DNA from: a virus
Length of the DNA stretch: 64,000 bases
Virus record (IMG/VR): IMGVR_UViG_3300027867_000003
Location: 20,798-84,797 of that record
Reading direction: 5' to 3' (one strand)
Below are positions 1 to 64,000 of the stretch, piece after piece. Position numbers and translations under genes: made by a program. Numbering within the stretch: position 1 is the first letter of the stretch; each line of letters opens with the position of its first letter. The notes beneath the pieces were generated by a model. That model had not been told where the DNA came from. It made no database searches and saw nothing but the letters and a program-made list of their open reading frames with translations.

Positions 1-2620
1 TCTGAAGCTGTTCCTCAGTATCATCGTCACGGAGGATTGTCACAACGCGGCCGGGGCGGGTATAGATCTTTGGAATCAGGTCAACATAGATTTCACCTGT
101 GTGACGGAGGCTATGAATCAGGTTATCAATATAATTGAAGCTACCAATATCTCCCGAGCGGCGAAGCTCCCGAAGCGCCCGACCGCTTTCGTCGTACTGA
201 CGCTCTTGAAGGGTTGCGTCGAAACGAACGCCGGTTGTCGCCAACATGTCCTGGGCGGCGCCCATTGCGACATTCACAACACCGGCGGGAATTTGAGCAG
301 GCGGAATTCGCTGCGGTGGAGGAACCATATGACCGTGGATTTCTTGGGCACGATAGGGAAGGAAAGACAGGTTCTTAGTATTAGATTCCTGCCAAACGCC
401 CTCATAGCCTTCTAGCTGGCCTTCTGCGATTAAATAAGGCGATTTAGGAACCAACATCGTTACTTCTGTTTCCATCGTGTTATGTGTTGCAATCATTCCC
501 CTTCCAGCTAGAAACAGATGAGAAGGACTGTCCACAGAAATACATTTAACGGGAACAGAAGTCACAGATTCTACAGATACTATGCTGTGCCTCTTAGACC
601 TTCTCTCTTGAAAAGGTCTGACTTTGTTTTGAATAGTTGCTTTCCTTTTAAGTCTAAATACATTTTCATCATGAGGACACGAAAATAAGAAAATATATGC
701 GTCACTCCCCTCATAAAGTCTACCTGTTGAAGCATTGACAGTGTTATGTTTCTCCCCAGCTTCCTTAATAATCTTGACTCTTATTCCTAGGGATGCAATA
801 AGTTCCTCAAAATCCAAGGCTAACTTTTCGTTTGTAGTAGAAAACCCACATTGATTGTTTCGCGGGTTAATAGTTCCATCGGTGTCCATCAATCCTTGTA
901 AAAGATTCCACCTTTGCTGGATAGAACCTCTAAGATACATTGCGGGTATGTGCTTTTTATTGACTATCAATCCCAACCCAGTAAATAAATGTCTAACACC
1001 TAAAACAGTGAATCTGCAAACCGCGTTATCTCCTCTAATATCATATTTTGTTGAACTCAATCTATATCTCAAATTTGTCAAATTATCTCGCATATTATCT
1101 ACATCAGACACACCAGAGAAAATTATAGGATCATTCTTAGATCCGTCCCCCAACCAAACACCCAATAAATATGGGTCTATGGGAAATTCCATGGAAGGAA
1201 GCTCCAAGGGCAAAGTAGTATAAATAAAATGCTTATCAGGTTCTAGTTCCTTTGTAGTTAAGATTTTATCTGTCCAGATTGTTCCAGCCGCTTTTCGACC
1301 AGAACGCTCTTCAACCGCCCAGGGATGATCCTCATCAGCAATTATGGATGTCCCACAATTAAAAGTCACTCTAAAACATTTGTGAAACAGATGTGTTGGA
1401 CTAACTCCCTTAACATTACAGATGTCGCCTTTTTCGTCAAAAACTTTATCTCCAACAACTATATCACCAATAGGTTTCCATCCATCTGGAGTTGGAATAG
1501 GAGTATCGATTGCAAGACAGCGACTATAGTTCAGCATCCTCTGTGGATCTTTAGCTTGCCGAATAATTCCCCAGAGCTTTACCCTGCCCTCAATGTCCTG
1601 TTCATCACCAATGACTTTGACAATCGGAATCCATCGACCTGGCCAAACGGTTTGTTCGAGGATCTGACGCCCTGTGATTTTGTACCATGTTATCTTAGGA
1701 ACCAGTGATCTGCGTTTGTCGACGACCTTGAATTGTTGCAGAACCTCGGGGCGAAGCTCGTCGCGCCAACCCTCGAAACCATTTTCTAGGAGAACCAGCT
1801 CTCGGGGCTCTAATTTGGTTTCATAGTATTCCGCAATTCGAACACTATATTGATCGATCCAAGTCTTTAGGCTGTCACCGAAACCGCCTGTGACCCACGG
1901 CATCGGGTCTGCGTCGGGCCACTGAGCTTTGAATTCATCTCGGTCAATCATCTCTGTGATGAAGCCGAATTTAGCGTCACTTCCGTCTATTTCGGTAGAA
2001 TCGGGATCAAGATAAACTGAGTAGGCATTCCTAATGCGTTTACAAACAATGATTTGATCGAAGGTATCGGGGTCAGCATATTCAGTTGTAACTCGCCAGT
2101 ATCCCCAACCTTTTCTGACGGCAGACTCGAAGCCAGTGTCATAGGCTCGATCTGCACGACTGTCGCGTTCGATTTCACGAATAAGCCCACGATAAATCCG
2201 AGCAACTTCAACATCGCTCCGGTCGCCAATCGGATGAATGTCGAGCGTTGGGCGGTTCTGGCGTTGGTCATTCGTAACTTGTTTAACGAGGACTGGAAAC
2301 TTATTGACCGTGAGGCAGGGACGTCGTTCCGAGTTCCTTCGTGCCCGATCGTTGGCGCTCCACTGATCTCCAGCATAGAATTTGTCGTCGTCGAGACCTT
2401 CGCGGCGATTATCGGCCTCAGCCGAGATGCAACGTTCGAGGCGCTTGCGGGCACGAGAGAGGACTTCGGCTTCATCCTCTTGCTGAGATTGATATTCGGC
2501 ACGGAGAGGACGCACATTGGAATTATCGTTAAGATCAGTCGGTGAAATTTTATTCATTCCGACGTCGACCTTTGGCAAACTGATCTTGCCACTGTCGCGT
2601 GGGCTATCAGGGTCCTGCAC
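1..2620 (-). CDS. Portal protein with in-frame intein (3' end outside window)
   Basis: This is the P22-type portal, the dodecameric ring through which DNA is packaged and ejected. About 367 extein residues precede the intein (479-1519), and the C-terminal extein runs off the window edge at base 1. The N-terminal extein has the acidic, Arg-rich style of portal N-termini, with segments such as FYAGDQWS, RPCLTVNKFP and RVTTEYADPDTFDQI. I chose GTG at 2620 because AAGGCGG lies 9 bases upstream; ATG at 2557 is the alternative but has a weak ribosome site. The gene closes the packaging block behind the terminase. The family call is from remembered portal sequence style, not a search. Confidence 0.82.
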   Translation of the reverse strand, partial: MQDPDSPRDSGKISLPKVDVGMNKISPTDLNDNSNVRPLRAEYQSQQEDEAEVLSRARKRLERCISAEADNRREGLDDDKFYAGDQWSANDRARRNSERRPCLTVNKFPVLVKQVTNDQRQNRPTLDIHPIGDRSDVEVARIYRGLIREIERDSRADRAYDTGFESAVRKGWGYWRVTTEYADPDTFDQIIVCKRIRNAYSVYLDPDSTEIDGSDAKFGFITEMIDRDEFKAQWPDADPMPWVTGGFGDSLKTWIDQYSVRIAEYYETKLEPRELVLLENGFEGWRDELRPEVLQQFKVVDKRRSLVPKITWYKITGRQILEQTVWPGRWIPIVKVIGDEQDIEGRVKLWGIIRQAKDPQRMLNYSRCLAIDTPIPTPDGWKPIGDIVVGDKVFDEKGDICNVKGVSPTHLFHKCFRVTFNCGTSIIADEDHPWAVEERSGRKAAGTIWTDKILTTKELEPDKHFIYTTLPLELPSMEFPIDPYLLGVWLGDGSKNDPIIFSGVSDVDNMRDNLTNLRYRLSSTKYDIRGDNAVCRFTVLGVRHLFTGLGLIVNKKHIPAMYLRGSIQQRWNLLQGLMDTDGTINPRNNQCGFSTTNEKLALDFEELIASLGIRVKIIKEAGEKHNTVNASTGRLYEGSDAYIFLFSCPHDENVFRLKRKATIQNKVRPFQERRSKRHSIVSVESVTSVPVKCISVDSPSHLFLAGRGMIATHNTMETEVTMLVPKSPYLIAEGQLEGYEGVWQESNTKNLSFLPYRAQEIHGHMVPPPQRIPPAQIPAGVVNVAMGAAQDMLATTGVRFDATLQERQYDESGRALRELRRSGDIGSFNYIDNLIHSLRHTGEIYVDLIPKIYTRPGRVVTILRDDDTEEQLQ
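479..1519 (-). mobile_element. LAGLIDADG intein in the portal protein
   Basis: A 347-residue in-frame intein. It begins with Cys in CLAIDTPIPTPDG (block A, codon 1517-1519) and ends with His-Asn (codon 479-481), followed by Thr as the +1 extein residue. Two LAGLIDADG motifs are visible: LLGVWLGDGS near residues 117-126 and LLQGLMDTDG near 206-215. The C-terminal block F/G is CISVDSPSHLFLAGRG then MIATHN. All splicing residues (Cys1, terminal His-Asn, +1 Thr) are present, so it should splice. Its DNA is clearly more A/T-rich than the flanking portal sequence, consistent with later arrival. The insertion follows the portal segment RMLNYSR. Confidence 0.95.
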
Positions 2621-2634
2621 AGAGGTTATCCGCC

Positions 2635-2871
2635 TTAAATCTCACTGTGAATTCGGGTCATCAATTCACCAATTTTGTCCATTCGTGAATGAAGCCTACG
2701 GATAAGATCAAGGGTCGTGGGAACTTCGCCCCCTGTGGGAGCAACCGAGACTCCAACGTCTGTTCCATCGATGTGTTTGGCAAGAAATTTGGTAATGGAG
2801 GAAATGTGGTCCATTAACCGCTGATCGAGGGATTGGAGTTCTCCGGTAATCGAGGGTTTGATGTCGGGCAT
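2635..2871 (-). CDS. Small protein upstream of portal, unknown function
   Basis: A 78-residue, mostly helical protein beginning MPDIKPSITGELQSLDQRL. Paired Leu/Ile spacing suggests a short coiled coil. It sits 14 bases before the portal start and immediately after the basic protein at 2875, so it is part of the late head operon. No family was recognised; a head accessory role is inference from position only. Confidence 0.65.
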   Translation of the reverse strand: MPDIKPSITGELQSLDQRLMDHISSITKFLAKHIDGTDVGVSVAPTGGEVPTTLDLIRRLHSRMDKIGELMTRIHSEI

Positions 2872-2874
2872 TAG

Positions 2875-3030
2875 CTAATATCCCTTTCCGCCACCACCAG
2901 AGCCGCGGCTTCGGGTGGCCTTGGGCTTATCGCTTTGAAGAGCTTTTGGGGTCTTCATCGGCTTTGATTGCTTTGGAAGTCGGACGGTCTTTGGCTTATA
3001 TGAGACGAAGGCAGATTTCTGTCGGGCCAT
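2875..3030 (-). CDS. Small basic Lys/Gly-rich protein
   Basis: A 51-residue protein rich in Lys, Pro and Ser, ending in a glycine-rich tail (SRGSGGGGKGY). The high positive charge suggests nucleic-acid contact or a virion minor component, which is inference. It starts with ATG at 3030, directly behind the stop of the gene at 3032, and is followed closely by the gene at 2871. Confidence 0.6.
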   Translation of the reverse strand: MARQKSAFVSYKPKTVRLPKQSKPMKTPKALQSDKPKATRSRGSGGGGKGY

Positions 3031-3031
3031 T

Positions 3032-3286
3032 CTAGGAATTCCTAACTAGGACTTCGCACGGGGGAAACCCGGCTTCGATAACAGCTTCTATAGACGAGAG
3101 GGCCTTTTCGCGCGCCTCGCGGAGGGATTTCCCAATCGGAGGCTTTGAGATCACGGCGAAGTATTCTCCATTCCGGCCATCTGAGACAGAGATTCGGAGA
3201 GCCTGAGAATCGAGAATTGGGGAATAGAAACTGAATTCACTGTATGTGAGCTTTGGTCGATCGCCCGATTTTTCCTCGTCGGTCAT
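3032..3286 (-). CDS. Hypothetical protein, 84 aa
   Basis: Unknown protein starting MTDEEKSGDRPKLTYSEF. The ATG overlaps the stop of the preceding gene (ATGA at 3283-3286), so it is translationally coupled. The larger open frame to 3370 is out of register with that coupling and was not used. A central beta-strand-like stretch (LRISVSDGRNGEYFAVISKP) precedes a helical C-terminus. Confidence 0.6.
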   Translation of the reverse strand: MTDEEKSGDRPKLTYSEFSFYSPILDSQALRISVSDGRNGEYFAVISKPPIGKSLREAREKALSSIEAVIEAGFPPCEVLVRNS

Positions 3287-3531
3287 TGATCTTTTCCAAC
3301 GACAACCGGAACTAAGGTCGTCTGATTCGCGGCTGATAAGAGGGCAAATTTGGCCCGGTCCAAGATCCACGAGGCACGTTCAACGGTCATATCGGGGCCG
3401 CTCGTGATGACGAGAGCACCACTGGATAATTCGGATAGAATTAGAACCGAGGTTGGAGAAGACCTAATAACGGCCGTTAGGGCCGAGTCGGCCGACAGAT
3501 GAACATTGGAAATCGGAGCCGAGTCAAGCAT
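3283..3531 (-). CDS. Hypothetical protein, 82 aa
   Basis: Unknown protein starting MLDSAPISNVHLSADSAL. The ATG at 3531 overlaps the end of the membrane-protein gene (3524), and its own stop overlaps the next start. The upstream extension to 3621 lies antisense-like over the membrane gene and was rejected. Alternating hydrophobic residues suggest a small beta-rich fold. Confidence 0.6.
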   Translation of the reverse strand: MLDSAPISNVHLSADSALTAVIRSSPTSVLILSELSSGALVITSGPDMTVERASWILDRAKFALLSAANQTTLVPVVVGKDQ

Positions 3532-3727
3532 GGGTTTTCCGCTTAGGAATCCAACCTCCGAGGAGAATGTAGGCAATACCACCCAAGATATAAGGAAGGG
3601 TAAAGACCGAGCCGATGACAATAGCTAGAAGGGCAACCATGATTAGGGAATTCGTAATAACGGTCAGCACGACTCCACCGCCGAATAAGAGGCAGGCGGC
3701 GATAATTAGAAGAAGGAAAACGATCAA
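3524..3727 (-). CDS. Small two-helix membrane protein
   Basis: A 67-residue protein with two strongly hydrophobic segments (about residues 2-26 and 29-58) and a basic tail, KRKTHA. This is a typical small integral membrane protein of the inner membrane. It is coupled to both neighbours by short overlaps. It could be a holin-like or superinfection protein, but the position in the head operon gives no clear job. Confidence 0.68.
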   Translation of the reverse strand: MIVFLLLIIAACLLFGGGVVLTVITNSLIMVALLAIVIGSVFTLPYILGGIAYILLGGWIPKRKTHA

Positions 3728-3927
3728 CGAATTATTCCCTGTGGACCGTTGGCGTTTCGCTTTTGGCGAAGCCGATTTTCGGAATCCCTGCCCCAGTCAG
3801 GCATCGAAGGGTCATGTTGAGTCTGGAGAGATCGGCCATGTTTGTCGACAGGAAAGTTTTCCTTTGGCTGGGGCCACGAGCGACCTGGATGGGTCTTGAA
3901 AGGCTTTTCTTCGTGCGGAGCGGGCAT
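3724..3927 (-). CDS. Hydrophilic small protein, first gene after a TTGTATGCC site
   Basis: A 67-residue, Pro/His/Lys-rich, probably disordered protein (MPAPHEEKPFKTHPGRSW). Its ATG at 3927 lies 32 bases downstream of the minus-strand TTGTATGCC motif at 3959-3967, making it the first gene of a likely sub-operon reading toward the portal. It overlaps the following membrane gene by ATGA. Function unknown. Confidence 0.55.
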   Translation of the reverse strand: MPAPHEEKPFKTHPGRSWPQPKENFPVDKHGRSLQTQHDPSMPDWGRDSENRLRQKRNANGPQGIIR

Positions 3928-3958
3928 CAGAGGTAGTTCCTTTGACCTAAGTTCTCAA

Positions 3959-3967
3959 GGCATACAA
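3959..3967 (-). promoter_or_regulatory. TTGTATGCC motif
   Basis: The minus strand reads TTGTATGCC, the core that recurs at transcription-unit boundaries in this genome. It lies just upstream of the gene starting at 3927 and downstream of a hairpin-rich gap. GACCTAAG sits beside it on the plus strand, as it does near the copy at 13278. A phage promoter or operator is the simplest reading; no experimental evidence. Confidence 0.5.
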
Positions 3968-4424
3968 CGCACGGGGCCGGGGCAAACGACTGTTGGTTCT
4001 CCCTCACGACAGAGAATAACCCCATCGTGAGGGACCAAGGCAACACGGTGCAACTTTGCTGTAGCAGATGATTTGTTGGCCCAGTTACGGTTCCCCACCA
4101 TCTTTAACGACCGCTTGTGGCGAATCGAACTACATTGCATCATGCAGACTATAGAACCAAGGCGCTTTGGTAGTAGCAGCAGTGGTAGTGATGGCGATGG
4201 GCATAAGCCCAGCCACGTTTGCGGTCGCGGGTAGCGAACCGCCCTGCTCCACACCAACCGCCCCGCGCCGACTTAGGTGGGGGTTCACGAGAGTCGAAAT
4301 TCTCGCGCCCCGGGCCAAAGGCCCCACGCTGGACTAATGCAGCAGTTTTGATCGACAAGTTGAGCCCACCGGAGCGACAGACAGGCGCCTCATTCAGTCG
4401 CATGTCTTGGCCCATTCCTGCGTT
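3968..4424. other. Non-coding gap with a strong hairpin
   Basis: This is a 457-base stretch without a convincing gene. It contains a perfect 9-bp hairpin, CCCTCACGA at 4001-4009 pairing with TCGTGAGGG at 4025-4033, and a second stem CGAGA/TCTCG near 4289-4306. Open frames here are Cys/His/Trp-rich and unlike the neighbours, so I treat them as chance. It may carry a terminator for the upstream operon, a leader RNA, or a small RNA. Confidence 0.5.
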
Positions 4425-4694
4425 CTAGTCCTGACTGCCAGTCAATGTGCGATTCTCTGACTCGGTCGATTGATTGAGCCAAGGAACCGATTTGCCGCCG
4501 TTAGGTTGGTCCTCAAGGGCTTCTATAGCCTTTCGGGCCTGACGCCGGACAAATTCTCGAATCTCCTCGCTAGTTGATTCCCATCGGGGTGGGAAATTGC
4601 CGGTTGCCAAACGACGCCAATTGGCATAATAAATTGCTTGAGCGACAACGTCGAGCTTTGGGTGATCGAATTGATCGGGCATTTTATCGTCCAT
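4425..4694 (-). CDS. Hypothetical protein, 89 aa
   Basis: Unknown protein starting MDDKMPDQFDHPKLDVVAQA, helical with a charged C-terminal half (EEIREFVRRQARKAIEALE). Start at 4694 is preferred because upstream in-frame codons are only TTG; ATG at 4682 is also possible. It follows the gene at 4706 and precedes the hairpin gap, so it is probably last in the terminase operon. Confidence 0.6.
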   Translation of the reverse strand: MDDKMPDQFDHPKLDVVAQAIYYANWRRLATGNFPPRWESTSEEIREFVRRQARKAIEALEDQPNGGKSVPWLNQSTESENRTLTGSQD

Positions 4695-4705
4695 TGTTGA
4701 TGGAT

Positions 4706-4945
4706 CTAGGTGTTGAGCTTTTCGAACCAAATGGGGACTTTTTGCCAGCGAAGGCCAGCGGCCGCGACGAAGCCGAGGGACGCAAGATCACCGGAAGATA
4801 ATTTCTTCGGGAGTCGGTCGTCGTTGGGCTTGTAGATGATTTCAATCTGACGGCCGAGGGTTCGCTCGCAATGGAGGTTCCAGGCCCGTAAGTCAAGGGG
4901 TTGGCTCCGAGGACCAAGAAATATGGGAACTCCAGGTCTATTCAT
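4706..4945 (-). CDS. Hypothetical protein, 79 aa
   Basis: Unknown protein starting MNRPGVPIFLGPRSQPLDL. The ATG overlaps the stop of the tiny membrane gene (ATGA at 4942-4945). Trp and Arg content is high and no motif was recognised. It belongs to the string of small coupled genes behind the large terminase. Confidence 0.55.
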   Translation of the reverse strand: MNRPGVPIFLGPRSQPLDLRAWNLHCERTLGRQIEIIYKPNDDRLPKKLSSGDLASLGFVAAAGLRWQKVPIWFEKLNT

Positions 4946-5013
4946 AAGGAATCCAGGGTTTCGAGAACAGAATGAATAAAGAGAACGAGAATCAGGATAA
5001 TGAGGCTGCCCAT
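4942..5013 (-). CDS. Very small single-span membrane protein, 23 aa
   Basis: A 23-residue ORF, MGSLIILILVLFIHSVLETL plus DSL. Its ATG overlaps the large-terminase stop (TGATG at 5011-5015) and its TGA overlaps the next ATG. The double overlap and the clean hydrophobic helix support translation. Function unknown. Confidence 0.5.
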   Translation of the reverse strand: MGSLIILILVLFIHSVLETLDSL

Positions 5014-6446
5014 CAATGGACCATCCAGCTGAGGTCGGAGACGTTCGACTCTATGGATGTCGATCTGACGAACCTCCGAAGCTTCGGGGTTCGGACCATC
5101 TGGAGGCCCCGGCCAATCAAAGAACAGACGTCGACGCCGTCATCATGACGGCCACTGGGAAACGAGGTTAGCTGGTGCAACAAATCTCCTTTCCAGCGGG
5201 CATTCTTCGGGAGAAAGACCTTCCCCATAGACGCTTTTGCCTGGAAGCTTTTGCAACGGGTTGGTTTGTCGTTGATCGAGGGGAGCCACTCAATTCGGCA
5301 TTCAGCGTTTCGCTCGGTCATCCGGGCCGTTAGAAAGGGCTCGACCGATCTCCTGATGGGGCCGCTTTCGCCGAACCACAATTCAGGATCGTGGTCGAGG
5401 ATCAAATCGCATTGCTTCTCGATCCAAATATCTGGGGTAGTTTGGCCGCGCCACCAGTCGGTGATATAGATATTTCCCATTGAGTCGAGATTGAAGATAC
5501 CGTGTTCGGTGAAATCGCCGTGGCCTTCGGTGACGGCATAGTCGGAGGCCCCATAGGCAATCGTGTTTGCCGGAAGGGCGTCGTATTCGCCGAACCAAGA
5601 GGCTTTGAAATAGTCGCCTTCCTCAGAGACGGGGCGCTGTTGATAGAGGGCTTGCCAACTCCTGGCGTCAAGTTTTGCGACCTCAACCATCTTAGGCGTG
5701 AACCACTCGGGCCATAGGAGAACCCCGGGTCTTCGACCCAAGGGATCGTCGACGTGGGCTTCCATGCCCAGCTCAACCACGGTCCATTGATCTGCTTCTC
5801 GGTCGAGAATTCGCCCCGCCAGATCCCGTTCGTGCCACCGAGTTGTGACAATGATCTGAGCCGCCTTCGGCTTGAGGCGGGTCAGGAAGTCAGAGATGTA
5901 CCAGTCGTAGGTCCGTTCTTGGGCTCGAAGGGAATCGGCTTCTTCCCGACCTTTGGTCGGGTCGTCGATCAGGCCGATGTCGGCCCTTCGACCTGTAATG
6001 GCAACGCCAACGCCGGCGGCAAAATACTCACCGTCGAGTTCTGTTGACCAATAGGAAACGGCTTTTGAGTCGCGGGCGATGCTGACGCCAAAGAGGGCCG
6101 CGTGGTCAGGGCGGGAGAACAGATTTCGAACCCGTCGGCCGAAGCGATCCGCTAGGTCCTGTGTATGCGAACAGGCTAAAATGGCCTTCGTCGGATTTCG
6201 GCCGAGATACCATGACGGAAAGACCATTGAACAATAGAAACTTTTCCCACTACCTGGGGGTTCGCAGATCATCAGTTTGTCGATTTTGCCGACTTCCACG
6301 GCTTCAAGGTGCCGCAGAATTAGTCTGTGATGTTGAGCGGGCGTGACGCCTAAGTCCATGTATTCGACGTAGTCGGCAATCGAGGCCCGTGCGACGGAAC
6401 GGAGTTCCAATTCACGAAGGGCCTCAGGTGGACTTAGGAAGGGCAT
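5013..6446 (-). CDS. Terminase large subunit (intact)
   Basis: The DNA-packaging motor, an ATPase plus headful nuclease, 477 residues. The ATPase domain has Walker A EPPGSGKS (62-69), Walker B GLIDDP (about 158-163) and a coupling motif IIVTTRWH (198-205). The RNase-H-like nuclease domain shows an acidic site, ASDYAVTEGHGDF (about 300-312), and the late acidic motif HDDGVD (434-439). Length and motif order fit a complete enzyme, so this is likely the working motor. Start MPFLSPPEALREL at 6446 leaves a short gap to the gene at 6471. Compare the degenerate second terminase at 8644-9567. Confidence 0.93.
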   Translation of the reverse strand: MPFLSPPEALRELELRSVARASIADYVEYMDLGVTPAQHHRLILRHLEAVEVGKIDKLMICEPPGSGKSFYCSMVFPSWYLGRNPTKAILACSHTQDLADRFGRRVRNLFSRPDHAALFGVSIARDSKAVSYWSTELDGEYFAAGVGVAITGRRADIGLIDDPTKGREEADSLRAQERTYDWYISDFLTRLKPKAAQIIVTTRWHERDLAGRILDREADQWTVVELGMEAHVDDPLGRRPGVLLWPEWFTPKMVEVAKLDARSWQALYQQRPVSEEGDYFKASWFGEYDALPANTIAYGASDYAVTEGHGDFTEHGIFNLDSMGNIYITDWWRGQTTPDIWIEKQCDLILDHDPELWFGESGPIRRSVEPFLTARMTERNAECRIEWLPSINDKPTRCKSFQAKASMGKVFLPKNARWKGDLLHQLTSFPSGRHDDGVDVCSLIGRGLQMVRTPKLRRFVRSTSIESNVSDLSWMVH

Positions 6447-6470
6447 CGATGATCGGTCTCAGAGGTCCTG

Positions 6471-6635
6471 CTAGGCCGCCGCCGGGGGCGTATCGGCGGC
6501 TGTGGCCGATTGAAGGGCCGTGATGGCGGAATTGAGGGCGTCGATGGCGGCCGTGATTTTCTCCTGATTAGAAACAATGAGACGGAGCCACGAGATCAGG
6601 CTCCACGAGGGAGGATATTGGGGAACCTGAGCCAA
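6471..6635 (-). CDS. Small protein, 54 aa, TTG start
   Basis: The ORF reads LAQVPQYPPSWSLISWLRL and continues through an amphipathic helix to an Ala-rich end (ATAADTPPAAA). The only available start after the upstream in-frame TAG is TTG at 6635. The amino-acid pattern is protein-like and it fills the space between 6654 and the terminase. Function unknown. Confidence 0.5.
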   Translation of the reverse strand: MAQVPQYPPSWSLISWLRLIVSNQEKITAAIDALNSAITALQSATAADTPPAAA

Positions 6636-6653
6636 TGGCTGGTTGCCTGAGGG

Positions 6654-6908
6654 CTATTGGTCGAGCTTGCGACCGCCGCCGGAGCCGCCGAGAAACGGCG
6701 GCGGATCGCGGTCCTGGGTGTGGGGATTCGTCGGGGCCGAGGTCATGATTTCGACCTTAGAGCGGGTCGGGCGGGAGCCGCTACCGACGGCGGTGTCTTG
6801 GGGCATCGAGCCGCCGTGTTCCTGCGGCATCGACGGGACATCGTGGATGATGTGGCCGCCCTTGGACATCATTTTGCCGGTGTGCGGATCGGGGCGATTA
6901 GAGGCCAT
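6654..6908 (-). CDS. Low-complexity hydrophilic protein, 84 aa
   Basis: Starts MASNRPDPHTGKMMSKGGHI and is rich in Gly, Pro, Ser and Asp, with a C-terminal FLGGSGGGRKLDQ. Probably disordered; small proteins like this are common in head operons. The plus-strand frames over it are shadows. Start ATG at 6906-6908, preceded by AGGACC. Confidence 0.6.
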   Translation of the reverse strand: MASNRPDPHTGKMMSKGGHIIHDVPSMPQEHGGSMPQDTAVGSGSRPTRSKVEIMTSAPTNPHTQDRDPPPFLGGSGGGRKLDQ

Positions 6909-6940
6909 GATGGGAGGTCCTTTCTGAGGCCGGGGGGAGT

Positions 6941-7168
6941 TTAAGGGAGTTGACCCGTAGTAATCCCCAAGGCGGGGTCAATGTAGTTCACGACATAGCC
7001 TTGGGACTTATAGAAGGCAATTTCGTTGCGAAGTGCGTCGAGAGATCCAACACCGAGAACTCTGGTCGGGCCGGTGGGAGTTGACTGGACACCATTGATG
7101 GTGATTATTATTGATGGCGAGGTCCCCGCCGGGGATTTTGACTTCGTGATGCTAATGGTGCCGGCCAC
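6941..7168 (-). CDS. Hypothetical protein, 75 aa
   Basis: Starts MAGTISITKSKSPAGTSPSI. A beta-rich N-terminal half (SIIITINGV) is followed by a helix (LDALRNEIAFYKSQGY). GAGGACCT precedes the ATG. Possibly a small virion or decoration-like protein, but no family was recognised. Confidence 0.6.
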   Translation of the reverse strand: MAGTISITKSKSPAGTSPSIIITINGVQSTPTGPTRVLGVGSLDALRNEIAFYKSQGYVVNYIDPALGITTGQLP

Positions 7169-7178
7169 TGATAGGTCC

Positions 7179-7385
7179 TCAGTTAAAGGGGGGTTTCACG
7201 GATTTGTTGTGCGGGCTGTTAGGCTCGTCGAACTCGCGGCCGTCGAAACTGTTGTGGACGATGATACCATCGTCGATGAATGGATGACAGGGACAATCGA
7301 CGCTGAAGGCGTGTTCCTGAAGATCTTCTATAGGAGTTACGTGTCGAGAGCCGTCTTCGAATATGTCGGCGCGCCACGGTTTCAG
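7179..7385 (-). CDS. Conserved small phage protein, no normal start codon
   Basis: This frame reads DGSRHVTPIEDLQEH, then CPCHPFIDDG and IIVHNSFDGREFDE. I recognise it as a small phage family with the pattern RHVxP-xDL-xEH, Cys-x-Cys-x-P and vvHnSxDGRE. Between the in-frame TGA and the conserved part there is no ATG, GTG or TTG; CTG at 7385 is the only near-cognate start. A short ATG frame (about 10 codons) begins just upstream at about 7412 in another register, so a frameshift or CTG initiation is possible. Confidence 0.55.
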   Translation of the reverse strand: MKPWRADIFEDGSRHVTPIEDLQEHAFSVDCPCHPFIDDGIIVHNSFDGREFDEPNSPHNKSVKPPFN

Positions 7386-7465
7386 ATCGAGCGCCGAGAG
7401 ATTTCACTTGCCATAGGGGACTCCAGGGTTAGAGTTGCGTTTGATGATTGAGTGGTGGCTTGATT

Positions 7466-8392
7466 CTAGGTTCTTTCATAGTGAATCCTCGAGCGGATTA
7501 TGTCGAAACGACAGATATAGGAATCGTAGCCCTCGTGAAAGGTAGCGAGGAATCGAACGGGAACTTTCTCACCCTCAACCCCTATTACGTCTTCGGGGAT
7601 TCCAAGATGAGCTAAAGTGTCATTGGGCCGAATGCATTCTATGAGATATGATGCAAGGGAGGGTGCAAGTTCCTCAACCTTAGCAATGAATTTGCGCCAA
7701 ACTGGCTCTCGGACCTCAGCCATGAATTGGCGCGACTGAAGGCTCAGTTGTTCCCATTCGTCTCCGTGTTTGACAACTTCATCGGAGGTCGTGAAAACTA
7801 TATTGTCCCGATTTAATGTGCCCCTAATATAAGTTTCAATTAGGGCCATTACACGTTTGGCGTCCTCGGCCTTTGCACCCTGTCTATCTTCAATAGGTGC
7901 GTGCTTCGTTTCGAGATTTGGGATGAGCTTTTCGATTTGGATTTCACCGCCGCAGCCAACGTCGTATTTTATGGCGATGGCGACGGCCTCGGGAGCGGTT
8001 GCACCGGCGGCCATTGCGCCTATTAGGGTGTATTCTGCGCCGCCTTCGACATAGAAATCGGCCTTTGGATTTCTGATAGCGCGGCCCTGATAATCGACAC
8101 AAATGACTTCACCATTGGTGCGGACGATTATGGCGCCAAAGCCGCCGACTCGGTCGCCACATTTTGGATCAAATAGCTCACTGTGGCAGTCATTTTCGAT
8201 CCAGTTATCTACGGCGCCGGACAGAATTAGGCCCTGGAAGATTTGGTTTGTCCCGGCTTGCCCCGCTGCCGCGCCCATTGTGCCGGATTCGGTGTTTCGG
8301 ACAATCTTGCGATTATAGCCGCGAACTGAATCGCCCCCTAGAGTCAGGGTGTCGGCGGCCATGATTCCGTCGCGATAAGCGATTGCAGTCAT
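7466..8392 (-). CDS. HslV/20S-proteasome-like Ntn hydrolase
   Basis: A 308-residue protein with the N-terminus MTAIAYRDGIMAADTLTLGG. Thr2 is the expected catalytic nucleophile, followed by the conserved MAAD and a Lys at about 29 (YNRKIV). AAAGQAGTNQIFQGL matches the glycine-rich segment of HslV-like phage proteins. In other phages this family is found among virion genes, where a role in head maturation or degradation has been suggested. It lies between two terminase-like genes. The ATG overlaps the stop of the gene at 8389. Substrate unknown. Confidence 0.75.
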   Translation of the reverse strand: MTAIAYRDGIMAADTLTLGGDSVRGYNRKIVRNTESGTMGAAAGQAGTNQIFQGLILSGAVDNWIENDCHSELFDPKCGDRVGGFGAIIVRTNGEVICVDYQGRAIRNPKADFYVEGGAEYTLIGAMAAGATAPEAVAIAIKYDVGCGGEIQIEKLIPNLETKHAPIEDRQGAKAEDAKRVMALIETYIRGTLNRDNIVFTTSDEVVKHGDEWEQLSLQSRQFMAEVREPVWRKFIAKVEELAPSLASYLIECIRPNDTLAHLGIPEDVIGVEGEKVPVRFLATFHEGYDSYICRFDIIRSRIHYERT

Positions 8393-8517
8393 AGGCTTGG
8401 CTCATATAGACGTGGGTCGTTCTCGGGATCGGCGTTGTTAAGGATGTCGTCGCGGGCCTGTTGAAGCATTGTTATGATTTCATTGATTTCATCGGGTGTG
8501 CATTGTGAATGTTCCAC
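8389..8517 (-). CDS. Small acidic protein, 42 aa
   Basis: GTG-started ORF, MEHSQCTPDEINEIITMLQQ and ending PRLYEPSL. The TGA overlaps the ATG of the Ntn hydrolase (ATGA), suggesting coupling. The C-terminal DPENDPRLYE resembles the tail of the neighbouring terminase-like protein (NRDPRLMSDRELAL). The 126 bases between it and 8644 show no gene. Confidence 0.5.
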   Translation of the reverse strand: MEHSQCTPDEINEIITMLQQARDDILNNADPENDPRLYEPSL

Positions 8518-8643
8518 GTCGGGGAACTACGAAATCAATATGTCCGCAGAGTGTTCCGGCAGCTTTGAATGTTGCTCTGGGGAGCCGAGTTTCAAATAAC
8601 CTTGCCTCGTAAAGAGGCTTTCTTAAAGACGTAATCTTGGAGG

Positions 8644-9567
8644 TCAATGGGGGCCTCCCATGTAGAGCCTATTTTCCCCAAGATCGATCTGGGCGATGAG
8701 GGCCAGTTCGCGGTCGGACATCAGCCGAGGGTCGCGGTTCTGGTTGTCGGGATCAATGGAGTCGTCCAGTGGTTCGCAGAGATAGAGGGCGCGGAAGAGA
8801 TAGTCCGGGAGGTCCTTTTTGATTTCCTCGATCTCGGATTCGTCAAGAATATTGGTCTCTTCCATGACATTGAGATAGGTGATTTTTCTATATTGAGAGT
8901 CTGGAAGATCGCCGGCTTCGGATCTGCGGCACATGTTATAGAACCAATTGTTCTTGTCTCTGACGGAGCCCATGATGACCGCGGGGGCCTTTAGGGCCAT
9001 CAGATTTGACCGTAGTTGGTGCCAGGCGGATTCGGAAACTTGGGGACCGATGGTTTGACTAGCACCGTCGATTACGAGGCCCCAGATGTCCTCGGAAATG
9101 ATATTACTGTCGGCAGAACGGAAGACCAACAGAGTTCCCGAGGAAGCGATGATCGTTGGCGTTGGGGCTTCACGGCTTTGGAAGGATCGTATGGGAAGAT
9201 TTTGGCGAACCCGGTTGAAGGCGACCCGGGTCTGCTCTGAACTGGGGGTGACGAACCAATAGGTCTGACCGGGTTTGCCGAGAAACCCCCATTCGAGAAT
9301 TCGGGCTATGCCGGCGGCGGTCATGCCGGACTTTGTTGATGCTTCGAGGAGGGTCCAGCGTTTGTCGGTAAAGATGGCCGCCTGCTGACGGGGATAGAGA
9401 TAGGGCCTGGTGTAGACTAGATCGGTCACAGTCGGAACCTGAAGGCTGTCAAAAGGATCGGCCCGGAACCGCGGGGACCGAAGTCCGGGAGGCTCAACGG
9501 GCCGATAAGTCTGTCCCACCACAAGAGAGAAGGGGCGCCAGAGCCGAGGATGTACCGCGAGGCACAA
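8644..9567 (-). CDS. Degenerate terminase-like ATPase (no nuclease domain)
   Basis: A 307-residue protein matching the N-terminal ATPase half of a terminase family distinct from the one at 5013. Conserved landmarks include LYPRQQAAIF, EASTKSG, TYWFVTPS, VFRSADS, WGLVIDGAS and a final YLCEPLDD. The Walker A lysine is Met (STKSGMT, Met near residue 82) and the Walker B glutamate is Gly (VIDGAS, near 166-170). The nuclease domain is absent. Start is TTG at 9567, directly after an in-frame TGA. ATP hydrolysis looks impossible by the usual mechanism; a structural or regulatory packaging role is inference. Confidence 0.8.
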   Translation of the reverse strand: MCLAVHPRLWRPFSLVVGQTYRPVEPPGLRSPRFRADPFDSLQVPTVTDLVYTRPYLYPRQQAAIFTDKRWTLLEASTKSGMTAAGIARILEWGFLGKPGQTYWFVTPSSEQTRVAFNRVRQNLPIRSFQSREAPTPTIIASSGTLLVFRSADSNIISEDIWGLVIDGASQTIGPQVSESAWHQLRSNLMALKAPAVIMGSVRDKNNWFYNMCRRSEAGDLPDSQYRKITYLNVMEETNILDESEIEEIKKDLPDYLFRALYLCEPLDDSIDPDNQNRDPRLMSDRELALIAQIDLGENRLYMGGPH

Positions 9568-9609
9568 GATGCAGGCTCACATCTGGCTTACTCGGTTTTG
9601 AAGGGGGTG

Positions 9610-10080
9610 TCAAGCCCCAATTTTCGCCGAGGCCCATTCGGCGAGGAAGGAGCCTATTAGGCATACCTTATCGTGGGGTGCATTCTCTGCGACAACTGAT
9701 AGTCCTTTTTCGTGCCACCGCTTAACTTGGCGACGATCGCTTTCTAGAATCTTGGCTATTCCGAGCCACTGATGTATATAGCGCCCCGTGACTGGATTGA
9801 CTAAAGCTCTAAGCTGAAGAACACGACGGCGCTTAGGATCTGAATCTGCAAGGGGAAGGCTGAGAATTTGGTCCATTATGGGGATTTCGGCGGCTGAGGG
9901 AGCCATTGCAGATATTCGCATCTGGCCGCGGAACTCCAGGACTTGGAATTTTTCTAAATTATAATCAGGCCAGGCAACATGAAAGTCAGCTGGGCGTAGT
10001 CCTACGGAGGGCATTGCCATCAACCGACCTCCGGCCCATTCAAGCCACCACTGAAGTTGCTCTGGGTCTAGTTTTCCCAC
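9610..10080 (-). CDS. DUF6362-like packaging-module protein
   Basis: A 156-residue protein with GTG start at 10080 and AGGAAGATCC upstream. The C-terminal half (SDPKRRRVLQLRALVN, then SDRRQVKRWHEKGL) resembles the helix-turn-helix-containing DUF6362 family found beside phage terminases. The role is unknown; DNA or terminase contact is plausible. It is encoded between the PD-(D/E)XK-like gene and the degenerate terminase. Confidence 0.6.
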   Translation of the reverse strand: MGKLDPEQLQWWLEWAGGRLMAMPSVGLRPADFHVAWPDYNLEKFQVLEFRGQMRISAMAPSAAEIPIMDQILSLPLADSDPKRRRVLQLRALVNPVTGRYIHQWLGIAKILESDRRQVKRWHEKGLSVVAENAPHDKVCLIGSFLAEWASAKIGA

Positions 10081-10092
10081 GGTTGGATCTTC

Positions 10093-10548
10093 CTAGAACC
10101 TGAGGGGGGTTGTCTCTAGCCACTGAAACAGGTGTGGGGGGCGGATTTCTCGCCAGTCGAGAAGCGGCTTTGGGGCCTCAGGTGAGAGGCGCTTGACGAC
10201 GACCAAAGGCACAGTGCTTTTATTTAGGGCCTTTGTGACGACGGGGCAATAGAGATCAGTGAGCTTGGGAAGCGCAGAAGAGATCCAGGTATATTTAACT
10301 TCGATAACGATGATAAATCGGCCCGAAGGATCATGGAGAAGAACGTCTGGGCTACAGGCGTTGGGGCCTTCGATGTCGTCGACATAGGAGAACCAGGGAT
10401 TGAATTCGATTTGGAAATCTGTTTCGGTTATGGCTTTCTGTAGGGATTTTTGAAATCGTCTCTCGTAGCGAAGTCCGAGGACGATACCGGGCTTTTGAGA
10501 TCGGGATGGTCGATGAAGTCGGGGGCATCGTTGGGCAGAGATAATCAC
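10093..10548 (-). CDS. PD-(D/E)XK-fold nuclease-like protein
   Basis: A 151-residue protein containing SPDVLLHDPSGRFIIVIEVK, which is the PD-...-ExK signature of the restriction-endonuclease fold, followed by a helix. GTG at 10548 overlaps the terminase-small stop (GAGTGA). Its place between small and large terminase genes suggests a nuclease in packaging or genome processing, for example compensating for the missing nuclease half of the 8644 protein. That link is inference. Confidence 0.7.
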   Translation of the reverse strand: MIISAQRCPRLHRPSRSQKPGIVLGLRYERRFQKSLQKAITETDFQIEFNPWFSYVDDIEGPNACSPDVLLHDPSGRFIIVIEVKYTWISSALPKLTDLYCPVVTKALNKSTVPLVVVKRLSPEAPKPLLDWREIRPPHLFQWLETTPLRF

Positions 10549-11144
10549 TCGGGCTTCTCCGCCCCTGGGATTTCGTTCCCGTCTTGATCGATCGTCTTAC
10601 GGATGTCCCGAGGCCCCATGTTAAAGGTGACGTTGACCGGGGCAGCTGGGAGCGTGTTGGCCGTCTTGGGAGGCGCCACTGTACGGTCGAAACCGAAGGC
10701 CCCGATTTGACGAAGTTCGCCAATTGGGAGCGTTTCGGCCTTTGCTGGGTCATCCAATCTTTCTTGGAGAATATCGGTTGCGGTTTCGGCGAGAATTCGA
10801 AGCTTTGTCTGAACCCTCTCGATTTCCTGCAAACTTCCTTCGGTGACCTGTTCGCGATAATAGTCGCAAAGGTGATTGAACGACGGGTCGGCCTGGAGTT
10901 GGGTAATTCGCTGGGGGGTGCAGCCAACTAGGAAGGCCGTTTCGCGGACGTTTTTGCCACTAGCAAGATGTCTTGCGGCCGCGTGATGAGAGGCTTTGAG
11001 GCGCTGAATGGGAGGAACTGAGACTGGGGTTCGGGGCTCAGATGAAAGGCGAGCGATGTCCTCGGCCGTTAGTTCGCGTTCGACGGTCATAATGAGCCCG
11101 GTTCCGCCGGGGCGACCTCGGGAAGGGAGAAGATCATGGGCCAT
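10545..11144 (-). CDS. Terminase small subunit
   Basis: A 199-residue protein. The central helix-turn-helix (GKNVRETAFLVGCTPQRITQ, then LQADPSFNHLCDYYREQV) is the DNA-recognition pattern of small terminases that bind the pac site. A helical segment (EIERVQTKLRILAETATDIL) probably oligomerises it, and the acidic C-terminus may contact the large subunit. I chose ATG at 11144 because GGGAAGGGGGAACC precedes it; MTVERELTAED is an internal alternative. Confidence 0.82.
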   Translation of the reverse strand: MAHDLLPSRGRPGGTGLIMTVERELTAEDIARLSSEPRTPVSVPPIQRLKASHHAAARHLASGKNVRETAFLVGCTPQRITQLQADPSFNHLCDYYREQVTEGSLQEIERVQTKLRILAETATDILQERLDDPAKAETLPIGELRQIGAFGFDRTVAPPKTANTLPAAPVNVTFNMGPRDIRKTIDQDGNEIPGAEKPE

Positions 11145-11161
11145 GAGGGTTCCCCCTTCCC

Positions 11162-11497
11162 TTAGGTCGCAGAGCGAGGGCTGATCGACAATCGAATCTC
11201 GGCGCCGTAGCCGACGCGGCCCACCCGCGGGGGTCGGTTGGTCCAAGCGTCGAGGATTCCCGACGTTGCTGACAGGCGGGTCCAACGATAGAATCGGCCG
11301 CCCATTTTCCCTGCTTCGCGAATGGCTAAGGTGAGAACCTCGTCACCCTCGCCCGAGACATTGATCGAAATCGTTGGATCGACTCCTTCGACCTCACCGT
11401 TGAGAACCAGCCATGCGGAATGGCTCTCAGGGAGGGAGGAAGAGGAACCAACGTCGGGGTCGAAGGGTTGGTTTTCGACCAAATTAAGGTGGGTCAT
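11162..11497 (-). CDS. Hypothetical protein, 111 aa
   Basis: Starts MTHLNLVENQPFDPDVGSSS and has beta-rich content (AWLVLNGEVEGVDPTISINV). AAAGGACC lies before the ATG. It is the first gene downstream of the TTGTATGCC site at 11616, so it likely heads the late packaging operon. No family was recognised. Confidence 0.65.
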   Translation of the reverse strand: MTHLNLVENQPFDPDVGSSSSLPESHSAWLVLNGEVEGVDPTISINVSGEGDEVLTLAIREAGKMGGRFYRWTRLSATSGILDAWTNRPPRVGRVGYGAEIRLSISPRSAT

Positions 11498-11761
11498 GGA
11501 AAGGGTCCTTTGGACAATTGGTTTCGCGGCTGGAGAGCGGGAGTTCGGGCGACTGTAGAACGGTTGGCATTGGTCTTGGTTCCTTTGGTTAGATTGGGCC
11601 GACTGTCCCCCCTAAGGCATACAATGTTTCCGAATTACTTCTGGGGTCAAAAATTGCTCGCGATTTGGGAGAGTCCCTGGTCAGGGTGTGGGTATCCTGG
11701 TCCAGAGGACTCCGTTTTCTGAGACGGGTCCTCGGACCTAAGATACAACCGAAAGGTCTGT
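11498..11761. other. Intergenic region with TTGTATGCC motif
   Basis: This 264-base gap holds the minus-strand TTGTATGCC site (11616-11624), preceded in that orientation by ACAT and followed by a run of Gs. The plus strand also carries GGACCTAAGATACAACC at 11731-11747, echoing the GACCTAAG seen beside other copies. I see no gene in it. Confidence 0.5.
11616..11624 (-). promoter_or_regulatory. TTGTATGCC motif
   Basis: The minus strand reads ATTGTATGCCTTAGG. It sits about 120 bases upstream of the gene starting at 11497, the head of the terminase operon. This location matches the proposed promoter or operator role of the motif. Confidence 0.5.
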
Positions 11762-11980
11762 TCACCCACCTAGGGGCGGTTGTCTTGTTCGCGGCTTGCG
11801 AACCAAAGTCATTTCCCAAAAACGGACCGGCTCTTGCGACGGAAACTTGTGTAGTTCAATGAAGGCATATAGGCGATTATCGTTATAATACTCAATCGCC
11901 TGTTTTCGGTTGTCGAAAAACTCTGCCATTCCATTATAGCAAAGTTCTACCATATAACGTTTTGTCTTTGTGGTGGTCAT
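11762..11980 (-). CDS. Hypothetical protein, 72 aa
   Basis: Starts MTTTKTKRYMVELCYNGMAE; aromatic-rich with a probable beta-alpha-beta layout (FFDNRKQAIEYYNDNRLYAF). GGAAAG precedes the ATG. Its DNA is less GC-rich than the neighbouring gene at 12045. Function unknown. Confidence 0.65.
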   Translation of the reverse strand: MTTTKTKRYMVELCYNGMAEFFDNRKQAIEYYNDNRLYAFIELHKFPSQEPVRFWEMTLVRKPRTRQPPLGG

Positions 11981-12006
11981 CTTTCCGGCCCTTTCGCGTG
12001 AAAGAT

Positions 12007-12030
12007 GGGAGGGAACAACTGTTCCCTCCC
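12007..12030 (-). terminator. Perfect 10-bp hairpin terminator
   Basis: GGGAGGGAAC (12007-12016) and GTTCCCTCCC (12021-12030) form a perfect 10-bp stem with a 4-base loop, 15 bases beyond the stop of the gene at 12045. Only a weak T stretch (ATCTTTC) follows on the minus strand. Strong pairing makes a terminator or processing site likely. Confidence 0.65.
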
Positions 12031-12044
12031 TCGTTGCGCCCGTC

Positions 12045-12632
12045 TTAAAGGGCGATGTCGATGGCGGCGTCGGTCTTAGGCGCGACCTTCGCGCGCTTGC
12101 GATCCTTCGCCGGGACGATTGCCCGACCGGACTCCTGCGCCGATTTCACGGCATTGGCGAAAATCCGGCTGCGGTGCTTCTCGGCCGTCTGCTCGACCAC
12201 CAACTTGCGCGCGTCCTTCTCGACCTTCGTGGCGTCCTTGCCGAGTTCGCCGAGCTTGCCGTCGACCGCATTAGCGACCGCGACGAAGTAGGCTGCCTCG
12301 TGCGCGTCGTTGTTCTTCGCGCTCGGCCCGTTGCCCGCGTACAGCTTGTCGATTGCCGATTGCAGGCTCTCGCCGTCGTAGTTCTGTCCGACGCGGTTGC
12401 GGGCGTATTCAGCCCACGACTGGAACAGATAGGGGCGGGCGGCCGGCTCGACGTTGGCGAAACCGGCGAGCGCCCGAAGGACGGCCAACATGCCGTTGAC
12501 TTCGATCTCGACCTGATTGTCGTGGATGCCGAACTTGCGCGCCGCAGCGGCGGCCAGCCAGGCCTCATGATCAGGATTGGCCTCGCCAGCCGGCTCTACG
12601 GGGCGCACGTGGCTCTGTGTGCTCTGTGCCAT
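12045..12632 (-). CDS. Hypothetical protein with C-terminal AIDIAL tag, 195 aa
   Basis: A helical, Ala-rich protein (MAQSTQSHVRPVEPAGEANP) with a charged C-terminal helix rich in Lys and Glu, ending KTDAAIDIAL. That ending matches the C-terminal peptide shared by several early-arm proteins. GC content and codon use are higher than in neighbouring genes. A good ribosome site (GAGAGAAGG) precedes ATG 12632, and the gene is framed by a 5' hairpin and a 3' terminator, so it is probably its own highly expressed unit. Function unknown. Confidence 0.7.
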   Translation of the reverse strand: MAQSTQSHVRPVEPAGEANPDHEAWLAAAAARKFGIHDNQVEIEVNGMLAVLRALAGFANVEPAARPYLFQSWAEYARNRVGQNYDGESLQSAIDKLYAGNGPSAKNNDAHEAAYFVAVANAVDGKLGELGKDATKVEKDARKLVVEQTAEKHRSRIFANAVKSAQESGRAIVPAKDRKRAKVAPKTDAAIDIAL

Positions 12633-12660
12633 GATGTTTTGCCTTCTCTCTCATTGGATG

Positions 12661-12682
12661 GCTCGGGCGGGCTTGCCCGAGC
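12661..12682 (-). promoter_or_regulatory. 5' leader hairpin of the 12045-12632 gene
   Basis: GCTCGGGC (12661-12668) pairs perfectly with GCCCGAGC (12675-12682) around a 6-base loop, ending just upstream of the ribosome site of the gene starting at 12632. It may stabilise the mRNA or control translation. Confidence 0.45.
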
Positions 12683-13196
12683 TTCTGTGCCAGCGGTAGC
12701 CGCACTGGCGCGGGTGGCGCGGCGGCCGAACCGCCCGTATCGAAACCACGATTGGGAGTATAGCCTCGCGCGCGCGTGAAGGGAAGAAAATCGCAGCCGG
12801 GAGCCACGGTGTTTTTGCATAGCTTCGGCGGCGTTGGGGGCGCGCAGCGCCGCCGAATGCATGGCTCGGGAAGCTCGATTGTCGAACCCCCGCGTCGTCC
12901 AGAAGATCGGGCTTTCTCGACTTGCGAACCCCTCGCATCGCCGGGGGCGAAGCTGCCTTATAACATAGGCAAAAACAAAAAATCGACGGGGGATTTTCTC
13001 CAACATAGGGATCATTGCCTCTTAACATATCTCCCGACCTAATTTTTGGGGCGCCCCTGGGGTAGGTGATTGTCGGGAGATCGGGCGCTACTTAACATTG
13101 GCCCCTGTTAATGGTAGATTATACTAGATAGTAACACTGGCCTCCGATATTAAAGGGCATGTGTTCGGGGGTATGACGGGTCCGGGGGGCGGATTG

Positions 13197-13205
13197 GGCA
13201 TACAA
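13197..13205 (-). promoter_or_regulatory. TTGTATGCC motif, leftward
   Basis: The minus strand reads GGTTGTATGCCCAATCC. It is the mirror of the plus-strand copy at 13418 (GGTTGTATGCCCAATAG), so the two form a 15-base inverted pair enclosing the A/T tract. It points to the gene starting at 12632. Confidence 0.5.
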
Positions 13206-13277
13206 CCTCCGTTTGTCGAAATAGCTATTTTGTAGAAACAGTCTCTTCGACCTCAGAGTTCTTTCGACCTAAGTCCA

Positions 13278-13286
13278 TTGTATGCC
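13278..13286 (+). promoter_or_regulatory. TTGTATGCC motif, rightward
   Basis: TTGTATGCC follows TTCGACCTAAGTCCA and is immediately followed by the A-rich tract. It may be a promoter or a binding site for the origin-recognition protein. Confidence 0.45.
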
Positions 13287-13287
13287 T

Positions 13288-13341
13288 CTTCTAAAAAAAG
13301 AAAAAAAAAATAAAAAAAAAATATAAAAAATATATACATAC
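13288..13341. other. A/T-rich tract (possible DNA-unwinding element)
   Basis: The tract is nearly all A and T on one strand (runs of A broken by single bases, then TATATACATACA). It is bracketed by two TTCGACCT repeats on each side, which fits an easily melted segment at a replication origin. Confidence 0.5.
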
Positions 13342-13417
13342 AAAGGCACTTCGACCTTGGGGAAGCTTCGACCTAACTTCCTTACAAAGTCGGAACAAGG
13401 TTCCCGACTAACCAAGG

Positions 13418-13426
13418 TTGTATGCC
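13418..13426 (+). promoter_or_regulatory. TTGTATGCC motif, rightward
   Basis: GGTTGTATGCCCAAT, the inverted partner of the copy at 13197. It lies about 250 bases upstream of the first early gene. Confidence 0.5.
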
Positions 13427-13531
13427 CAATAGGCCAGACCCCTTTGTAAATGGCCTGTAAACAGGGAATACCCGGTTTAACATCGGACGGGTTTAATCAA
13501 GTCCAGTATTCCCCCCTATCAACCACTCCCA

Positions 13532-13539
13532 TTGTATGC
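13532..13539 (+). promoter_or_regulatory. TTGTATGC motif, rightward
   Basis: CATTGTATGCTCCCT, followed by a C-rich tract like those after the copies at 14780 and 23710. It is the last copy before the early operon, about 135 bases upstream of ATG 13674; CTATATATAGGAG lies immediately before that gene. Confidence 0.5.
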
Positions 13540-13673
13540 TCCCTAACCCCCTTCCACCTCGCCCACATGCCCTTTAACATTGCCCCCGATTATCACTACC
13601 CAGTATACTCCCCCATCAGGGCGAATTTTCCCGACCTTCACAACCCATCCCTATATATAGGAGAACTCCAGTC

Positions 13674-14180
13674 ATGCCCATCTCCCAGGACCGCATGATG
13701 AATTTGATCCGCGCTGCCGACTTCCTCCTTAGCCGATTCAAACAGATGGATCATCAAGCCGATGTCCTGAGCGTCGAGGCCCGAGGAGCAATCACAGAGA
13801 TCAGGTCCTTTGGCCTCAACCCCGATCATCCTTCCTGGGGTCCCATAGGACGACTTATCAGCGCCGCTGAAACCCTCAGCAACATTATAAATACCGAGGT
13901 TCCGATAAACCACATCATCACGATCGCCGAGGAAAGAGGTCACTTCAACTCCCGTGCCGCGGCAAACGTCCGCGCCCGGAAATACCAGCGTCGAAAGCGC
14001 GGCCTCGACCCCAACGCTGAGCCCCCACTACGGCAGCAGCGGATCGACTCTCGATCCCCTGAAGCCAACCCCGTGTCACCCGACACCTATATACCTCCCA
14101 ATTCCAGCCAAATCGAAGAAAGACTCCGATCAACAGGGCTTTTCGACTCCGACGGAAACATCATCCCAGGGAAGATATAG
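13674..14180 (+). CDS. First early gene, hypothetical protein, 168 aa
   Basis: Helical N-terminal half (MPISQDRMMNLIRAADFLLS) followed by a basic segment (NVRARKYQRRKRG) and a Pro/Ser-rich linker. It begins with ATG 13674 after AGGAGA in the leader. As first gene of the rightward arm it may be a host-takeover or regulatory protein, which is inference. No family was recognised. Confidence 0.65.
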   Translation: MPISQDRMMNLIRAADFLLSRFKQMDHQADVLSVEARGAITEIRSFGLNPDHPSWGPIGRLISAAETLSNIINTEVPINHIITIAEERGHFNSRAAANVRARKYQRRKRGLDPNAEPPLRQQRIDSRSPEANPVSPDTYIPPNSSQIEERLRSTGLFDSDGNIIPGKI

Positions 14181-14191
14181 GATAAACGAAA

Positions 14192-14827
14192 ATGATAAAC
14201 ATTCAAGACATAGAAATTGTTATCCCCGATGTTTATACATTTATAGAAAATAATAACATATGTGCCTACTGCGGGGAAAAGCAATATTGTCACGATCATT
14301 TTCTACCAATTTCTGTGCAGAAGGTATTAAAACCTATATTATATACCAAGAATGCTGAATTTTTAATACCATCTTGCTACGAATGTAACAGCCTAGTTGC
14401 CTGCATACCGTTTGCCACGGTAAGCCACAAAATCGCTCATGTATCTAAGATTTACGAGAACCGTTCAGTATCGAATAGTCAATTTTGGACCGACGAGCAG
14501 AAGAGCAGTTTTGCATACAGGGCTTTGTGGTCTATAGCTAGCAATCCAAATATAAAAGAGCTTATAAAAATAAGATTGGATTTGCCTAAGTTGGGAACTC
14601 CTGAATGCAACTATCTAATTGAACAGGTTTTAGGAACTCCAATGCCCATAATAGTTAAAAAGTCCATCATACGCGGCTTGACCCAGTTTTCCACAACCAT
14701 TAGTTGTGCGTTCAAGGTACGATTCAATTCAAATCCAAAACGCAAGGTATATCAACAGCTTACTGATCCTAAATTCCCCTTGTATGCCTCCCCCCCACTA
14801 TGCTACCATGCTCCCGAGGCAATCTAG
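14192..14827 (+). CDS. HNH endonuclease (free-standing)
   Basis: A 211-residue, A/T-rich gene. The N-terminal zinc/HNH core is CAYCGEKQYCHDHFLP, then CYECNS, with Cys pairs and the catalytic DH. The composition contrasts with both flanking genes, a sign of mobile HNH genes. It is inserted between the first early gene and the gene at 14896, and its last codons contain a TTGTATGCC promoter-like site. Probably a homing nuclease; target unknown. Confidence 0.8.
   Translation: MINIQDIEIVIPDVYTFIENNNICAYCGEKQYCHDHFLPISVQKVLKPILYTKNAEFLIPSCYECNSLVACIPFATVSHKIAHVSKIYENRSVSNSQFWTDEQKSSFAYRALWSIASNPNIKELIKIRLDLPKLGTPECNYLIEQVLGTPMPIIVKKSIIRGLTQFSTTISCAFKVRFNSNPKRKVYQQLTDPKFPLYASPPLCYHAPEAI
14780..14788 (+). 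promoter_or_regulatory. TTGTATGCC motif inside the 3' end of the HNH gene
   Basis: CCTTGTATGCCTCCCCCCCA lies within the last codons of the HNH gene and about 110 bases before the next main gene. After it comes CACTATGCTACC, which resembles sequences following other copies (13590 and 23775 regions). This suggests it is the native promoter of the gene at 14896, now fused to the HNH C-terminus. Confidence 0.5.
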
Positions 14828-14851
14828 CCTCGACCAACCGGAGACGCTGAA

Positions 14852-14896
14852 ATGCCCGCTCCTCATAAGATCACACTGCTACAGGAGACCCATTGA
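14852..14896 (+). CDS. Possible 14-codon leader peptide
   Basis: MPAPHKITLLQETH with CGGAG upstream. Its TGA overlaps the ATG of the next gene (TGATG), an arrangement that would couple translation. Too short to be sure. Confidence 0.3.
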   Translation: MPAPHKITLLQETH

Positions 14897-15420
14897 TGAC
14901 CCCCGGCCTCCCGACCGTAGTCCTTTGCCTCCGCCCCGACGGGACAATCCAAGCCGAGGCGCCCGGAGCCAACGGAACCAGGGTCAAGTTGGACGACTCC
15001 CTGCTGCGGAATCTTCCCCCCCAGTATCAAGACTCCCTAGTTGAACAGCAGAACCGTCTGCGGCGCAAAGCCCAAGACGAAGCCCTTGAACGTAATCGCT
15101 GGGTCTTCAACTATGTCGCCGAGACTCACAACCACGGCTCCGAGTCGGGCGAAGCCTTTGCCCGTCGAACCGTCGGCCGCACTGTCCGAACCCCTCAGGG
15201 CATTCGAAATGTCCTCGCCCGCTCTGGCTTTTCGAAGGCCGAGATCGACCTTATGGAATCTCGGGGCGAGCTGACGGGGAGCGCCTTTTTCTCGTCGATC
15301 GAAACCGAGGACCGCATTGCCCGCATGAGGGAGACGGGAGAATCGACAGCCAAGGTCAAGCGGGCCAAATCCGGCCCCGTCGACCTGTCTCAGGCCGTCG
15401 ACATCACAGACTTGTTCTAG
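14896..15420 (+). CDS. Hypothetical protein with C-terminal QAVDITDLF tag, 174 aa
   Basis: Starts MTPGLPTVVLCLRPDGTIQA after CAGGAG. The middle is charged and helical (SLVEQQNRLRRKAQDEALER). The extreme C-terminus, LSQAVDITDLF, is one of the shared tag variants and matches QAIDIGDLFQ of the protein at 25535. A decayed copy of this gene's 3' end occurs at 15729-15765. Function unknown. Confidence 0.7.
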   Translation: MTPGLPTVVLCLRPDGTIQAEAPGANGTRVKLDDSLLRNLPPQYQDSLVEQQNRLRRKAQDEALERNRWVFNYVAETHNHGSESGEAFARRTVGRTVRTPQGIRNVLARSGFSKAEIDLMESRGELTGSAFFSSIETEDRIARMRETGESTAKVKRAKSGPVDLSQAVDITDLF

Positions 15421-15430
15421 GGAGAAGGAC

Positions 15431-15715
15431 ATGGTAAAAGTAACCTGTTTAGGTCTAGGCTCAGAGTCGCCCCCAACGACTAAGGAAATACCCTCTCAAG
15501 ATCAATACGGCCCTCACATGTCTACTCAGGGCGTCCAAGTTCTTATACCACTTAGTGCCTATGAACGACTCGTAAACTGGGCAAGTGTCAGACGAACATT
15601 GAATGGCGTTCTGTCATCTAATGAAGATAGCCTAGACGAACTGCACGACATCAGTTCTGCACTGGCAGAATGCCACGAAGCAATTCGTCAGCATTGGAAG
15701 GGGATTTCCCAGTGA
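15431..15715 (+). CDS. Hypothetical protein, 94 aa
   Basis: Starts MVKVTCLGLGSESPPTTKEI; the C-terminal two-thirds is helical (LSAYERLVNWASVRRTLNGV). AGGGAGAAGGAC precedes the ATG. Function unknown. Confidence 0.65.
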   Translation: MVKVTCLGLGSESPPTTKEIPSQDQYGPHMSTQGVQVLIPLSAYERLVNWASVRRTLNGVLSSNEDSLDELHDISSALAECHEAIRQHWKGISQ

Positions 15716-15728
15716 CCGAAATCGGCGT

Positions 15729-15765
15729 GAAGCGGGCCCATCGACATCACAGACCTTGTTCTAGC
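15729..15765 (+). pseudogene. Decayed copy of a tagged gene end
   Basis: GTGAAGCGGGCC then CATCGACATCACAGACCTTG plus TTCTAG repeats, with gaps, the 3' end of the gene at 14896 (CAAGCGGGCC and GTCGACATCACAGACTTG plus TTCTAG). In one frame it still reads PIDITDLV. It lies between genes and is out of frame with a start, so it looks like a recombination scar. Confidence 0.5.
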
Positions 15766-15783
15766 AGAAGGACAGACCCTCAA

Positions 15784-15987
15784 ATGTCAGAACTATTCTC
15801 CGTTGGAAACTGCCGCGTGGTTAGGATAAGCCCCTATAGGTGGCAAGTCATCGACGACATAGATCGTATCCTCCTGAGCACAGCATACCGAGGGATCGCA
15901 GATCGCTTCAAAGAAACTTATAACCATCGCGGCAGCGAGTTCAACCTAACGACCGGCAAAGAGCAAGAGAAGGATCAAAGCCGATGA
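15784..15987 (+). CDS. Hypothetical protein, 67 aa
   Basis: Starts MSELFSVGNCRVVRISPYRW and overlaps the next gene by four bases. Beta-rich start and helical end. The ATG follows AGAAGGACAG. Function unknown. Confidence 0.6.
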   Translation: MSELFSVGNCRVVRISPYRWQVIDDIDRILLSTAYRGIADRFKETYNHRGSEFNLTTGKEQEKDQSR

Positions 15988-16451
15988 CCAATCATGTCGC
16001 CTTAGACGAATACCACAGACGATCTCAGGTTCTCCACGACTTCACCGTCGACGAATATGGGGTCATCCAAGATCCCGGAAAATTCGAAGGTCAGATGCTC
16101 TACGTCCCAGTCTTCTGGTCCTATGTCCTCGATGGCTGTGGCGAAGATGATCCCGACGACGAAACGGCCGCTTGGTTCGACATCGAAGAATCTGATCTCG
16201 CCGAGTTTCCCGAACTCACGGGTGTCTCAAAGGTCCGTCTCTATGAATCCGACACCGGATTTGTCATCTGTGAGTGCTTCACGCAGGACGAACTCGCGGA
16301 TCTGGAAGCGAGCCCAAAATCGTCCATTCGTTGTCCCGACTGCGAAATGCTCTCGATCAACGGCGTTCCGTGCCACGAAACCGGATGTCCCAATTCCCGA
16401 AAGCAGTGGAACCCCGAGACCGAGGAATGGACCTCGGAGGACAACCTCTAA
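15984..16451 (+). CDS. Acidic protein with C-terminal Cys cluster, 155 aa
   Basis: Starts MTNHVALDEYHRRSQVLHDF, very acidic in the middle (DGCGEDDPDDETAAWFDIEE). The C-terminal CPDCEMLSINGVPCHETGCP could bind zinc. This style of protein, with CPNC...GxPxHExGCPN, is frequent in large phages. Coupled to both neighbours. Confidence 0.65.
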   Translation: MTNHVALDEYHRRSQVLHDFTVDEYGVIQDPGKFEGQMLYVPVFWSYVLDGCGEDDPDDETAAWFDIEESDLAEFPELTGVSKVRLYESDTGFVICECFTQDELADLEASPKSSIRCPDCEMLSINGVPCHETGCPNSRKQWNPETEEWTSEDNL

Positions 16452-16696
16452 TGTCCATCTTCACCCGACGCCACTACATCTGGCTCGCCGAAGTCGGTCG
16501 ACAGATGATCGCCGCCGACCTCGATCGAAGCTCTAAGATCGACAAATGTATCCAAGTCCTCGCAACGGCTCTCGAAGCCGAATCTCCCGCCTTCAACCAC
16601 GACAGATTCATGAAGGCCATTTACGACCCCTCGGTCGACCTTTCAACCTCTAACGAAATGGAAACGAGCGATGTCCGTTCCACAAAGAGCCGCTGA
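16451..16696 (+). CDS. Small protein, paralogue of 20047-20307
   Basis: An 81-residue protein starting MSIFTRRHYIWLAEVGRQ, with ESPAFNHDRFMKA near the end. The same pattern (MAIFSKRHY ... NPAFNADRFLKA) occurs in the gene at 20047, so the two are paralogues on either side of the CobS/CobT-like pair. Function unknown; the family recurs in phages. Confidence 0.7.
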   Translation: MSIFTRRHYIWLAEVGRQMIAADLDRSSKIDKCIQVLATALEAESPAFNHDRFMKAIYDPSVDLSTSNEMETSDVRSTKSR

Positions 16697-18371
16697 ACTA
16701 TACGCCGAGATCGAACGTCTGATCGGCCCCCCAAGGCCCTACGATCGAGAAAGTCAGAAGAATCCCCGATCCGACACCGAAGTCCGTCTCCTTCGTCAGT
16801 GGCTAATCGCCAAGGGCGTCCCTGAGGCCGCAGCCTATCGCGCCTCGACCTACGTCCTCAACGGTGCTTGGAACGGTCAGGATAGATACATCCGTCCAAT
16901 GATCGAAGAGGCGACTACGAAGACCGCATCTCGTCGTCGGACCTCAGCTGCTATTGACATCGGCGACGCCTTCGCGCCATCGGAGATCGACCAACATCTC
17001 GGTGTTCCAAAATCAAGGCCAGTCGCCCCAGACAGCCGCGAGACCAAGTCCTCCATCTTCGACGACTCCGCCGCCGACGACCTCGAACGTGAGATAACTC
17101 AGCGTCTGTCGGCCCGATTCGAAGCCCAGCGTCAGGACGACCTAAGGAGGATCAAAAGCCTCTCCGAGGCCCTGAGTTGCCGAGAGTCGGAAGTCGAACT
17201 GGCTGAAACCGAGGCTCGTCGTCAGGCTGAAGCCGCCATCGCCGACAATCAAAAGAAGATCGCCGCTGCAACCGAGGCACTCAGGGCAACAGCTCTATTG
17301 CTCGAAGCTGACGAAACAATCGCTCCCTCGACCCGAGAAGAGGCCGCTGGAGCACTGCGCCAGTCGGCCAATCTTCTCGAAGGCCGCGAAACGGCGATCG
17401 AAGGTCCGAAGTCCGAGGCTCCTGCAATCAGCACCGAGCCCCAGATCCCAGATACCCGGACAATCGCAGCCCGCGACCTATTTGGCAATGCTATCGGCGA
17501 CGGCCTCCTAGTTCCCCGCTTCGCCGAAAGGACGGAATTCGTCCCCGCGATCGACCCCGATTACGTCTTCGACCCCGAGACGACCTTTTCCATCCTTCTC
17601 GGTTTCACCGCGAATCGACGGGTCTTAATCAGCGGCAAACACGGCACCGGCAAGACCAGTCACGTCGAACAGGTTGCCGCGAGACTGAATTGGCCCTTTG
17701 TGAGACTGAACCTAGATGGTCATATCAGCCGAACCGACCTAATTGGCCGCGACGCAATCGTCATCGAATCAGGATTGCAGAAAACCGCCTTCAAAGAGGG
17801 CATTCTCCCTTGGTCGATGCAACAGCCAATGGCCCTCTGCCTCGACGAATACGACGCCGGACGACCCGATGTCCTATTCGTCGTCCAACGGCTTTTGGAA
17901 GCTGATGGTCGATTGACCATTGCCGAGCAAAATCGCGTCATCGAGCCGCATGAGGCATTCAGACTATTTGCAACCGCGAACACCGTCGGCTTGGGAGATT
18001 CCTCCGGTCTTTATCACGGAACCAATCCCCTCAATGCTGCCCAGATGGACCGTTGGTCAATCGTCGTCAAGCTCGACTATCTGCCCGCCGAGCACGAATG
18101 CCGGATAATCAAATCCAAATGCCCCACGCTTCGCGACGACACGATCGCCTCAATGGTAAATGTTGCCTCAGCAGTCCGAAAGCTCTTCGCCGCCGGAAAG
18201 ATCTCGACCGTCATGAGCCCCCGCACCGTCATTATCTGGGCCGAAAACGCCGGTCTGATGCACAACGATCTTCGGCGGGCTTTCACCATGACCTTTCTGA
18301 ACAAATGTGACGAAACCGAACAGCCCGACATCCTGAGCTGTTTCGACACCGCCTTCGGCCGGAGGCCGTGA
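16671..18371 (+). CDS. CobS/MoxR-like AAA+ ATPase
   Basis: A 566-residue protein. Residues about 300-540 form an AAA+ domain with Walker A SGKHGTGKTS (about 321-330), Walker B ALCLDEYD (about 387-394), sensor FATANT, and AAQMDRW. This matches the CobS-type subunit of cobaltochelatase-like complexes and MoxR ATPases. The N-terminal 100 residues end in SAAIDIGDAF, an internal version of the shared tag, followed by a long coiled coil (about 145-235). Partner is the adjacent VWA protein. Such pairs remodel proteins or insert metals; phage substrates are unknown. Confidence 0.85.
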   Translation: MSVPQRAAELYAEIERLIGPPRPYDRESQKNPRSDTEVRLLRQWLIAKGVPEAAAYRASTYVLNGAWNGQDRYIRPMIEEATTKTASRRRTSAAIDIGDAFAPSEIDQHLGVPKSRPVAPDSRETKSSIFDDSAADDLEREITQRLSARFEAQRQDDLRRIKSLSEALSCRESEVELAETEARRQAEAAIADNQKKIAAATEALRATALLLEADETIAPSTREEAAGALRQSANLLEGRETAIEGPKSEAPAISTEPQIPDTRTIAARDLFGNAIGDGLLVPRFAERTEFVPAIDPDYVFDPETTFSILLGFTANRRVLISGKHGTGKTSHVEQVAARLNWPFVRLNLDGHISRTDLIGRDAIVIESGLQKTAFKEGILPWSMQQPMALCLDEYDAGRPDVLFVVQRLLEADGRLTIAEQNRVIEPHEAFRLFATANTVGLGDSSGLYHGTNPLNAAQMDRWSIVVKLDYLPAEHECRIIKSKCPTLRDDTIASMVNVASAVRKLFAAGKISTVMSPRTVIIWAENAGLMHNDLRRAFTMTFLNKCDETEQPDILSCFDTAFGRRP

Positions 18372-19708
18372 TGTCCAATCCTGCATCGCTCGCCCTCCGA
18401 AAACTAGCCGCGGTCCTCGACGACCTAAGCCCAGAGAACCAAGAGCCCGAGAACCAAGACCCCTGTGGGGATGAGAATAACGAAGATCAAAAAAAGGACT
18501 CCGAGGACGAAGGTGGCGCGAGTGATTCATCTGACTCGGATGGCGAAGACAGTGACGATGAAGATGACGGGGAGGATGATCCTGAGACTGATCCTGAGGC
18601 TTCAGACAACCCAACTGAAAGTTCGGCTAAAAGCCCCCCAACGGAAAAAAGCCCCCAACCATCAGCACCGACATCGAAACCTCTACCTCCTGCGCTCGAC
18701 CAACTCGTCGCCGCCATCATTCAGCGACCCGATGACCCCTCAGATTGTCCTCCTGATGGCCCGCTTCTCCTGATCGAACCCGAGAACGAGGAATATAAGA
18801 TCCGTGACAAATCAAAGGACCGCACCATCCGGGCCGAAGATGGCTTCAGAGAATTCCACATCGACAAACAGAAGCATCGTCAAATGCTCGACGACCTCCT
18901 GCCCGATTCTCATAGCCTCGTCTCTCGTCTCTCGGCTCGCCTCCAACGGTCGATCCAGGCCCTCCAGACCCGGAGTTGGCAGTTCGACCTCGATGACGGC
19001 CATCTCGACCCAAGTAGATTGGCTCGCATAGTCGCCAGTCCCCTAAGTCCTGTAGCCTATAAACAGGAAAAAGAGGCTCTGTTCAAAGAAACCACCGTCA
19101 CTCTGTTAATCGACAACTCGGGCTCGATGGACCATGGTGGCAAAATCAATCTGGCCGCTACGACGGCCGACATCCTAACTCGCTGTCTCGAACGCTGCGG
19201 CGTCTCTGTCGAAGTCCTCGGCTTCACCGCCTCCGACAGCGGCAGACGACGCCATGTCCGTGGTCATCGTTGCAGCAGCCTCTTTCACATCATCTATAAA
19301 TCCGCCACCATTCCATATCGTCGAACCAAAGACAACTTCGGCTTCATCATTGCCTCAAAGCCTGTCGTTCAAAATGTCGACGGGGAGGCCCTCGTCTGGG
19401 CCTACAACCGCCTTATTCTCCGACCTCAGGAACGCAAAATCCTCATCGTTTTGTCGGACGGCGAGCCAGCCGACGGCTGCTCAGATTCCCGGCTTCTCGA
19501 CTCCCATCTCCGTCAGATGATCCGCGAGATCGAAAGTCGAAATCTCGTCGAACTCCTCGCCATCGGCCTCGGCCATAATGTGACCCAATACTATCGCCAC
19601 GCCATTATGATCCACGATTTCGCAACCCTTCCTACGGTCCTTCTTAACGAACTCCATCCCATGTTAACGAAGGTCCGAGACAAAAACCCGAAACGCCGTG
19701 CGGCCTAA
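18368..19708 (+). CDS. CobT-like VWA-domain protein
   Basis: A 446-residue protein overlapping the CobS-like gene by four bases. A long acidic Ser/Asp/Glu tract (about residues 25-75) precedes a helical linker and a C-terminal von Willebrand A domain with the metal-ion site LLIDNSGSMD (about 246-255), IVLSDGEPADG (about 357-368) and AIGLGHNV. This is the standard partner of CobS/MoxR ATPases. Cobalt chelation itself is unlikely since no cobalamin genes are nearby. A remodelling complex acting on host or virion proteins is the better inference. Confidence 0.85.
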   Translation: MMSNPASLALRKLAAVLDDLSPENQEPENQDPCGDENNEDQKKDSEDEGGASDSSDSDGEDSDDEDDGEDDPETDPEASDNPTESSAKSPPTEKSPQPSAPTSKPLPPALDQLVAAIIQRPDDPSDCPPDGPLLLIEPENEEYKIRDKSKDRTIRAEDGFREFHIDKQKHRQMLDDLLPDSHSLVSRLSARLQRSIQALQTRSWQFDLDDGHLDPSRLARIVASPLSPVAYKQEKEALFKETTVTLLIDNSGSMDHGGKINLAATTADILTRCLERCGVSVEVLGFTASDSGRRRHVRGHRCSSLFHIIYKSATIPYRRTKDNFGFIIASKPVVQNVDGEALVWAYNRLILRPQERKILIVLSDGEPADGCSDSRLLDSHLRQMIREIESRNLVELLAIGLGHNVTQYYRHAIMIHDFATLPTVLLNELHPMLTKVRDKNPKRRAA

Positions 19709-19738
19709 GAAACCTGTCTCAAGAAAGGAACTCACCAA

Positions 19739-20041
19739 ATGACCAATCCTACCGACGCCGTTCTCTCCCTCGTCGACGCAATGGAACGGGCGAAACAGAA
19801 CAAGGCTACCGATGACGAAAAGCAATCTATCGACCATCAGGTAACCCTCTGTCAAAAGATCGACGAACTCTGCTACGAAATGGCCCAGAGGAAGATTCTC
19901 AGTGGTGAGGAAATCCTAAACTGTTTGGCCATCACTTTGGGAATGTGTATCAAGACCAACCGAAACGGTGGCCCCACAACCGGCCTCCTGATCGCGGTTC
20001 CCCTCTGCCAAAAGATCCTCAACATCTCGACGGAGGACTAA
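19739..20041 (+). CDS. Hypothetical protein, 100 aa
   Basis: Starts MTNPTDAVLSLVDAMERAKQ, all-helical, with several Cys (LCQKIDELCYE, LCQKILN). Starts after AAGGAACTCACC. It follows the CobT-like gene and precedes the paralogue at 20047. Function unknown. Confidence 0.65.
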   Translation: MTNPTDAVLSLVDAMERAKQNKATDDEKQSIDHQVTLCQKIDELCYEMAQRKILSGEEILNCLAITLGMCIKTNRNGGPTTGLLIAVPLCQKILNISTED

Positions 20042-20046
20042 AACCC

Positions 20047-20307
20047 GTGGCCATCTTTTCCAAACGTCACTATGAAGCAATCGCCCAAGCAATTCGAAAG
20101 GAGATCGAACTGCAACAACAGGAATGCGACAAACTCAGGATCAACGATCCCGATGTCGAAGACAAAGCCTCTCAGGACCGCGACGCCTGTTATTGCGCTG
20201 GGGCCTTGGACATGAGCGCCAATATCCGTCAGGCCCTGGCGGAACTCTTCAAATCCGACAACCCTGCCTTCAATGCTGACCGTTTCCTAAAAGCGAGCAG
20301 CAACTAA
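20047..20307 (+). CDS. Small protein, paralogue of 16451-16696
   Basis: An 86-residue protein with GTG start. MAIFSKRHYEAIAQAIR and SDNPAFNADRFLKA match the gene at 16451 at both ends, with a longer charged middle. The pair brackets the CobS/CobT-like genes and the gene at 19739, suggesting an ancient segment duplication. Confidence 0.7.
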   Translation: MAIFSKRHYEAIAQAIRKEIELQQQECDKLRINDPDVEDKASQDRDACYCAGALDMSANIRQALAELFKSDNPAFNADRFLKASSN

Positions 20308-20337
20308 TCCCCGTTTCTCATCTTGGGAGTCAGAGCA

Positions 20338-21216
20338 ATGGTCTCAAAGAACGCAAAAGCCCCCGAGGCAACTGGAATTTCCCTCACCAAAGGCGATCTT
20401 CTGAATCGCCCCGGAACATTTCTAATGATCCCCACAGGAGAACTTAAAGTCGATTCCGAATACCAACGCCCCTTAACAGGCAGTCGAGTCGATCGACTTG
20501 CCAACGACTGGAATTGGATCGCGTGTGGCGTCTTAACTGTCGCTCTTCGCGGTCCCGGGAGTGGCGATTACTATCTAATCGACGGTCAACACCGTTGGGC
20601 CGCCGCTCGGAGAGCCGAAATTTCCGAACTCCCTTGCATGGTCTTTGAAACATCCGAACATACCGACGAAGCCCGAGGCTTTCTTGACGCGAACACGAAT
20701 CGAAAATCGATGGCCGTTTTAGACAAATACCGCGCCATGCTAGTCATCGAAGACCCAGTTGCCTTGAAAGTTAAGGACCTACTAACTCAAGCCAACCGCG
20801 ATCCGGTTCTCAGCTATAGCGGTCGAAGCAACCAACCCTCAACTATGGGTCGCGCTTTCAACGCCCTTGATTATCTAATGTCAGCAGTTAGAACCGACAG
20901 CGAGGCCATAGAACGCATTTGGCCCCTAATGATCGAAGTCTCCGACGGCCGACTCCTCACCAAACGCCTCATTCAAGGCTTCTTCTATATTGAACGCTAT
21001 TTATCAAACGCCTCAATTACCGAACGTCTCTGGCGTCGACGAATCCTTCAAATCGGATATGATTTGCTTCACAAATCCATCGACGAAACCTGTTCTTTCG
21101 AGGGCCGCTCGGGATCTGCAATTTGTGCCCAAGGAATTCTTAGAGCACTCAATAAAGGTCTCAGGAACAAACTCAGAATCAATGTCACGCAAGAGCCCGA
21201 GAACCAAGATGAGTGA
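20338..21216 (+). CDS. ParB/DGQHR-like protein
   Basis: A 292-residue protein. The N-terminal domain has the ParB-like core: VDSEYQRPLTGSRVDRLA, then YYLIDGQHRWAAARR. The rest is a helical domain (AMLVIEDPVALKVKDLLTQ). ParB-like nucleases or CTPases with this GQHR motif are common in phages and may regulate DNA or act as nucleases. ATG 20338 is chosen over the upstream TTG because GGGAG lies 8 bases before it. The C-terminus, QEPENQDE, overlaps the spacer of the next gene. Confidence 0.75.
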   Translation: MVSKNAKAPEATGISLTKGDLLNRPGTFLMIPTGELKVDSEYQRPLTGSRVDRLANDWNWIACGVLTVALRGPGSGDYYLIDGQHRWAAARRAEISELPCMVFETSEHTDEARGFLDANTNRKSMAVLDKYRAMLVIEDPVALKVKDLLTQANRDPVLSYSGRSNQPSTMGRAFNALDYLMSAVRTDSEAIERIWPLMIEVSDGRLLTKRLIQGFFYIERYLSNASITERLWRRRILQIGYDLLHKSIDETCSFEGRSGSAICAQGILRALNKGLRNKLRINVTQEPENQDE

Positions 21217-21241
21217 GAAAAATCCAAGCGGAGGACCTCAA

Positions 21242-21664
21242 ATGACGATCAATGAGACAAAATCTCTCCTTCAATCCCATCATATCGTCGGAAGCCGCTA
21301 TCGACCTCCCGCGAGAGCCCTTCTTGACGCCATTGCTGTCGGAACCCCCCTGACGCTTCGCGCAGAACCAACCAATGCTGTCGACCCAAACGCCATCGCG
21401 GTTTATCTCAAGACCGCAGATATTGGCGACCGAGCCTGGGTGAAGCTCGACGGAACCCTCAGATGGTATGACACAGACATCATGACTGTGATGTCTGAAT
21501 CTGAGTATCACGTCGGCTATATCGCCGCTGCCATTGCCGCGGTTCTCAGGTCTCAGGGCTTTCCTGACACGGATGTCCCCGGGAAATTCGCGATCTCTCC
21601 TCGTGGCACACCGAAGGTCGAATTCACCTTCATCTCTCAGAAACAGGAGCCTCAAGATGCCTAA
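21242..21664 (+). CDS. HIRAN-domain protein
   Basis: A 140-residue protein with the HIRAN pattern: RYRPPARALLDAIAVGTPL, AEPTNAVDPNAIAVYL and HVGYIAAAIAAVLR. HIRAN domains bind 3' single-strand DNA ends at stalled forks. Start 21242 follows GCGGAGGACC at ideal spacing; ATG 21209 is the alternative. It may recognise replication intermediates of the phage. Confidence 0.78.
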   Translation: MTINETKSLLQSHHIVGSRYRPPARALLDAIAVGTPLTLRAEPTNAVDPNAIAVYLKTADIGDRAWVKLDGTLRWYDTDIMTVMSESEYHVGYIAAAIAAVLRSQGFPDTDVPGKFAISPRGTPKVEFTFISQKQEPQDA

Positions 21665-22181
21665 CTGGACCGCGAACCAACTCACAGTCGAAGGCGACAA
21701 AGACGAAATCACGAGGTTCCTCGACAGCGTCAAGAGCCCTGTGCAGGACTTCGACTTCAACCAAATCATTCCAATGCCCAAGATACTACTAAACACAGGC
21801 TCAGGAGCCTGGGAGATCGACGGCCAGAGAGTCTCATCTTGGTACGCGGAAGAAGGAGGAAAGCGTCGACTCTTTACTCCTGAGGAACAACAAGAACTCG
21901 AGTCCATCGGCCACAACAATTGGTATAGTTGGTCCGTAGCTAATTGGGGCTGTAAATGGAACGCCACCAACCTAGAAGTGGACAGCGACAGCTATGAAGA
22001 CGAAGCCGTCATAGAATTTAACACCCCTTGGTCACCTCCGACACCAATTCTATTAGCCCTTCGGGAGCAGTATCCGACTCTGGAATTCAAGCTCCGCTAT
22101 CGTCTCGAAGACGACAATCCATTTCCCCACGATGCCGATGAAGACAAAGGCACCCAAGAAACAACCCGACTCGCGGCTTGA
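21657..22181 (+). CDS. YubB/DUF1281-like ferredoxin-fold protein
   Basis: A 174-residue protein starting MPNWTANQLTVEGDKDEI, with FNQIIPMPK, NNWYSWSVANWGCKWNAT and FNTPWSPPTPILLALREQYP. These segments are typical of the API92/YubB family of plasmid and phage proteins with a ferredoxin-like fold. The biochemical role is not known. Overlaps the HIRAN gene by eight bases. Confidence 0.8.
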   Translation: MPNWTANQLTVEGDKDEITRFLDSVKSPVQDFDFNQIIPMPKILLNTGSGAWEIDGQRVSSWYAEEGGKRRLFTPEEQQELESIGHNNWYSWSVANWGCKWNATNLEVDSDSYEDEAVIEFNTPWSPPTPILLALREQYPTLEFKLRYRLEDDNPFPHDADEDKGTQETTRLAA

Positions 22182-22223
22182 CCGCGCAGCGGGAAGTGAG
22201 AACCCATGAAAGGAAACCCCTCA

Positions 22224-22445
22224 ATGAATCCCGAACTCAAGTCCCTCTGGATCGCAGCCCTCAGAAGACAGTCGTACATTTGGCCCAGAAACCAAAAGCC
22301 CCCAGATCAGGAGCCCCATCAAATGTCCGAAATCCGAGCCCGTGATGTCGTTGCCGACGCCCTCAGCCTCGGCCTCGCTTTCATAACTGCGATCCTCGTT
22401 GTCGCAGTCATCTGGCTCTCCCTCATCCTCATCGGAGTCGACTAA
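22224..22445 (+). CDS. Small single-span membrane protein, 73 aa
   Basis: Hydrophilic N-terminal half (MNPELKSLWIAALRRQS) then one membrane helix near residues 46-71 (LSLGLAFITAILVVAVIWLS). AAAGGAAACC precedes ATG 22224. Function unknown. Confidence 0.6.
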   Translation: MNPELKSLWIAALRRQSYIWPRNQKPPDQEPHQMSEIRARDVVADALSLGLAFITAILVVAVIWLSLILIGVD

Positions 22446-22446
22446 T

Positions 22447-22596
22447 ATGAAGGCCAATTCTCTGAAATATGTCCTCCATCCGTGGAAATCCTGGGAAGAG
22501 GCCCAAAAGAAGCGACAAAAAAGAGCCCAAGAAACCTTCAACATCCTTCATAAATGGCTGACCGAAGCGCTCGCTGGCATCGGGGAGGCTCAGTGA
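22447..22596 (+). CDS. Small basic helical protein, 49 aa
   Basis: MKANSLKYVLHPWKSWEEAQ and a Lys/Arg-rich helix (KKRQKRAQETF). Coupled to the next gene, whose GTG overlaps its TGA. No recognised family. Confidence 0.5.
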   Translation: MKANSLKYVLHPWKSWEEAQKKRQKRAQETFNILHKWLTEALAGIGEAQ

Positions 22597-22976
22597 GAGA
22601 CCCGGGTCGAACACGTCCGAGCGATGTCGCAGCGTATCGGAGTCAGAAGACCATGACCGACGAACCCCCATTCGAGCCCCTCGTGCTCAATGAGTCGATT
22701 ATCCGAGACTCAGTGGCCTCTGGCAATGTCGATCGACTGATCTCGCTCTTTCAATTCCTAAAAGACGGCCGCGACCGCGCCGAATTTCAGGTCAAATGTC
22801 TCGAACACCAGATCGCGTTGCTCGAAAAAGCCACCAAAGCGATCACGGAACCCTTGAGACCTGCAACTCGGTCAAACGAAAAAGATGTTTTCATCACCCC
22901 TAATCGTCCCACAGGTCCAAAGACCAAACCAGTAACCGAGGATCCTCTGTCGGCCGCGATCGACATAGACCTCTAA
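22593..22976 (+). CDS. Hypothetical protein with C-terminal AIDIDL tag, 127 aa
   Basis: GTG start at 22593 with GGGGAGG seven bases upstream. Helical middle (FQFLKDGRDRAEFQVKCLEH) with coiled-coil character, a Pro/Lys-rich linker, then the end LSAAIDIDL. This is one of the clearest copies of the shared C-terminal peptide. Function unknown. Confidence 0.65.
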   Translation: MRDPGRTRPSDVAAYRSQKTMTDEPPFEPLVLNESIIRDSVASGNVDRLISLFQFLKDGRDRAEFQVKCLEHQIALLEKATKAITEPLRPATRSNEKDVFITPNRPTGPKTKPVTEDPLSAAIDIDL

Positions 22977-22993
22977 AAACAGGAGAATCCCCA

Positions 22994-23179
22994 ATGCAGA
23001 TAGACATAGAGATAAAAGAAGACGAAATCAGGCAAATTCTATCCGACTATATTGCCACCAGATTCGGCGTATCATTAGACCCAAAGAAGCTTCATATTGA
23101 AGTAAGATCAAAGAAAAATTATAAATCCGAATGGGAAGTCGCAGACTTTCGAATGAAGGCAAATATAACAGGACAATAA
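22994..23179 (+). CDS. Small A/T-rich gene, 61 aa
   Basis: MQIDIEIKEDEIRQILSDYI, then a beta-rich end. ACAGGAGAAT precedes the ATG. Its DNA is more A/T-rich than its neighbours, suggesting later arrival. Function unknown. Confidence 0.6.
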   Translation: MQIDIEIKEDEIRQILSDYIATRFGVSLDPKKLHIEVRSKKNYKSEWEVADFRMKANITGQ

Positions 23180-23215
23180 ATCACAATAAATCACACACTT
23201 ATCGGAGCCGCTACA

Positions 23216-23488
23216 ATGTCCCGTCGAAACAAATACGAACTCACTGATCTGAGGATCGAATTCGACGACCTCAGGACCCAGAAGCGAGAAGCCGAGTTTC
23301 TGTGGAAAATCGCCTCAGAGTTCCGGTGGCCCACCCCAGTCCTCGATCATCTAGGCGATCGGTGCAACAACCTGTCCAATGCTCTCGCTGTCATCGAACA
23401 TGAAATGGACTACGAAGGCATCCACGAACCGGCGGAACCTGCGACCCATCGGCTCTATTTCTCCAGAAAGAAGGAGTTCTTCCTATGA
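23216..23488 (+). CDS. Helical protein, 90 aa
   Basis: Starts MSRRNKYELTDLRIEFDDLR and continues with charged helices typical of a short coiled coil. Overlaps the next gene by four bases. Function unknown. Confidence 0.6.
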   Translation: MSRRNKYELTDLRIEFDDLRTQKREAEFLWKIASEFRWPTPVLDHLGDRCNNLSNALAVIEHEMDYEGIHEPAEPATHRLYFSRKKEFFL

Positions 23489-23700
23489 GAGGAACCAAAC
23501 GATCGACCTCAGTTCGCCGGAAACATCGCCTATACGTCGACGTTACATTCAGTTCCCCCGTCTCCCGCCGAAAAGCTGCTTATGGGCTTCGATTAGTCCT
23601 CGATGATCGTCTTGACCTCCAAGCCAAGCCCGTTTGGGCCTATGACGGAAGTCCCTATATCGATAAACTTTCAATCAAGGAAAAGGACAAAAGAGGCTGA
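23485..23700 (+). CDS. Basic beta-rich protein, 71 aa
   Basis: MRGTKRSTSVRRKHRLYVDV followed by alternating strands (YGLRLVLDDRLDL). It is the last gene before the TTGTATGC site at 23710. Function unknown. Confidence 0.6.
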   Translation: MRGTKRSTSVRRKHRLYVDVTFSSPVSRRKAAYGLRLVLDDRLDLQAKPVWAYDGSPYIDKLSIKEKDKRG

Positions 23701-23709
23701 GGCGATCGG

Positions 23710-23717
23710 TTGTATGC
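23710..23717 (+). promoter_or_regulatory. TTGTATGC motif inside the early arm
   Basis: GGTTGTATGCACTCTCCGC, followed 30 bases on by a partial repeat CGTATGCCCCCTCC and then CCATTATCATCCC. It falls in the only sizeable gap (23701-23814) of this stretch and precedes ATG 23815, so it is probably an internal early promoter. Confidence 0.5.
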
Positions 23718-23814
23718 ACTCTCCGCTCGCCGGATCGTATGCCCCCTCCGCCGCCCTTGCCATCGCCCCTCCCCTCCATTATCATCCCAACCAACCACCA
23801 AAGGCCACACCCCA

Positions 23815-24246
23815 ATGCCCGACCAACCAACCACCCCAACGAAAGAACAAGAACTCCCCAACGAGAAATCCGAAATCGAGACTGAGATCCTTCTCTCCGA
23901 CAAAAAGACCTTCTCTGCCGACGAACTAGAAGCCGGCTCCATCCGCTATGGCAATCGCGGCATATGGCTACTTCCCCTTCGATCGGGCAATCTGGCCCTC
24001 TTCGACAGGGGATTTAATCTAATCTCGATAATTGACGATCTTCCCACAGCGGCCGAGATCAGTCTCCTGGCTCAAGAATCCGAGGCTCGTTGTCGAGCCG
24101 ACATGAGGGCCTACGAATTAAGTCATTTCTTGGGCGAGCCGTCGGACAGACAACTCGTTCGAGACATTCGCCGGGCCGAACGAACCCCAGTTCCCCGATC
24201 ACCAAAACAGTCCCCGCTATCTCAGGCCATCGACATCGACCTCTAA
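23815..24246 (+). CDS. Hypothetical protein with C-terminal AIDIDL tag, 143 aa
   Basis: Starts MPDQPTTPTKEQELPNEKSE, with a central beta region (YGNRGIWLLPLRSGNLALFD) and a basic linker, ending LSQAIDIDL. It is the first gene after the TTGTATGC site. The tag is identical at protein level to those at 22976 and 36309. Function unknown. Confidence 0.65.
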   Translation: MPDQPTTPTKEQELPNEKSEIETEILLSDKKTFSADELEAGSIRYGNRGIWLLPLRSGNLALFDRGFNLISIIDDLPTAAEISLLAQESEARCRADMRAYELSHFLGEPSDRQLVRDIRRAERTPVPRSPKQSPLSQAIDIDL

Positions 24247-24264
24247 GAAGAGGAATCCTTCCCT

Positions 24265-24543
24265 ATGCCCCAAATTCAATCAATCAGCCTCGCAGACCTC
24301 ATCGACCACGAGTCCCGCCGAATCGCAATCGACCTAATTCAACAGAAACTCGAATCCGAGGGACTCCCTCTCCCAAAGGACAGCAGCCTCGCAGTCCACG
24401 TTGACCAAATTCTCCTTCTCAGGCCCGAGATCAGAACTCAGGCCGAGAAAGTCGTTCTCGCCCGCCAAGACGCCTTTACAGAGAGCCTCCAAGCTATCGG
24501 AATCGAAGTCCAGATCGTCGAACCCATCGACATCGACCTCTGA
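24265..24543 (+). CDS. Hypothetical protein with C-terminal PIDIDL tag, 92 aa
   Basis: MPQIQSISLADLIDHESRRI, all-helical body, ending VEPIDIDL. AAGAAGAGGAATCC precedes the ATG. Another carrier of the shared terminal peptide. Confidence 0.65.
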   Translation: MPQIQSISLADLIDHESRRIAIDLIQQKLESEGLPLPKDSSLAVHVDQILLLRPEIRTQAEKVVLARQDAFTESLQAIGIEVQIVEPIDIDL

Positions 24544-24557
24544 GGAACAAACCAAAC

Positions 24558-24827
24558 ATGGTGAAACGAGCGCTACGTCGACACCAAGCACAGTCCCATA
24601 TGCGGCGCCGATTAAAAGAAGACCGTAATCAACATTACGCCAATCTGACCTGCCTCTGTTGGACTGATCCCCGAACGATGGCGCGGTTCAAAGAACAGCC
24701 GTGCCGTTGCAGTTGTTACGGCTGCGGTAATCCACGGTATCAGGTAAAGGGGGAGGAACGCTTTACGATGCAAGAACGCCGACACCTATTGAGCGATGAC
24801 AGAGCCTTAGAGGCCAATCTAAAATGA
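24558..24827 (+). CDS. Basic Cys-containing small phage protein, 89 aa
   Basis: Arg-rich helix (MVKRALRRHQAQSHMRRRLK) followed by CRCSCYGCGNPRYQVKGEE, which looks like a zinc-binding CxC-x2-CxNPR unit. This architecture is a recurrent small phage protein that I cannot name more precisely. Probably nucleic-acid binding. Confidence 0.68.
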   Translation: MVKRALRRHQAQSHMRRRLKEDRNQHYANLTCLCWTDPRTMARFKEQPCRCSCYGCGNPRYQVKGEERFTMQERRHLLSDDRALEANLK

Positions 24828-25090
24828 CCCAATTATCTAACATAGCCCGCTCAATTCTCCGACAAGCTGCTTTATCCGAATTCGGCCTAGAGATCGGGAT
24901 TACGGCAACGTCAGACAAGATCATCACACCGGCCCTACGGGCGAAGCAAATTCTATATCGCTTTAAGTCCGAAGATGCTGATTTCTCGAATCTCCGAATT
25001 GATCTCAGTCCCACCGATCCCGACAAATATCTCTGGATCATCAACACAGGACCTCGAATTCCGACCACAGCTCTGGAGATCGACCTCTGA
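24824..25090 (+). CDS. Hypothetical protein with C-terminal ALEIDL tag, 88 aa
   Basis: MTQLSNIARSILRQAALSEF, helix followed by beta segments (KYLWIINTG), ending TTALEIDL, a divergent version of the tag. Overlaps the next gene by one base (TGATG). Confidence 0.62.
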   Translation: MTQLSNIARSILRQAALSEFGLEIGITATSDKIITPALRAKQILYRFKSEDADFSNLRIDLSPTDPDKYLWIINTGPRIPTTALEIDL

Positions 25091-25308
25091 TGCCCTCTCC
25101 TAGCGAACAACCTCTAGAGCGTGTCTGCATCCGGCTCTATAAGGCCGACTACGAAGCCATCCGCCAAATGGCCGAGACAATCGGAACAACCGGCGGAATA
25201 AATACCATCATTCGTGAAATCGTCCATCGCTATATCAAGGGCGTCAGAGACCTAGAGAGGCGAAACATCGACGAATTGAACCGAAGAACCCCAGAACAGA
25301 ATCCATAG
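25090..25308 (+). CDS. Ribbon-helix-helix-like small protein, 72 aa
   Basis: ERVCIRLYKADYEAIRQMAE has the strand-then-helix pattern of ribbon-helix-helix DNA-binding proteins, followed by a second helix (INTIIREIVHRYI). It may be a small transcription regulator; this is a pattern call only. Confidence 0.5.
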   Translation: MPSPSEQPLERVCIRLYKADYEAIRQMAETIGTTGGINTIIREIVHRYIKGVRDLERRNIDELNRRTPEQNP

Positions 25309-25325
25309 GAAAGGGACCACCTTCG

Positions 25326-25538
25326 ATGCCCCGCTACATCACCCACGCCCGAGATACCCGAGAACTTCTGGCCGAGTTCCAGAGCGACATAACCCGGCGA
25401 CTCGATACCCTCGACGGAATCCTAAAAACCATGAAACCCAACGCGGCAGAATCGAGCCGAATAAGTCGCGCCCGGCGCGAATTGCTCGACCTACAAGACT
25501 ACTGGCGGAACATCGAAATCGGGGGAGATCGCGAATGA
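25326..25538 (+). CDS. Helical protein, 70 aa
   Basis: MPRYITHARDTRELLAEFQS, charged helices throughout, ATG after GGAAAGGGACC. Overlaps the next start by four bases. Function unknown. Confidence 0.58.
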   Translation: MPRYITHARDTRELLAEFQSDITRRLDTLDGILKTMKPNAAESSRISRARRELLDLQDYWRNIEIGGDRE

Positions 25539-25807
25539 CCGACAGCGAAGCCCCAACCTCTCCTCTCACAGAGGCGACCCCCGATTCCGTCGACGAACTC
25601 CTGGATCTGATGAATCGTTCGATGGTTGCCGGAATGCCCGAAGCCATTACGGACGACAAATTGGTCAAACTAATCGCAGCCTATCGGCGCCAAGCTGAGA
25701 ATTGGCTCATTCAGGAAGCCGAAAAGCGTGCCGCCGGCCCCCGAAAGCGCCAACCAAAGACCTTCGACACCAGCCAAGCCATCGACATCGGCGACCTCTT
25801 CCAATGA
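25535..25807 (+). CDS. Hypothetical protein with C-terminal AIDIGDLFQ tag, 90 aa
   Basis: MTDSEAPTSPLTEATPDSVD, a helical core (VKLIAAYRRQAENWLIQEAE) and a basic linker, ending TSQAIDIGDLFQ. It is the longest tag version and resembles QAVDITDLF at 15420 and AIDIGDAF inside the CobS-like protein. Overlaps the nuclease gene by four bases. Confidence 0.65.
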   Translation: MTDSEAPTSPLTEATPDSVDELLDLMNRSMVAGMPEAITDDKLVKLIAAYRRQAENWLIQEAEKRAAGPRKRQPKTFDTSQAIDIGDLFQ

Positions 25808-26925
25808 CTGAGATCATAGACAACAATGAACCCGAACCACTAAGCCTTGGAAAGCAAATGGTAGAATCTATGACAATTCATTCTGAAATCGAGATAGATT
25901 CAATGACCGATGGCACAGGTCTGACGAGCCTCGAAGCCACAGTTCTAGAGGCCCAGCGACAGTCCTCTGAGGCCCTGTCTTCCGAAGGCCGACAATCCTT
26001 CTCGACCAAAATCCCCAACCTTCAGATTGCCTGGGATTCGACGAGCCTCAACGATCTAAAAAAGTGCCCCCGCTATTATCAATATTCCATGGTCCTAGGT
26101 TACGGAAGTCCATTCGCTAATGCTCATCTGACCTTCGGTGGCCTTTTCGCCAAATCACTAGAAACCTATAATCGCCTGATGGCAAAAACCGACTCCGATC
26201 ACGAAAAAGCCCTAATTGAAGTCATTCGCTTTCTAGTTTCCGCCACTTGGGACTCCGAGATAAATCGTCCTTGGGTATCCGACGAGCCAACAAAGTCCCG
26301 CGATACCCTTCTCCGCACCGTTATTTGGTATCTCGATTTCTTCAAAACCGATTCACTGAAAACCCTGACCTTTCCTGATGGAACCCCCGCAGTTGAGGTT
26401 CCGTTTAGACTCCATTTAGGCGATATTGATCTCTTTGCCCCAAGTGGCGAGGAATTCCTGCTCTGCGGTTATCTCGACAAAATCGTCATTTGGAACGACG
26501 GAATCTACATAGTCGACCAGAAGACAACCAAATCCCCCCTCGATGATACTTATTTCAAACAATATAATCCACATAATCAGATGACCCTATATTCCATTGC
26601 TGGAAAAACAGTTCTAGAACACGAAATCGACGGAGTTATCATCGACGCGGCACAGATTCTCGTCGAAGGGACCCGATTTAGACGGCGCCCAATTCCAAGG
26701 TCTACAGAACAGCTTGAAGAATGGCTCGTCGATCTGAAATATTATCTCAAAGAAGCCATAACTTATGCCATTGACAATCACTGGCCAATGCGAGAATCGT
26801 CTTGTGGCTTCGGTCGGAATCAATGCACCTTTCGCCCCGTCTGCTCCGCAGATCCGTCGGCCCGACAGGAAATGCTCGACAGCTTCTATGTCAGGAGAAT
26901 CTGGAACCCCCTAGAGACCCGCTAA
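25804..26925 (+). CDS. Cas4/RecB-like PD-(D/E)XK nuclease
   Basis: A 373-residue protein. The core shows IAWDSTSLNDLKKCPRYYQY (start of RecB-like domains), then a conserved Asp in LLCGYLDKIV, and DQKTTKS as the D-x-K step, with QMTLYSIA following. The C-terminus has CGFGRNQCTFRPVC, reminiscent of the Cas4/AddB iron-sulfur cysteines, although only three or four Cys are seen. Likely an exonuclease in recombination or replication-fork processing; the Sak4-like gene follows shortly. Confidence 0.8.
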   Translation: MTEIIDNNEPEPLSLGKQMVESMTIHSEIEIDSMTDGTGLTSLEATVLEAQRQSSEALSSEGRQSFSTKIPNLQIAWDSTSLNDLKKCPRYYQYSMVLGYGSPFANAHLTFGGLFAKSLETYNRLMAKTDSDHEKALIEVIRFLVSATWDSEINRPWVSDEPTKSRDTLLRTVIWYLDFFKTDSLKTLTFPDGTPAVEVPFRLHLGDIDLFAPSGEEFLLCGYLDKIVIWNDGIYIVDQKTTKSPLDDTYFKQYNPHNQMTLYSIAGKTVLEHEIDGVIIDAAQILVEGTRFRRRPIPRSTEQLEEWLVDLKYYLKEAITYAIDNHWPMRESSCGFGRNQCTFRPVCSADPSARQEMLDSFYVRRIWNPLETR

Positions 26926-26948
26926 TCATCAACCAAAGGACCTCTCCA

Positions 26949-27215
26949 ATGGGCTACTACATCAACCCGCCATCCGAGACCAAAGAACAGTGGCTTCAAA
27001 AGCATGGAACCCCCGTTCACGGTGACGTGGTCCTCTCTCACGACTTCTCAGGACCAACCCTTCCGGTTTGCCTCGTCGATAACGGACCCTTCACCGCCGC
27101 CGGCATAGCTTTCGACGCAGGCGAACTCCGAGCCTTCGGTCACCCCGACCGCAGACCCAAATCTTGGTTCCTCGTCAGCCGAGAGGACCTAGAGCCATAT
27201 TATAGAGGGAAATAA
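26949..27215 (+). CDS. Hypothetical protein, 88 aa
   Basis: MGYYINPPSETKEQWLQKHG, with PKSWFLVSREDLEPYYRG near the end. I have seen this general pattern in phage proteins of unknown function. AAAGGACC precedes the ATG. Confidence 0.65.
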   Translation: MGYYINPPSETKEQWLQKHGTPVHGDVVLSHDFSGPTLPVCLVDNGPFTAAGIAFDAGELRAFGHPDRRPKSWFLVSREDLEPYYRGK

Positions 27216-27218
27216 CCG

Positions 27219-27665
27219 ATGCCCGTCTTCGCCCTCATCGACCCAAAGGCCCGATCAATCGACCTAGAGGATTTCCCTAGCTACGATCTAGCTCTCGACA
27301 AAGTTGGGCTAAAAGCTGGTTCCGTCGACTTCGGCACCGTGGCTCAGTGGAAAGACGGTCGAAATCTCTCAATCATCGTCTATGAATGGAGCCTCATGGA
27401 CAGCGACCCTGAAGCCTATTTCGCCTGCAACGGACGTCTCTACAATGGCCCCGCCGTGATGTATATGTCCGACGCCGAGGGTGAGACAATCGACTTCTCG
27501 CCGGCCTTGGCCGAACACTTCAAGGCCGACTGTTCTCACTTCCTCTGGCTCAGTTCGGTCGAAGCCGCCGAAAAGGCCATCATGGAGAACAAAGTCATTC
27601 GACCCCAGACGGCCATCAACGGAGTTCCAACGTGGCAATGGAATAAGCCGAAGGAGTCTGTCTGA
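27219..27665 (+). CDS. Hypothetical protein, 148 aa
   Basis: MPVFALIDPKARSIDLEDFP, alpha/beta, with acidic patches (MYMSDAEGETIDFSPALAEH). It is related in style to the preceding small gene, and lies directly upstream of the Sak4-like recombinase. Function unknown. Confidence 0.65.
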   Translation: MPVFALIDPKARSIDLEDFPSYDLALDKVGLKAGSVDFGTVAQWKDGRNLSIIVYEWSLMDSDPEAYFACNGRLYNGPAVMYMSDAEGETIDFSPALAEHFKADCSHFLWLSSVEAAEKAIMENKVIRPQTAINGVPTWQWNKPKESV

Positions 27666-27666
27666 G

Positions 27667-28653
27667 ATGCCCAGCCTCCTTGATCCAATCTCCGAATCCG
27701 CCAAGATCCTCCTAATCGGAGATCAGTCGGCCGGAAAGACCGGGGCAAAAGCCAGCCTCATCGCAATGGGCTATAAGCTCCTGATGATCGACACCGACAA
27801 AGGCTTCAAAATCCTCAGAGCCCTCTTGACCGATTCTCGATATCCATATAAAGCCTATATGGAAAAACATGGCATCCGACCTGAGGAAAATATCAGCTAC
27901 ATTCCGATTGACGTCCCGATGGACTTCAAATCCGAGAACATCAAAGGGACTCAGTGGAACATTCTAAGTCCTATGTCGTCGTCTGCCTGGTCAACCGTCA
28001 TCAATCTCCTTCGTGAGTGGAAAGACGGTCAGAAGTCCTGGGGCTCTATCAACGACTGGGACAGCGACACAATTCTCGACTTCGACACCATGTCAACATT
28101 GGCTGAGATTGCCAAATATTGGGTCCAAGACATGAACGGCCATCTTGGAGCCCTCGTCGACGATCACGGCCGAGACACCGGCGGGGCGCAAGAAATGATA
28201 ATGCGCCTGATGACCAAAGTCACATCATCATCGGTGCGATGTAATGTCATCATCACAGCACATATAAAGCGAGTCGACATGTCAGCCGATGTCCCCCAGT
28301 CCCCAGAACAGAGGCTCAGAGAAAAAAAGGCCATCGACCCAAAGGGCTTTCCCGCCGTTATCGGACAGGCCGTCAGTCCATATATCGGAAAGAAATTCAA
28401 CGACCAATTCATCGTCAAACAAGACGGCGACGGCAACCGAGGAACCCGAAGAATCTACACCGTGCCAACTGACAACGTTGGGGCCAAGAACTCCGTCTAT
28501 CTTGAACCATCTTATGACCTTACCAGTGGCCTCGCCGAAATATTCTGCGCCCTTCAATACAAAGACCCCCCAACGGATCTCATTAACGCCATGAAACCGA
28601 AGTCAGAAGGCCCACCCCCAGGTCCCATCGCCAGTGGCTTTGGAAAACGATAA
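27667..28653 (+). CDS. Sak4-like RecA-fold ATPase
   Basis: A 328-residue protein. Walker A is GDQSAGKTG (18-26), followed by YKLLMIDTDKGFKIL; a Walker B-like strand is DTILDFDTMSTLAE; and VIITAHIKR resembles the sensor strand of RecA-fold phage ATPases (AAA_24/Sak4). These act as single-strand annealing or recombination proteins, usually with a phage single-strand-binding partner, found here at 29034. The C-terminus is Pro-rich. Confidence 0.8.
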   Translation: MPSLLDPISESAKILLIGDQSAGKTGAKASLIAMGYKLLMIDTDKGFKILRALLTDSRYPYKAYMEKHGIRPEENISYIPIDVPMDFKSENIKGTQWNILSPMSSSAWSTVINLLREWKDGQKSWGSINDWDSDTILDFDTMSTLAEIAKYWVQDMNGHLGALVDDHGRDTGGAQEMIMRLMTKVTSSSVRCNVIITAHIKRVDMSADVPQSPEQRLREKKAIDPKGFPAVIGQAVSPYIGKKFNDQFIVKQDGDGNRGTRRIYTVPTDNVGAKNSVYLEPSYDLTSGLAEIFCALQYKDPPTDLINAMKPKSEGPPPGPIASGFGKR

Positions 28654-28670
28654 CCCAAGGACAATTCTCA

Positions 28671-28868
28671 ATGATCCCCTCTCCTGATATTCCCCCCGGC
28701 TACTATCTGGTCCAAAAGGGCCGCTATCCCTCCGGTCAGCCTGCTTGGCGCGTTGCTCGTTGGATGCCGCAGGCTGAGACGTGGGAACTCAACAGCCCTT
28801 GGTTCGACCATCCCGGTCACTACGTCGCCGCAGGCTATTTCGACGACATCGGAACCAAGGTAGCATAG
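28671..28868 (+). CDS. Small protein, 65 aa
   Basis: MIPSPDIPPGYYLVQKGRYP, Trp/Tyr/Pro-rich (WRVARWMPQAETWELNSPWF), probably a compact beta fold. Located between the Sak4-like and single-strand-binding-like genes. Function unknown. Confidence 0.6.
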   Translation: MIPSPDIPPGYYLVQKGRYPSGQPAWRVARWMPQAETWELNSPWFDHPGHYVAAGYFDDIGTKVA

Positions 28869-28878
28869 GACAGAGCCC

Positions 28879-29028
28879 ATGACCTTCAAACGCCAGACAC
28901 AATTCGAGACCCTTAAATCGGGTCTCTCCCGCTCTACCGACGGCCCAACAGTGGCCGCAGTAGAAAGAGCACAGAATTCAGAATCTCCTGAATCTCCTGC
29001 TCTCCTTCAACCCACCGAAAGGACCTAA
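28879..29028 (+). CDS. Small hydrophilic protein, 49 aa
   Basis: MTFKRQTQFETLKSGLSRST then a Ser/Pro/Glu-rich end (NSESPESPALLQ). Starts soon after the previous stop and ends five bases before the next ATG. Function unknown. Confidence 0.5.
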   Translation: MTFKRQTQFETLKSGLSRSTDGPTVAAVERAQNSESPESPALLQPTERT

Positions 29029-29033
29029 TTCCT

Positions 29034-29525
29034 ATGGCCGAACCAATGGACCTTCGCGATCTGCTTGACGCCCCAGGGACATCGTTTCCTGACCGCCCGA
29101 GTCTCCCCGGCTCAAAGACCTTCTACGGGAAGCTCCTTTCCGTCGAAGCAACTCACAGCCAGGTGAAGGGAACCCCTGCGTTCCGCTTCAACGTCCGTCT
29201 CACGGACCCTGGTTCCGATGTTCCCAAGCCCGCCCTCGACGCAATCACGGGCGCCGGTTTCAACCTCAGCGACTACCAGGTCTACTATGACTTCTGGCTG
29301 ACCCCCGGCTCCATGTCCATGCTGTGGCGCTTTCTGGAAGGTGGTGGTTTCGACCGGAACAAGGGCCTCCGGGAGCAGATGAAGCTCGACGACAGTTATA
29401 ACCCCACCGCCGATACCAACGACCTGTTCCGGGGCATGGACATCATCTGCCGAACCCAACAGGCGAACGACCAGGGGCGGGTCTTCAGCAACCTCGACAT
29501 GATTGCCTTCAGGAAAGCCGCCTAA
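29034..29525 (+). CDS. Probable single-strand-binding protein (DUF669-like OB fold)
   Basis: A 163-residue protein: SKTFYGKLLSVEATHSQVKG and TPAFRFNVRLTDPG, then YQVYYDFWLTPGSMSMLWRF, then FRGMDIICRTQQA. These features match the DUF669-type proteins encoded beside Sak-type recombinases. It would coat single-stranded DNA for replication and annealing. CDS composition suggests strong expression, and hairpins follow directly. Confidence 0.68.
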   Translation: MAEPMDLRDLLDAPGTSFPDRPSLPGSKTFYGKLLSVEATHSQVKGTPAFRFNVRLTDPGSDVPKPALDAITGAGFNLSDYQVYYDFWLTPGSMSMLWRFLEGGGFDRNKGLREQMKLDDSYNPTADTNDLFRGMDIICRTQQANDQGRVFSNLDMIAFRKAA

Positions 29526-29530
29526 GAGAT

Positions 29531-29655
29531 CCGTTCTCCCTCTTCGGAACGGACGATGACAAATGGACCCTTGTTATCTGTCCGTCCTCACCCGGCAAAC
29601 GGCAGCCGGGCCGAAGAAAGTCGCGACAGGCCGGAAAGACGGCCACCCCCCTTCG
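29531..29655 (+). other. Cluster of three hairpins downstream of the SSB-like gene
   Basis: CCGTTC (29531-29536) pairs with GAACGG (29547-29552); CCCGGC (29591-29596) pairs with GCCGGG (29605-29610); GGCCG and CGGCC pair near 29629-29644. The first could be a terminator or attenuator for the highly expressed upstream gene. A weak ORF overlaps (29556-29693). Confidence 0.45.
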
Positions 29656-29693
29656 GAGACCTAAGAATGCCCCCGTCGAATCCATTTGCCTAA
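29556..29693 (+). CDS. Doubtful 45-aa ORF over the hairpin cluster
   Basis: MTNGPLLSVRPHPANGSRAE, rich in Arg and Pro. Only a weak ribosome site is present and the DNA is dominated by hairpins, so non-coding function is at least as likely. Confidence 0.25.
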   Translation: MTNGPLLSVRPHPANGSRAEESRDRPERRPPPFGDLRMPPSNPFA

Positions 29694-29718
29694 ATCCGGG
29701 CAGCTCGTTCTTCGAACA

Positions 29719-29820
29719 ATGGACAACCGGCACCGATTCCTGTTCGCACCACAGGACCGGAAGCCCCGTCGACGAACCCCGGAGACAAACCCCATGACAG
29801 GAAAGGACCCCCGTCAATGA
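29719..29820 (+). CDS. Possible 33-aa basic peptide
   Basis: MDNRHRFLFAPQDRKPRRRT. Its TGA overlaps the ATG of the next gene (ATGA at 29817). The overlap suggests coupling, but the composition is not diagnostic. Confidence 0.3.
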   Translation: MDNRHRFLFAPQDRKPRRRTPETNPMTGKDPRQ

Positions 29821-29987
29821 TCTGGGAATACAAAATACTCGACCCCGGAGCTGAGGTCAATCTCAATGAACTCCAATCCGAGCTAAATTCCCTCGGCCTC
29901 AATCGCTGGGAACTCGTCGGCTTCGACGACACCATGATGATCCTCAAACGAATCCGAGACGACTGGCAAAGAAAGGACGAGAGATAG
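29817..29987 (+). CDS. DUF4177-like protein, 56 aa
   Basis: MIWEYKILDPGAEVNLNELQ, then LNSLGLNRWELVGFDD and MMILKR. The WEYK-(x)n-LN.LG..GWELV pattern is that of DUF4177, a small widespread fold of unknown function. AAAGGACCC precedes the ATG. Confidence 0.72.
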   Translation: MIWEYKILDPGAEVNLNELQSELNSLGLNRWELVGFDDTMMILKRIRDDWQRKDER

Positions 29988-29990
29988 ACC

Positions 29991-31415
29991 ATGTCTCGTG
30001 ATCTCGATCCCCGGAAAATCATAGTCCGAAATCGCCAACGGAAGGACCTCGGAAATCTGACATCCCTAGAGAACTCCATAAAGACCCGAGGCCAGATTCA
30101 TCCAATCGTCGTTCGAACCGAGCCCGATGATTCGATTGTCCTGATGGTCGGTGGCCGAAGGCTCCAGGCTTGCATCAATCTCGGCATCCCCGTCAAGGCC
30201 GACTTCTGGGACGACCTCGACGACACAACGGCCAAAGCCGTTGAACTAGAGGAAAACATAAAGCGAAGCGATCTGTCGTGGCGCGATCACGCCACAGCGG
30301 TCGGCGAACTCCATCAATTATACAAAGACACCCGCCCGGATTGGACTGTCCAGAAAACCGCAAGCGAAATTAGCATGGCCCCCAGCCAGATTCATCTAAT
30401 TCTCACCGTATTCAAGAACCTCGCTTCGCCCCTCTTGAACAATTCCCAGAGTCTCGACCAATCTTATTCAATCCTTCAGAACACAGCTGAACGCAAAACG
30501 GCCCAAATCGTCGCCGACATAATTTCAGCGAGCAAAGAGATCTTCGACTCAGCATCGAATTCACAGGAGAAAAACAATGAAAGAGACTCTATTGGCCCTG
30601 ACGGCAGGGATGATAGTGGGGTTAATAATGTCACCAATGGTCAAGGACTTATCAATTCAGAGAAGGATGATGCTGATAGCCATTCCAGCAATCTTAGCAG
30701 GAGTCTTAGTTCAACGTCTATATCACCCAAAATAATTCTGAATACCAATTTCCTCACCTGGGTCGCCAAATACAGCGGGCCTCAGTTCAACCTCATTCAC
30801 TGCGACTTCCCATATAGCATCCAATATGACAGCTATGCAAAATCCATCTCTAGCACAACCGAAGATTATGATTTCTCCGGCTTCTTCGACCTCCTCGACC
30901 CGCTCGTCGAAAACATCAATAAGATCGCCTCCTATTCATCGCACATCATGTTCTGGTTTTCTATGAAATTCTACGAACAAACGAAACAAAAACTCGAATC
31001 CAGTGGTCTCTATGTCCACGACCATCCCCTAATCTGGCACAAGACTGACAACGCCGGCATCATTCCGGGTAGAGACAATGCCTTTCCCCGCCGGGTCTAC
31101 GAGACAGCATTTCTATGTTCCCGTGGTCGAAGAACCCTCGTCAAATCTCTCTCAAATACCTATGGATGTCCAACATCCGATAAACCGATTCATCCCTCTC
31201 AGAAGCCCGAGCCGATGCTAAGGCACTTTTTCTCAATGCTCATAGACGAAACAACCGATTTCTTCGACCCCACCTGCGGCAGCGGCACTGCGCTCAGGGC
31301 CGCCGACGCCGTCGGAGCCCGCTCGGTCCTCGGTGTTGAAATCGACCCTGCTTACGCCGCCTCAGCCGAAAGCGCCTTCCAGACATCCTGGCTACTCCGA
31401 AAAGCAATAAGATGA
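29991..31415 (+). CDS. ParB-domain / DNA methyltransferase fusion
   Basis: A 474-residue protein. The N-terminal ParB-like part (about 1-170) shows KIIVRNRQRKDLGNLTSLEN, IVVRTEPDD and MVGGRRLQACINLG. A low-complexity Ser/Asn/Asp linker (about 190-245) follows. The C-terminal methyltransferase has motif IV HCDFPYS (DPPY-like) and the SAM-binding FFDPTCGSGTALRAAD near the end, with IHPSQKPEPMLRHF. It should methylate an amino group (N6-adenine or N4-cytosine), probably protecting phage DNA. Start ATG 29991 after GAAAGGACGAGAG. Confidence 0.85.
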   Translation: MSRDLDPRKIIVRNRQRKDLGNLTSLENSIKTRGQIHPIVVRTEPDDSIVLMVGGRRLQACINLGIPVKADFWDDLDDTTAKAVELEENIKRSDLSWRDHATAVGELHQLYKDTRPDWTVQKTASEISMAPSQIHLILTVFKNLASPLLNNSQSLDQSYSILQNTAERKTAQIVADIISASKEIFDSASNSQEKNNERDSIGPDGRDDSGVNNVTNGQGLINSEKDDADSHSSNLSRSLSSTSISPKIILNTNFLTWVAKYSGPQFNLIHCDFPYSIQYDSYAKSISSTTEDYDFSGFFDLLDPLVENINKIASYSSHIMFWFSMKFYEQTKQKLESSGLYVHDHPLIWHKTDNAGIIPGRDNAFPRRVYETAFLCSRGRRTLVKSLSNTYGCPTSDKPIHPSQKPEPMLRHFFSMLIDETTDFFDPTCGSGTALRAADAVGARSVLGVEIDPAYAASAESAFQTSWLLRKAIR

Positions 31416-32152
31416 ACGCTTATTACAACGAAATAGACACCTATTGTTCTAAATGGCTAGAACGGTTAATTTCGTCCAATGTGCTACCACAGGGCATAGT
31501 AGATAATAGAAGTATAATAATGGCTAACTATGTTAACTTAGGACTATTTAACCAATGCCATTTCTTTGCCGGAATTGGCGGATGGCCTCTAGCTTTGCGG
31601 ATGTCAAATTGGCCTAAAGACGAGCCCATTTGGACCGGAAGTTGCCCATGTCAACCGTTTTCTATAGCGAGCCCAAATCGGAGTAGAACAGCCGATGACC
31701 GACATCAATGGCCCAACTTCTTCCAACTCATCGAAAAGCATCGACCTTCAACAGTCTTTGGAGAGCAAGTTGCAGGAATGGATGGCCTGTCATGGTTCAC
31801 CGATATCAGGAATGACCTTGAAGGAATTGACTATGCTGTTGGGGCCGCGAATTTGCCAGCTATCGGGGCACCCCACAGGAGAAGCAGAATCTTCTGGGTG
31901 GCCCACTCCAGCCGCAAGAGATTGGAAGGACCTCTCTTTACGAGAGAAAGGTTATTCGTTGCAGCGCAGGAGGCATCAGCCTTCAACAGTCACCACGGCT
32001 TACGAACGCGGTTTAACGACAGCCCAAATCCCGCATCTACTCTGTCATATCATGGGATTTCCCGACCTATGGATATTGTGCGCGCCTTTGGAAACTCGAT
32101 AGTTCCTCAAACAGCTACAATATTCATAAACCTAATTACAGAATGCCTCTAA
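31412..32152 (+). CDS. C5 cytosine DNA methyltransferase
   Basis: A 246-residue protein. MNAYYNEIDTYCSKWLERLI is the typical phage start of this family; motif I is FFAGIGGWPLALRM, motif IV GSCPCQPFS holds the catalytic Cys, GEQV corresponds to the ENV motif, GAPHRRSRIFWVA to motif VIII, and AFGNSIVPQ to motif X. It overlaps the preceding methylase by four bases. The middle target-recognition part is short for the family. An out-of-frame ORF (31695-32102) overlaps its second half. Confidence 0.88.
   Translation: MNAYYNEIDTYCSKWLERLISSNVLPQGIVDNRSIIMANYVNLGLFNQCHFFAGIGGWPLALRMSNWPKDEPIWTGSCPCQPFSIASPNRSRTADDRHQWPNFFQLIEKHRPSTVFGEQVAGMDGLSWFTDIRNDLEGIDYAVGAANLPAIGAPHRRSRIFWVAHSSRKRLEGPLFTRERLFVAAQEASAFNSHHGLRTRFNDSPNPASTLSYHGISRPMDIVRAFGNSIVPQTATIFINLITECL
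31695..32102 (+). CDS. Out-of-frame ORF inside the cytosine methylase gene, 135 aa
   Basis: In the +1-shifted register the same DNA encodes MTDINGPTSSNSSKSIDLQQ, GMTLKELTMLLGPRICQLSG, ESSGWPTPAARDWKDLS and HIMGFPDLWILCAPLETR. I recall a common phage protein type with LTWK..., WPTPTARD... and MGFPxEWxxCAPTET; here that pattern is the alternate frame of the methylase motifs GAPH...FWVA and AFGNSIVPQ. GGAG lies about 11 bases before ATG 31695. Either a true overlapping gene or a recurrent by-product of methylase coding constraints. Confidence 0.4.
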   Translation: MTDINGPTSSNSSKSIDLQQSLESKLQEWMACHGSPISGMTLKELTMLLGPRICQLSGHPTGEAESSGWPTPAARDWKDLSLREKGYSLQRRRHQPSTVTTAYERGLTTAQIPHLLCHIMGFPDLWILCAPLETR

Positions 32153-32166
32153 GAAAGATTTCCCAA

Positions 32167-32361
32167 ATGACCCTCTTTCTAGTTGCCTATTTCATTCTCA
32201 ACATAACCATCGCGTTCAAATTCCTCATCGACAGCCCGGGTCTAAAACAGAGTGTCGCCTTCATCTGTGCCTATCTTATAGCCCTTGTCGGAATTCCCGT
32301 CCTAATTGCAATCTTCATCAAAGTCAGTTTCGATCGCCTCTATAACAGAAAACCCCTTTGA
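32167..32361 (+). CDS. Small two-span membrane protein, 64 aa
   Basis: MTLFLVAYFILNITIAFKFL and VAFICAYLIALVGIPVLIAI form two membrane helices; the C-terminus is basic. ATG 32143 would overlap the methylase end and is an alternative start. Function unknown. Confidence 0.6.
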   Translation: MTLFLVAYFILNITIAFKFLIDSPGLKQSVAFICAYLIALVGIPVLIAIFIKVSFDRLYNRKPL

Positions 32362-32377
32362 AAGGCAACTTAGAGAT

Positions 32378-33721
32378 ATGAAGGTCGTTATAGTCGGCGA
32401 AGCCTGGGGGAGGCATGAAGAACAGATGTCCCATGCCCTCGTAGGACCCTCGGGTCGCGAATTGACCCTCGAACTCGGTATCTCCGGCCTCGCCCCCTTC
32501 ATGCAAATTCAATGTCATGAATGCAAAGAGATGGTCGACTTCACCGACGGCACCTGCGATAATTGCAAAAGTCGCATCTGGCCCAATGAATTCCATCTTC
32601 TCGACTATTGGAAGAAACTGCGAACCGAACATGGTATTGCCGTCACCAACGTCTTCAACCGAAGGCCGTTTGCCCTTTATAATTTCCCCGACATCGGCTG
32701 GTCAACTTGCAAGATCATCGAAGATCGCGGAAAGTTTAGCAAAATTAAGCGCCTCTCCGACGACACCGAGCACACCGTCATCACAAAATCTGTCATCCAG
32801 AATGACCTCGGTGGCTTCTTTTCTCCCGAGAGACAGACCCCGATGCCCCCGTGGAAAGCATCAAAGATAGTCAGCGGAACACACCTAAAGCGCGAGTTCT
32901 TCCATCACGTCGAGAGCCTATGGACGGAAATCCGCGACCTCGACCCGACATTGATCCTCTGTCTCGGCAACGCCGCCTGCTGGGCCATCCTAGGTCAGAC
33001 AAAAATCACCGCCCTCCGCGGCACAGTTTCTATGAGTGCGAAGGACCTGACAGGATTTGAGAAGAAATGCCTCGCAACTTTTCATCCTGCCGCCGTCCTT
33101 CGCGCCCCTCCCATGCGAGCGAGCGTCATTCCCGACCTGACGAAGGCCAAACGCGAAGCCGAGTTCCCCGAAATACGACGCCCCGAACGATGGCTGACAA
33201 TCCCGAGTCCCAACGAGGCCGGAATAAAAGAAGGCTATGAATGGTTAAAACGACCGACTCAATCGTATTCCTGCGACATCGAAACAATCAAACGTCAAAT
33301 ATCTATCATCGGTTTTGGAAGATCCCCCTCAGATGCCCTGGTTATCCCCTTTAGGGATGCAAACGTCGATAACCAAGGTCATATCGTCGATGTCGGAAAG
33401 ATCGCCACTGATCTCGGATTCCCTTCAACCAATATAAATTATTGGCCCACTCCGGAACTAGAATTCGAAGCCTGGAAACTCGCTATAGCAGCCCTCCAAT
33501 CAGACAAAGAGAAGATATTCCAAAACGGTATATATGATTTATCTTATATGGTCGGAATGGGCATATTTCCAAAGAACATCGCCCACGATACGATGTTGTG
33601 GCATCATAGTCGATTCATTGAACTACCTAAGAGCTTAGGATTTTTAGGCTCTATATACTGTAATGAAATTTCGTGGAAACAGATGTCCCGACACAGCAAC
33701 TCTCTAAAAAGAGACGAATAA
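32378..33721 (+). CDS. UDG-like domain fused to polymerase 3'-5' exonuclease domain
   Basis: A 447-residue protein. Residues about 1-265 are uracil-DNA-glycosylase-like: VVIVGEAWGRHEEQMSHALV, LCLGNAACWAILG and ATFHPAAVLRAP, with an inserted Cys4 knuckle (CHECKEM ... CDNCKS). Residues about 290-447 are a DnaQ-like exonuclease: SCDIETIKRQ (exo I), NGIYDLSYMVG (exo II) and AHDTMLWHH (exo III). It stops at KRDE, where SPO1-type single-chain polymerases continue into the polymerase domain; that domain is the next gene, in the -1 register. Start chosen after the previous stop; upstream in-frame codons overlap the membrane gene. Confidence 0.82.
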   Translation: MKVVIVGEAWGRHEEQMSHALVGPSGRELTLELGISGLAPFMQIQCHECKEMVDFTDGTCDNCKSRIWPNEFHLLDYWKKLRTEHGIAVTNVFNRRPFALYNFPDIGWSTCKIIEDRGKFSKIKRLSDDTEHTVITKSVIQNDLGGFFSPERQTPMPPWKASKIVSGTHLKREFFHHVESLWTEIRDLDPTLILCLGNAACWAILGQTKITALRGTVSMSAKDLTGFEKKCLATFHPAAVLRAPPMRASVIPDLTKAKREAEFPEIRRPERWLTIPSPNEAGIKEGYEWLKRPTQSYSCDIETIKRQISIIGFGRSPSDALVIPFRDANVDNQGHIVDVGKIATDLGFPSTNINYWPTPELEFEAWKLAIAALQSDKEKIFQNGIYDLSYMVGMGIFPKNIAHDTMLWHHSRFIELPKSLGFLGSIYCNEISWKQMSRHSNSLKRDE

Positions 33722-33723
33722 CC

Positions 33724-35202
33724 ATGCCAACAATAGCGTTCCACGAGATCGAAATTAATAAAGCCAATCAGGCCATATATTGCGGCGGGGACAATTTTCT
33801 CACCAAAGAGATAGACCAAGTCAGGCAGAATTTGCGAGACAATGACACTCTCATATATGATCTTGAGCGAGCCCTGCAAGGCCCCGTCCTAGAACTAATG
33901 CTCCGAGGCTTCCGCGTCGACATAGACGAACGCGATAAGGCCATAGAGCTAGTCACACAGAAGCGAGCCTCAGTCGAGAAAATCCTCTCCGCCATCATAA
34001 CAGCGATCCAGGGTTCCTATGATCCCAAGTTCCCCCGATCAGACAAACAACTGCGAACTCTGTTCTACGATCATATGAGGCTAATTCCAATTGAAAAGCA
34101 CATAAACGGTGAGACCAAGAGACCAATGGACAGAGAGACATTGGAGAAACTCGAACTCCAAGATAAGTGGGCCGCCCCCATCATCAATGCAATTCTCCAG
34201 TTTCGCGATCATTCGAAGTCCCTCGAAGTCCTCGAAAAGGAAATCGACTCCGATTTCCGCTGGCGATGCTCATATAATATCGGAGGGACAAATACGGGTC
34301 GTTTTAGTAGTTCCAAATCCCCCTTTGGAACAGCCAGTAATTTTCAAAATATTCATGAGGACCTTAGACGGGTCTTCATCCCCGATTCGGGATATAAGCT
34401 CTATGGCATCGATAAGGCCCAGAGCGAATCTCACGACGTCGCCTGGTTCTGCGGTACAATTTTAGGCGACTGGACCTATCTCGACGCCTGCCAATCAGGC
34501 GACTTACATACCTTCGTAACCCGCATGTGCTATCCTGATTGGGCCTGGACCGGAGACCTTAGAAAGGACCGTGCTTTAGCTGAACGTCGTTTTTATCGTC
34601 TCTTCACCTATCGTGACGTCTCAAAGCGCGTCGGCCATGCTACGAACTACCTTGGAACTCCCAAAGAGATTTCTCGACAAACTCGGCTACCCCAGAATAT
34701 TGCTGAGGAATTCCAAGAACGCTATTTCACCGCCTTCCCGTGCATCCCGCAGATGCACCAATGGATTTCTCAAGAACTTCAACGCCACAGATTCTTAGTC
34801 AATTCCTTCGGTCGCAGGAGAGACTTCTTCGACCGTCCAGATAGCCGCGAGACACTGAAATCGGCTGTCGCCTATATGTTTCAATCAGCGACCGCAGACG
34901 CCTTGAATTTGGGTATGTACCGTCTTTGGAAGAACATGAGAAGCAAAGTCCAACTCCTCTCCCAGCTTCACGATGCCGTTTACTTCCAAGCCCCCATCAC
35001 GGACGAAGAATCCGAAAGAACCCTAATCCGTGAATGCGTCAATTGGGTTCAGATCACCCAGAGAGATCCGAAATCAGGTCGCTCTATGACCATCCCAGGA
35101 GAGCCGGTCGGCGGCTTCAATTGGGCCCACCGATTTAGAATCCGAGAAGACGGCACGAAGGAAGAATGGAACAAACATGGCCTAGACTCAATTAGGATCT
35201 AA
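33724..35202 (+). CDS. Family A DNA polymerase, polymerase domain only
   Basis: A 492-residue protein. Motif A is YGIDKAQSESHDVAWFCG, the fingers helix is RDVSKRVGHATNYLGTPKEI, and motif C is LLSQLHDAVYFQAP. FSSSKSPFGTASNFQNI precedes motif A as in T7/Pol I-type enzymes. The N-terminal part (LIYDLERALQGPVLELMLRG) is where a joined polymerase would follow the exonuclease. No exonuclease motifs are present; they lie in the upstream gene. ATG 33724 lacks a strong ribosome site, and the open frame extends back to 33673 across the upstream stop. Confidence 0.88.
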   Translation: MPTIAFHEIEINKANQAIYCGGDNFLTKEIDQVRQNLRDNDTLIYDLERALQGPVLELMLRGFRVDIDERDKAIELVTQKRASVEKILSAIITAIQGSYDPKFPRSDKQLRTLFYDHMRLIPIEKHINGETKRPMDRETLEKLELQDKWAAPIINAILQFRDHSKSLEVLEKEIDSDFRWRCSYNIGGTNTGRFSSSKSPFGTASNFQNIHEDLRRVFIPDSGYKLYGIDKAQSESHDVAWFCGTILGDWTYLDACQSGDLHTFVTRMCYPDWAWTGDLRKDRALAERRFYRLFTYRDVSKRVGHATNYLGTPKEISRQTRLPQNIAEEFQERYFTAFPCIPQMHQWISQELQRHRFLVNSFGRRRDFFDRPDSRETLKSAVAYMFQSATADALNLGMYRLWKNMRSKVQLLSQLHDAVYFQAPITDEESERTLIRECVNWVQITQRDPKSGRSMTIPGEPVGGFNWAHRFRIREDGTKEEWNKHGLDSIRI

Positions 35203-35206
35203 AGAA

Positions 35207-35593
35207 ATGGAAATCGTAGAACCCGGTCACTGGTTTAAGCTGAACAACTATTCCGGGATTTCAGAGAGCACAACTTTGTCGAAATCTCAATTAGTTTTCA
35301 TGCATAGAGTTGGTGACAATTACCCAGGAAACCACGGCTATCCGTATGATGGGACAAATTGTCAGGAAGTCCTAAGAGCCTTGATTCACCGTTGCATTTA
35401 CTTAAATGGTCAGATTCCTTGCCGAGAAACAGAGAACATAATCGAGAATCTTCGTTATAGTCTAATCTTGTTCGAAGAAAGAGCAGCTAGGGTTCACGGA
35501 CTAAAACTCCCCCCAAATCTTCCAAAAGATATAGAAAATACACCAACTTGCCGCCAGTGCGGTCATATAGTATGTAATCACAAGAAATTCTGA
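35207..35593 (+). CDS. Hypothetical protein with C-terminal Cys/His motif, 128 aa
   Basis: MEIVEPGHWFKLNNYSGISE, body alpha/beta, end CRQCGHIVCNHKKF (possible zinc site). YRYSLILFEERAARVHGLKL-like helix precedes it. The DNA is A/T-rich compared with the polymerase gene. Located just before the HNH-disrupted helicase locus. Confidence 0.62.
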   Translation: MEIVEPGHWFKLNNYSGISESTTLSKSQLVFMHRVGDNYPGNHGYPYDGTNCQEVLRALIHRCIYLNGQIPCRETENIIENLRYSLILFEERAARVHGLKLPPNLPKDIENTPTCRQCGHIVCNHKKF

Positions 35594-35620
35594 ATCTGAG
35601 GATCGAGAAAATTTGCCCAG

Positions 35621-35800
35621 ATGCCTTCTGACTGGATCACCGACTTTGTGGCATCCACAGAGACCATGCGAAGCCCGGATTCATTTCGCCTTTGGGGCGG
35701 CATCGCCACAATTGCCGCCGTTCTCGAACGCCGCGTATGGACGGAGACCGACGTCGACAAACTGAAGAGGTTAGGAAAATGTCTAGAAAAAGGTGTATAA
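35621..35800 (+). pseudogene. Severed 5' end of the helicase-like gene
   Basis: A 59-codon ORF: MPSDWITDFVASTETMRSPD, then SFRLWGGIATIAAVLERRVW and TETDVDKL. It matches the first 46 or so residues of the intact gene at 36322 at about 33 of 46 positions, then diverges (KRLGKCLEKGV) and stops. The HNH gene begins at 35779 within its end. Codons here are in the normal GC-rich phage style, so this is probably the original 5' end, cut off when the HNH element arrived. Confidence 0.8.
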
Positions 35801-36309
35801 TCTGCGGTAATCCCGTTCATGGGAATGGGCTGTGCTCGAAACACTATCAGCGCCAACGCTTTCATGGAGACCCAAATATAATCTTAACTGTTCAAAATAA
35901 GGGGCTATTATGTAGCATTGAAGCTTGCAAAAAATCAGCTTTCACGAAAGGATTCTGCCGACAACACTACGACTCTATCACGGTATACGGCCGGGTCGAC
36001 TTAATAAGACGAGAAAAAGGAACAGGATCTATACATAGCGGCTACGTTTTCATAACTGTAAATGGAGAACAGGTCAGAGAGCACATATATTTAGCTGAAA
36101 AAGCATTAGGAAGAAAATTACCAGAAGGGGCGGTTGTCCATCACATGAATGAAGACGGAACCGACAATCATACTCCATTCAATTTAGTAATCTGTCCAGA
36201 TAGAGCCTATCATAACCTACTTCATACCAGAATGCGGCAACTAAGTGGAGTCCCAGCTGTACGACGCAGAAAATCTATTACTGAACATGCTATAGACATT
36301 GATCTATAG
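35779..36309 (+). CDS. HNH homing endonuclease inserted in the helicase gene
   Basis: A 176-residue protein. Zinc knuckles CIICGNPVHGNGLCSKHY and CSIEACKKSAFTKGFCRQHY precede an HNH_3-type core (HIYLAEKALGRKLPEGAVVH, then HMNEDGTDNH and PFNLVICPD). The DNA is A/T-rich. The C-terminus is EHAIDIDL, the shared tag, written with codons GCT ATA GAC ATT GAT CTA, different from the other copies. Start ATG 35779 with TTAGGA upstream; an open frame extends farther 5' but that part encodes the helicase fragment in another register. Confidence 0.88.
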   Translation: MSRKRCIICGNPVHGNGLCSKHYQRQRFHGDPNIILTVQNKGLLCSIEACKKSAFTKGFCRQHYDSITVYGRVDLIRREKGTGSIHSGYVFITVNGEQVREHIYLAEKALGRKLPEGAVVHHMNEDGTDNHTPFNLVICPDRAYHNLLHTRMRQLSGVPAVRRRKSITEHAIDIDL

Positions 36310-36321
36310 ACCACTTTCTAG

Positions 36322-37530
36322 ATGTCAGACTGGATAGAATCTTTTATGGATTCAACTTCCTCCCTTAGGAGTCCCGACTCATTCCGACTGTGGACCGGAA
36401 TAAGCATATTAGCGTCTGTTCTAGAACGACGAGTATGGACAGAAACAGATATAGATAAACTGCACCCTAATTTGTATGTTGTACTGGCTGGAGGTCCAGC
36501 CAGCGGAAAAACTAACATGATAAAGAGATCCAGAGCCATGCTAGCTCCAATTAAAGGACTATTCCTCGGTCCCGACGCCCCAACAAAAGCCTCGTTCATC
36601 GACTCTCTCGAAGCCTCCGCCAAAGTCAGTACCAACGGCAGCGGGATGACCATCTTCTCTGCTATGACCGTTCTCTGCGAAGAATTCGGCGTCTTGATTC
36701 CGAAATACGACGACAGTTTCCTCGCAACCCTCAGCAAACTCTATGACAACGGCCCCATTCACACAGAGCCTCGGCGATCCGTCAAAAGCTCCCGGATCGA
36801 GAACCCCACAGTCAATATCCTCGCCGCCGCCACCCCAGCAGCGTTATCGACTTTTCCCGAGGCCGCCTGGGGTGAGGGATTCACCAGCCGCGTCGTCTTT
36901 GTCTACGGAACCACTCCCGAAGTATATCGCGACATGTTCGCCAAGAGACCCGAGTCCGACATAGAGAGCCTTCAGAAGGAACTCGATCGCCTCTTCAACG
37001 AACTCCACGGTCCATTTGAATGGGAAGACGAGGCCCAAGACGCCATCAGACATTGGTTCAACGACGAGAAACTGGCCCCCACCCCAACCTATGGACGGTT
37101 GGTCAATTATCTTGGCCGCCGAAACGAACACACGATGAAGTTATCTATGATCTCCGCGGTCTCTGCGGGCAACGGCCTCACCGTGACATTGAGCGACTTT
37201 CTCCGAGGCCGCCAGTGGCTCCTAGACGCGGAGGAAATGATGCCGGATGTCTTTAGAGCGATGAAACAGAAATCAGATACTCAGCTCATTCAGGACATGC
37301 ACCAAGCCATGTGGCAAGAATATGCCAAAATCGCCCGCGACAAACGAGTCGATATGGACGAATCCTGGATGTGGAACTATCTCCGAGAGAAAGTCACCAG
37401 TGACAAAATCAAAACTATCATCACAGCCGCCGAGAAGTCCGGACTCATTCGCCCATCAGGACTTCTCCCCGGCAAATGGGCACCAGCACCTATTGACCTC
37501 GCAACCGGCGGAACCAAAGAAAGAACCTAA
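36322..37530 (+). CDS. DUF3987/helicase-like P-loop ATPase
   Basis: A 402-residue protein with Walker A LAGGPASGKTN (55-65), an acidic Walker B-like strand TVLCEEFGVLIP, and TVNILAAATPAAL plus FTSRVVFVYGTT as later ATPase strands. This resembles DUF3987-type proteins that replace DnaB helicases in some phages. The first 220 or so bases are recoded and A/T-rich; codon style returns to that of neighbouring genes at about 36560. The start is nearly a duplicate of the fragment at 35621. Likely replicative helicase, with the primase-like gene at 38594. Confidence 0.75.
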   Translation: MSDWIESFMDSTSSLRSPDSFRLWTGISILASVLERRVWTETDIDKLHPNLYVVLAGGPASGKTNMIKRSRAMLAPIKGLFLGPDAPTKASFIDSLEASAKVSTNGSGMTIFSAMTVLCEEFGVLIPKYDDSFLATLSKLYDNGPIHTEPRRSVKSSRIENPTVNILAAATPAALSTFPEAAWGEGFTSRVVFVYGTTPEVYRDMFAKRPESDIESLQKELDRLFNELHGPFEWEDEAQDAIRHWFNDEKLAPTPTYGRLVNYLGRRNEHTMKLSMISAVSAGNGLTVTLSDFLRGRQWLLDAEEMMPDVFRAMKQKSDTQLIQDMHQAMWQEYAKIARDKRVDMDESWMWNYLREKVTSDKIKTIITAAEKSGLIRPSGLLPGKWAPAPIDLATGGTKERT

Positions 37531-37533
37531 GAA

Positions 37534-37707
37534 ATGACCGCACTTGTCGTTGGAATCGGCTTCTCAACCTTCGGTATAGGAGCCGAACTAATAGCCTTAG
37601 TATTTATACTAAGGACAAGAAGATCAGATGATATAGCAGGGCTAACATTTGCAGCCATGCTTGGCTGTCTAATCGCCTTCATCGGTGCCACACTCATCAT
37701 CGGCTAA
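37534..37707 (+). CDS. Small two-span membrane protein, 57 aa
   Basis: MTALVVGIGFSTFGIGAELI then VFILRTRRSDDIAG and a second helix (LTFAAMLGCLIAFIGATLII). Starts three bases after the helicase stop; the spacer GAACCAAAGAAAGAACCTAA recurs almost exactly before the gene at 38023. Function unknown. Confidence 0.6.
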   Translation: MTALVVGIGFSTFGIGAELIALVFILRTRRSDDIAGLTFAAMLGCLIAFIGATLIIG

Positions 37708-37723
37708 GAAAGGAACCTCATTG

Positions 37724-38032
37724 ATGCCTCGTTTAACCGACGCCGAAGCCCAGAGAATAAGAAACAAATACACAAAGATACCCGGAATCACCAACCTGCG
37801 TGACAGGATATGGATCTTGGTCCATCCAAATGGTGCCGAAATCGCCTTCACGGACTATAATCAGGAAATAACAGGCCACACAGACAACGCCGAAGAATTC
37901 CCCGAACTGGGTGAATTCATTCACTATGGCGGCAATGCCTACTACGTTGTCGGTGAGGCAAATCGCCGGGGATTCTACGTCATCGACGGCGGGCCACACG
38001 AGCCAAAGAAAGGCCCTAAGAAATGTTACTAG
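37724..38032 (+). CDS. Hypothetical protein, 102 aa
   Basis: MPRLTDAEAQRIRNKYTKIP, beta-rich middle (RIWILVHPNGAEIAFTDYNQ). AAAGGAACC precedes ATG 37724. The end GPHEPKKGPKKCY is encoded by the spacer-like repeat that supplies the ribosome site for 38023. Function unknown. Confidence 0.62.
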   Translation: MPRLTDAEAQRIRNKYTKIPGITNLRDRIWILVHPNGAEIAFTDYNQEITGHTDNAEEFPELGEFIHYGGNAYYVVGEANRRGFYVIDGGPHEPKKGPKKCY

Positions 38033-38262
38033 TCCGTAAGTTGAAAGAGTTTCGCAATTTGAACTTCAAATGCAACGTTTCGGGATGCAGCAACCCTGCC
38101 ACGTTCCGCGGGACATATAAGACACAGTTACACAGCAACGGCCAAATCATAAGCGGCGAACAAGAGTACCAATACTGCACCGCCCACATACCCAAGAACC
38201 AAGAAGGAAGTCTTTGGAAAGAAATACGAGAAGAAATGTCTACCCTATCCAAAACCATTTAA
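38023..38262 (+). CDS. Small Cys-rich protein, 79 aa
   Basis: MLLVRKLKEFRNLNFKCNVS, with CNVSGCSNPATFRG and CTAHIPKN, a possible zinc site. Overlaps the previous gene by ten bases. Function unknown. Confidence 0.58.
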   Translation: MLLVRKLKEFRNLNFKCNVSGCSNPATFRGTYKTQLHSNGQIISGEQEYQYCTAHIPKNQEGSLWKEIREEMSTLSKTI

Positions 38263-38280
38263 CGCAGAAGGCTACGCCTA

Positions 38281-38505
38281 ATGCCCGACTTCATCATTCA
38301 CGTTCCCGACTGGATCTTCAAATCGTCCCTCCGAGCGCGGAATTGGCTCATCGAGTCATTCGACAGCGCGGTCGGCCGGGGCTCCATCGACATCAGGCCC
38401 CTAGACAAAACTCTGATCCAACATGCCATAGACGAGCTATCCCAATCAAACTACGCCACCAGCTGGGACGTAGCAAAGGACCTAAAGGAGGTATTTTCCA
38501 AATGA
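38281..38505 (+). CDS. Hypothetical protein, 74 aa
   Basis: MPDFIIHVPDWIFKSSLRAR, then an acidic helix (LIQHAIDELSQSNYATSWDV). Ends with a strong ribosome-site-like AAAGGAGG inside its last codons, followed by a tiny ORF at 38502. Function unknown. Confidence 0.58.
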   Translation: MPDFIIHVPDWIFKSSLRARNWLIESFDSAVGRGSIDIRPLDKTLIQHAIDELSQSNYATSWDVAKDLKEVFSK

Positions 38506-38593
38506 CCGCCGAATCCCCTGGCTATGATTGAAAATCTGCACCGCTGAACGTAGGTTCACTGAATTGATCTCGCAGGATTCCAGGGAAGGGAAA

Positions 38594-39427
38594 ATGACCG
38601 CTGTTGATAACAGAGCCAAACGGGCGAACGATGTCCAAAGGATCGTGGGCAGCCTTCCGCTATTAGTTGCGGTCGTCGAAAAGACCGTTAAACTAGACGC
38701 TCACGGCTTCGGCATTTGCCCCTTTCATAAGGAAGACACGCCCAGCTTTCACGTCTTTCAAAGCAGTAGGTCCTCTCGTGCCAGATACTATTGCTTTGGA
38801 TGCAACGCCAAGGGCGACATATTCGACTATATATCTCGTATTCATGGAATGGATTTCAATACAGCCCTGGTTAAATTGTCTAGTCCAAATGTCCTAGATC
38901 AGCTGCCGGTTATTTCTCCCTCCCTGGAACCTGCGAAATCCCAGCCCGATGAAACATTGAGAAGTCTCTTAGATATTTCAGTTGAAGAACTGACAGAGCC
39001 TGAGCCTAAGTTACCCGACGATTCAGCTAAAACAATATCTTGTGAATCTGATTGCCCAAGGTATGCAGAAATTCGAGAAGATTATGACCTCCTATTAGGA
39101 GAGTATCATTCTCTCAGAGCCAAATTGAATATAGGGGATTTTCAACCGTCTGTAGAAAAGACACCGGTTCATGTAGATCCGATTCGTGGCCTAGAATGGC
39201 AAATAAGACTATTTATTCATAACTTGGAAAGCGAACAGGTTGAAACTAAGGTGAAGGAACATTACAACAAGATATATATTGAGGCTCTAAACATGGTCCT
39301 TAGTTGGATTCCAGGACAAATATATAATCAGTCAGAGAAGCGTAGTGAAAAGGACAATTCGACAGAAGTGCCAGAACCAAATTTGGAAAGTATTAGATTC
39401 ACCTACGACATCAAGAAAGGCATCTAA
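38594..39427 (+). CDS. CHC2 zinc-finger primase-like protein
   Basis: A 277-residue protein. The zinc finger CPFHKEDTPSFHVF ... YYCFGCNAKGDIFDYI (Cys42, His45, Cys67, Cys70) and the following helix are diagnostic of DnaG-type primase N-termini. The TOPRIM catalytic domain is absent; the rest is acidic and helical. It may recognise initiation sites while another protein supplies catalysis, or be a regulator. GGGAAGGGAAA precedes ATG 38594; the TTG at 38528 is a poorer start. Confidence 0.8.
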   Translation: MTAVDNRAKRANDVQRIVGSLPLLVAVVEKTVKLDAHGFGICPFHKEDTPSFHVFQSSRSSRARYYCFGCNAKGDIFDYISRIHGMDFNTALVKLSSPNVLDQLPVISPSLEPAKSQPDETLRSLLDISVEELTEPEPKLPDDSAKTISCESDCPRYAEIREDYDLLLGEYHSLRAKLNIGDFQPSVEKTPVHVDPIRGLEWQIRLFIHNLESEQVETKVKEHYNKIYIEALNMVLSWIPGQIYNQSEKRSEKDNSTEVPEPNLESIRFTYDIKKGI

Positions 39428-39431
39428 GATC

Positions 39432-40250
39432 GTGCCCACACTCATCCGAACCTCCATAAAAGACCCCTCGCTCGTTGCCCGGGTCTCCCAATTCCTCCAG
39501 GACCTCGGTCTTCCGACCTGGATCACCGAATTGGGCGAGGGAAAGCGGCGTTTAGTCAGCCCCAAGGACCTAGAGGCCATCAGACGGCTCGCTGGGGAGG
39601 GCAGAACGACCCGCGAAATCGCCATCGAAATAGGATTCAAGGCCCCTACTGTCCGGGCCGCAATGATCCGACATAAGATCCCAGCTGGCGTCAGACCCGG
39701 AGGTAGGCCAAAATTCCCCGACAAAGAAATCGAAGCCGCATTAGCTGGGGTGAGGAGCCTAAAAGAAGCGACACGTCGAAGTGGAATTCCTCGGTCAACT
39801 TTGAGCCGCCGGCGCCAAGGAGAGTCAACCTATATTCCTAGAACCGCTATCGACCACCCCGCGGTTGAATCAATCCGAAATCACATAGCCCTAGGTAAAA
39901 CGATCTCTGAGACAGCAAACATCCTAGGCATGAAACGCTCAACTGTAGCTAGGATAATGTCGACTCGGGGAATTAAAAGCCTGAATAAACCCGGCGGCCG
40001 AGCGAGACCAACAGTAGCCGTTCCTCTGCCTAAGAAGTTGAGAACAGCGACTAAATCGAAGCCTCGTCGAACAACCAAGGTGATTCCGATGCCACCTAAG
40101 GTCATTGATCTCGCTGATCGGGAGGCCCTGATTGCAGAGGCCGTTGCAGCTGGTCGTGTAACCCGAATAACCCCGGCTGAGACTGCCGACTACAACACCC
40201 TCGTGGCCCGGTCAAAGGGCCGTGGTTGGAAAAGCAAAGGAATCCGATGA
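39432..40250 (+). CDS. Multi-HTH DNA-binding protein
   Basis: A 272-residue protein with GTG start. Three resolvase/Hin-type helix-turn-helix units are visible: AGEGRTTREIAIEIGFKAPT, LKEATRRSGIPRSTLSRR and GKTISETANILGMKRSTVAR. A very basic linker (KKLRTATKSKPRRTTKV) follows. No recombinase catalytic domain is seen, so a transcription or replication-site binder is likely. It could recognise the direct repeats of the origin region, which is speculation. Confidence 0.75.
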   Translation: MPTLIRTSIKDPSLVARVSQFLQDLGLPTWITELGEGKRRLVSPKDLEAIRRLAGEGRTTREIAIEIGFKAPTVRAAMIRHKIPAGVRPGGRPKFPDKEIEAALAGVRSLKEATRRSGIPRSTLSRRRQGESTYIPRTAIDHPAVESIRNHIALGKTISETANILGMKRSTVARIMSTRGIKSLNKPGGRARPTVAVPLPKKLRTATKSKPRRTTKVIPMPPKVIDLADREALIAEAVAAGRVTRITPAETADYNTLVARSKGRGWKSKGIR

Positions 40251-40603
40251 TGCCCCTTGTAGAATTCCCTGAAGTCGATCCCATTCAATCTGAGATCACT
40301 GAGCCTGAGGTCCTAAGGGCGGCCCGCCAGAGACTTCGAGAACTAACCGCCAACGTCACTCTAGCTGATCTGAGTTCTATTGATGAGAATCTTCGAATCA
40401 TCGCCTATCATCTTCGAAACGCAAGCCGAGAGCCGTGGAAACCCCCGGTTCAAAACAGTCCCCTGAAGTTCATACGGTGCAAAACCTGCGGCAAGGGTCC
40501 GATGGACGCGCCGCTCTATAGAAATCGCCCCGACGCCAATGATTGGAGCTGTCCCGACCATCTTCCACCAGTCCCCGGATTTCGAATCGGTGACCCTCAC
40601 TAG
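40247..40603 (+). CDS. Hypothetical protein with Cys knuckle, 118 aa
   Basis: MMPLVEFPEVDPIQSEITEP, helical body, then CKTCGKGPMDAPLYRNRPDA and CPDHLPP, a likely zinc site. ATG overlaps the previous TGA. Function unknown. Confidence 0.62.
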   Translation: MMPLVEFPEVDPIQSEITEPEVLRAARQRLRELTANVTLADLSSIDENLRIIAYHLRNASREPWKPPVQNSPLKFIRCKTCGKGPMDAPLYRNRPDANDWSCPDHLPPVPGFRIGDPH

Positions 40604-40646
40604 CCCCGCAATCCAGAGTTCATCAAGCAATCGAAAGGAGATTAAG

Positions 40647-41261
40647 ATGCCAATGGACCACAATTCCGATTCCATCGACTCCATCGATGTCGGTCATGGA
40701 AAGATCAGAATCGGTGCCGTGGTTACAATAGTCAACAGACCGGGGCGAAGATACATAGTTTCGTCAATAAATCCGACCTTGCTAACGGCGAACCTAAGTG
40801 ACAACGGCAATGGGTATTATGTCGCCGTTGGGACCTATGATCTAGAGAACCTGAGACCAATAGTAGAGGACCCAAGTATCCTTTGCCTCTGTTATGCGAA
40901 TGGGTGCCCTCACAAAGATGAATGCAACGCTGCTGGCTGTTGCACTGAGGCCCGGCTGACCGGCCGCCCACCACCCCATATAGAGCACGCCCTAAAGCCG
41001 CCTAAATCAACTCGTCCGCCTTTAGTTACCGTCTCCGGCGATGGACAAAAGATCTTCCTATACGACCGAGAGTTATCTCCCGAGAGAGCTAAAGAATTGA
41101 TAGAGGAATTAGAAACTGCAATGCAAAAAGCGCGCCGAAATAGTCGCTTGACCGAGTTAATGCAAAAGGCTGTTAGTGACTTCGAAACTCTGACACGGGA
41201 GCAGCAGGAGAAAATCCTAGAAACGCAGCGCCTGAGTTGGGCCAAACAGATGTTTGACTGA
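40647..41261 (+). CDS. Hypothetical protein, 204 aa
   Basis: Beta-rich N-terminal domain (IRIGAVVTIVNRPGRRYIVS), a Cys cluster (CLCYANGCPHKDECNAAGCC) that could bind metal, then charged helices. GAAAGGAG precedes ATG 40647. Function unknown. Confidence 0.65.
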   Translation: MPMDHNSDSIDSIDVGHGKIRIGAVVTIVNRPGRRYIVSSINPTLLTANLSDNGNGYYVAVGTYDLENLRPIVEDPSILCLCYANGCPHKDECNAAGCCTEARLTGRPPPHIEHALKPPKSTRPPLVTVSGDGQKIFLYDRELSPERAKELIEELETAMQKARRNSRLTELMQKAVSDFETLTREQQEKILETQRLSWAKQMFD

Positions 41262-41280
41262 GAGATGGAGGATCGTCGTC

Positions 41281-41610
41281 ATGGCAAAAATAATTACCGA
41301 AGCCCTAAAGTGCTGCATCTGCCTATCGACGTTCACTAGTATTCGAAGACCCAAGGATCGCCGACCTGTAACCTGCGGTACGCCCAATTGCGTCGCCTTG
41401 GCTCGTGGTCGGCACACCGTTGTCAATGACAGTGAATCTCAGTGGCGTGAATTAAGTTCATGGGGGAATATTGAATTTCCCTCCGATCCCGATCCTGGGG
41501 ACGGAGGTCCATTGAATCTCCCCCTTCCAATCCATAGTTCCTTCCGATCTTTGACAGGGAACTCGAGTCAATTGGCCCTCCAATCCCCCTTAGCAGGAAT
41601 AGAACCATGA
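41281..41610 (+). CDS. Small Cys-containing protein, 109 aa
   Basis: MAKIITEALKCCICLSTFTS and RPVTCGTPNCVALARG form a CxxC...CxxxxC site like the phage zinc-ribbon or HNH-derived knuckles (RxKxCxxxxC). The rest is disordered. GGAGG precedes the ATG. Function unknown. Confidence 0.58.
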   Translation: MAKIITEALKCCICLSTFTSIRRPKDRRPVTCGTPNCVALARGRHTVVNDSESQWRELSSWGNIEFPSDPDPGDGGPLNLPLPIHSSFRSLTGNSSQLALQSPLAGIEP

Positions 41611-41924
41611 CAAAAGATGACGAAATTCGACTCGCCCAAGTGATCCGCGACAAGGGCTCGTTGAGCGAGGACGCCTTTGGCATAGCAGGAGAACTAGCCT
41701 TCGTCCTGAGGCTGCTGCGGGAGGCAACAGAGTGGCGCGACATTGCGACCCTCGACCATCTTTTTGATCTGGTATTGTTGTCCAACAACTTAGACTGTTG
41801 GATCGGCTACCGAAGATTTGGAGAGGATAGCTGGGAATGGGGGACAAACGAGGAGGACATGTCAGACCTCGTGCCTACTAAATGGCTCCCCCTGCCCGCG
41901 CCCCCGAAGGCGCAAGGCCGATGA
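41607..41924 (+). CDS. Hypothetical protein, 105 aa
   Basis: MTKDDEIRLAQVIRDKGSLS, helical, then WIGYRRFGEDSWEWGT. It overlaps both neighbours by four bases. Its 3' end marks the passage from the usual composition to a distinctly GC-rich block. Confidence 0.6.
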   Translation: MTKDDEIRLAQVIRDKGSLSEDAFGIAGELAFVLRLLREATEWRDIATLDHLFDLVLLSNNLDCWIGYRRFGEDSWEWGTNEEDMSDLVPTKWLPLPAPPKAQGR

Positions 41925-42553
41925 CCGAGGAAGAGGCGATCGAGCGGGCCGAATGGGTATGGGCCGAAGAAAGCTGCGTAAGACTCGGTGCTACGATTAA
42001 AAACGGTTGCGTGCAAATCGACATTTGTGACGAGCACGGCAAGCCAATCGCATCTGCAACGGTCGCACCGTATCGGTGGCGACGCATCGCCGCCTACCTC
42101 GCCGCGATGGCCGAAGCGCCGCCGACTTCGTGGACGTGCTTCCATTGTGGTGAGACCTTCACGGATAGCTTGGCCGCACTGGAACATTTCGGGCCTAGTG
42201 GGATGTCGGACGCGGCTTGTCAAATTGACATCAAAGCCTTCCGAGAAATGGAGGAATTTACCGCACGATGCCGTGCCGAGGACAGCGATACGGACCGTGC
42301 CATGTACCGGATGCGGGCCGAGAACACCGTCGCATTACGCCGTGAGGAGGAAGCTGGTTACGCAAAAGGTCTGGCCGATGCCCGCAAAGAACTGGCCGAA
42401 GCACCGCCGAGCGAGGCGGAGGTCGAGAGTGCGCTAGCGGCCTACTTTCCCAACCGAGGCAAGAATGGCTTTTCGCCAGCCGAGAAGGAACACATGCGCG
42501 CCGCCTTCATGGCTGCTCGCCGCGCCCGTTCGCAGGAGATGAAAGATGGCTGA
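41921..42553 (+). CDS. Zinc-finger-containing protein, 210 aa
   Basis: MTEEEAIERAEWVWAEESCV, a small beta region, then CFHCGETFTDSLAALEHFGP, a C2H2-like finger often seen in phage early proteins, followed by a long charged helix (MYRMRAENTVALRREEEAGY). First gene wholly inside the GC-rich block. Function unknown. Confidence 0.65.
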   Translation: MTEEEAIERAEWVWAEESCVRLGATIKNGCVQIDICDEHGKPIASATVAPYRWRRIAAYLAAMAEAPPTSWTCFHCGETFTDSLAALEHFGPSGMSDAACQIDIKAFREMEEFTARCRAEDSDTDRAMYRMRAENTVALRREEEAGYAKGLADARKELAEAPPSEAEVESALAAYFPNRGKNGFSPAEKEHMRAAFMAARRARSQEMKDG

Positions 42554-42716
42554 GCGCGATAGCATCGGCATCTGGCCGTGCCCGGCCTGTGGTGCCGCTA
42601 ACCTCGCTGAAGGCTGGTACAAATGTCTTGAAGATACCGATCACGGTGATTGCGCGCATAACGTCTTAGAAACCCCCTGCCCGAATGACGACTTGTTCGA
42701 CGGAGATGAAAGATGA
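42546..42716 (+). CDS. Zinc-ribbon-like small protein, 56 aa
   Basis: MAERDSIGIWPCPACGAANL, with further Cys/His (CLEDTDHGDCAH). Overlaps both neighbours by a few bases (TGATGA style). Function unknown. Confidence 0.55.
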   Translation: MAERDSIGIWPCPACGAANLAEGWYKCLEDTDHGDCAHNVLETPCPNDDLFDGDER

Positions 42717-43072
42717 CTGACGCCCCGATCGCCGAACAGAAGCTCTCTACACTTCGCAAGGCGCTCACATTGCTAACCTATCGAACCAATGCAGAAAAAG
42801 ACCGTGATTGGGCACTCGCCGAACTCGCCGAACTCGCCGCCCTCGACGCTCCGCCGCAGCCCGACCTCGCGGAGATCGGCATGGAGGAACTACGAAAAGC
42901 GCAAACACCCTATCACGCTTCACGGGAAGCGATGCTCGCCGCCTACGCCGCGATGCTCAAGCGCGACCCGAAGGTGCGGGAGCTGATCGGGGCGGCACAG
43001 GAGTACGCCGATAAAGCTGTATCGACGGATCGCCTCCGCGCCGCCCTCGCAGCCTTGGAGAATGAACCATGA
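42713..43072 (+). CDS. Hypothetical protein, 119 aa
   Basis: MTDAPIAEQKLSTLRKALTL, all-helical with Ala/Glu/Leu-rich repeats (ALAELAELAALDAPP). GGAGATGAAAG precedes the ATG. Function unknown. Confidence 0.6.
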   Translation: MTDAPIAEQKLSTLRKALTLLTYRTNAEKDRDWALAELAELAALDAPPQPDLAEIGMEELRKAQTPYHASREAMLAAYAAMLKRDPKVRELIGAAQEYADKAVSTDRLRAALAALENEP

Positions 43073-43224
43073 CCGACCTCACCCCGGCCGAGATCATCGC
43101 GGCGATCTACCTAGCCGGCTTCCCGTTCCTCTGGGCGCTGCTGTTCCGACGACCGGCCTGCGCGCTGTTCCGCGCCTTCGGGCTGCTATTCGTGGCCGTC
43201 GTGTTATTACTGATACACAGCTGA
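43069..43224 (+). CDS. Small membrane protein, last rightward gene, 51 aa
   Basis: MTDLTPAEIIAAIYLAGFPF, two hydrophobic segments (AGFPFLWALLF and LFVAVVLLLIH). It overlaps the previous gene by four bases and ends 27 bases before the stop of the first leftward gene, so the two arms converge here. Confidence 0.6.
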   Translation: MTDLTPAEIIAAIYLAGFPFLWALLFRRPACALFRAFGLLFVAVVLLLIHS

Positions 43225-43251
43225 CGGAGCAAACATCCGCATGATCGCCGC

Positions 43252-44253
43252 CTAGCGCGCAGCAACCGCCGCCGCCGGCCCCTGTCCCGGAAACCCCGCG
43301 ATCCCGGCGAAGAACTGCTGCGCCGTTAAATCCGCCGGCAGCCCCAGCGAACTCGCCGCAACGATCTGATTGAACGCGACCCGTATCACCAGCGCCCATT
43401 CCCCGCTGGTCCCGGTCGGGAGCGAGGGTTGGCTGACGTTCGCGCCGTTCGTGTCAAGCAAATCCGGCGCTGCGCCGATTGCGACCTGTGTGCCCTCGAT
43501 CGAATTATCCTGCCAAAAGTCGTAACCGATGCAGCCGAGGCCCTCGGCAAAGTACAACTTCTCCAGATTGTACGGCGGATCGGGCGCGCCGAACCAATAG
43601 CTTTCCCCGATCATCACCGGGATTTCGACCGTCCCGACGCCACCCGGCGTCGTCAGCGGCCACATCACGTCGCCGCGCCACAGCGCCCCGAGCGCGGTCC
43701 GTGAACCCGCGGGATCGACCGCACAGGACGGCGCCGCAGTCTCGGCGTTGTTCGGCCACCAGATAGGCAGCGTCGTCCACGCGCCCTCGGGGATGCCGGT
43801 GGCGAACACCGGATAGCGTGCGCCATAGCCCTTCGGCCGCGCTGGACACTGGAGGCCGTTGAAATACTGCAATCCCGGCGTGCCCCACAGCGTCGCGAAC
43901 GCGAAGGCGACGCTGCCGAAGCTGTGCGCCAGGTCGCGCGGAAAATGCCGCCACACGACGTTCATGCTGCCGCAGTCGTTCACCGGATCGGCCTGCGACC
44001 TCCAGCCCCCGTCGCCGAGGTAATCGGTTACGTCGTAGAACGCGTCGACCGGATCGGCGACGGCGACCGTGGCGACGGGATAGACGTGGGCATCGCCACC
44101 ATGAACCGAAGTACCTACCAGCCGAATCCCGAGCGGCGTCTGCGGCCCCGCAGGTTTCGAGCCGGACGCAAACGCGAGTTTGCCGTTGGCGATCGTCGGC
44201 AGGCCCCCGCCGGGTGCCATCCGGGTCGCGAAGTAGTCGGCGAGCTTTAGCAT
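43252..44253 (-). CDS. Hypothetical protein of the lysis/tail block, 333 aa
   Basis: MLKLADYFATRMAPGGGLPT, with many aromatic and Pro residues and Cys pairs (LQCPARPKGYGARYPVFATG). It resembles an extracellular beta-rich protein, perhaps a receptor-binding or virion surface protein; I do not recognise the family. ATG 44253 overlaps the lipoprotein stop (TGATG). The upstream open frame to 45063 is Arg/Pro-rich and not real. GC-rich. Confidence 0.62.
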   Translation of the reverse strand: MLKLADYFATRMAPGGGLPTIANGKLAFASGSKPAGPQTPLGIRLVGTSVHGGDAHVYPVATVAVADPVDAFYDVTDYLGDGGWRSQADPVNDCGSMNVVWRHFPRDLAHSFGSVAFAFATLWGTPGLQYFNGLQCPARPKGYGARYPVFATGIPEGAWTTLPIWWPNNAETAAPSCAVDPAGSRTALGALWRGDVMWPLTTPGGVGTVEIPVMIGESYWFGAPDPPYNLEKLYFAEGLGCIGYDFWQDNSIEGTQVAIGAAPDLLDTNGANVSQPSLPTGTSGEWALVIRVAFNQIVAASSLGLPADLTAQQFFAGIAGFPGQGPAAAVAAR

Positions 44254-44912
44254 CACCGCACGCTCACAACCGGCGGCGGCCGGATGGCCGAAGGCGGCGC
44301 CAGCCGCAGCGATGCCGGGGTCGCACCGCCCCCACCGCTCGCCACCGGGTTCGCGTTGAGCTGGCTTTCGAGCGCCAGCGACTGAATGCCGGCCGGCTGG
44401 CACTGCGCCGCGTAGCCGCCGACGTACATCACCGCTTCGGTCTTGGTCGTCGGTCCGTTCGCCGGCAGCGCCGACAGGTAGGCGTTCTCGGCCTTCTGCA
44501 CCATCGGCCAGACGGCGGCGGGCTGGATGCCCCCGGTCGCGGTGCGGGCCGCGTTTTGCAGGCTTGCCGACACGGCCGGGAACGCGATGCCGGCGATGGC
44601 GGTCGCACCCGCCCCGGCACCCGTCAGCCCCATGACGCCCGACGTGACACCGCCCGCGAGCGTCGTTTCCTGGCTGGCGAGGTTGAGCCCGGCCGCCTGG
44701 TTGACCAGCTTGTTGAAATAGGTCGTACAGTAGCCGTTCGACAATTCGACGCCGGTCGTCAGAATGTCCATCGGCGCGGCGCTGATGCCGGCGATGCTCT
44801 GGCTTTCGGTCTGGATCATTGCCGGAGTCGGCGTCGGCGGCGATTGCGGAACGATGCCACACGCGCCGAGGGCGAACGCCAGCGCGGCGGCGGGGATGAG
44901 GCGGCGGGTCAT
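44253..44912 (-). CDS. Lipoprotein
   Basis: A 219-residue protein whose N-terminus MTRRLIPAAALAFALGACG is a lipoprotein signal with lipobox LGAC (Cys18). The mature part contains small-residue helices (GVTSGVMGLTGAGAGATAIA). It may be the outer-membrane spanin or another surface lipoprotein made during infection. Longer upstream frames lack a signal start and were rejected. Confidence 0.72.
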   Translation of the reverse strand: MTRRLIPAAALAFALGACGIVPQSPPTPTPAMIQTESQSIAGISAAPMDILTTGVELSNGYCTTYFNKLVNQAAGLNLASQETTLAGGVTSGVMGLTGAGAGATAIAGIAFPAVSASLQNAARTATGGIQPAAVWPMVQKAENAYLSALPANGPTTKTEAVMYVGGYAAQCQPAGIQSLALESQLNANPVASGGGGATPASLRLAPPSAIRPPPVVSVR

Positions 44913-45217
44913 GGCTGGGCTCCTGCAGGTGTGACTTGCAACGGCGTAGCGGCATTGGCGCTCGCGACCGCTCCTGCATGTGCCGCGCTCGCCGCCTGGT
45001 GCTTCTGCCACCAGCTCCACGCGACCCCAGCCACGGCCGTTCCGATGCTGATCGCCATTCCACTCAGCATCGCGGCTGTCGAGTCCGTGTTATAGGCCGA
45101 GGCGATGAATCCAGCGCCGGCGGCAGCCGTCAGCGCGTGCCGGATAAGACCCTGGACAATCGGCGCCCACGGCGGGATCGGACTGGAGGGAACGGGAAAG
45201 TTTACGACATCTGCCAT
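44909..45217 (-). CDS. Holin-like membrane protein, 102 aa
   Basis: MADVVNFPVPSSPIPPWAPI, then a helix (IRHALTAAAGAGFIASAY) and a second (MLSGMAISIGTAVAGVAWSW), with an Ala-rich tail. The form resembles Pam3 gp28-type putative holins. It lies near the M15 endolysin and the lipoprotein, supporting a lysis role. GGAGATTGAAAG precedes the ATG. Confidence 0.65.
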   Translation of the reverse strand: MADVVNFPVPSSPIPPWAPIVQGLIRHALTAAAGAGFIASAYNTDSTAAMLSGMAISIGTAVAGVAWSWWQKHQAASAAHAGAVASANAATPLQVTPAGAQP

Positions 45218-45220
45218 CTT

Positions 45221-45322
45221 TCAATCTCCCTCGCCCCGGCCCGCAAAGCCGAGCGCGATGGTTCGGGGATGCGCCATAGACGCAACCGCCGAGGCGAGGA
45301 AGCCAGGGATAGGTTGTGTCAT
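45221..45322 (-). CDS. Small peptide, 33 aa
   Basis: MTQPIPGFLASAVASMAHPR, with GGAG eight bases before the ATG and a good downstream ribosome site in its final codons. Supported only by context; function unknown. Confidence 0.45.
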   Translation of the reverse strand: MTQPIPGFLASAVASMAHPRTIALGFAGRGEGD

Positions 45323-45364
45323 CGCGCCTGCTCCGTTTGCGGCCGGAGATTTCGAGGTTTTATA

Positions 45365-45535
45365 TCACGCCGGCGTCTGTGCCGTCAGCCACTCGGCGAG
45401 CGCCGTTTTCAGCGCATCGACCGCGCCGGCGGCGCCATAGAGTTCGTCGGCGATTCGAGCGACTTCTGGATTTGCCAAGAGCCGCTGCAAAGCCATAGCC
45501 TCAGCGGGTGTCAACGGCATCGTAAAGTCGGCCAT
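45365..45535 (-). CDS. Small helical protein, 56 aa
   Basis: MADFTMPLTPAEAMALQRLL, then helices ending WLTAQTPA. Its ATG overlaps the peptidase stop (TGATG). Function unknown. Confidence 0.58.
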   Translation of the reverse strand: MADFTMPLTPAEAMALQRLLANPEVARIADELYGAAGAVDALKTALAEWLTAQTPA

Positions 45536-46320
45536 CACGCGCCCGCCTTCAGCGCCGCCATCTGCGCTTCCAGCGCTGCCGGCGTTAGGCCGCCCGGCGT
45601 CTTGCCGGTCGCCTCGATCCAACTCGGATCGGCGATGGCATAGCTCTCGTCCGTGAACTTCGCAAAGAAAGCAAAGGTCATCCGGTATTTCTTGCCCCAG
45701 GATATGAAGTCGAAACCGCTGGCATCGTAGCCCGTCAGCACAACCGCGTGGCCGCCGACGATGGAGTTGTCGGCACTCGGGTCCACATCCCATACGGCCG
45801 GCGGTTCCTGTGCCATGATGTAAGCCGGTACGTTGAAACCGATATAGGAGACGCCGCATTCGTAGATCGCCGCCCGTACATCATCGAGCATCCGGGGATC
45901 AACTTCGACGAAGGCGGCGATAAGATGCCTGACCCGCGGCGCCGGCGACGGCTGGATTGGCGCCCCCGTTTTCAGCAGGAAGGTCAGCACATCTTGTTCG
46001 ACACCGCCCTGATCCGTGTTCGGGTCGGCCGGATTATAACCGCACGCCTGTTCGTAGAGCGCCTGTACGTCGCTGTCGGGCTCGGTGATCTCCACCCCGC
46101 GCGCAGCGGCGGTCCATACTTGGATCGCATGATAGACGGCGGCGCAAGTGCAGTCGCCCAGCGTGTCGTTCAGCATTTGCCCCAGACCATCGGCCGGAAG
46201 CGCGCTGGCGTTATCGACCGTTGGCGGCAGTACCGGCACAGGCTTTCCGGCCATCAACGCCGACATATGCGGGATGCTGGAATTGTGAGCGCGCGGCAGG
46301 CGTCCGAGTTTCCTTGTCAT
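45535..46320 (-). CDS. Papain-like (C1/C39-type) cysteine peptidase
   Basis: A 261-residue protein. GDCTCAAVYHAIQVW holds the likely catalytic Cys; GGHAVVLTGYDASGFDFISW holds the catalytic His and the following Trp-Gly motif (SWGKKYR). This domain occurs in phages and bacteria as a putative peptidase, possibly cleaving virion or cell-surface proteins. ATG 46320 follows AGGAAAGGAACC; the longer frame is unsupported. Part of the GC-rich lysis block. Confidence 0.8.
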   Translation of the reverse strand: MTRKLGRLPRAHNSSIPHMSALMAGKPVPVLPPTVDNASALPADGLGQMLNDTLGDCTCAAVYHAIQVWTAAARGVEITEPDSDVQALYEQACGYNPADPNTDQGGVEQDVLTFLLKTGAPIQPSPAPRVRHLIAAFVEVDPRMLDDVRAAIYECGVSYIGFNVPAYIMAQEPPAVWDVDPSADNSIVGGHAVVLTGYDASGFDFISWGKKYRMTFAFFAKFTDESYAIADPSWIEATGKTPGGLTPAALEAQMAALKAGA

Positions 46321-46333
46321 CGAGGTTCCTTTC

Positions 46334-46885
46334 CTATGGACCGGGATCATACCCGACATCGGGATAGAACGTGCCGGCGAATAGCCGGGATTGGTCGGCA
46401 ACCGAACACCGTTGACCATGAACCATGTCAACCAGCCCGGGCCAGTTGCCGCCCCAGCAGAGTTCATGCAGCCGATAGAGCTTGCCCAGAAACGTATAGT
46501 CGCCGCCCCACGACCACAGCATCGTCGGCATCCCGACGACCAACGAGCCGTGCGCCGGATGGTAGCCGCCGAATGTTCGCTGTACCCAATGCACGATGCG
46601 GCGCTCGCGGGTCGCGGGGAGCTGCTTGACCAAATCGACAGCCAGCCCATATCCGTGGCAACCGACCTTCTGTAGTTGCGTCCGTTTTTGCTGGAACAAC
46701 AGTTCCTGTCGGGCCGGGCTGCGGTAGCCCTCGAAAATCGCCAGCGTGATTCCCTTGATCTCCGCATCGGCGATCACAGCCCGCGCGCGGCGTAATGTCT
46801 CGGGCTCGATCAGCGCCGGATCGCGATTAAGGTCGGACGAGAGCCGCGCCGGAGATTTGAGAATAACGTCGGTGTAGAAGCTCAC
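46334..46885 (-). CDS. Endolysin, M15 (VanY-type) peptidase
   Basis: A 183-residue protein with GTG start. FEGYRSPARQELLFQQKR and HGYGLAVDLV are the conserved zinc-peptidase segments of M15 D-Ala-D-Ala carboxypeptidase/L-Ala-D-Glu endopeptidases, and DMVH near the C-terminal third supplies the third ligand. It cleaves cross-linking peptides of peptidoglycan for lysis. No signal peptide, so it needs a holin. Confidence 0.85.
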   Translation of the reverse strand: MSFYTDVILKSPARLSSDLNRDPALIEPETLRRARAVIADAEIKGITLAIFEGYRSPARQELLFQQKRTQLQKVGCHGYGLAVDLVKQLPATRERRIVHWVQRTFGGYHPAHGSLVVGMPTMLWSWGGDYTFLGKLYRLHELCWGGNWPGLVDMVHGQRCSVADQSRLFAGTFYPDVGYDPGP

Positions 46886-46888
46886 GCT

Positions 46889-47116
46889 CTAACTCCCGTC
46901 TGCCGCTTTCGCCGCAGCGATGTTCTGCGCCCGCGCGGCCTTGTCGGGCACCACGCCGCTGCCGTTGCACGACCCGCACAGCGCCGGGAACCGCGACTGC
47001 ACAAATTTCGGGTCAACCGAGCCATCGGGCAGCCTTGGCATCTCGCGCGGCACGACGCCACGGCCGCCGCAAGTGGGGCAGGGCGGTTTATTCACGTTTC
47101 CATGACCCTCATTCAC
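46889..47116 (-). CDS. Small DnaJ-type zinc-finger protein, 75 aa
   Basis: CPTCGGRGVV and CGSCNGSGVV form the CxxCxGxG pairs of a rubredoxin-like zinc site. It overlaps the preceding gene by ATGA. Function unknown. Confidence 0.65.
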   Translation of the reverse strand: MNEGHGNVNKPPCPTCGGRGVVPREMPRLPDGSVDPKFVQSRFPALCGSCNGSGVVPDKAARAQNIAAAKAADGS

Positions 47117-47433
47117 GGTCCTGGAATGCGTTTCGCCCCGACCAGCTCGCCGCGCAGAAGGCTCAAGTCGTTGCTGACCTTGGCAACCGATTGCTCCGTA
47201 CTCGACGCCGTGCGCTCAACCGCATCGATCCGAGTCGCGGTGGTCTTTTCGAGCACGTCGATCCGTGCCGTCTGTACCGCGATGGCCGCGGTCAGTTTGG
47301 AGAAGCCGCCATCCACATAGGCCGTTACGCCAACCGCTGCCGCAGTGATCGAGCCAACGAGGACCAGCGCCTGCATGATCGAACCGGCGTTCATCTCGCC
47401 AGTCACCTTGATCCCCATCATCTCAGGCTCCAT
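47113..47433 (-). CDS. Membrane-anchored coiled-coil protein, 106 aa
   Basis: MEPEMMGIKVTGEMNAGSIM, a membrane helix (VLVGSITAAAVGVTAYV), then a coiled coil (ARIDVLEKTTATRIDAVERT). The layout suits an inner-membrane spanin or a lysis regulator. GC-rich lysis block. Confidence 0.6.
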   Translation of the reverse strand: MEPEMMGIKVTGEMNAGSIMQALVLVGSITAAAVGVTAYVDGGFSKLTAAIAVQTARIDVLEKTTATRIDAVERTASSTEQSVAKVSNDLSLLRGELVGAKRIPGP

Positions 47434-47506
47434 GCCTCTCGCTGTTACAGGATCAGCGTCAAAAAAGCGTCCCGAATGTGAGGCGGTTCACACATTTCTC
47501 GGCGAA

Positions 47507-47689
47507 TTAGCGAGAATTTTCACGATTCTTTATCACGGATTGTTGCTGCGCCGCGACACCGGCGATGTACCGATCCGTCCACAGCGCGAGCGCTCGGCGC
47601 TGCACCTCGGACCAGGCGTATTGCGCTAGGTTCGTCAGCAGCGCCACTAGGAGGCCGACTGCGACGCCCTTGCGGATTTCCCGCCTCAT
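47507..47689 (-). CDS. Small single-span membrane protein, 60 aa
   Basis: MRREIRKGVAVGLLVALLTN, one helix after a basic N-terminus, with a basic C-terminus. ATG 47689 overlaps the preceding stop (TGATG). Possible spanin or holin component; not resolved. Confidence 0.55.
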   Translation of the reverse strand: MRREIRKGVAVGLLVALLTNLAQYAWSEVQRRALALWTDRYIAGVAAQQQSVIKNRENSR

Positions 47690-47859
47690 TGGTGAATGAT
47701 AAACCCGAAGTCGTGCCAGCCGAGCAGGAAGAACAGTACCCAGAACAGGAGGCTCATCCCAAAGTAGTTTCGATTCGCTTCGACGAACGGCGACCATCGC
47801 CAACCGCTGAAGATCGCAGCGAAAAGCATCAAAACCCAAAAGATCAGGCCGATTGACAT
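47686..47859 (-). CDS. Small two-span membrane protein, 57 aa
   Basis: MSIGLIFWVLMLFAAIFSGW and a second helix (GMSLLFWVLFFLLGW). AAAGGAG precedes the ATG. Common small phage or bacterial membrane protein; function unknown. Confidence 0.65.
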   Translation of the reverse strand: MSIGLIFWVLMLFAAIFSGWRWSPFVEANRNYFGMSLLFWVLFFLLGWHDFGFIIHQ

Positions 47860-47872
47860 GAGGTTTCTCCTT

Positions 47873-48019
47873 TCAGCGGTAGCCAAAGAGCAAGAAGAGC
47901 ACGATGAGAAGCAACAACACGCCGCCGATGCCGCCGCCGATACCTGGGCCGCCGTGGTAGAAACCGAAGCCTCCACCGAAGAGCATCAGAATGACGAGGA
48001 TTACCAGAATTACGCCCAT
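47873..48019 (-). CDS. DUF3309-like membrane peptide, 48 aa
   Basis: MGVILVILVILMLFGGGFGF, a Gly/His turn, then LLLLIVLFLLFGYR. The two hydrophobic stretches joined by a glycine-rich turn match DUF3309 proteins common in Proteobacteria. GGGAGGAACGC precedes the ATG. Likely captured from a host; role unknown. Confidence 0.68.
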   Translation of the reverse strand: MGVILVILVILMLFGGGFGFYHGGPGIGGGIGGVLLLLIVLFLLFGYR

Positions 48020-48075
48020 CTGCGTTCCTCCCGAGGCCGGGGCCGCGCGATGCCGCACGCAGCCCCTCGCCTCGA

Positions 48076-48450
48076 TTACGGGCCGGGGTTGGTCGGCACC
48101 GGCTGCGGCACGGCCTGCGCGTCCGTCAGGTCGAGGCCGATCGCCTTCGGCGTCGTGTCGGCGACGATGTCGACGCCCATCGTGTCGATCGCGAGGCCAG
48201 CCGAATCGGAGACCGTAATCGACAGCACGCCGGGCGTCGAAGCCTGGATCAGGGCGTTGATCGCGACTGCCGGATGCCCGGCCAGCGGCCCCGCCGGCAT
48301 CACGCCGACGACGGCACCGAGTTTCGTGGGATCGCTCGATACGACCGTGAACACGTCGCCCGCAGGCGCCGGCACGACCGCGCCGTCCGCATCGAGGACC
48401 ACGATCGGGATCGAGAGGACTTCATCGTTCGGGAGTTGGGTTGTGGACAT
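48076..48450 (-). CDS. Ig-like/BID-type beta protein, 124 aa
   Basis: MSTTQLPNDEVLSIPIVVLD, then an immunoglobulin-like beta pattern (VFTVVSSDPTKLGAVV, SITVSDSAGL). Such small Ig-like proteins decorate virions. CGGAAAGGAACGATC precedes ATG 48450. Confidence 0.6.
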   Translation of the reverse strand: MSTTQLPNDEVLSIPIVVLDADGAVVPAPAGDVFTVVSSDPTKLGAVVGVMPAGPLAGHPAVAINALIQASTPGVLSITVSDSAGLAIDTMGVDIVADTTPKAIGLDLTDAQAVPQPVPTNPGP

Positions 48451-48477
48451 GATCGTTCCTTTCCGCGTGATGATGGG

Positions 48478-48501
48478 TAAAACCAGTGCGAGGCGCACTG
48501 G
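48478..48501 (-). terminator. Rho-independent terminator
   Basis: On the minus strand CCAGTGCG (48501-48494) pairs perfectly with CGCACTGG (48490-48483) around a 3-base loop and is followed by TTTT. It lies in the gap between the genes at 48596 and 48450, ending the transcript from the tail side. Confidence 0.72.
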
Positions 48502-48595
48502 CCGGCGATGCGGCCGCCAGGGCGGCCAAGGCCACTCTTTCTTCCGGCCTCCTTTCATTTTCGCGGGCTTCGACCGCTGCGGCTTCGGTTTTTCC

Positions 48596-49108
48596 TCAAT
48601 ATTTCACGCCCTCTTGCGTCGTGACGATGATCCGCACCAACGGCTCGGCCTCGATGCCGCTCGACTCCTTGTCGGCAAGTACCCGGCGCATGACCATCGG
48701 CAGCATTCTCGCCGCATCGCGCTCCCTCTCGGTGATCGTATTATCCGCCGTAACCTCGGCCAACAGTACGCCGAGTCGGTCTACGTCCCGGAGCGTCAGC
48801 ACAAGGGGCGGCCCGATCTTCGCCAGCAACGCGTCAATTTCCGGCGTGTGCGCGTGGGTTAGGTCCTTTATCAGCATCGCCTGAAACGCGGCGCTGATCG
48901 GCACCACGGCCTGATTGACCAACGCAAGACTCTTCTCCAACTCTACCACTCGGTTAAGGAGCTTTAGATGTGCGTCAGCAATCGCCGCTGCCGCTCGTTG
49001 CTTGCTGCGGGCATAGAACAGCAGCCCGCCGACCACCAGCGACAGCAGAGCCCCCAGGAGCGTCAGCGCCAGCGAGTTGATCCACGTCTGCGGGGATTCA
49101 GCAGCCAT
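48596..49108 (-). CDS. Membrane-anchored helical protein, 170 aa
   Basis: MAAESPQTWINSLALTLLGA, one membrane helix (LGALLSLVVGGLLFYA), then long charged helices. It could be a lysis or membrane-modifying protein. Starts after the small ORF at 49112. Confidence 0.6.
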   Translation of the reverse strand: MAAESPQTWINSLALTLLGALLSLVVGGLLFYARSKQRAAAAIADAHLKLLNRVVELEKSLALVNQAVVPISAAFQAMLIKDLTHAHTPEIDALLAKIGPPLVLTLRDVDRLGVLLAEVTADNTITERERDAARMLPMVMRRVLADKESSGIEAEPLVRIIVTTQEGVKY

Positions 49109-49111
49109 TGC

Positions 49112-49210
49112 TTATCGACGACGGATCGGGGTCATCGGGATGATCTCGTGCTGGCGGGACGCGTCAGGCATGTTTTGCTCGACCTCGATGATGTGCCAGA
49201 GGGTGTCCAC
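49112..49210 (-). CDS. Small peptide, 32 aa, GTG start
   Basis: MDTLWHIIEVEQNMPDASRQ and ending TPIRRR. GTG 49210 overlaps the end of the tail-protein gene (TGATGTG). Helical and acidic, so protein-like, but short. Confidence 0.4.
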   Translation of the reverse strand: MDTLWHIIEVEQNMPDASRQHEIIPMTPIRRR

Positions 49211-49211
49211 A

Positions 49212-51110
49212 TCAGTTATTATATTCACAGTCAAGCATAAACATGGGCGTTGAGTTCGATAGGTTTGCCGCCGCTAGTTGCTGCGCGCCTCGGGCCGATC
49301 CGTTTTCAACTGGTGTTATAACATTTGCCCCCGATGCGACATATCCACTAAAGCTAAGATAATTCGTGTCGAGCGTCAGGTTACTGACGAAGCCGAACGA
49401 GCATATCCCATAATCGCCACTCGCGCTATTGGCCAAGAATGGAAGTCCAGTAATCGTCAAATTTCCGGTCGGCGAAATGCTAGTGCCACTCACGTTCATT
49501 AGAACTCGTGCGCTGACGTGCCGCCCCATTTTCTCATAGTATCCGGTCTGATTAGCGTAGCTGAAGGTCCCGGCGGTGCCGCTGCCGACGATTGCCGCCG
49601 TCCATGTGCCGGTCAGGAACCCATCGGTATCATTCAATATCGTCTTATGTTGGCCTGTACCGCCGTCGCTAATCGGCGTCGTCGCGCCGTTCAGGTTGTT
49701 GTTCGCGATCGTGTAGTAATCGCTCGCTCCAGACGCAACTGAGACGCCCACCAAGTTCGTCCCCCACGCCGCCGACGCACTGAGGTCGTTACCGGCAATA
49801 GTGAAGTCAGTGATGCCTGCCGCTATCCCGACTCCGGCCACACCCGAACCGGCAACATGATTCCCCGTCAATACCGACTTCGTTCCAGCCCCAAGCGAGA
49901 TGCCGGTTTCGTTGTCGATAATAAGGTTTCCCGTCGCAATCAGGCTGTTACTCCAAGAGCCTGTCGTCGAAATCCCCGCGCAGGTCGAGAGGACGCAATT
50001 GCTTATATTGGAGCCTACCACCTGCAATCCAGACCCATCATGGGCTAGAACATTGGCTGTCAGTCCTTCGCCAAGAGATGACTGAGCGATCGTAGCCTGA
50101 CTAGGTGCCGTCCCGGCGCCGGTGTTCGTCATGGTGAAGCCCGCAGTAAAGGCTCCCGTCATATCGGATGCTATAATTTCAGTTGGCCCGCTCGCCCCCG
50201 TATCGAGTTGGAGTCCGTAGAACGTCGCCGGCGCCATCAGCTTCCAAGTGACCGAACCGTCAACGATAGACGCGCCGTAGTTCAGCAGCGTAGGCGCGCT
50301 GCCGCCGCTCGTTCCCCCCGCCGTCGCTTGAATATAGAACCCACCTAGCGAAACGATGTTACCGGCCAAGTACGAATGAGTGGAGGCCCAAGCAGAGATG
50401 GAAGAAATTGACCCTGGAGAAGGCACCGCATAGGGGTAAAGTTGATCCAATTTGGATTGTAGGATATTAGCCTGGCCGGTTATGTAGACCAGAGCCGATC
50501 CGTATGTGTTGAAGACGGTCGTCTGCGTGACCGTATTGTTGACCCCCATGACGTTTATTCCGTAGTGTCCCCCTTCGATGTTCGTATCCCGTACTATGCA
50601 CAGCACGCATGATGCGCCGATAACAACAGCGTCATGCGTCGTCGTAAGTACCTGAGAACCAAGAATCGCTAGCCCCTGGATGACATCGTAATTCTGGTTC
50701 AACGTCACAATAGTCGTATCGGCGCCGCAACTATCCAGGACCGCCGGTCCATTTACGCTGAGCTTTTGTCCGCTTCCCGGACCTTTGAAGATGACGGCAT
50801 AGGTCGTAACGGAAAGGCCACTCTTAATGCAGAAATCTCCAGGTGGAAAGAGTACCGTACCGCCGCTGCTGCCGAGCGAGTTGATTGCAGCCTGAACCGC
50901 CGATGACACATCGGCGGTTCCGTTACCCTTGGCGCCATAGTCGAGCACATCAGCCACTTCGGCAAACCGATTTGCCAGCGTCCGCGGCGTCGTGCTACCT
51001 GTAGATTGAATCGTTCCAGGAAACGTACCACTAAGATCTTGCCCATGAGCAGAAGACAACGACAGAAGAAAAGCAACTAATATTGCAGTCAACGTAGGGA
51101 GTTTTTTCAT
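49212..51110 (-). CDS. Pectate-lyase-fold tail spike/fibre with signal peptide
   Basis: A 632-residue protein. Residues about 1-24 (MKKLPTLTAILVAFLLSLSS) form a Sec signal peptide. VADVLDYGAKGNGTADVSSA and SGGTVLFPPGDF are the opening of the pectate_lyase_3 beta-helix typical of tail spikes, and repeated Asn/Gly turns (HDAVVIGASC, NNTVTQTTVFN) continue the helix. The C-terminal 110 residues resemble a small trimerisation domain. Tail spikes cleave or bind host polysaccharide. A signal peptide on a virion protein is unusual. Confidence 0.82.
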   Translation of the reverse strand: MKKLPTLTAILVAFLLSLSSAHGQDLSGTFPGTIQSTGSTTPRTLANRFAEVADVLDYGAKGNGTADVSSAVQAAINSLGSSGGTVLFPPGDFCIKSGLSVTTYAVIFKGPGSGQKLSVNGPAVLDSCGADTTIVTLNQNYDVIQGLAILGSQVLTTTHDAVVIGASCVLCIVRDTNIEGGHYGINVMGVNNTVTQTTVFNTYGSALVYITGQANILQSKLDQLYPYAVPSPGSISSISAWASTHSYLAGNIVSLGGFYIQATAGGTSGGSAPTLLNYGASIVDGSVTWKLMAPATFYGLQLDTGASGPTEIIASDMTGAFTAGFTMTNTGAGTAPSQATIAQSSLGEGLTANVLAHDGSGLQVVGSNISNCVLSTCAGISTTGSWSNSLIATGNLIIDNETGISLGAGTKSVLTGNHVAGSGVAGVGIAAGITDFTIAGNDLSASAAWGTNLVGVSVASGASDYYTIANNNLNGATTPISDGGTGQHKTILNDTDGFLTGTWTAAIVGSGTAGTFSYANQTGYYEKMGRHVSARVLMNVSGTSISPTGNLTITGLPFLANSASGDYGICSFGFVSNLTLDTNYLSFSGYVASGANVITPVENGSARGAQQLAAANLSNSTPMFMLDCEYNN

Positions 51111-51122
51111 CACACAGAGTCT

Positions 51123-51437
51123 CTATTTCTGGGGAGCTATCGGAGGCCCAGAATTCGAAGGCCGGAAAATGCATTTTCCAGGCCACTGATTTCCGCAGAA
51201 CTTCAGAAGCCACTGATGCCACTCAGCTTCCCGAGTTCCAATTTGCTTCTCCAACATGTCAATCTGATCTTTCTTTTCCTTCGAGTAAAGCCAGATAGAG
51301 GTCTGTATTTGAGTCATTGCAGCAGAGAGACTTTGCTCTGCCACAGAAGCCTGAGGCGCAGTCGACTGTTGAGCCATAGTAGGGGGGCTAATCAACAGAC
51401 CCAAAAGCAAACCGGACGAAATAACCAATTTTCTCAT
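51123..51437 (-). CDS. Secreted small protein, 104 aa
   Basis: Signal peptide MRKLVISSGLLLGLLISPPT with cleavage after MAQ, then a helical body with two Cys (CGNQWPGKC). Located between two signal-bearing tail proteins. AAGGGAAACC precedes the ATG. Function unknown; a periplasmic chaperone for its neighbours is one possibility. Confidence 0.65.
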   Translation of the reverse strand: MRKLVISSGLLLGLLISPPTMAQQSTAPQASVAEQSLSAAMTQIQTSIWLYSKEKKDQIDMLEKQIGTREAEWHQWLLKFCGNQWPGKCIFRPSNSGPPIAPQK

Positions 51438-51455
51438 TTGATTGGTTTCCCTTCT

Positions 51456-53069
51456 TTAGAAGCTCGCCAACGCAACCCGTTTGACAGTGTTTCCGGGGCT
51501 AACACAAACATAAATATACCCAGAGTCTACAGAAATCTGTCCGGGTGAACAAGCTTGCGTATCGGACCATGTTGAAGCAGCCAACCCTAAAGTACCTAGA
51601 ATACTAGGGCTTCCACTGAACGAAGGGCTTCCTCCAATAGTAGTCGCTGTTAAAGTCCCCGAGATTCCTAGAGTTCCCCCAACAGTGCCATTTCCTGTCA
51701 CTGCCAAAGATGCCACAGTAAGAGAACCACTAACCGTAGGACTTCCGCTGAAATTAGGATTTCCTGCGACTCCCCCACTAAATGTTGCAGCCCCTGTAAC
51801 GCCCAGAGTTCCCCCGACCGTTGCATTCGACACAGAACTCAGTGTATTGGTCGTTAGAGCCTCATCGACGGTCATGTTTGCAGCGGCCGTCAAAAGCCCA
51901 TCGACCGTAGCGGCACCACTAAACGTGACAGCCCCAGTGACCCCTAGGGTCCCACTAATTGTCTCATTCCCCGTGATCGCCTCATTTCCGGTAAGTGCAA
52001 GAGCCCCAGTAACATCGAGGTTGCTATCGATATTAACTGGGTTTCCGGTTATATTTCCCGCCACATTTACGTTGCCCCCTAAGGTCGTATTCCCCGCTAC
52101 GGCTAAAGCTCCTCCAACAGTTGCATTTGATGTTACATCAAAAGTAGTCGACACAGTCAATAGTCCCGTCACGTTCGTATTCCCGACGATCGAAACTGGA
52201 CTCCCCGTTATTTCACTCGCAAAATTAGCATTCCCCACAAAGTTGCTAGTCCCCGTAACAGCCAACGTTCCTCCAACATTAAGGTTCGTTCCAACCGTGA
52301 GACCAGCGGTCGTAGTTAAAAGCCCCGTTACACCTAAGGTTCCGCCGAGACTGGTATTCCCCGTAACCCCCAATGTTCCTCCAACAGCAGCATTGTCTGT
52401 TATCGACAGTGCCCCAGCTATAAGTTCCGAAGCGCCTACACTATTTGTCAAATCCAAAACCCCGGCCGCACTTGCTGTTAGCGACGTAGTTTGGGGGTTT
52501 CCACTACTGTCAAAATAGTTGAAAATCAAAGAATAGCTTGTGATAGAATCACCCGAAGCGGACGACGGGGCAATTCCTACGTTGCCAGTTCCCTTTAGCG
52601 TTTCTCCCCCCGCCCAAATCGCGACATTCCCGCTCGACGCCGAGGGTGTTGGTCCCACAACATTTCCACTCCCGGCCCCCGGAAACGGATAAGTGGTGCC
52701 ATTTATAACGACATTGAGGGCACTACTTCCCCCGCCAAGGGCGTTCACCGAGATAGTCGGAACTCCATTCACAAAGCCAAGTTGAAATGCCTGGAAGGAG
52801 CCAGAATTGGGACCTGAGAATAGATTTATACCATATTGGCTATTAAGAATATCGATCTCCCCAAAACCCTGACTTGATGTCAGCCCTGCTGGTGGATAAA
52901 CACCATTCCCCGATCCAAGGGCGGAGCCAATTAAACAGTTGCCAATAAATTTCGCCGGATCGTTAGGATTCACTAAGCCATTTTGAATTACTCTCTGACA
53001 TCCCTGACCCCAAGCCACACTAAGAGGCAAAAGGAACATGATTCCAGCAGCGATTAACTTAGATTTCAT
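51456..53069 (-). CDS. Secreted beta-helical repeat protein (fibre-like)
   Basis: A 537-residue protein with signal peptide MKSKLIAAGIMFLLPLSVAW (cleavage near GQG). About residues 210-510 are built from short repeats of the form VGGTLGVTGNTTLGG (at least a dozen), giving a regular beta-helix like tail-fibre shafts. The end (QISVDSGYIYVCVSPGNTVK) resembles a fibre tip. GAGGATC precedes ATG 53069. Only the extended N-terminal frame to 53120 was rejected. Confidence 0.75.
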   Translation of the reverse strand: MKSKLIAAGIMFLLPLSVAWGQGCQRVIQNGLVNPNDPAKFIGNCLIGSALGSGNGVYPPAGLTSSQGFGEIDILNSQYGINLFSGPNSGSFQAFQLGFVNGVPTISVNALGGGSSALNVVINGTTYPFPGAGSGNVVGPTPSASSGNVAIWAGGETLKGTGNVGIAPSSASGDSITSYSLIFNYFDSSGNPQTTSLTASAAGVLDLTNSVGASELIAGALSITDNAAVGGTLGVTGNTSLGGTLGVTGLLTTTAGLTVGTNLNVGGTLAVTGTSNFVGNANFASEITGSPVSIVGNTNVTGLLTVSTTFDVTSNATVGGALAVAGNTTLGGNVNVAGNITGNPVNIDSNLDVTGALALTGNEAITGNETISGTLGVTGAVTFSGAATVDGLLTAAANMTVDEALTTNTLSSVSNATVGGTLGVTGAATFSGGVAGNPNFSGSPTVSGSLTVASLAVTGNGTVGGTLGISGTLTATTIGGSPSFSGSPSILGTLGLAASTWSDTQACSPGQISVDSGYIYVCVSPGNTVKRVALASF

Positions 53070-53082
53070 TCTTGTAGATCCT

Positions 53083-54087
53083 CTAAAGCGTCCATGCCGG
53101 GATTGCATAGTCAGCGCCATTTATAACGACTGGGAGCCAAAAGGACGGACCAGCACCCCCCGGTGTCGCCCAAGCAGCAGGCACTCCCGCCGTTGAGTCA
53201 CTAACCTGGTTCGAAAACATAAGGCCATTATTAGTCGTTATAATCGCCCCAGCATTAAAAGTCGCGAGTGCATTATGAGTTGTTGTCGATCCAATGGTCG
53301 TAATTCCAGTCGTTATCGTCAGGCCGGAGGAAATCGTCACCACGCCCGTTGATCGAACAATCTCAATCGGCGTCGATAAGTAAATTCCATTATCCCCATA
53401 GGCGTCGATAGAGAAATTGCTTCCTGCATTAGAGCCCGATTCCGCCGTATTATCCTTCTTAATATCCCATCGACTAGAGCCGGTGTTTTGAAATACGTAA
53501 TAGGCTGATTGTCCGCTAGGAGCATTGGAATATAATGCTGAATCTGTTGCCGCAGGAGCAGTCATCGTAATGTTTCCCGCGGCCGTGATAGAGCCGGTTG
53601 CCAAGGTCCCTGTTAGGGACGTTATTCCCGAGACTGTGAGATTATTGGAACAGAGGACCGCTCCGGTTGCCGTTAGGGTCGAGAGCGTTGTTGCCCCCGT
53701 GCAACCGAGGGTTCCTACTGAAATAGTTCCTCCAGTTATATTAACATTATTGGCATTCTGTGATGCCATTGTTCCAAAGGTCGTCTGAGCCGCCGTTACA
53801 TTGTCAACGGTCCATATGGGGGCCGAGGGCGGATCAGTGTCGCCGGGGGGAGATAAGACAAATTTGATCGCAGTCCCCGGCGGCACAAAGATCCCCTGCG
53901 GCGCAGTTCCGAGGGAATCAAGGATAATCGGATTCGCGTTCGCAGTATTCCCCGTCGCATCAGTATATGTGTTTGTTTTGGTCGTCGTCCCACCCTGATA
54001 GGAAAATAAAAGCCCTCCGCTGAGAGGTTTTCCATTTATATCGAGAAATTGAATTAGTGGAATCGGGCTGATGACGACCGTGGGCAT
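53083..54087 (-). CDS. Tail fibre protein with conserved N-terminal domain
   Basis: A 334-residue protein. IQFLDINGKPLSGGLLFSYQ, then TDATGNTANANPIILDSLGT and GIFVPPGTAIKFVL, are the standard phage fibre N-terminal adaptor that attaches fibres to the tail. The remainder has VTGxxSLTGTL-type beta repeats. GAGGACC precedes ATG 54087. Confidence 0.82.
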   Translation of the reverse strand: MPTVVISPIPLIQFLDINGKPLSGGLLFSYQGGTTTKTNTYTDATGNTANANPIILDSLGTAPQGIFVPPGTAIKFVLSPPGDTDPPSAPIWTVDNVTAAQTTFGTMASQNANNVNITGGTISVGTLGCTGATTLSTLTATGAVLCSNNLTVSGITSLTGTLATGSITAAGNITMTAPAATDSALYSNAPSGQSAYYVFQNTGSSRWDIKKDNTAESGSNAGSNFSIDAYGDNGIYLSTPIEIVRSTGVVTISSGLTITTGITTIGSTTTHNALATFNAGAIITTNNGLMFSNQVSDSTAGVPAAWATPGGAGPSFWLPVVINGADYAIPAWTL

Positions 54088-54275
54088 TATCTAAGGTCCT
54101 CTTTTCTGGCGCTGCCACCGACATCTGCGTTACGAAGCAAACGACTATAGACATCGGTGGCGCCAGACAGTTTACCAGCAGCTAGCGTGCTTAGCGAGAA
54201 GCTACAGCCCGCGACCAGTGTAGTCGCTGTGGTTCTTAAGACAGAATTGAGCACTACGACCTCAACCTGCTGCAT
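54087..54275 (-). CDS. Small protein, 62 aa
   Basis: MQQVEVVVLNSVLRTTATTL, then TLAAGKLSGATDVYSRLLRN. Its TAA overlaps the fibre start (TAATG), suggesting translational coupling. It may be a short tail component. Function unknown. Confidence 0.5.
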   Translation of the reverse strand: MQQVEVVVLNSVLRTTATTLVAGCSFSLSTLAAGKLSGATDVYSRLLRNADVGGSARKEDLR

Positions 54276-54556
54276 GTGTCGCCCACATTGTCACTCACTG
54301 CTGCTGCCCCACGAGGACAGAGTTCTCGTGGTTGGCCCAATCCCCGCTGACTGGCGCGACAATTAGCCACAAGGCCGAACCTTGATGCGTCCTTAGATTC
54401 ATCTAATCTGAGGCCCGAGCCGATTGCCCGCTGTTTCGCGGGGCGGGCAAAGCGGCAGCCAAAGGTGCTTCGCTCTCTTAGGACCATGCATAGTTGCCAG
54501 ATACATGATCCTAATTCGCCCATTGTATGCCCGATCTGGTCGCCGGATCATCAGCC
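54276..54556. other. Hairpin-rich non-coding region
   Basis: Three to four stems lie close together: CCACGAG/CTCGTGG (54309-54315, 54325-54331), CAAGG/CCTTG (54370-54374, 54380-54384), TTAGAT/ATCTAA (54393-54398, 54401-54406) and CCCGC/GCGGG (54427-54431, 54438-54442). A TTGTATGCC motif ends the region at 54523. No gene fits. It may be a structured RNA or terminator cluster between the ATP-grasp gene and the fibre genes. Confidence 0.5.
54523..54531 (+). promoter_or_regulatory. TTGTATGCC motif, opposite to local genes
   Basis: CATTGTATGCCCGATC, oriented rightward into the 3' end of a leftward gene. It is the only copy not pointing at a downstream gene, so it might start an antisense RNA or mark a non-promoter use of the motif. 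Confidence 0.4.
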
Positions 54557-55891
54557 TCACGGCCTCATCTGCACCAGATAGCCGAATTCATGCAGCTTTG
54601 GCAAGGCTTTAATGACTTTCTCTCCAATGTCCGTTCGATATATTTTGTCACTCAATTTGATTTGGTCGATAAATCCATAGACCTTATCGCGGGCCTTTGT
54701 TATTCCTTTTCCGAGAGCCGTCGCCACAGCTACATATTCCCCCGTTGTCTGATACTGAGGCCCATAGACGATCTTTCCGTCTTTCATCTCAGGACCTCGG
54801 TCTATCATGGCCGAGACGAGATGAATGTCGGTCCCAGGCGGGGGGTTCTCAATTCCCCGAATCGGATTGCCGAGAACCAGATTCTCGGGGGAATTCTCAT
54901 AGGGGTATCGGGGTTGGGAGATCACGACCCCAATAGCCGTATCATAGGAGACTTTGAGACTGTCTTTTCCGTCCAATAGATCATTCATCCATTTAATCGG
55001 ATCGCCCCGATGGCTTGCGACCTGAATGTGAAAGGCTGGCCAACCACATCTCGACGTAAATTCGAGGGGCCACGTCTTTCCCTTTTTGTCAACAATGGCG
55101 CCGATTGAAAAATCGCCCCGATGACCCAAGGACCGAAGAATTGGTTCCATTGGAAGCAGCATCTCTCCAGCGAGCATATCGTCTTCGACATATTGGCAAA
55201 TTGTGCCCTGTTCTCCTGTCGCAGGGCCTATTTCTCCGTCCATAAGTTTTTTGTGCTCAATACATGTCTGCCACTTGTGTTCGAGAAACCCGTCCTTTCC
55301 CATCCATCCACTAACGCCGATCTCGCAAATGGCGTCGATCTTTTCTTGGAGAATACATTTTCCCTTAAGCTGTTTCCCACCCTTAATCTGCCGTTCGAGC
55401 CAACCGACCAAATCCGCCGGATCATCTGCGACATAGGTCAGCGATTTATCGGATTCGTCTCCGAGGGGCTTGAAGACAAATGGTCGATCCTGCTTTCGGG
55501 CAAATCGATAGCATTCTTCCAGAGAAGCGAACTCGTGATATTCAGGAAGGTCGATCCCGACTGCTCTCATGGCCTCCATGCCGGCCCCACGGTCGATTTC
55601 CAATTTGGCCGATTGAACTGTTGGGCCAAAGACCTTGATGCCCATCTCTCGACAACGGTCCAATTCATGGAGGAAACGAAAATTGCCCGTCGTCAGGATG
55701 AAACCGCCGTCTTTGACCCATTCGAGGCTGCTTCGCCAATCGTCGATGATCTTAAATTGTTTCATTCCGAGGCCGGATTTCAGATCATGTCCTGGGCAAT
55801 ATCTGAACCACCGGACCTCATGTCCGACGTCTCCGGCTCTCATTGCAAGATCGAGAGCCTGACACTCGCTATCGACGATCAATAGCCTCAT
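54557..55891 (-). CDS. PurD-like ATP-grasp ligase
   Basis: A 444-residue protein resembling phosphoribosylamine-glycine ligase. Visible parts: MRLLIVDSECQALDLAMRAG (N-domain), VFGPTVQSAKLEIDRGAGME (opening of the ATP-grasp fold), RPFVFKPLGDESDKSLTYVA (ATP-binding Lys strand), CILQEKIDAICEIGVSGWMG and WPLEFTSRCGWPAFHI (metal/adenine end). It lies among virion genes, not among nucleotide-synthesis genes. ATP-grasp enzymes join an acid to an amine; a peptide-like or base modification is possible, the substrate is unknown. Confidence 0.8.
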   Translation of the reverse strand: MRLLIVDSECQALDLAMRAGDVGHEVRWFRYCPGHDLKSGLGMKQFKIIDDWRSSLEWVKDGGFILTTGNFRFLHELDRCREMGIKVFGPTVQSAKLEIDRGAGMEAMRAVGIDLPEYHEFASLEECYRFARKQDRPFVFKPLGDESDKSLTYVADDPADLVGWLERQIKGGKQLKGKCILQEKIDAICEIGVSGWMGKDGFLEHKWQTCIEHKKLMDGEIGPATGEQGTICQYVEDDMLAGEMLLPMEPILRSLGHRGDFSIGAIVDKKGKTWPLEFTSRCGWPAFHIQVASHRGDPIKWMNDLLDGKDSLKVSYDTAIGVVISQPRYPYENSPENLVLGNPIRGIENPPPGTDIHLVSAMIDRGPEMKDGKIVYGPQYQTTGEYVAVATALGKGITKARDKVYGFIDQIKLSDKIYRTDIGEKVIKALPKLHEFGYLVQMRP

Positions 55892-56262
55892 CGCGAATCA
55901 TAATGCTCCATATTGAGCCAGGTTGCTAAAAGATATTCCACTATGAGGGCTTTTCTGTGTTGGTCGAAATAGGGCGCCCGGGGATCTTCCCCCGGTTCAC
56001 CCGGGCCTTTGAACTGTGCGTCGAATTCATCGACCGATTCTTGGGGAACTCCCTCCTTTCGACACAGTTTCATTTCGACGATTTCGTGAATGGCGACCAA
56101 AAAGGCTTGGTCATCGTCAAGAGGATCTGTGCCAACGATTACAACCCGAGTATTGCCGTCGTCATCGACATACCAATCGCCCAATGACTCGGGGTCATTG
56201 CAATATGGAAATCGCATCGAAGAGGGAGATTCAACGGACTCTATGATGATCTTTCGACTCAT
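55888..56262 (-). CDS. HExxE-type putative metalloprotein, 124 aa
   Basis: MSRKIIIESVESPSSMRFPY, then IHEIVEMKLCRKEGVPQES, a His-Glu...Glu helix as in small phage zincin-like proteins, and a later DQHRKALIVEYLLATWLNME helix. ATG 56262 overlaps the preceding stop; TTG 56277 is weaker. Activity is not established. Confidence 0.6.
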   Translation of the reverse strand: MSRKIIIESVESPSSMRFPYCNDPESLGDWYVDDDGNTRVVIVGTDPLDDDQAFLVAIHEIVEMKLCRKEGVPQESVDEFDAQFKGPGEPGEDPRAPYFDQHRKALIVEYLLATWLNMEHYDSR

Positions 56263-59200
56263 TGAATTGGAGTCCAATCCGACGATAGGCGGCTCTGAGG
56301 TTGTTGGGATGGAACAGTTGTCATGTAGTCAACTCCGGCCCCGATGTTTCGTAGATTGTTAGTTGGCATCGATGATCTGGGCGTCATCAATTGATTTACA
56401 TCTGGTGACAGACTTATATTTGGATTCGAGAATTCCCTAAGGAGGCTATTTGCGGTTCCCTGGCGCATGAAACTACCCCCTAGGGCCTGCCTAGCAGTTG
56501 GGGAATAAATGGCTCGAATGGCCCAATAGGGCCACGACCACCACGAATGGCCTAGATGAACTGCAATTTGGGCCAAATCATAGCCTATATCACGGCCAGG
56601 CATGTTCTCTAATGGAAGTCCCAATTTCCTTTTTGCCTGATCTATAAAAGCTACGCTTCGTCTTATCATCTCGGCTTCATTATCAAGCTGCCTCATAGCT
56701 GCTTGGGCTTCGCCTTGAGTCGGATATAGAGCCTCAAACAGTTCTCGTTTATTTGGCGTGTCAGAGACTTTGCCAATTCTCCCTTCGCCTGACTTCATTG
56801 ACTGTGCCTCAGTATAGGCGGCACCGCGACGATACAATTCTTTATCTAACTCAATTGGAAGAGCATTTATTTGACGTCGAACCACATGAGGATTTTGACT
56901 AAAGGCTCTTTGTCCGGCCTGAAGCGCCTGTTGCGCGCGAAGTGCTGACTCTAGGTCGTTCGTAAGAGCACCCGTTTCTGTCTTTAAGCGTGCTTCTATC
57001 TCTTTTGGAAGAGAGCTAAGTCTAGAATTTGCATCTCTTAAATCTTTCTCTATCTCTCCTCGCCTCTTGTCTAAATATTCTCCGTGCCTTTCGAGACTTT
57101 TCTTCCGAGCTGCATAGGCTATTTCGTCTTCTTTCGTCAAAGGAATAGCCTTCCCCCAAGGTTCTTTGATTTTTGCTTTGTTTTCTGCAATCTGTCTCTT
57201 AATAATATCTAGGTTAGCTTGGTTCTTAGTTAATTCATTGTTAATCGTAGCCGATCGATTAGAGAACTCCTTATTAACCCGCGCAGTTTTATCAATAATA
57301 GTCTTTTCAGCTGCTCTCGCGGTCTCGCGGAGATTGTCTTCGATTTCAGGCACATTGCTAGTCCCAAATTTGCTCTCTATCAAATCTCGATTGCCTAAAG
57401 TATCAATTGCTGCTTCGCGTCTAGAAAGTGCTCCTCTATAAGGAACTGGGGGTGACACCCCATCAGGTCGTATGCCCTCCATACGACCTTCTAACTCATG
57501 TACGAACTCCATTATGTGTTCCGGGGATGCCTTGTTTAACGCTTGTACGGCAAGCTGATTTATGGGGCCTACGTGTTTACCAATGTCTAGAAGAGTCATA
57601 GGGGAGCCAACGGCTTGACTTCGTTCAAGAGTCTCCCTAGAAGTCTCATCTCGCATAGGATTAGAAACAGACATTTCATCAGAATAGGCTCTATTGATGC
57701 GACCAGCAATCGGATCATTGGCAAAGGGAGCGAGGCGATTGTAGAGGCCCCGAATTGGCGCGGTGGCGGCCCGTGCAGGAAGTGCCAAGGCGTTTGCTGT
57801 CAATTCTGGCGCCATTGCTCCCGCTATGGGCAAACCGATGTCGGTCCCTAATTCTGTTATATATCGAATTGCATTTCTCGTCGGCTGGCTAAGGCCCATT
57901 TCGTTCTCAAGGTCTGCCGCGGCTGAGCCGATCCAGCGCCCCGGAGCCGACAGAGCATTCTCAATTGACTGGCCTATTGGCCCTGTTGGAATTTGAGTTG
58001 CCCCCAAAAGGGCGTTCCGGCCCTGTTCCCAATCAGCCATCGATGGCTTGGGTCCCCCTCCCACCCAACGGCCTAATTGACCACCGGCTGAGGCAACGTC
58101 GGCAATCGGGGCGCGAATGGGATAGGACGCTACATTGGCAAACGGGGCAAGTTCATTTAGCGAAAATCCCCCCATTGATGGGGCATTCATGGCTCCTTGG
58201 GCCACATTTTGCCAAAAGCTAGGTGGCTGGGGCGGGGTTGGGACATCGACTGGCGATCCAAAGTTGATTCCACTGGAGGGACCCGGTTGCGTAGTAGGCG
58301 GTGCTGTAACAGGGGTGCCAAATTGGGGCTCTGCCGCCTGAGCCGAGGAAATAGGATTTAGGGACGACAATAATGAGAGGAAGGAGTTTTGATTCGGAGC
58401 GGCTGCACTGGGAGACGGAAGTCCCACGTTTCCAGCTGCTAGATTATTCGCCCCCGCGATCCTTTGACCGGCTGTTACGTTGTCCGCGGGCGATGGAACA
58501 TTGACTCCACGATACGCCTGGGCCGACGGGTTGATAATGTCCTTATTTATCCCCGCCACGATCTCGGGGTAGAAATCAGGCTTTCCGGTTGCTGTCGGAG
58601 CCGGGGCGGTTGGAATCGGCTGTTGGGGAGGTTGGTCAAAAACTGTCGGTTGAGGCCCTGTAGGCGGCTGGGGCGCCGCTGCCATTCTGGCCTGCATTGC
58701 CTCAGCTTCGCGACCAGGACCGCCAGTGGCAAATGCTCCTGGAACAATGTTCCGCGCGATCGAAGCTGCGTCTAACGGTGGGGGCTTTGGGACTTGGGGA
58801 AATTTGTAATCGAGGGCCTTTTTATTCGTCCCGACGATTTTGTCATAAATGGCATTAGGATCAGCTCCACGGATTGCCACCGGGATCGAGGGAATTCCCT
58901 CGTCTATGGCCGCCTGGGCCCGATTTCGCCCATCATAGTCAACGACGTTGAGACTGTTTCCCGAGGGACTGACTTCGAGGCTCGGAATTGCCTGAATACC
59001 TTCCCCCCGGTCGAGCGACTGCATTAAATTCGCCCGCTTTAGCGAAGTCGAATCATCGTTTTCTATTTTTGGCAACAGAGAAAGATAGTCCTCGGGTGCC
59101 ATATGCCTCACATCGACGTTACTTCTATTTTGCTCTGATGCAATTGATTCGGAGGTTGGAACCCATTTCATTCCAATTGCAGCAGCTAATTGGGGATTAT

Positions 59201-59810
59201 AATTGGCCCACGGTGAAAATCCCTCTGCCTTAAATGCTGCATCAAAGACCTTCCGCTGTGACTCGGGACTGAAATCCTTTATCCCTAGTTCTGTGGCATA
59301 TTTGTGCCAAGTTCCGGGTTCGAATTGATATAGACCTGCGGCGTGACTTATACCCCTAGGACCTTTGTTCCCGTTCCAGATTGGAAAACCTGTTTCGTCC
59401 AAAGGAGCTTTACTGAGATCGGCCCCACCGTATCCTGCATAAGGATTTCCAGCACTTTCGAAGTGGCTAACCATCCCCGCAGCTTCACCGGGAGAATAAT
59501 CCTTTAGAGGCTTTTTGTCCTTATGGGGCGCCACATTCAAGTGAAGTGCGGGGCGATCTTCGTGAGGGGCTTGGTAATAGCCCTCAGGAATCGGCCATGC
59601 TGACGGCGGCCCCCATCCCGGTGGAGTTGACATAATATTTGGAAGCCCACCGGGACGCGGAATTTCCTGTCCTGGTGTTTGCCCGGTCGTTATAGTGCCA
59701 CCTGCGCCTCGAGGCCTGACCTTTCGCGGATCGAAGACTTCCTCTGAGGGCAGATTTGGAAGCCGATTGCCTCCTGGGGTGTCGATTGGATCTCCAAACG
59801 AAATAGGCAT
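56259..59810 (-). CDS. Large ejection protein with lysozyme-like and ParB-like domains
   Basis: An 1183-residue virion protein. The SLT/lysozyme-like part (about residues 110-215) has MVSHFESAGNPYAGYG with the catalytic Glu and GLYQFEPGTWHKYATELG. It is followed by a ParB-like segment (MAPEDYLSLLPKIENDD, VVDYDGRNRAQAAIDEGIPS). Long Pro/Gln/Ala-rich linkers and a helical C-terminus (coiled coil about 860-960) complete it. Such proteins are ejected with the DNA and degrade peptidoglycan during entry. ATG 59810 overlaps the upstream stop (TAATG); the TTG extension was not used. Confidence 0.8.
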   Translation of the reverse strand: MPISFGDPIDTPGGNRLPNLPSEEVFDPRKVRPRGAGGTITTGQTPGQEIPRPGGLPNIMSTPPGWGPPSAWPIPEGYYQAPHEDRPALHLNVAPHKDKKPLKDYSPGEAAGMVSHFESAGNPYAGYGGADLSKAPLDETGFPIWNGNKGPRGISHAAGLYQFEPGTWHKYATELGIKDFSPESQRKVFDAAFKAEGFSPWANYNPQLAAAIGMKWVPTSESIASEQNRSNVDVRHMAPEDYLSLLPKIENDDSTSLKRANLMQSLDRGEGIQAIPSLEVSPSGNSLNVVDYDGRNRAQAAIDEGIPSIPVAIRGADPNAIYDKIVGTNKKALDYKFPQVPKPPPLDAASIARNIVPGAFATGGPGREAEAMQARMAAAPQPPTGPQPTVFDQPPQQPIPTAPAPTATGKPDFYPEIVAGINKDIINPSAQAYRGVNVPSPADNVTAGQRIAGANNLAAGNVGLPSPSAAAPNQNSFLSLLSSLNPISSAQAAEPQFGTPVTAPPTTQPGPSSGINFGSPVDVPTPPQPPSFWQNVAQGAMNAPSMGGFSLNELAPFANVASYPIRAPIADVASAGGQLGRWVGGGPKPSMADWEQGRNALLGATQIPTGPIGQSIENALSAPGRWIGSAAADLENEMGLSQPTRNAIRYITELGTDIGLPIAGAMAPELTANALALPARAATAPIRGLYNRLAPFANDPIAGRINRAYSDEMSVSNPMRDETSRETLERSQAVGSPMTLLDIGKHVGPINQLAVQALNKASPEHIMEFVHELEGRMEGIRPDGVSPPVPYRGALSRREAAIDTLGNRDLIESKFGTSNVPEIEDNLRETARAAEKTIIDKTARVNKEFSNRSATINNELTKNQANLDIIKRQIAENKAKIKEPWGKAIPLTKEDEIAYAARKKSLERHGEYLDKRRGEIEKDLRDANSRLSSLPKEIEARLKTETGALTNDLESALRAQQALQAGQRAFSQNPHVVRRQINALPIELDKELYRRGAAYTEAQSMKSGEGRIGKVSDTPNKRELFEALYPTQGEAQAAMRQLDNEAEMIRRSVAFIDQAKRKLGLPLENMPGRDIGYDLAQIAVHLGHSWWSWPYWAIRAIYSPTARQALGGSFMRQGTANSLLREFSNPNISLSPDVNQLMTPRSSMPTNNLRNIGAGVDYMTTVPSQQPQSRLSSDWTPIQ

Positions 59811-61759
59811 TACTGTTGCTGCCAATCTTGGGGATTACTGGGATTTCCACCGGGCCGCAATTTCCATTTCGTTATATTGCCATTAGAATCGATCTCTGTT
59901 CCGTATCCGTCTCCGAAGGGATAAATCTTGCCGGGCGTTTTGCCTTTCATGGAAGATGCAATTTCGTCCATAGTATGACCACCGAACTTATCCTGGGGTT
60001 TCTGGTCCTGATTTCTCTGTCTGTCTGTCGGTCGTTCCAGATTCTCAATTCTCTTTCGCGTTGAATTAAATTCATTATCAATAGAGTCGATCCTATTCTG
60101 CATACTGATTTTCATCGACGCAATAGCCGATTTCAATTGCTCCGGTGTCTGAGCCTTGTTTATAAGTCCCTCAGCTTCGCGCCGCGCAGTATCGGAAGTC
60201 TGGCCACCCGTGGCTCCTGGACTTGACATAATTCTGGCATATTCGTTTTTGAGCGAAGTGATTGCTGCATTGAAGGCAACAACGTCAGGATCACCCGTTA
60301 CATTGGTCCTTCCAGCCTGAATCCAGCGATTTAGGACTGGAATTCCTGACTGAGCGGTGCCTTCGACGGGTTTAGTTCCTACGAGAGACTTCAATTCTAG
60401 TGGGGCATTTGGATCATCTTGCATTGATTTTAGGCGATCCTGAACGGCCTTTGATCCAATCCCGCCCTCAGCCAACTCCAATGTTAAATCGGCCTCCTTG
60501 TTAGCCGTCTGTTCGAAGTTCGAGACGTTGGCTCGCAATTTGCCCAATTGAACTGCGGCGGCAAAATCGGCTCTACCAGCCGCGTGAAGTCCGATAACTT
60601 GGGCGGGAGATAAATTGTATTCTCCGGCAATCTGCCCAGCCCTATTTAGAACCCTGACTCTCTCCTGAGGTCCCCAACCAAGAGCTGGAACTTGCCCTGT
60701 CACGAGATAGTTCGTTGCCGCGATGTCGAGAGCCTCCCCAGATAACGGCTCCGATTTGGCAATCCGAACTTTCGACGGATCGATATTTTGGTTCGTATTG
60801 GCATCGACAACCCGGCCATCAGGAAATCTATAAACCCCCGCCTCCGCCCAAGTTCCGTCGGGCTGTTGAACCTGCGCTGTCTGGGGCGCTGGCATCGGAC
60901 GCTCGACAGCGGCTGGCCGGGTTGAAAGCGGAGTCAGATTTCCCGACGGAGTTCCCGGCTGTCCCGTGGCCCTATCGACAAACGCTGTTGGCCCGGTTCG
61001 AACCCATTGTTTTCCAGAAGCGTCTGTAAATATGGGGGCCTCGCTCGACTTAAATCCCCCTGTCGTGGCCTCAACAGATCCCGTGGGGAGGGCAACAGTC
61101 TTGCCCGACGAATCCCCTAGAACCCGAGCTTGGTTATTATATCTATTTACTTCATAGGTCTGACCATTTGGGCCGGTCATTATACGGGCATTTTCCCACC
61201 CTTTGGCGACGTTCCCTTGGCGGGATTCCCACAAAGGTCCCATAGTTTGGAGGGACTTCGGGTTCCCGATAAATGGATCAAATCGATTGACAATTTGATC
61301 TGGCATTCCACTGACTGCAACGGCTCGATTCTTTATCTCAGTCAATTTCTGTTGAAGCAATTGATCCCGGTTGGGCAAATTGGGGTCGAGGGAATCAGCA
61401 TATTCCTTGAATGGCTTATAAATGTCATCATAGGCAACGTTGCCCCAATAGTCAATGACCTTGGCACTGTTGACCTGGGCTTGCTGTTGCTGCTGTTGGA
61501 TCTTCCCCAGGGCCTCATAGGTATCTAGGGCCGTCTGTGGACTTGCTTGCCACACAGAGGCCATTCCTGACATTTGGGGCATTCCGGTCGTCGGATTAAT
61601 CGGGACGCTACGGAGGGCATTTATCCCAGCTTCATTCTGCTGCAACTTGAGGGCATTCTGCCGCGCAATCAACTGTTCGTTCTGTGTCTGAGCCTGACGA
61701 AGGGCATTTTGCTGGAGTTGCTCAGGAAACGTCGCAATGAGTTGATTGACATCAGCCAT
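59810..61759 (-). CDS. Ejection/internal virion protein, 649 aa
   Basis: Gln/Ala/Asn-rich N-terminus (MADVNQLIATFPEQLQQNAL), long helical body with beta stretches (QTYEVNRYNNQARVLGD), and a C-terminal charged region. Composition and position, between two other ejection proteins, match internal core proteins of podoviruses. No enzymatic motif was seen. AGGAT precedes the ATG. Confidence 0.7.
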   Translation of the reverse strand: MADVNQLIATFPEQLQQNALRQAQTQNEQLIARQNALKLQQNEAGINALRSVPINPTTGMPQMSGMASVWQASPQTALDTYEALGKIQQQQQQAQVNSAKVIDYWGNVAYDDIYKPFKEYADSLDPNLPNRDQLLQQKLTEIKNRAVAVSGMPDQIVNRFDPFIGNPKSLQTMGPLWESRQGNVAKGWENARIMTGPNGQTYEVNRYNNQARVLGDSSGKTVALPTGSVEATTGGFKSSEAPIFTDASGKQWVRTGPTAFVDRATGQPGTPSGNLTPLSTRPAAVERPMPAPQTAQVQQPDGTWAEAGVYRFPDGRVVDANTNQNIDPSKVRIAKSEPLSGEALDIAATNYLVTGQVPALGWGPQERVRVLNRAGQIAGEYNLSPAQVIGLHAAGRADFAAAVQLGKLRANVSNFEQTANKEADLTLELAEGGIGSKAVQDRLKSMQDDPNAPLELKSLVGTKPVEGTAQSGIPVLNRWIQAGRTNVTGDPDVVAFNAAITSLKNEYARIMSSPGATGGQTSDTARREAEGLINKAQTPEQLKSAIASMKISMQNRIDSIDNEFNSTRKRIENLERPTDRQRNQDQKPQDKFGGHTMDEIASSMKGKTPGKIYPFGDGYGTEIDSNGNITKWKLRPGGNPSNPQDWQQQ

Positions 61760-61767
61760 GATTTATC

Positions 61768-62691
61768 CTAATACACTCCACCGGAGGCTGGATTATATCC
61801 CCCTGAAATTGGTGTGTTGCTACCAGCACTAAAGTCTTGGTTAAACAGACCCTGGAACAGACTGCTTAGATTATTTGTTCCTGAACTGCCACTTCCTAGA
61901 AGGCCCTGTAGGATATTCGACAAGCCTCCATATTGCCCGAGAATTCCTGCGGCATTGGCCTGTCCGATCCCAGCGAAGGCGTTTCCGATTCCCGATATGA
62001 GACTCGACTGAGGTCCGGTGAGTGTCGCGGCCTGTTGACCCCCAGTCGAAATGCCGCCGAGCCGATTGACAATGTTCTGCTGTTCCGCTGCGGCTCCCTG
62101 GATTTGATTCCAATAGTTCTGATTATTCGCCGACCACTGAGTGTTGTATTGGTTCTGATAATTGTTGAGCCAATTATACCAGTCTTGATTAGCTAGGCCG
62201 GTTCCATATTTCTGAAGAGCCTGGAGCGTATTGCCAGATAGAACTCCTTGCGTCGGTCCTGAGGCATTTTGGATCGCATTGACGCCCTGCGATAATTGGT
62301 ATTGATAACCCGGCGATGCTTGAAATTGATTGATCGTCGGCGTCGGCATATTATACGGTGTCGGGGCTCCTGCGAGGGGAATTCCGAGATAGTTGGTCGA
62401 GAACTGAGACGGACTTTCCAGTCCTGCGCCCCACCCCGGAGTTCCCATTTGAGCAGCGTTATTCGGACCAGGTAGCCCGAGGAACGTATCCAGTTGGTTG
62501 AGGGCCGCAGTGCCGCTATTATACCACGGGGCCAGTTGTTGACTAAATGCCTGTAAGATGCTTTGCTCGAAGCCAATTTGTTTATTGAGGGCATTAGTTT
62601 CGGCAGAGGCAGCGTTCGATGAGCCAAGGCAACCAAGCGCCCCGCTTCCCAAGGACCCCGCGCCCGCTAATGCTCCGCCAATCCAAGGCAC
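61768..62691 (-). CDS. DNA-ejection protein (gp7-like), 307 aa
   Basis: Gly/Ser/Ala-rich hydrophobic start (WIGGALAGAGSLGSGALG), then SPGYQYQLSQGVNAIQNASG, a segment I recognise from podoviral ejection proteins, and Gln/Asn-rich helices (YNWLNNYQNQYNTQW). It likely helps form the channel for DNA entry. Start is GTG 62691 with only a weak ribosome site. Confidence 0.72.
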   Translation of the reverse strand: MPWIGGALAGAGSLGSGALGCLGSSNAASAETNALNKQIGFEQSILQAFSQQLAPWYNSGTAALNQLDTFLGLPGPNNAAQMGTPGWGAGLESPSQFSTNYLGIPLAGAPTPYNMPTPTINQFQASPGYQYQLSQGVNAIQNASGPTQGVLSGNTLQALQKYGTGLANQDWYNWLNNYQNQYNTQWSANNQNYWNQIQGAAAEQQNIVNRLGGISTGGQQAATLTGPQSSLISGIGNAFAGIGQANAAGILGQYGGLSNILQGLLGSGSSGTNNLSSLFQGLFNQDFSAGSNTPISGGYNPASGGVY

Positions 62692-62697
62692 TTCTAT

Positions 62698-63156
62698 TTA
62701 CCTCAGCTTAATTTCAAACATTGTCTGGCGGGGAATTCCCCCGAATAACTGAATGAATCGACTCATTGAGGCATCATGCTGGGGATCGCCCGTTATAAAG
62801 AAATGTGGATAGGCATAGTCGATATTCAGAGAACGGAGAATTCGAAGGCCCTCTGACATAAGTCGTCGCCCGATGTCGGATTTCCGATACTCGGGCCGGA
62901 CGTACCAGGCACTTTGGAGAGCAATCTTGGCCTTCATTATGAGGGCATTCATCAAGGTCCAACCGAGGTAGCCAACCAGATTTTGGTTGTCCCAGGCCCC
63001 TAAGATAATCATGTTGCCTGCTTTATCGGCCTCCTGAATAGCCGGGAAATTGGGGTCGAATTCCCCTGAGCAACCAAGTTCCTCAAAGTGGCTTTTCATC
63101 ATATCGAGGCAATCAGGAAACAGGTCGCCCCAGTGACATTGGCGAACTAGAGCCAA
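62698..63156 (-). CDS. GNAT-family acetyltransferase
   Basis: A 152-residue protein. ALQSAWYVRPEYRKSDIGRR contains the GNAT acetyl-CoA pattern (V-x-P-x-x-R...G-R-R-L), with a preceding beta strand (NLVGYLGWTLM). Start TTG 63156 with GAGGAAT upstream. GNATs of this kind occur beside structural genes in podoviruses; the acceptor is unknown. Confidence 0.78.
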   Translation of the reverse strand: MALVRQCHWGDLFPDCLDMMKSHFEELGCSGEFDPNFPAIQEADKAGNMIILGAWDNQNLVGYLGWTLMNALIMKAKIALQSAWYVRPEYRKSDIGRRLMSEGLRILRSLNIDYAYPHFFITGDPQHDASMSRFIQLFGGIPRQTMFEIKLR

Positions 63157-63743
63157 CTTGCAGATTCCTCAAGACCGCGCGCCCGAAGCTCGGATACTCG
63201 ACGAGCAATGTCCCAGATGAGGGCGGCCGAATTCCGGACATTCTGTTCAACGTTTTTTCGAATCTCAGGCGCCGGGACTTGGATATTTCGATCCATCGAT
63301 TTGTCCCAACTTTCATCGGGAATTCGACCCGTGAGATATTCGGCCACATTGAACCGGATCATCTTAGAACTGAGGGATCGTTTTGAGATCGAGAGAACTC
63401 CTGATTCATTCCACGCCAACGAGGAAATCATAAGATCTTGGGCTAATAGAAAGGGCCAATCGGCCTCCAGACCAATCTGATTAAATGAGGCTCCGATTTC
63501 GTAGACCGGACGACTGAGGGTCCCAAACTTAGTCTCGGGAAAAAGATTCCTCAGAACCTCATAACCTAGGACCAATGATGTCTCAACAGTTCCATCATAT
63601 CCTGTGGTTCGAGAAACAAATTCATCGAGAGTCTTGCAGCCCATTGATAAATCGTGGCCGACCTTCTGGTCCCCGAAACTGAGATATTGGCTGAGCCACT
63701 TCGACTGACTTCGCGGCTGGCTCATAATGAGAAATTTCAACAT
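63147..63743 (-). CDS. Sulfotransferase-like protein, 198 aa
   Basis: MLKFLIMSQPRSQSKWLSQY matches the N-terminal strand-loop of PAPS sulfotransferases (PRSGTTWL), and FGTLSRPVYEIGASFNQ resembles the later Arg-Pro motif. Residues between vary. The protein may sulfate or bind a small substrate; several phages carry such genes next to a GNAT, as here. Overlaps the GNAT gene. Confidence 0.55.
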   Translation of the reverse strand: MLKFLIMSQPRSQSKWLSQYLSFGDQKVGHDLSMGCKTLDEFVSRTTGYDGTVETSLVLGYEVLRNLFPETKFGTLSRPVYEIGASFNQIGLEADWPFLLAQDLMISSLAWNESGVLSISKRSLSSKMIRFNVAEYLTGRIPDESWDKSMDRNIQVPAPEIRKNVEQNVRNSAALIWDIARRVSELRARGLEESASWL

Positions 63744-63748
63744 AGGAA

Positions 63749-63943
63749 TTATTTCTTCTTCGCCGCTCTTTTGCCTTTCGCGGTGGCCTGATTACCTCGC
63801 ATCAGGCCGATCTTATTAAGGGTTCCAAATTCGTAATTGGCTGCTCGTCGCCCCGTTAGACCCTTCTTCACAGCCCCCGCTTTCAATTTATCTTCAACAT
63901 CGGCGAGGGCGGTTTTCTGTCCTCTGGGAGTTCTTCGAGGCAT
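63749..63943 (-). CDS. Small basic phage protein, 64 aa
   Basis: MPRRTPRGQKTALADVEDKL, then NYEFGTLNKIGLMRGNQATA and a Lys/Ala-rich tail. The GTLNKIGLMRGN segment is typical of a small conserved podoviral protein of unknown function. Probably nucleic-acid binding. ATG 63943 after AGGAAAAATGTG. Confidence 0.62.
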   Translation of the reverse strand: MPRRTPRGQKTALADVEDKLKAGAVKKGLTGRRAANYEFGTLNKIGLMRGNQATAKGKRAAKKK

Positions 63944-63953
63944 CACATTTTTC

Positions 63954-64000
63954 CTAAGAGATTTGAACGCCTGAGATCGCCATAGTCACGGTGTTCCCAG
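63954..64000 (-). CDS. 3' end of a further virion gene (partial)
   Basis: One frame ends GNTVTMAISGVQIS then TAG at 63954-63956, which resembles the beta-rich C-terminus of a structural protein. Only the last 14 or so codons are in the window. Confidence 0.4.
   Translation of the reverse strand, partial: GNTVTMAISGVQIS

Follow-up and report, generated by a model that had tools for sequence, protein, structure and literature searches.

PurD contacts ATP through Lys103, Lys143, Glu185, Glu192 and Lys214, its metals through Glu100 and Lys214, and glycine through Asp212, Arg287 and Glu292, as given in the active-site passages of PMC8880213. Viral purD/GART genes have been reported as purine genes in the relevant parts of surveys (PMC11360552, PMC11097641). 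In 2011, two haloarchaeal copies, Hlac_1553 and rrnAC0307, were judged not to be GAR synthetases, and the passage on them in PMC3261824 describes the loss of GARS_N and of the PS00184 Asp. The ligase studied here shares both losses. The haloarchaeal family found in our searches shows the same losses and is matched to these two proteins by the features described in that passage, not by locus tag. The haloarchaeal PurD-like proteins are cellular and patchy, whereas the phage clade is separate and lies in a virion module.

Phages also encode other predicted peptide- or amide-forming ligases, the ATP-grasp/amidoligase/GATase cassettes of phiEco32 and LUZ24-like phages. In the sections of PMC10580990 and PMC3890496 that describe them, these cassettes differ from the ligase studied here in that their ATP-grasp protein is shorter (UFV-P2: 291 aa), that they are early genes and that an amidotransferase goes with them; no GATase_6 was detected in our record. 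A search for the amidoligase PF12224 gave no match in the record, nor in any control genome. The R2K ligases of phages are likewise ATP-grasp enzymes and are predicted to modify proteins in infection. They are set apart by their descriptions, which in the parts concerned (PMC4431377, PMC7824862) place them sporadically in jumbo and other phages and not in an ejection/tail block. For the phage ligase family described below, no publication was found in the open-licence literature, preprints excluded.

The window that we analysed, 64,000 nucleotides in length, comprises bases 20798-84797 of an 84,797-base IMG/VR record, which may itself be a fragment. The record also encodes a P22-like portal, a terminase, PolA and two DNA methylases. 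Both the ligase and the late block around it are on the minus strand, where the genes follow each other in this order:

63147..63743, minus strand: sulfotransferase-like protein, a weak assignment (PF17784, E 0.006, below cut-off; phrog_38824, 7e-4, of unknown function)
62698..63156, minus strand: GNAT acetyltransferase in a variable enzyme slot (PF00583, 3.6e-7, 30.9 bits, cut-off 20.7)
61768..62691, minus strand: P22 gp7-like DNA ejection protein (by membership of cluster 1)
59810..61759, minus strand: second ejection-type protein (cluster 6, by synteny)
56259..59825, minus strand: large ejection-type virion protein (by position and phrog_90, E 6e-4; no Pfam domain above cut-off)
55888..56277, minus strand: small HExxE...H protein of the A6 family, 129 codons, likely start at 56262 (family alignment, model)
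54557..55891, minus strand: PurD-like ATP-grasp ligase, 444 aa (Pfam, TIGR00877, tree, model, residues)
53083..54087, minus strand: tail fibre-type protein downstream of the ligase (phrog_29706 tail spike, 9e-6; its place matches that of the fibre-type genes of relatives)
49212..51113, minus strand: pectate-lyase-like tail spike (PF12708, 5e-9; phrog_2234 tail spike, 1e-9)

The existence of the ligase ORF (ATG start, 444 codons) was confirmed. It overlaps the preceding ORF by four bases (ATGA), with the ligase start inside the stop codon of that gene. Selection on the ligase is strongly purifying, and the gene is conserved far beyond chance, as the median dN/dS is 0.052 over 200 close, non-independent pairs from 48 relatives. 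Among the neighbours, the gp7-like cluster includes a member, L031, that matches phrog_598 (DNA ejection) at 1.7e-45, and the product of 56259..59825 contains a weak endolysin-like stretch at residues 156-193.

The ligase has the fold of PurD, but it is not PurD. In Pfam, GARS_C matched above cut-off (6.2e-9) and GARS_A below it (4e-4), and no GARS_N was detected. The purD model TIGR00877 matched with 1.4e-23 and 83.4 bits, not reaching its equivalog cut-off of 288 bits. An AlphaFold2 model built from 64 relatives had a pLDDT of 95.5. All of the top 15 Foldseek rows for this model were PurD, as were the top 13 VIA rows (Z 32.0-35.2, with the next families at about 24), and the ATP-grasp fold spans the full length of the protein in both model and structure comparison. 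When the family profile was compared with PDB sequences, PurD came first, followed by carbamoyl-phosphate synthase just under E 0.001. PHROGs and PADLOC gave no match for the ligase, and no close viral relative was present in BFVD, where the best Foldseek TMq was 0.47 and the matches were ATP-grasp proteins in general. With PurD (TIGR00877; 2YW2, 2QK4, 1GSO) the ligase has in common the whole-length fold, the ATP-site Lys/Glu, the metal Glu, the catalytic Arg and the C-terminal R-x-D-I-G motif. Identity is about 20%, and the GGREH motif, the second Gly of TGGMG, the PS00184 GDPE, the metal Asn and the glycine-binding Glu are altered. In a tree of sequences thinned at 75% identity to 77 rows, PurD (10 rows, 100/100) and the phage clade (22 rows, 96/93) were separate, with 45 cellular rows beside the phage clade. 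The branches splitting PurD from the rest measured 1.9 and 2.1 changes per column.

For the active-site residues we aligned 277 proteins, including 156 of the phage clade, 80 cellular relatives, 24 viral PurDs and 10 of 11 cellular PurDs (L007 failed the motif filter and was left out; L301, the same gene as L025, was left out of the residue and second-set counts). The E. coli equivalents of the published contacts were taken as K105, K145, E187, E194, K216, D214, R290, E295 and E102, with constant offsets of 2 or 3. All 156 phage-clade proteins carry E98, R101, K141, Q182, E212, K214, E227, E277, T279 and R281, among which K141, K214, E98, E277 and R281 are ATP/Mg residues of the ATP-grasp superfamily; E190 is present in 155, with one D. 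At the PurD positions K105, K145, E187, E194, K216, D214, R290 and E102, the phage clade thus reads R, K, Q, E, K, E, R and E. Two further changes, G229 to E227 and N288 to T279, are absolute (156/156). In contrast, K105, K145, E187, D214, G229, E286, N288, R290 and E295 are kept in 10/10 cellular PurDs and in all aligned rows of the 24 viral PurDs, of which two or three short ones are gapped at some sites. At the glycine contacts, the window ligase has Glu for Asp, a kept Arg and Ala for Glu. At the E295 site the five commonest phage-clade residues are L (64), A (51; also the residue of the window ligase), I (21), Y (5) and D (4 of 156), so a few members may keep an acid there. At E. coli D293, E295 and N288, which belong to the PS00184-type R-[FL]-G-D-P-E motif and the metal Asn, the window ligase has W284, A286 and T279, and the GGREH motif of the PRA site in the N-domain is absent from the family. 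The cellular relatives all share E212 and E227, and 79/80 have T279. Among the viral sequences, seven are of the cellular type; in these E212 and T279 are constant, and E227 is present in four and replaced by Q in three.

The first-pass annotation had described a full-length PurD-like ligase among virion genes, which the ORF, the GARS_C and TIGR00877 matches and the ATGA overlap confirm. It had also doubted a plain purine gene, and here the separate clade and the altered substrate-site residues agree with it: neither does the tree place the ligase inside the PurD clade, nor do the residues show an intact PRA/glycine pocket. Its statement that other purine genes are lacking holds for PurA and for the PurM/PurL domain AIRS_C, both of which were not found in the 84,797-base record.

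The residue rules split all 156 phage-clade sequences from PurD and so define a viral enzyme family. Pfam-based pipelines can label this family purD and file it as a purine auxiliary gene. Genuine PurD occurs in viral contigs too, with at least 24 cases against at least 150 relatives of the ligase family, two numbers obtained with different patterns. All 24 cases found by the true-PurD pattern scan, itself a lower bound, were taken into the alignment. These IMG/VR contigs (L198-L221) encode a true-type PurD with the diagnostic residues intact where aligned, and they possibly carry genuine auxiliary genes.

A viral scan with the single ligase sequence retrieved no close relatives, and an alignment query was needed. 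The first such scan gave 150 relatives, a lower bound, from which the best 80 were taken in. In a collection of 50,697 phage records, one close full-length relative was listed, MW202796.1 from a spring (35.6% over 99%); the other 25 matches had 22-26% identity and covered at most 89% of the query. Thus, no cultivated phage with the ligase was found in this collection. A genome scan gave at least 554 relatives, and two of the best 80 taken in, L088 and L089, fall in the phage clade; L089, from Rhodanobacteraceae bacterium ZG21-1, is a candidate prophage.

The sister clades are patchy and come from haloarchaea, DPANN, CPR and proteobacteria. At E<=1e-60, the PurD-like gene was found in 36/97 genomes of the haloarchaeal class and in 14/100 of a DPANN phylum. 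Twenty carrier genomes were searched for a separate PurD, which was above cut-off in nine and not found in 11; GARS_N gave the same nine. Ten of the 11 carriers without PurD have genomes of 0.5-1.3 Mb, the eleventh (G002, 5.5 Mb) being odd, and since genome completeness is not stated, the absence of PurD says little about an individual genome. Across 80 cellular loci we found no common operon, only clade-wise partners. An MTS methyltransferase lies within 7 kb in 17/80 loci, the iron-containing redox enzyme PF14518 is a neighbour in 12/80, and SET and FemAB-like neighbours occur in a handful of loci, mostly of CPR/DPANN. Genes were called with a greedy longest-ORF script that is poor in GC-rich DNA and lost the family gene in one phage locus (L010) and 15 cellular loci. 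In the haloarchaeal genomes G026, G035, G058, G059, G071 and G108, the PurD-like genes are in pieces or contain internal stops, as if decaying or interrupted. Upstream of the Methylocystis copies (L091, L096, L099 and L121) are two genes read from their sequence as ethanolamine ammonia-lyase subunits, along with methyltransferase and iron-containing redox enzyme genes.

In the phage loci, the ligase is near-core in late blocks, between the ejection genes and the tail fibre. The first-set counts cover 83/84 loci, with L010 lost in gene calling. The upstream gene was on the same strand as the ligase in 81/82 cases and the downstream gene in 78/79, and the upstream gap was exactly -4 in 57/82. 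Relatives have ejection-type proteins upstream and, downstream, tail-fibre proteins and then an endolysin, the fibre and endolysin labels coming from sequence reading and PHROG rows. A second set, retrieved with an archaeal-type query, showed the same block. Its upstream gene was on the same strand in 69/71 loci, and its downstream synteny is looser, with 56/71. In addition, we anchored a check on tail genes, so that loci were not chosen by the ligase itself, with profiles made from carriers and with loci that had at least 9.5 kb downstream (16/79 and 27/79), some contigs being shared with the first set. The ligase was present in 16/16 and 24/27 late blocks (40/43 in total). For L492, one of the three misses, the same contig as L033 is concerned, where the ligase lies just past the fetched flank.

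The slot just before the gp7-like gene holds a candidate modifying enzyme in 44/51 readable loci of the first set, for which the sulfotransferase-like label of the window was entered by hand, and in 11/13 of the second set. In the tail-gene check, one of the slot enzymes was downstream in 16/16 and 24/27 blocks. The slot contains GNAT, Asp/Asn-hydroxylase-like, cupin or sulfotransferase-like genes, of which Pfam backs GNAT, Asp/Asn hydroxylase and cupin. The sulfotransferase-like label of cluster 21 is a motif reading for which Pfam gave nothing. Three loci counted as 'GNAT?' carry another small family, also with no Pfam match. The window GNAT matched the slot-GNAT profile at 3.8e-54, a profile that itself includes the window sequence. 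That the window sulfotransferase-like gene belongs to the slot family of other phages was also considered and failed (hhalign probability 3.8), with weak PHROG matches shared. These counts support the small set of late modifying enzymes, here still candidates, that the first-pass annotation had suspected; of the two it had named, the GNAT stands with its PF00583 score, and the sulfotransferase-like gene keeps a weak label.

In the family of the 129-codon gene, both the HExxE motif and a later His are invariant. Besides the window, the gene is present in 18/163 virus-side and prophage PurD-like loci. Among the best 80 of 241 matches in a viral scan for HExxE proteins, 36 were near the ligase, 18 near a second divergent family and 26 near neither; the first two numbers are biased upward by a query built from carriers, and a looser count of 42/80 near the ligase includes cross-hits to the second family. 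Further locus scans took in the best 80 of 125, 80 of 285 and 80 of 128. The model of the HExxE protein had a pLDDT of 93, and Foldseek returned 0 matches to solved folds at E<=0.001. The second family, of about 430 aa, aligned with the ligase family with an hhalign probability of 99.8 over 398 columns at 15% identity, and Pfam detected almost nothing in it. It too was seen beside the HExxE gene, and its loci are L321, L329, L334, L335, L338, L354-L356, L360, L367, L372, L373, L376 and L380. In cells, the HExxE gene was found in 1/80 loci, at 9279-9680 of L112 (Jorgensenbacteria, CPR), directly behind the PurD-like gene. This is the only HExxE/PurD-like pair outside phages that we found.

The ligase has thus retained its ATP side, whereas the sites for both substrates have been remodelled, from which we infer that acid and amine alike differ from those of PurD. 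The likeliest reading, which we hold at about even odds, is a catalytically competent ATP-grasp carboxylate-amine ligase, derived from a PurD-type ancestor, that has given up both substrates of PurD. As in PurD, ATP would phosphorylate a small carboxylic acid, and the acyl group would be passed to an amine. The acid would be held differently, by Glu in place of Asp at E. coli D214 and by the new Glu at G229, with E295 lost in nearly all members, and the acceptor would be an amine other than phosphoribosylamine. The carriers include many uncultivated P22-like viruses of bacteria, in which the enzyme probably makes an amide bond different from that of PurD.

Given the link of the gene with the ejection/fibre block and with further modifying enzymes, our guess is that a virion protein supplies the accepting amine. 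Late in infection, an ejection or tail-fibre protein might be the target, as a first guess. Its partners might be the neighbouring-slot enzyme (GNAT, hydroxylase, sulfotransferase-like or cupin) and, in the loci that have it, the small HExxE protein. We tentatively propose, at well under even odds, a modular virion modification. In it, the PurD-derived ligase, near-core in a large group of P22-like phages, would attach a small acid covalently to a protein of the ejection or tail apparatus. Some lineages would add an HExxE partner, and a fixed slot beside the gp7-like ejection gene would take an exchangeable second enzyme (GNAT, Asp/Asn hydroxylase, sulfotransferase-like or cupin). With a near-core ligase beside ejection genes, it would become possible to test whether virions of podovirus-type phages are modified covalently. 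Several observations weigh against the explanation favoured here. Lipid A or glycans, rather than proteins, may be what the slot enzymes act on; PF05118 also includes LpxO-type lipid A hydroxylases. The cellular neighbours (methyltransferase, iron-redox, SET, FemAB-like) fit small-molecule or protein chemistry equally. Finally, the HExxE gene is present in just 18/163 loci, and the downstream synteny of the second set is looser.

Envelope chemistry is the main rival, though we regard it as rather doubtful. Together with the slot enzymes, the ligase would modify LPS, peptidoglycan or capsule of the host, for example for superinfection exclusion or for the release of progeny from the receptor. 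The slot enzymes are Asp/Asn-hydroxylase-like, cupin, GNAT or sulfotransferase-like, several of these could act on glycolipids, and such a role is cited for the phiEco32 amidoligase and amidotransferase in the part of PMC10580990 that covers them. However, the ligase is near-core between ejection and fibre genes, whereas the ATP-grasp, amidoligase and amidotransferase genes of LUZ24-like UFV-P2 sit in the early block, as described in the genome section of PMC3890496. Moreover, no GATase_6 was found in the record.

It is unlikely that the product is a small polyamine- or peptide-like metabolite that enters the capsid along with the DNA or serves the infected cell. The cellular sisters keep the MTS methyltransferase (17/80) and the iron-containing redox enzyme (12/80), which resembles a biosynthetic pathway, but no such pathway genes were found in the phage blocks, and the position of the ligase is fixed in the virion module. 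Modification of nucleobases in virion DNA is more improbable still. Late expression would suit a post-replicative modification, and two methylases (ParB_N/N6_N4 and C5) are encoded in the window. Against this, no PurZ/PurA homologue was found, and the 20 window ORFs that were scanned contain no DNA-hypermodification gene set, the DNA methylases there being ordinary. That the gene is a plain PurD boosting purine synthesis as an auxiliary metabolic gene, as the same fold and the weak GARS matches might suggest, is most improbable and was rejected, being already contradicted by the score below the TIGR00877 cut-off, the diagnostic residues changed in 156/156, the separate clade, the lost GGREH motif of the PRA site and the true PurD that nine carrier genomes own besides.

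Three other regions of the window are worth recording. The ParB_N domain at 29991-32149 (plus strand) is fused to an N6/N4 DNA methylase, and a C5 cytosine methylase follows. At 16671-19705 (plus strand), an AAA_5 ATPase gene adjoins a CobT_C VWA gene, a MoxR/VWA-like pair in a phage. In the P22-like portal gene at 5-2620 (minus strand), the Pfam portal match is split in two and a LAGLIDADG-like domain covers residues 572-628, which is probably an intein or homing-endonuclease insertion.
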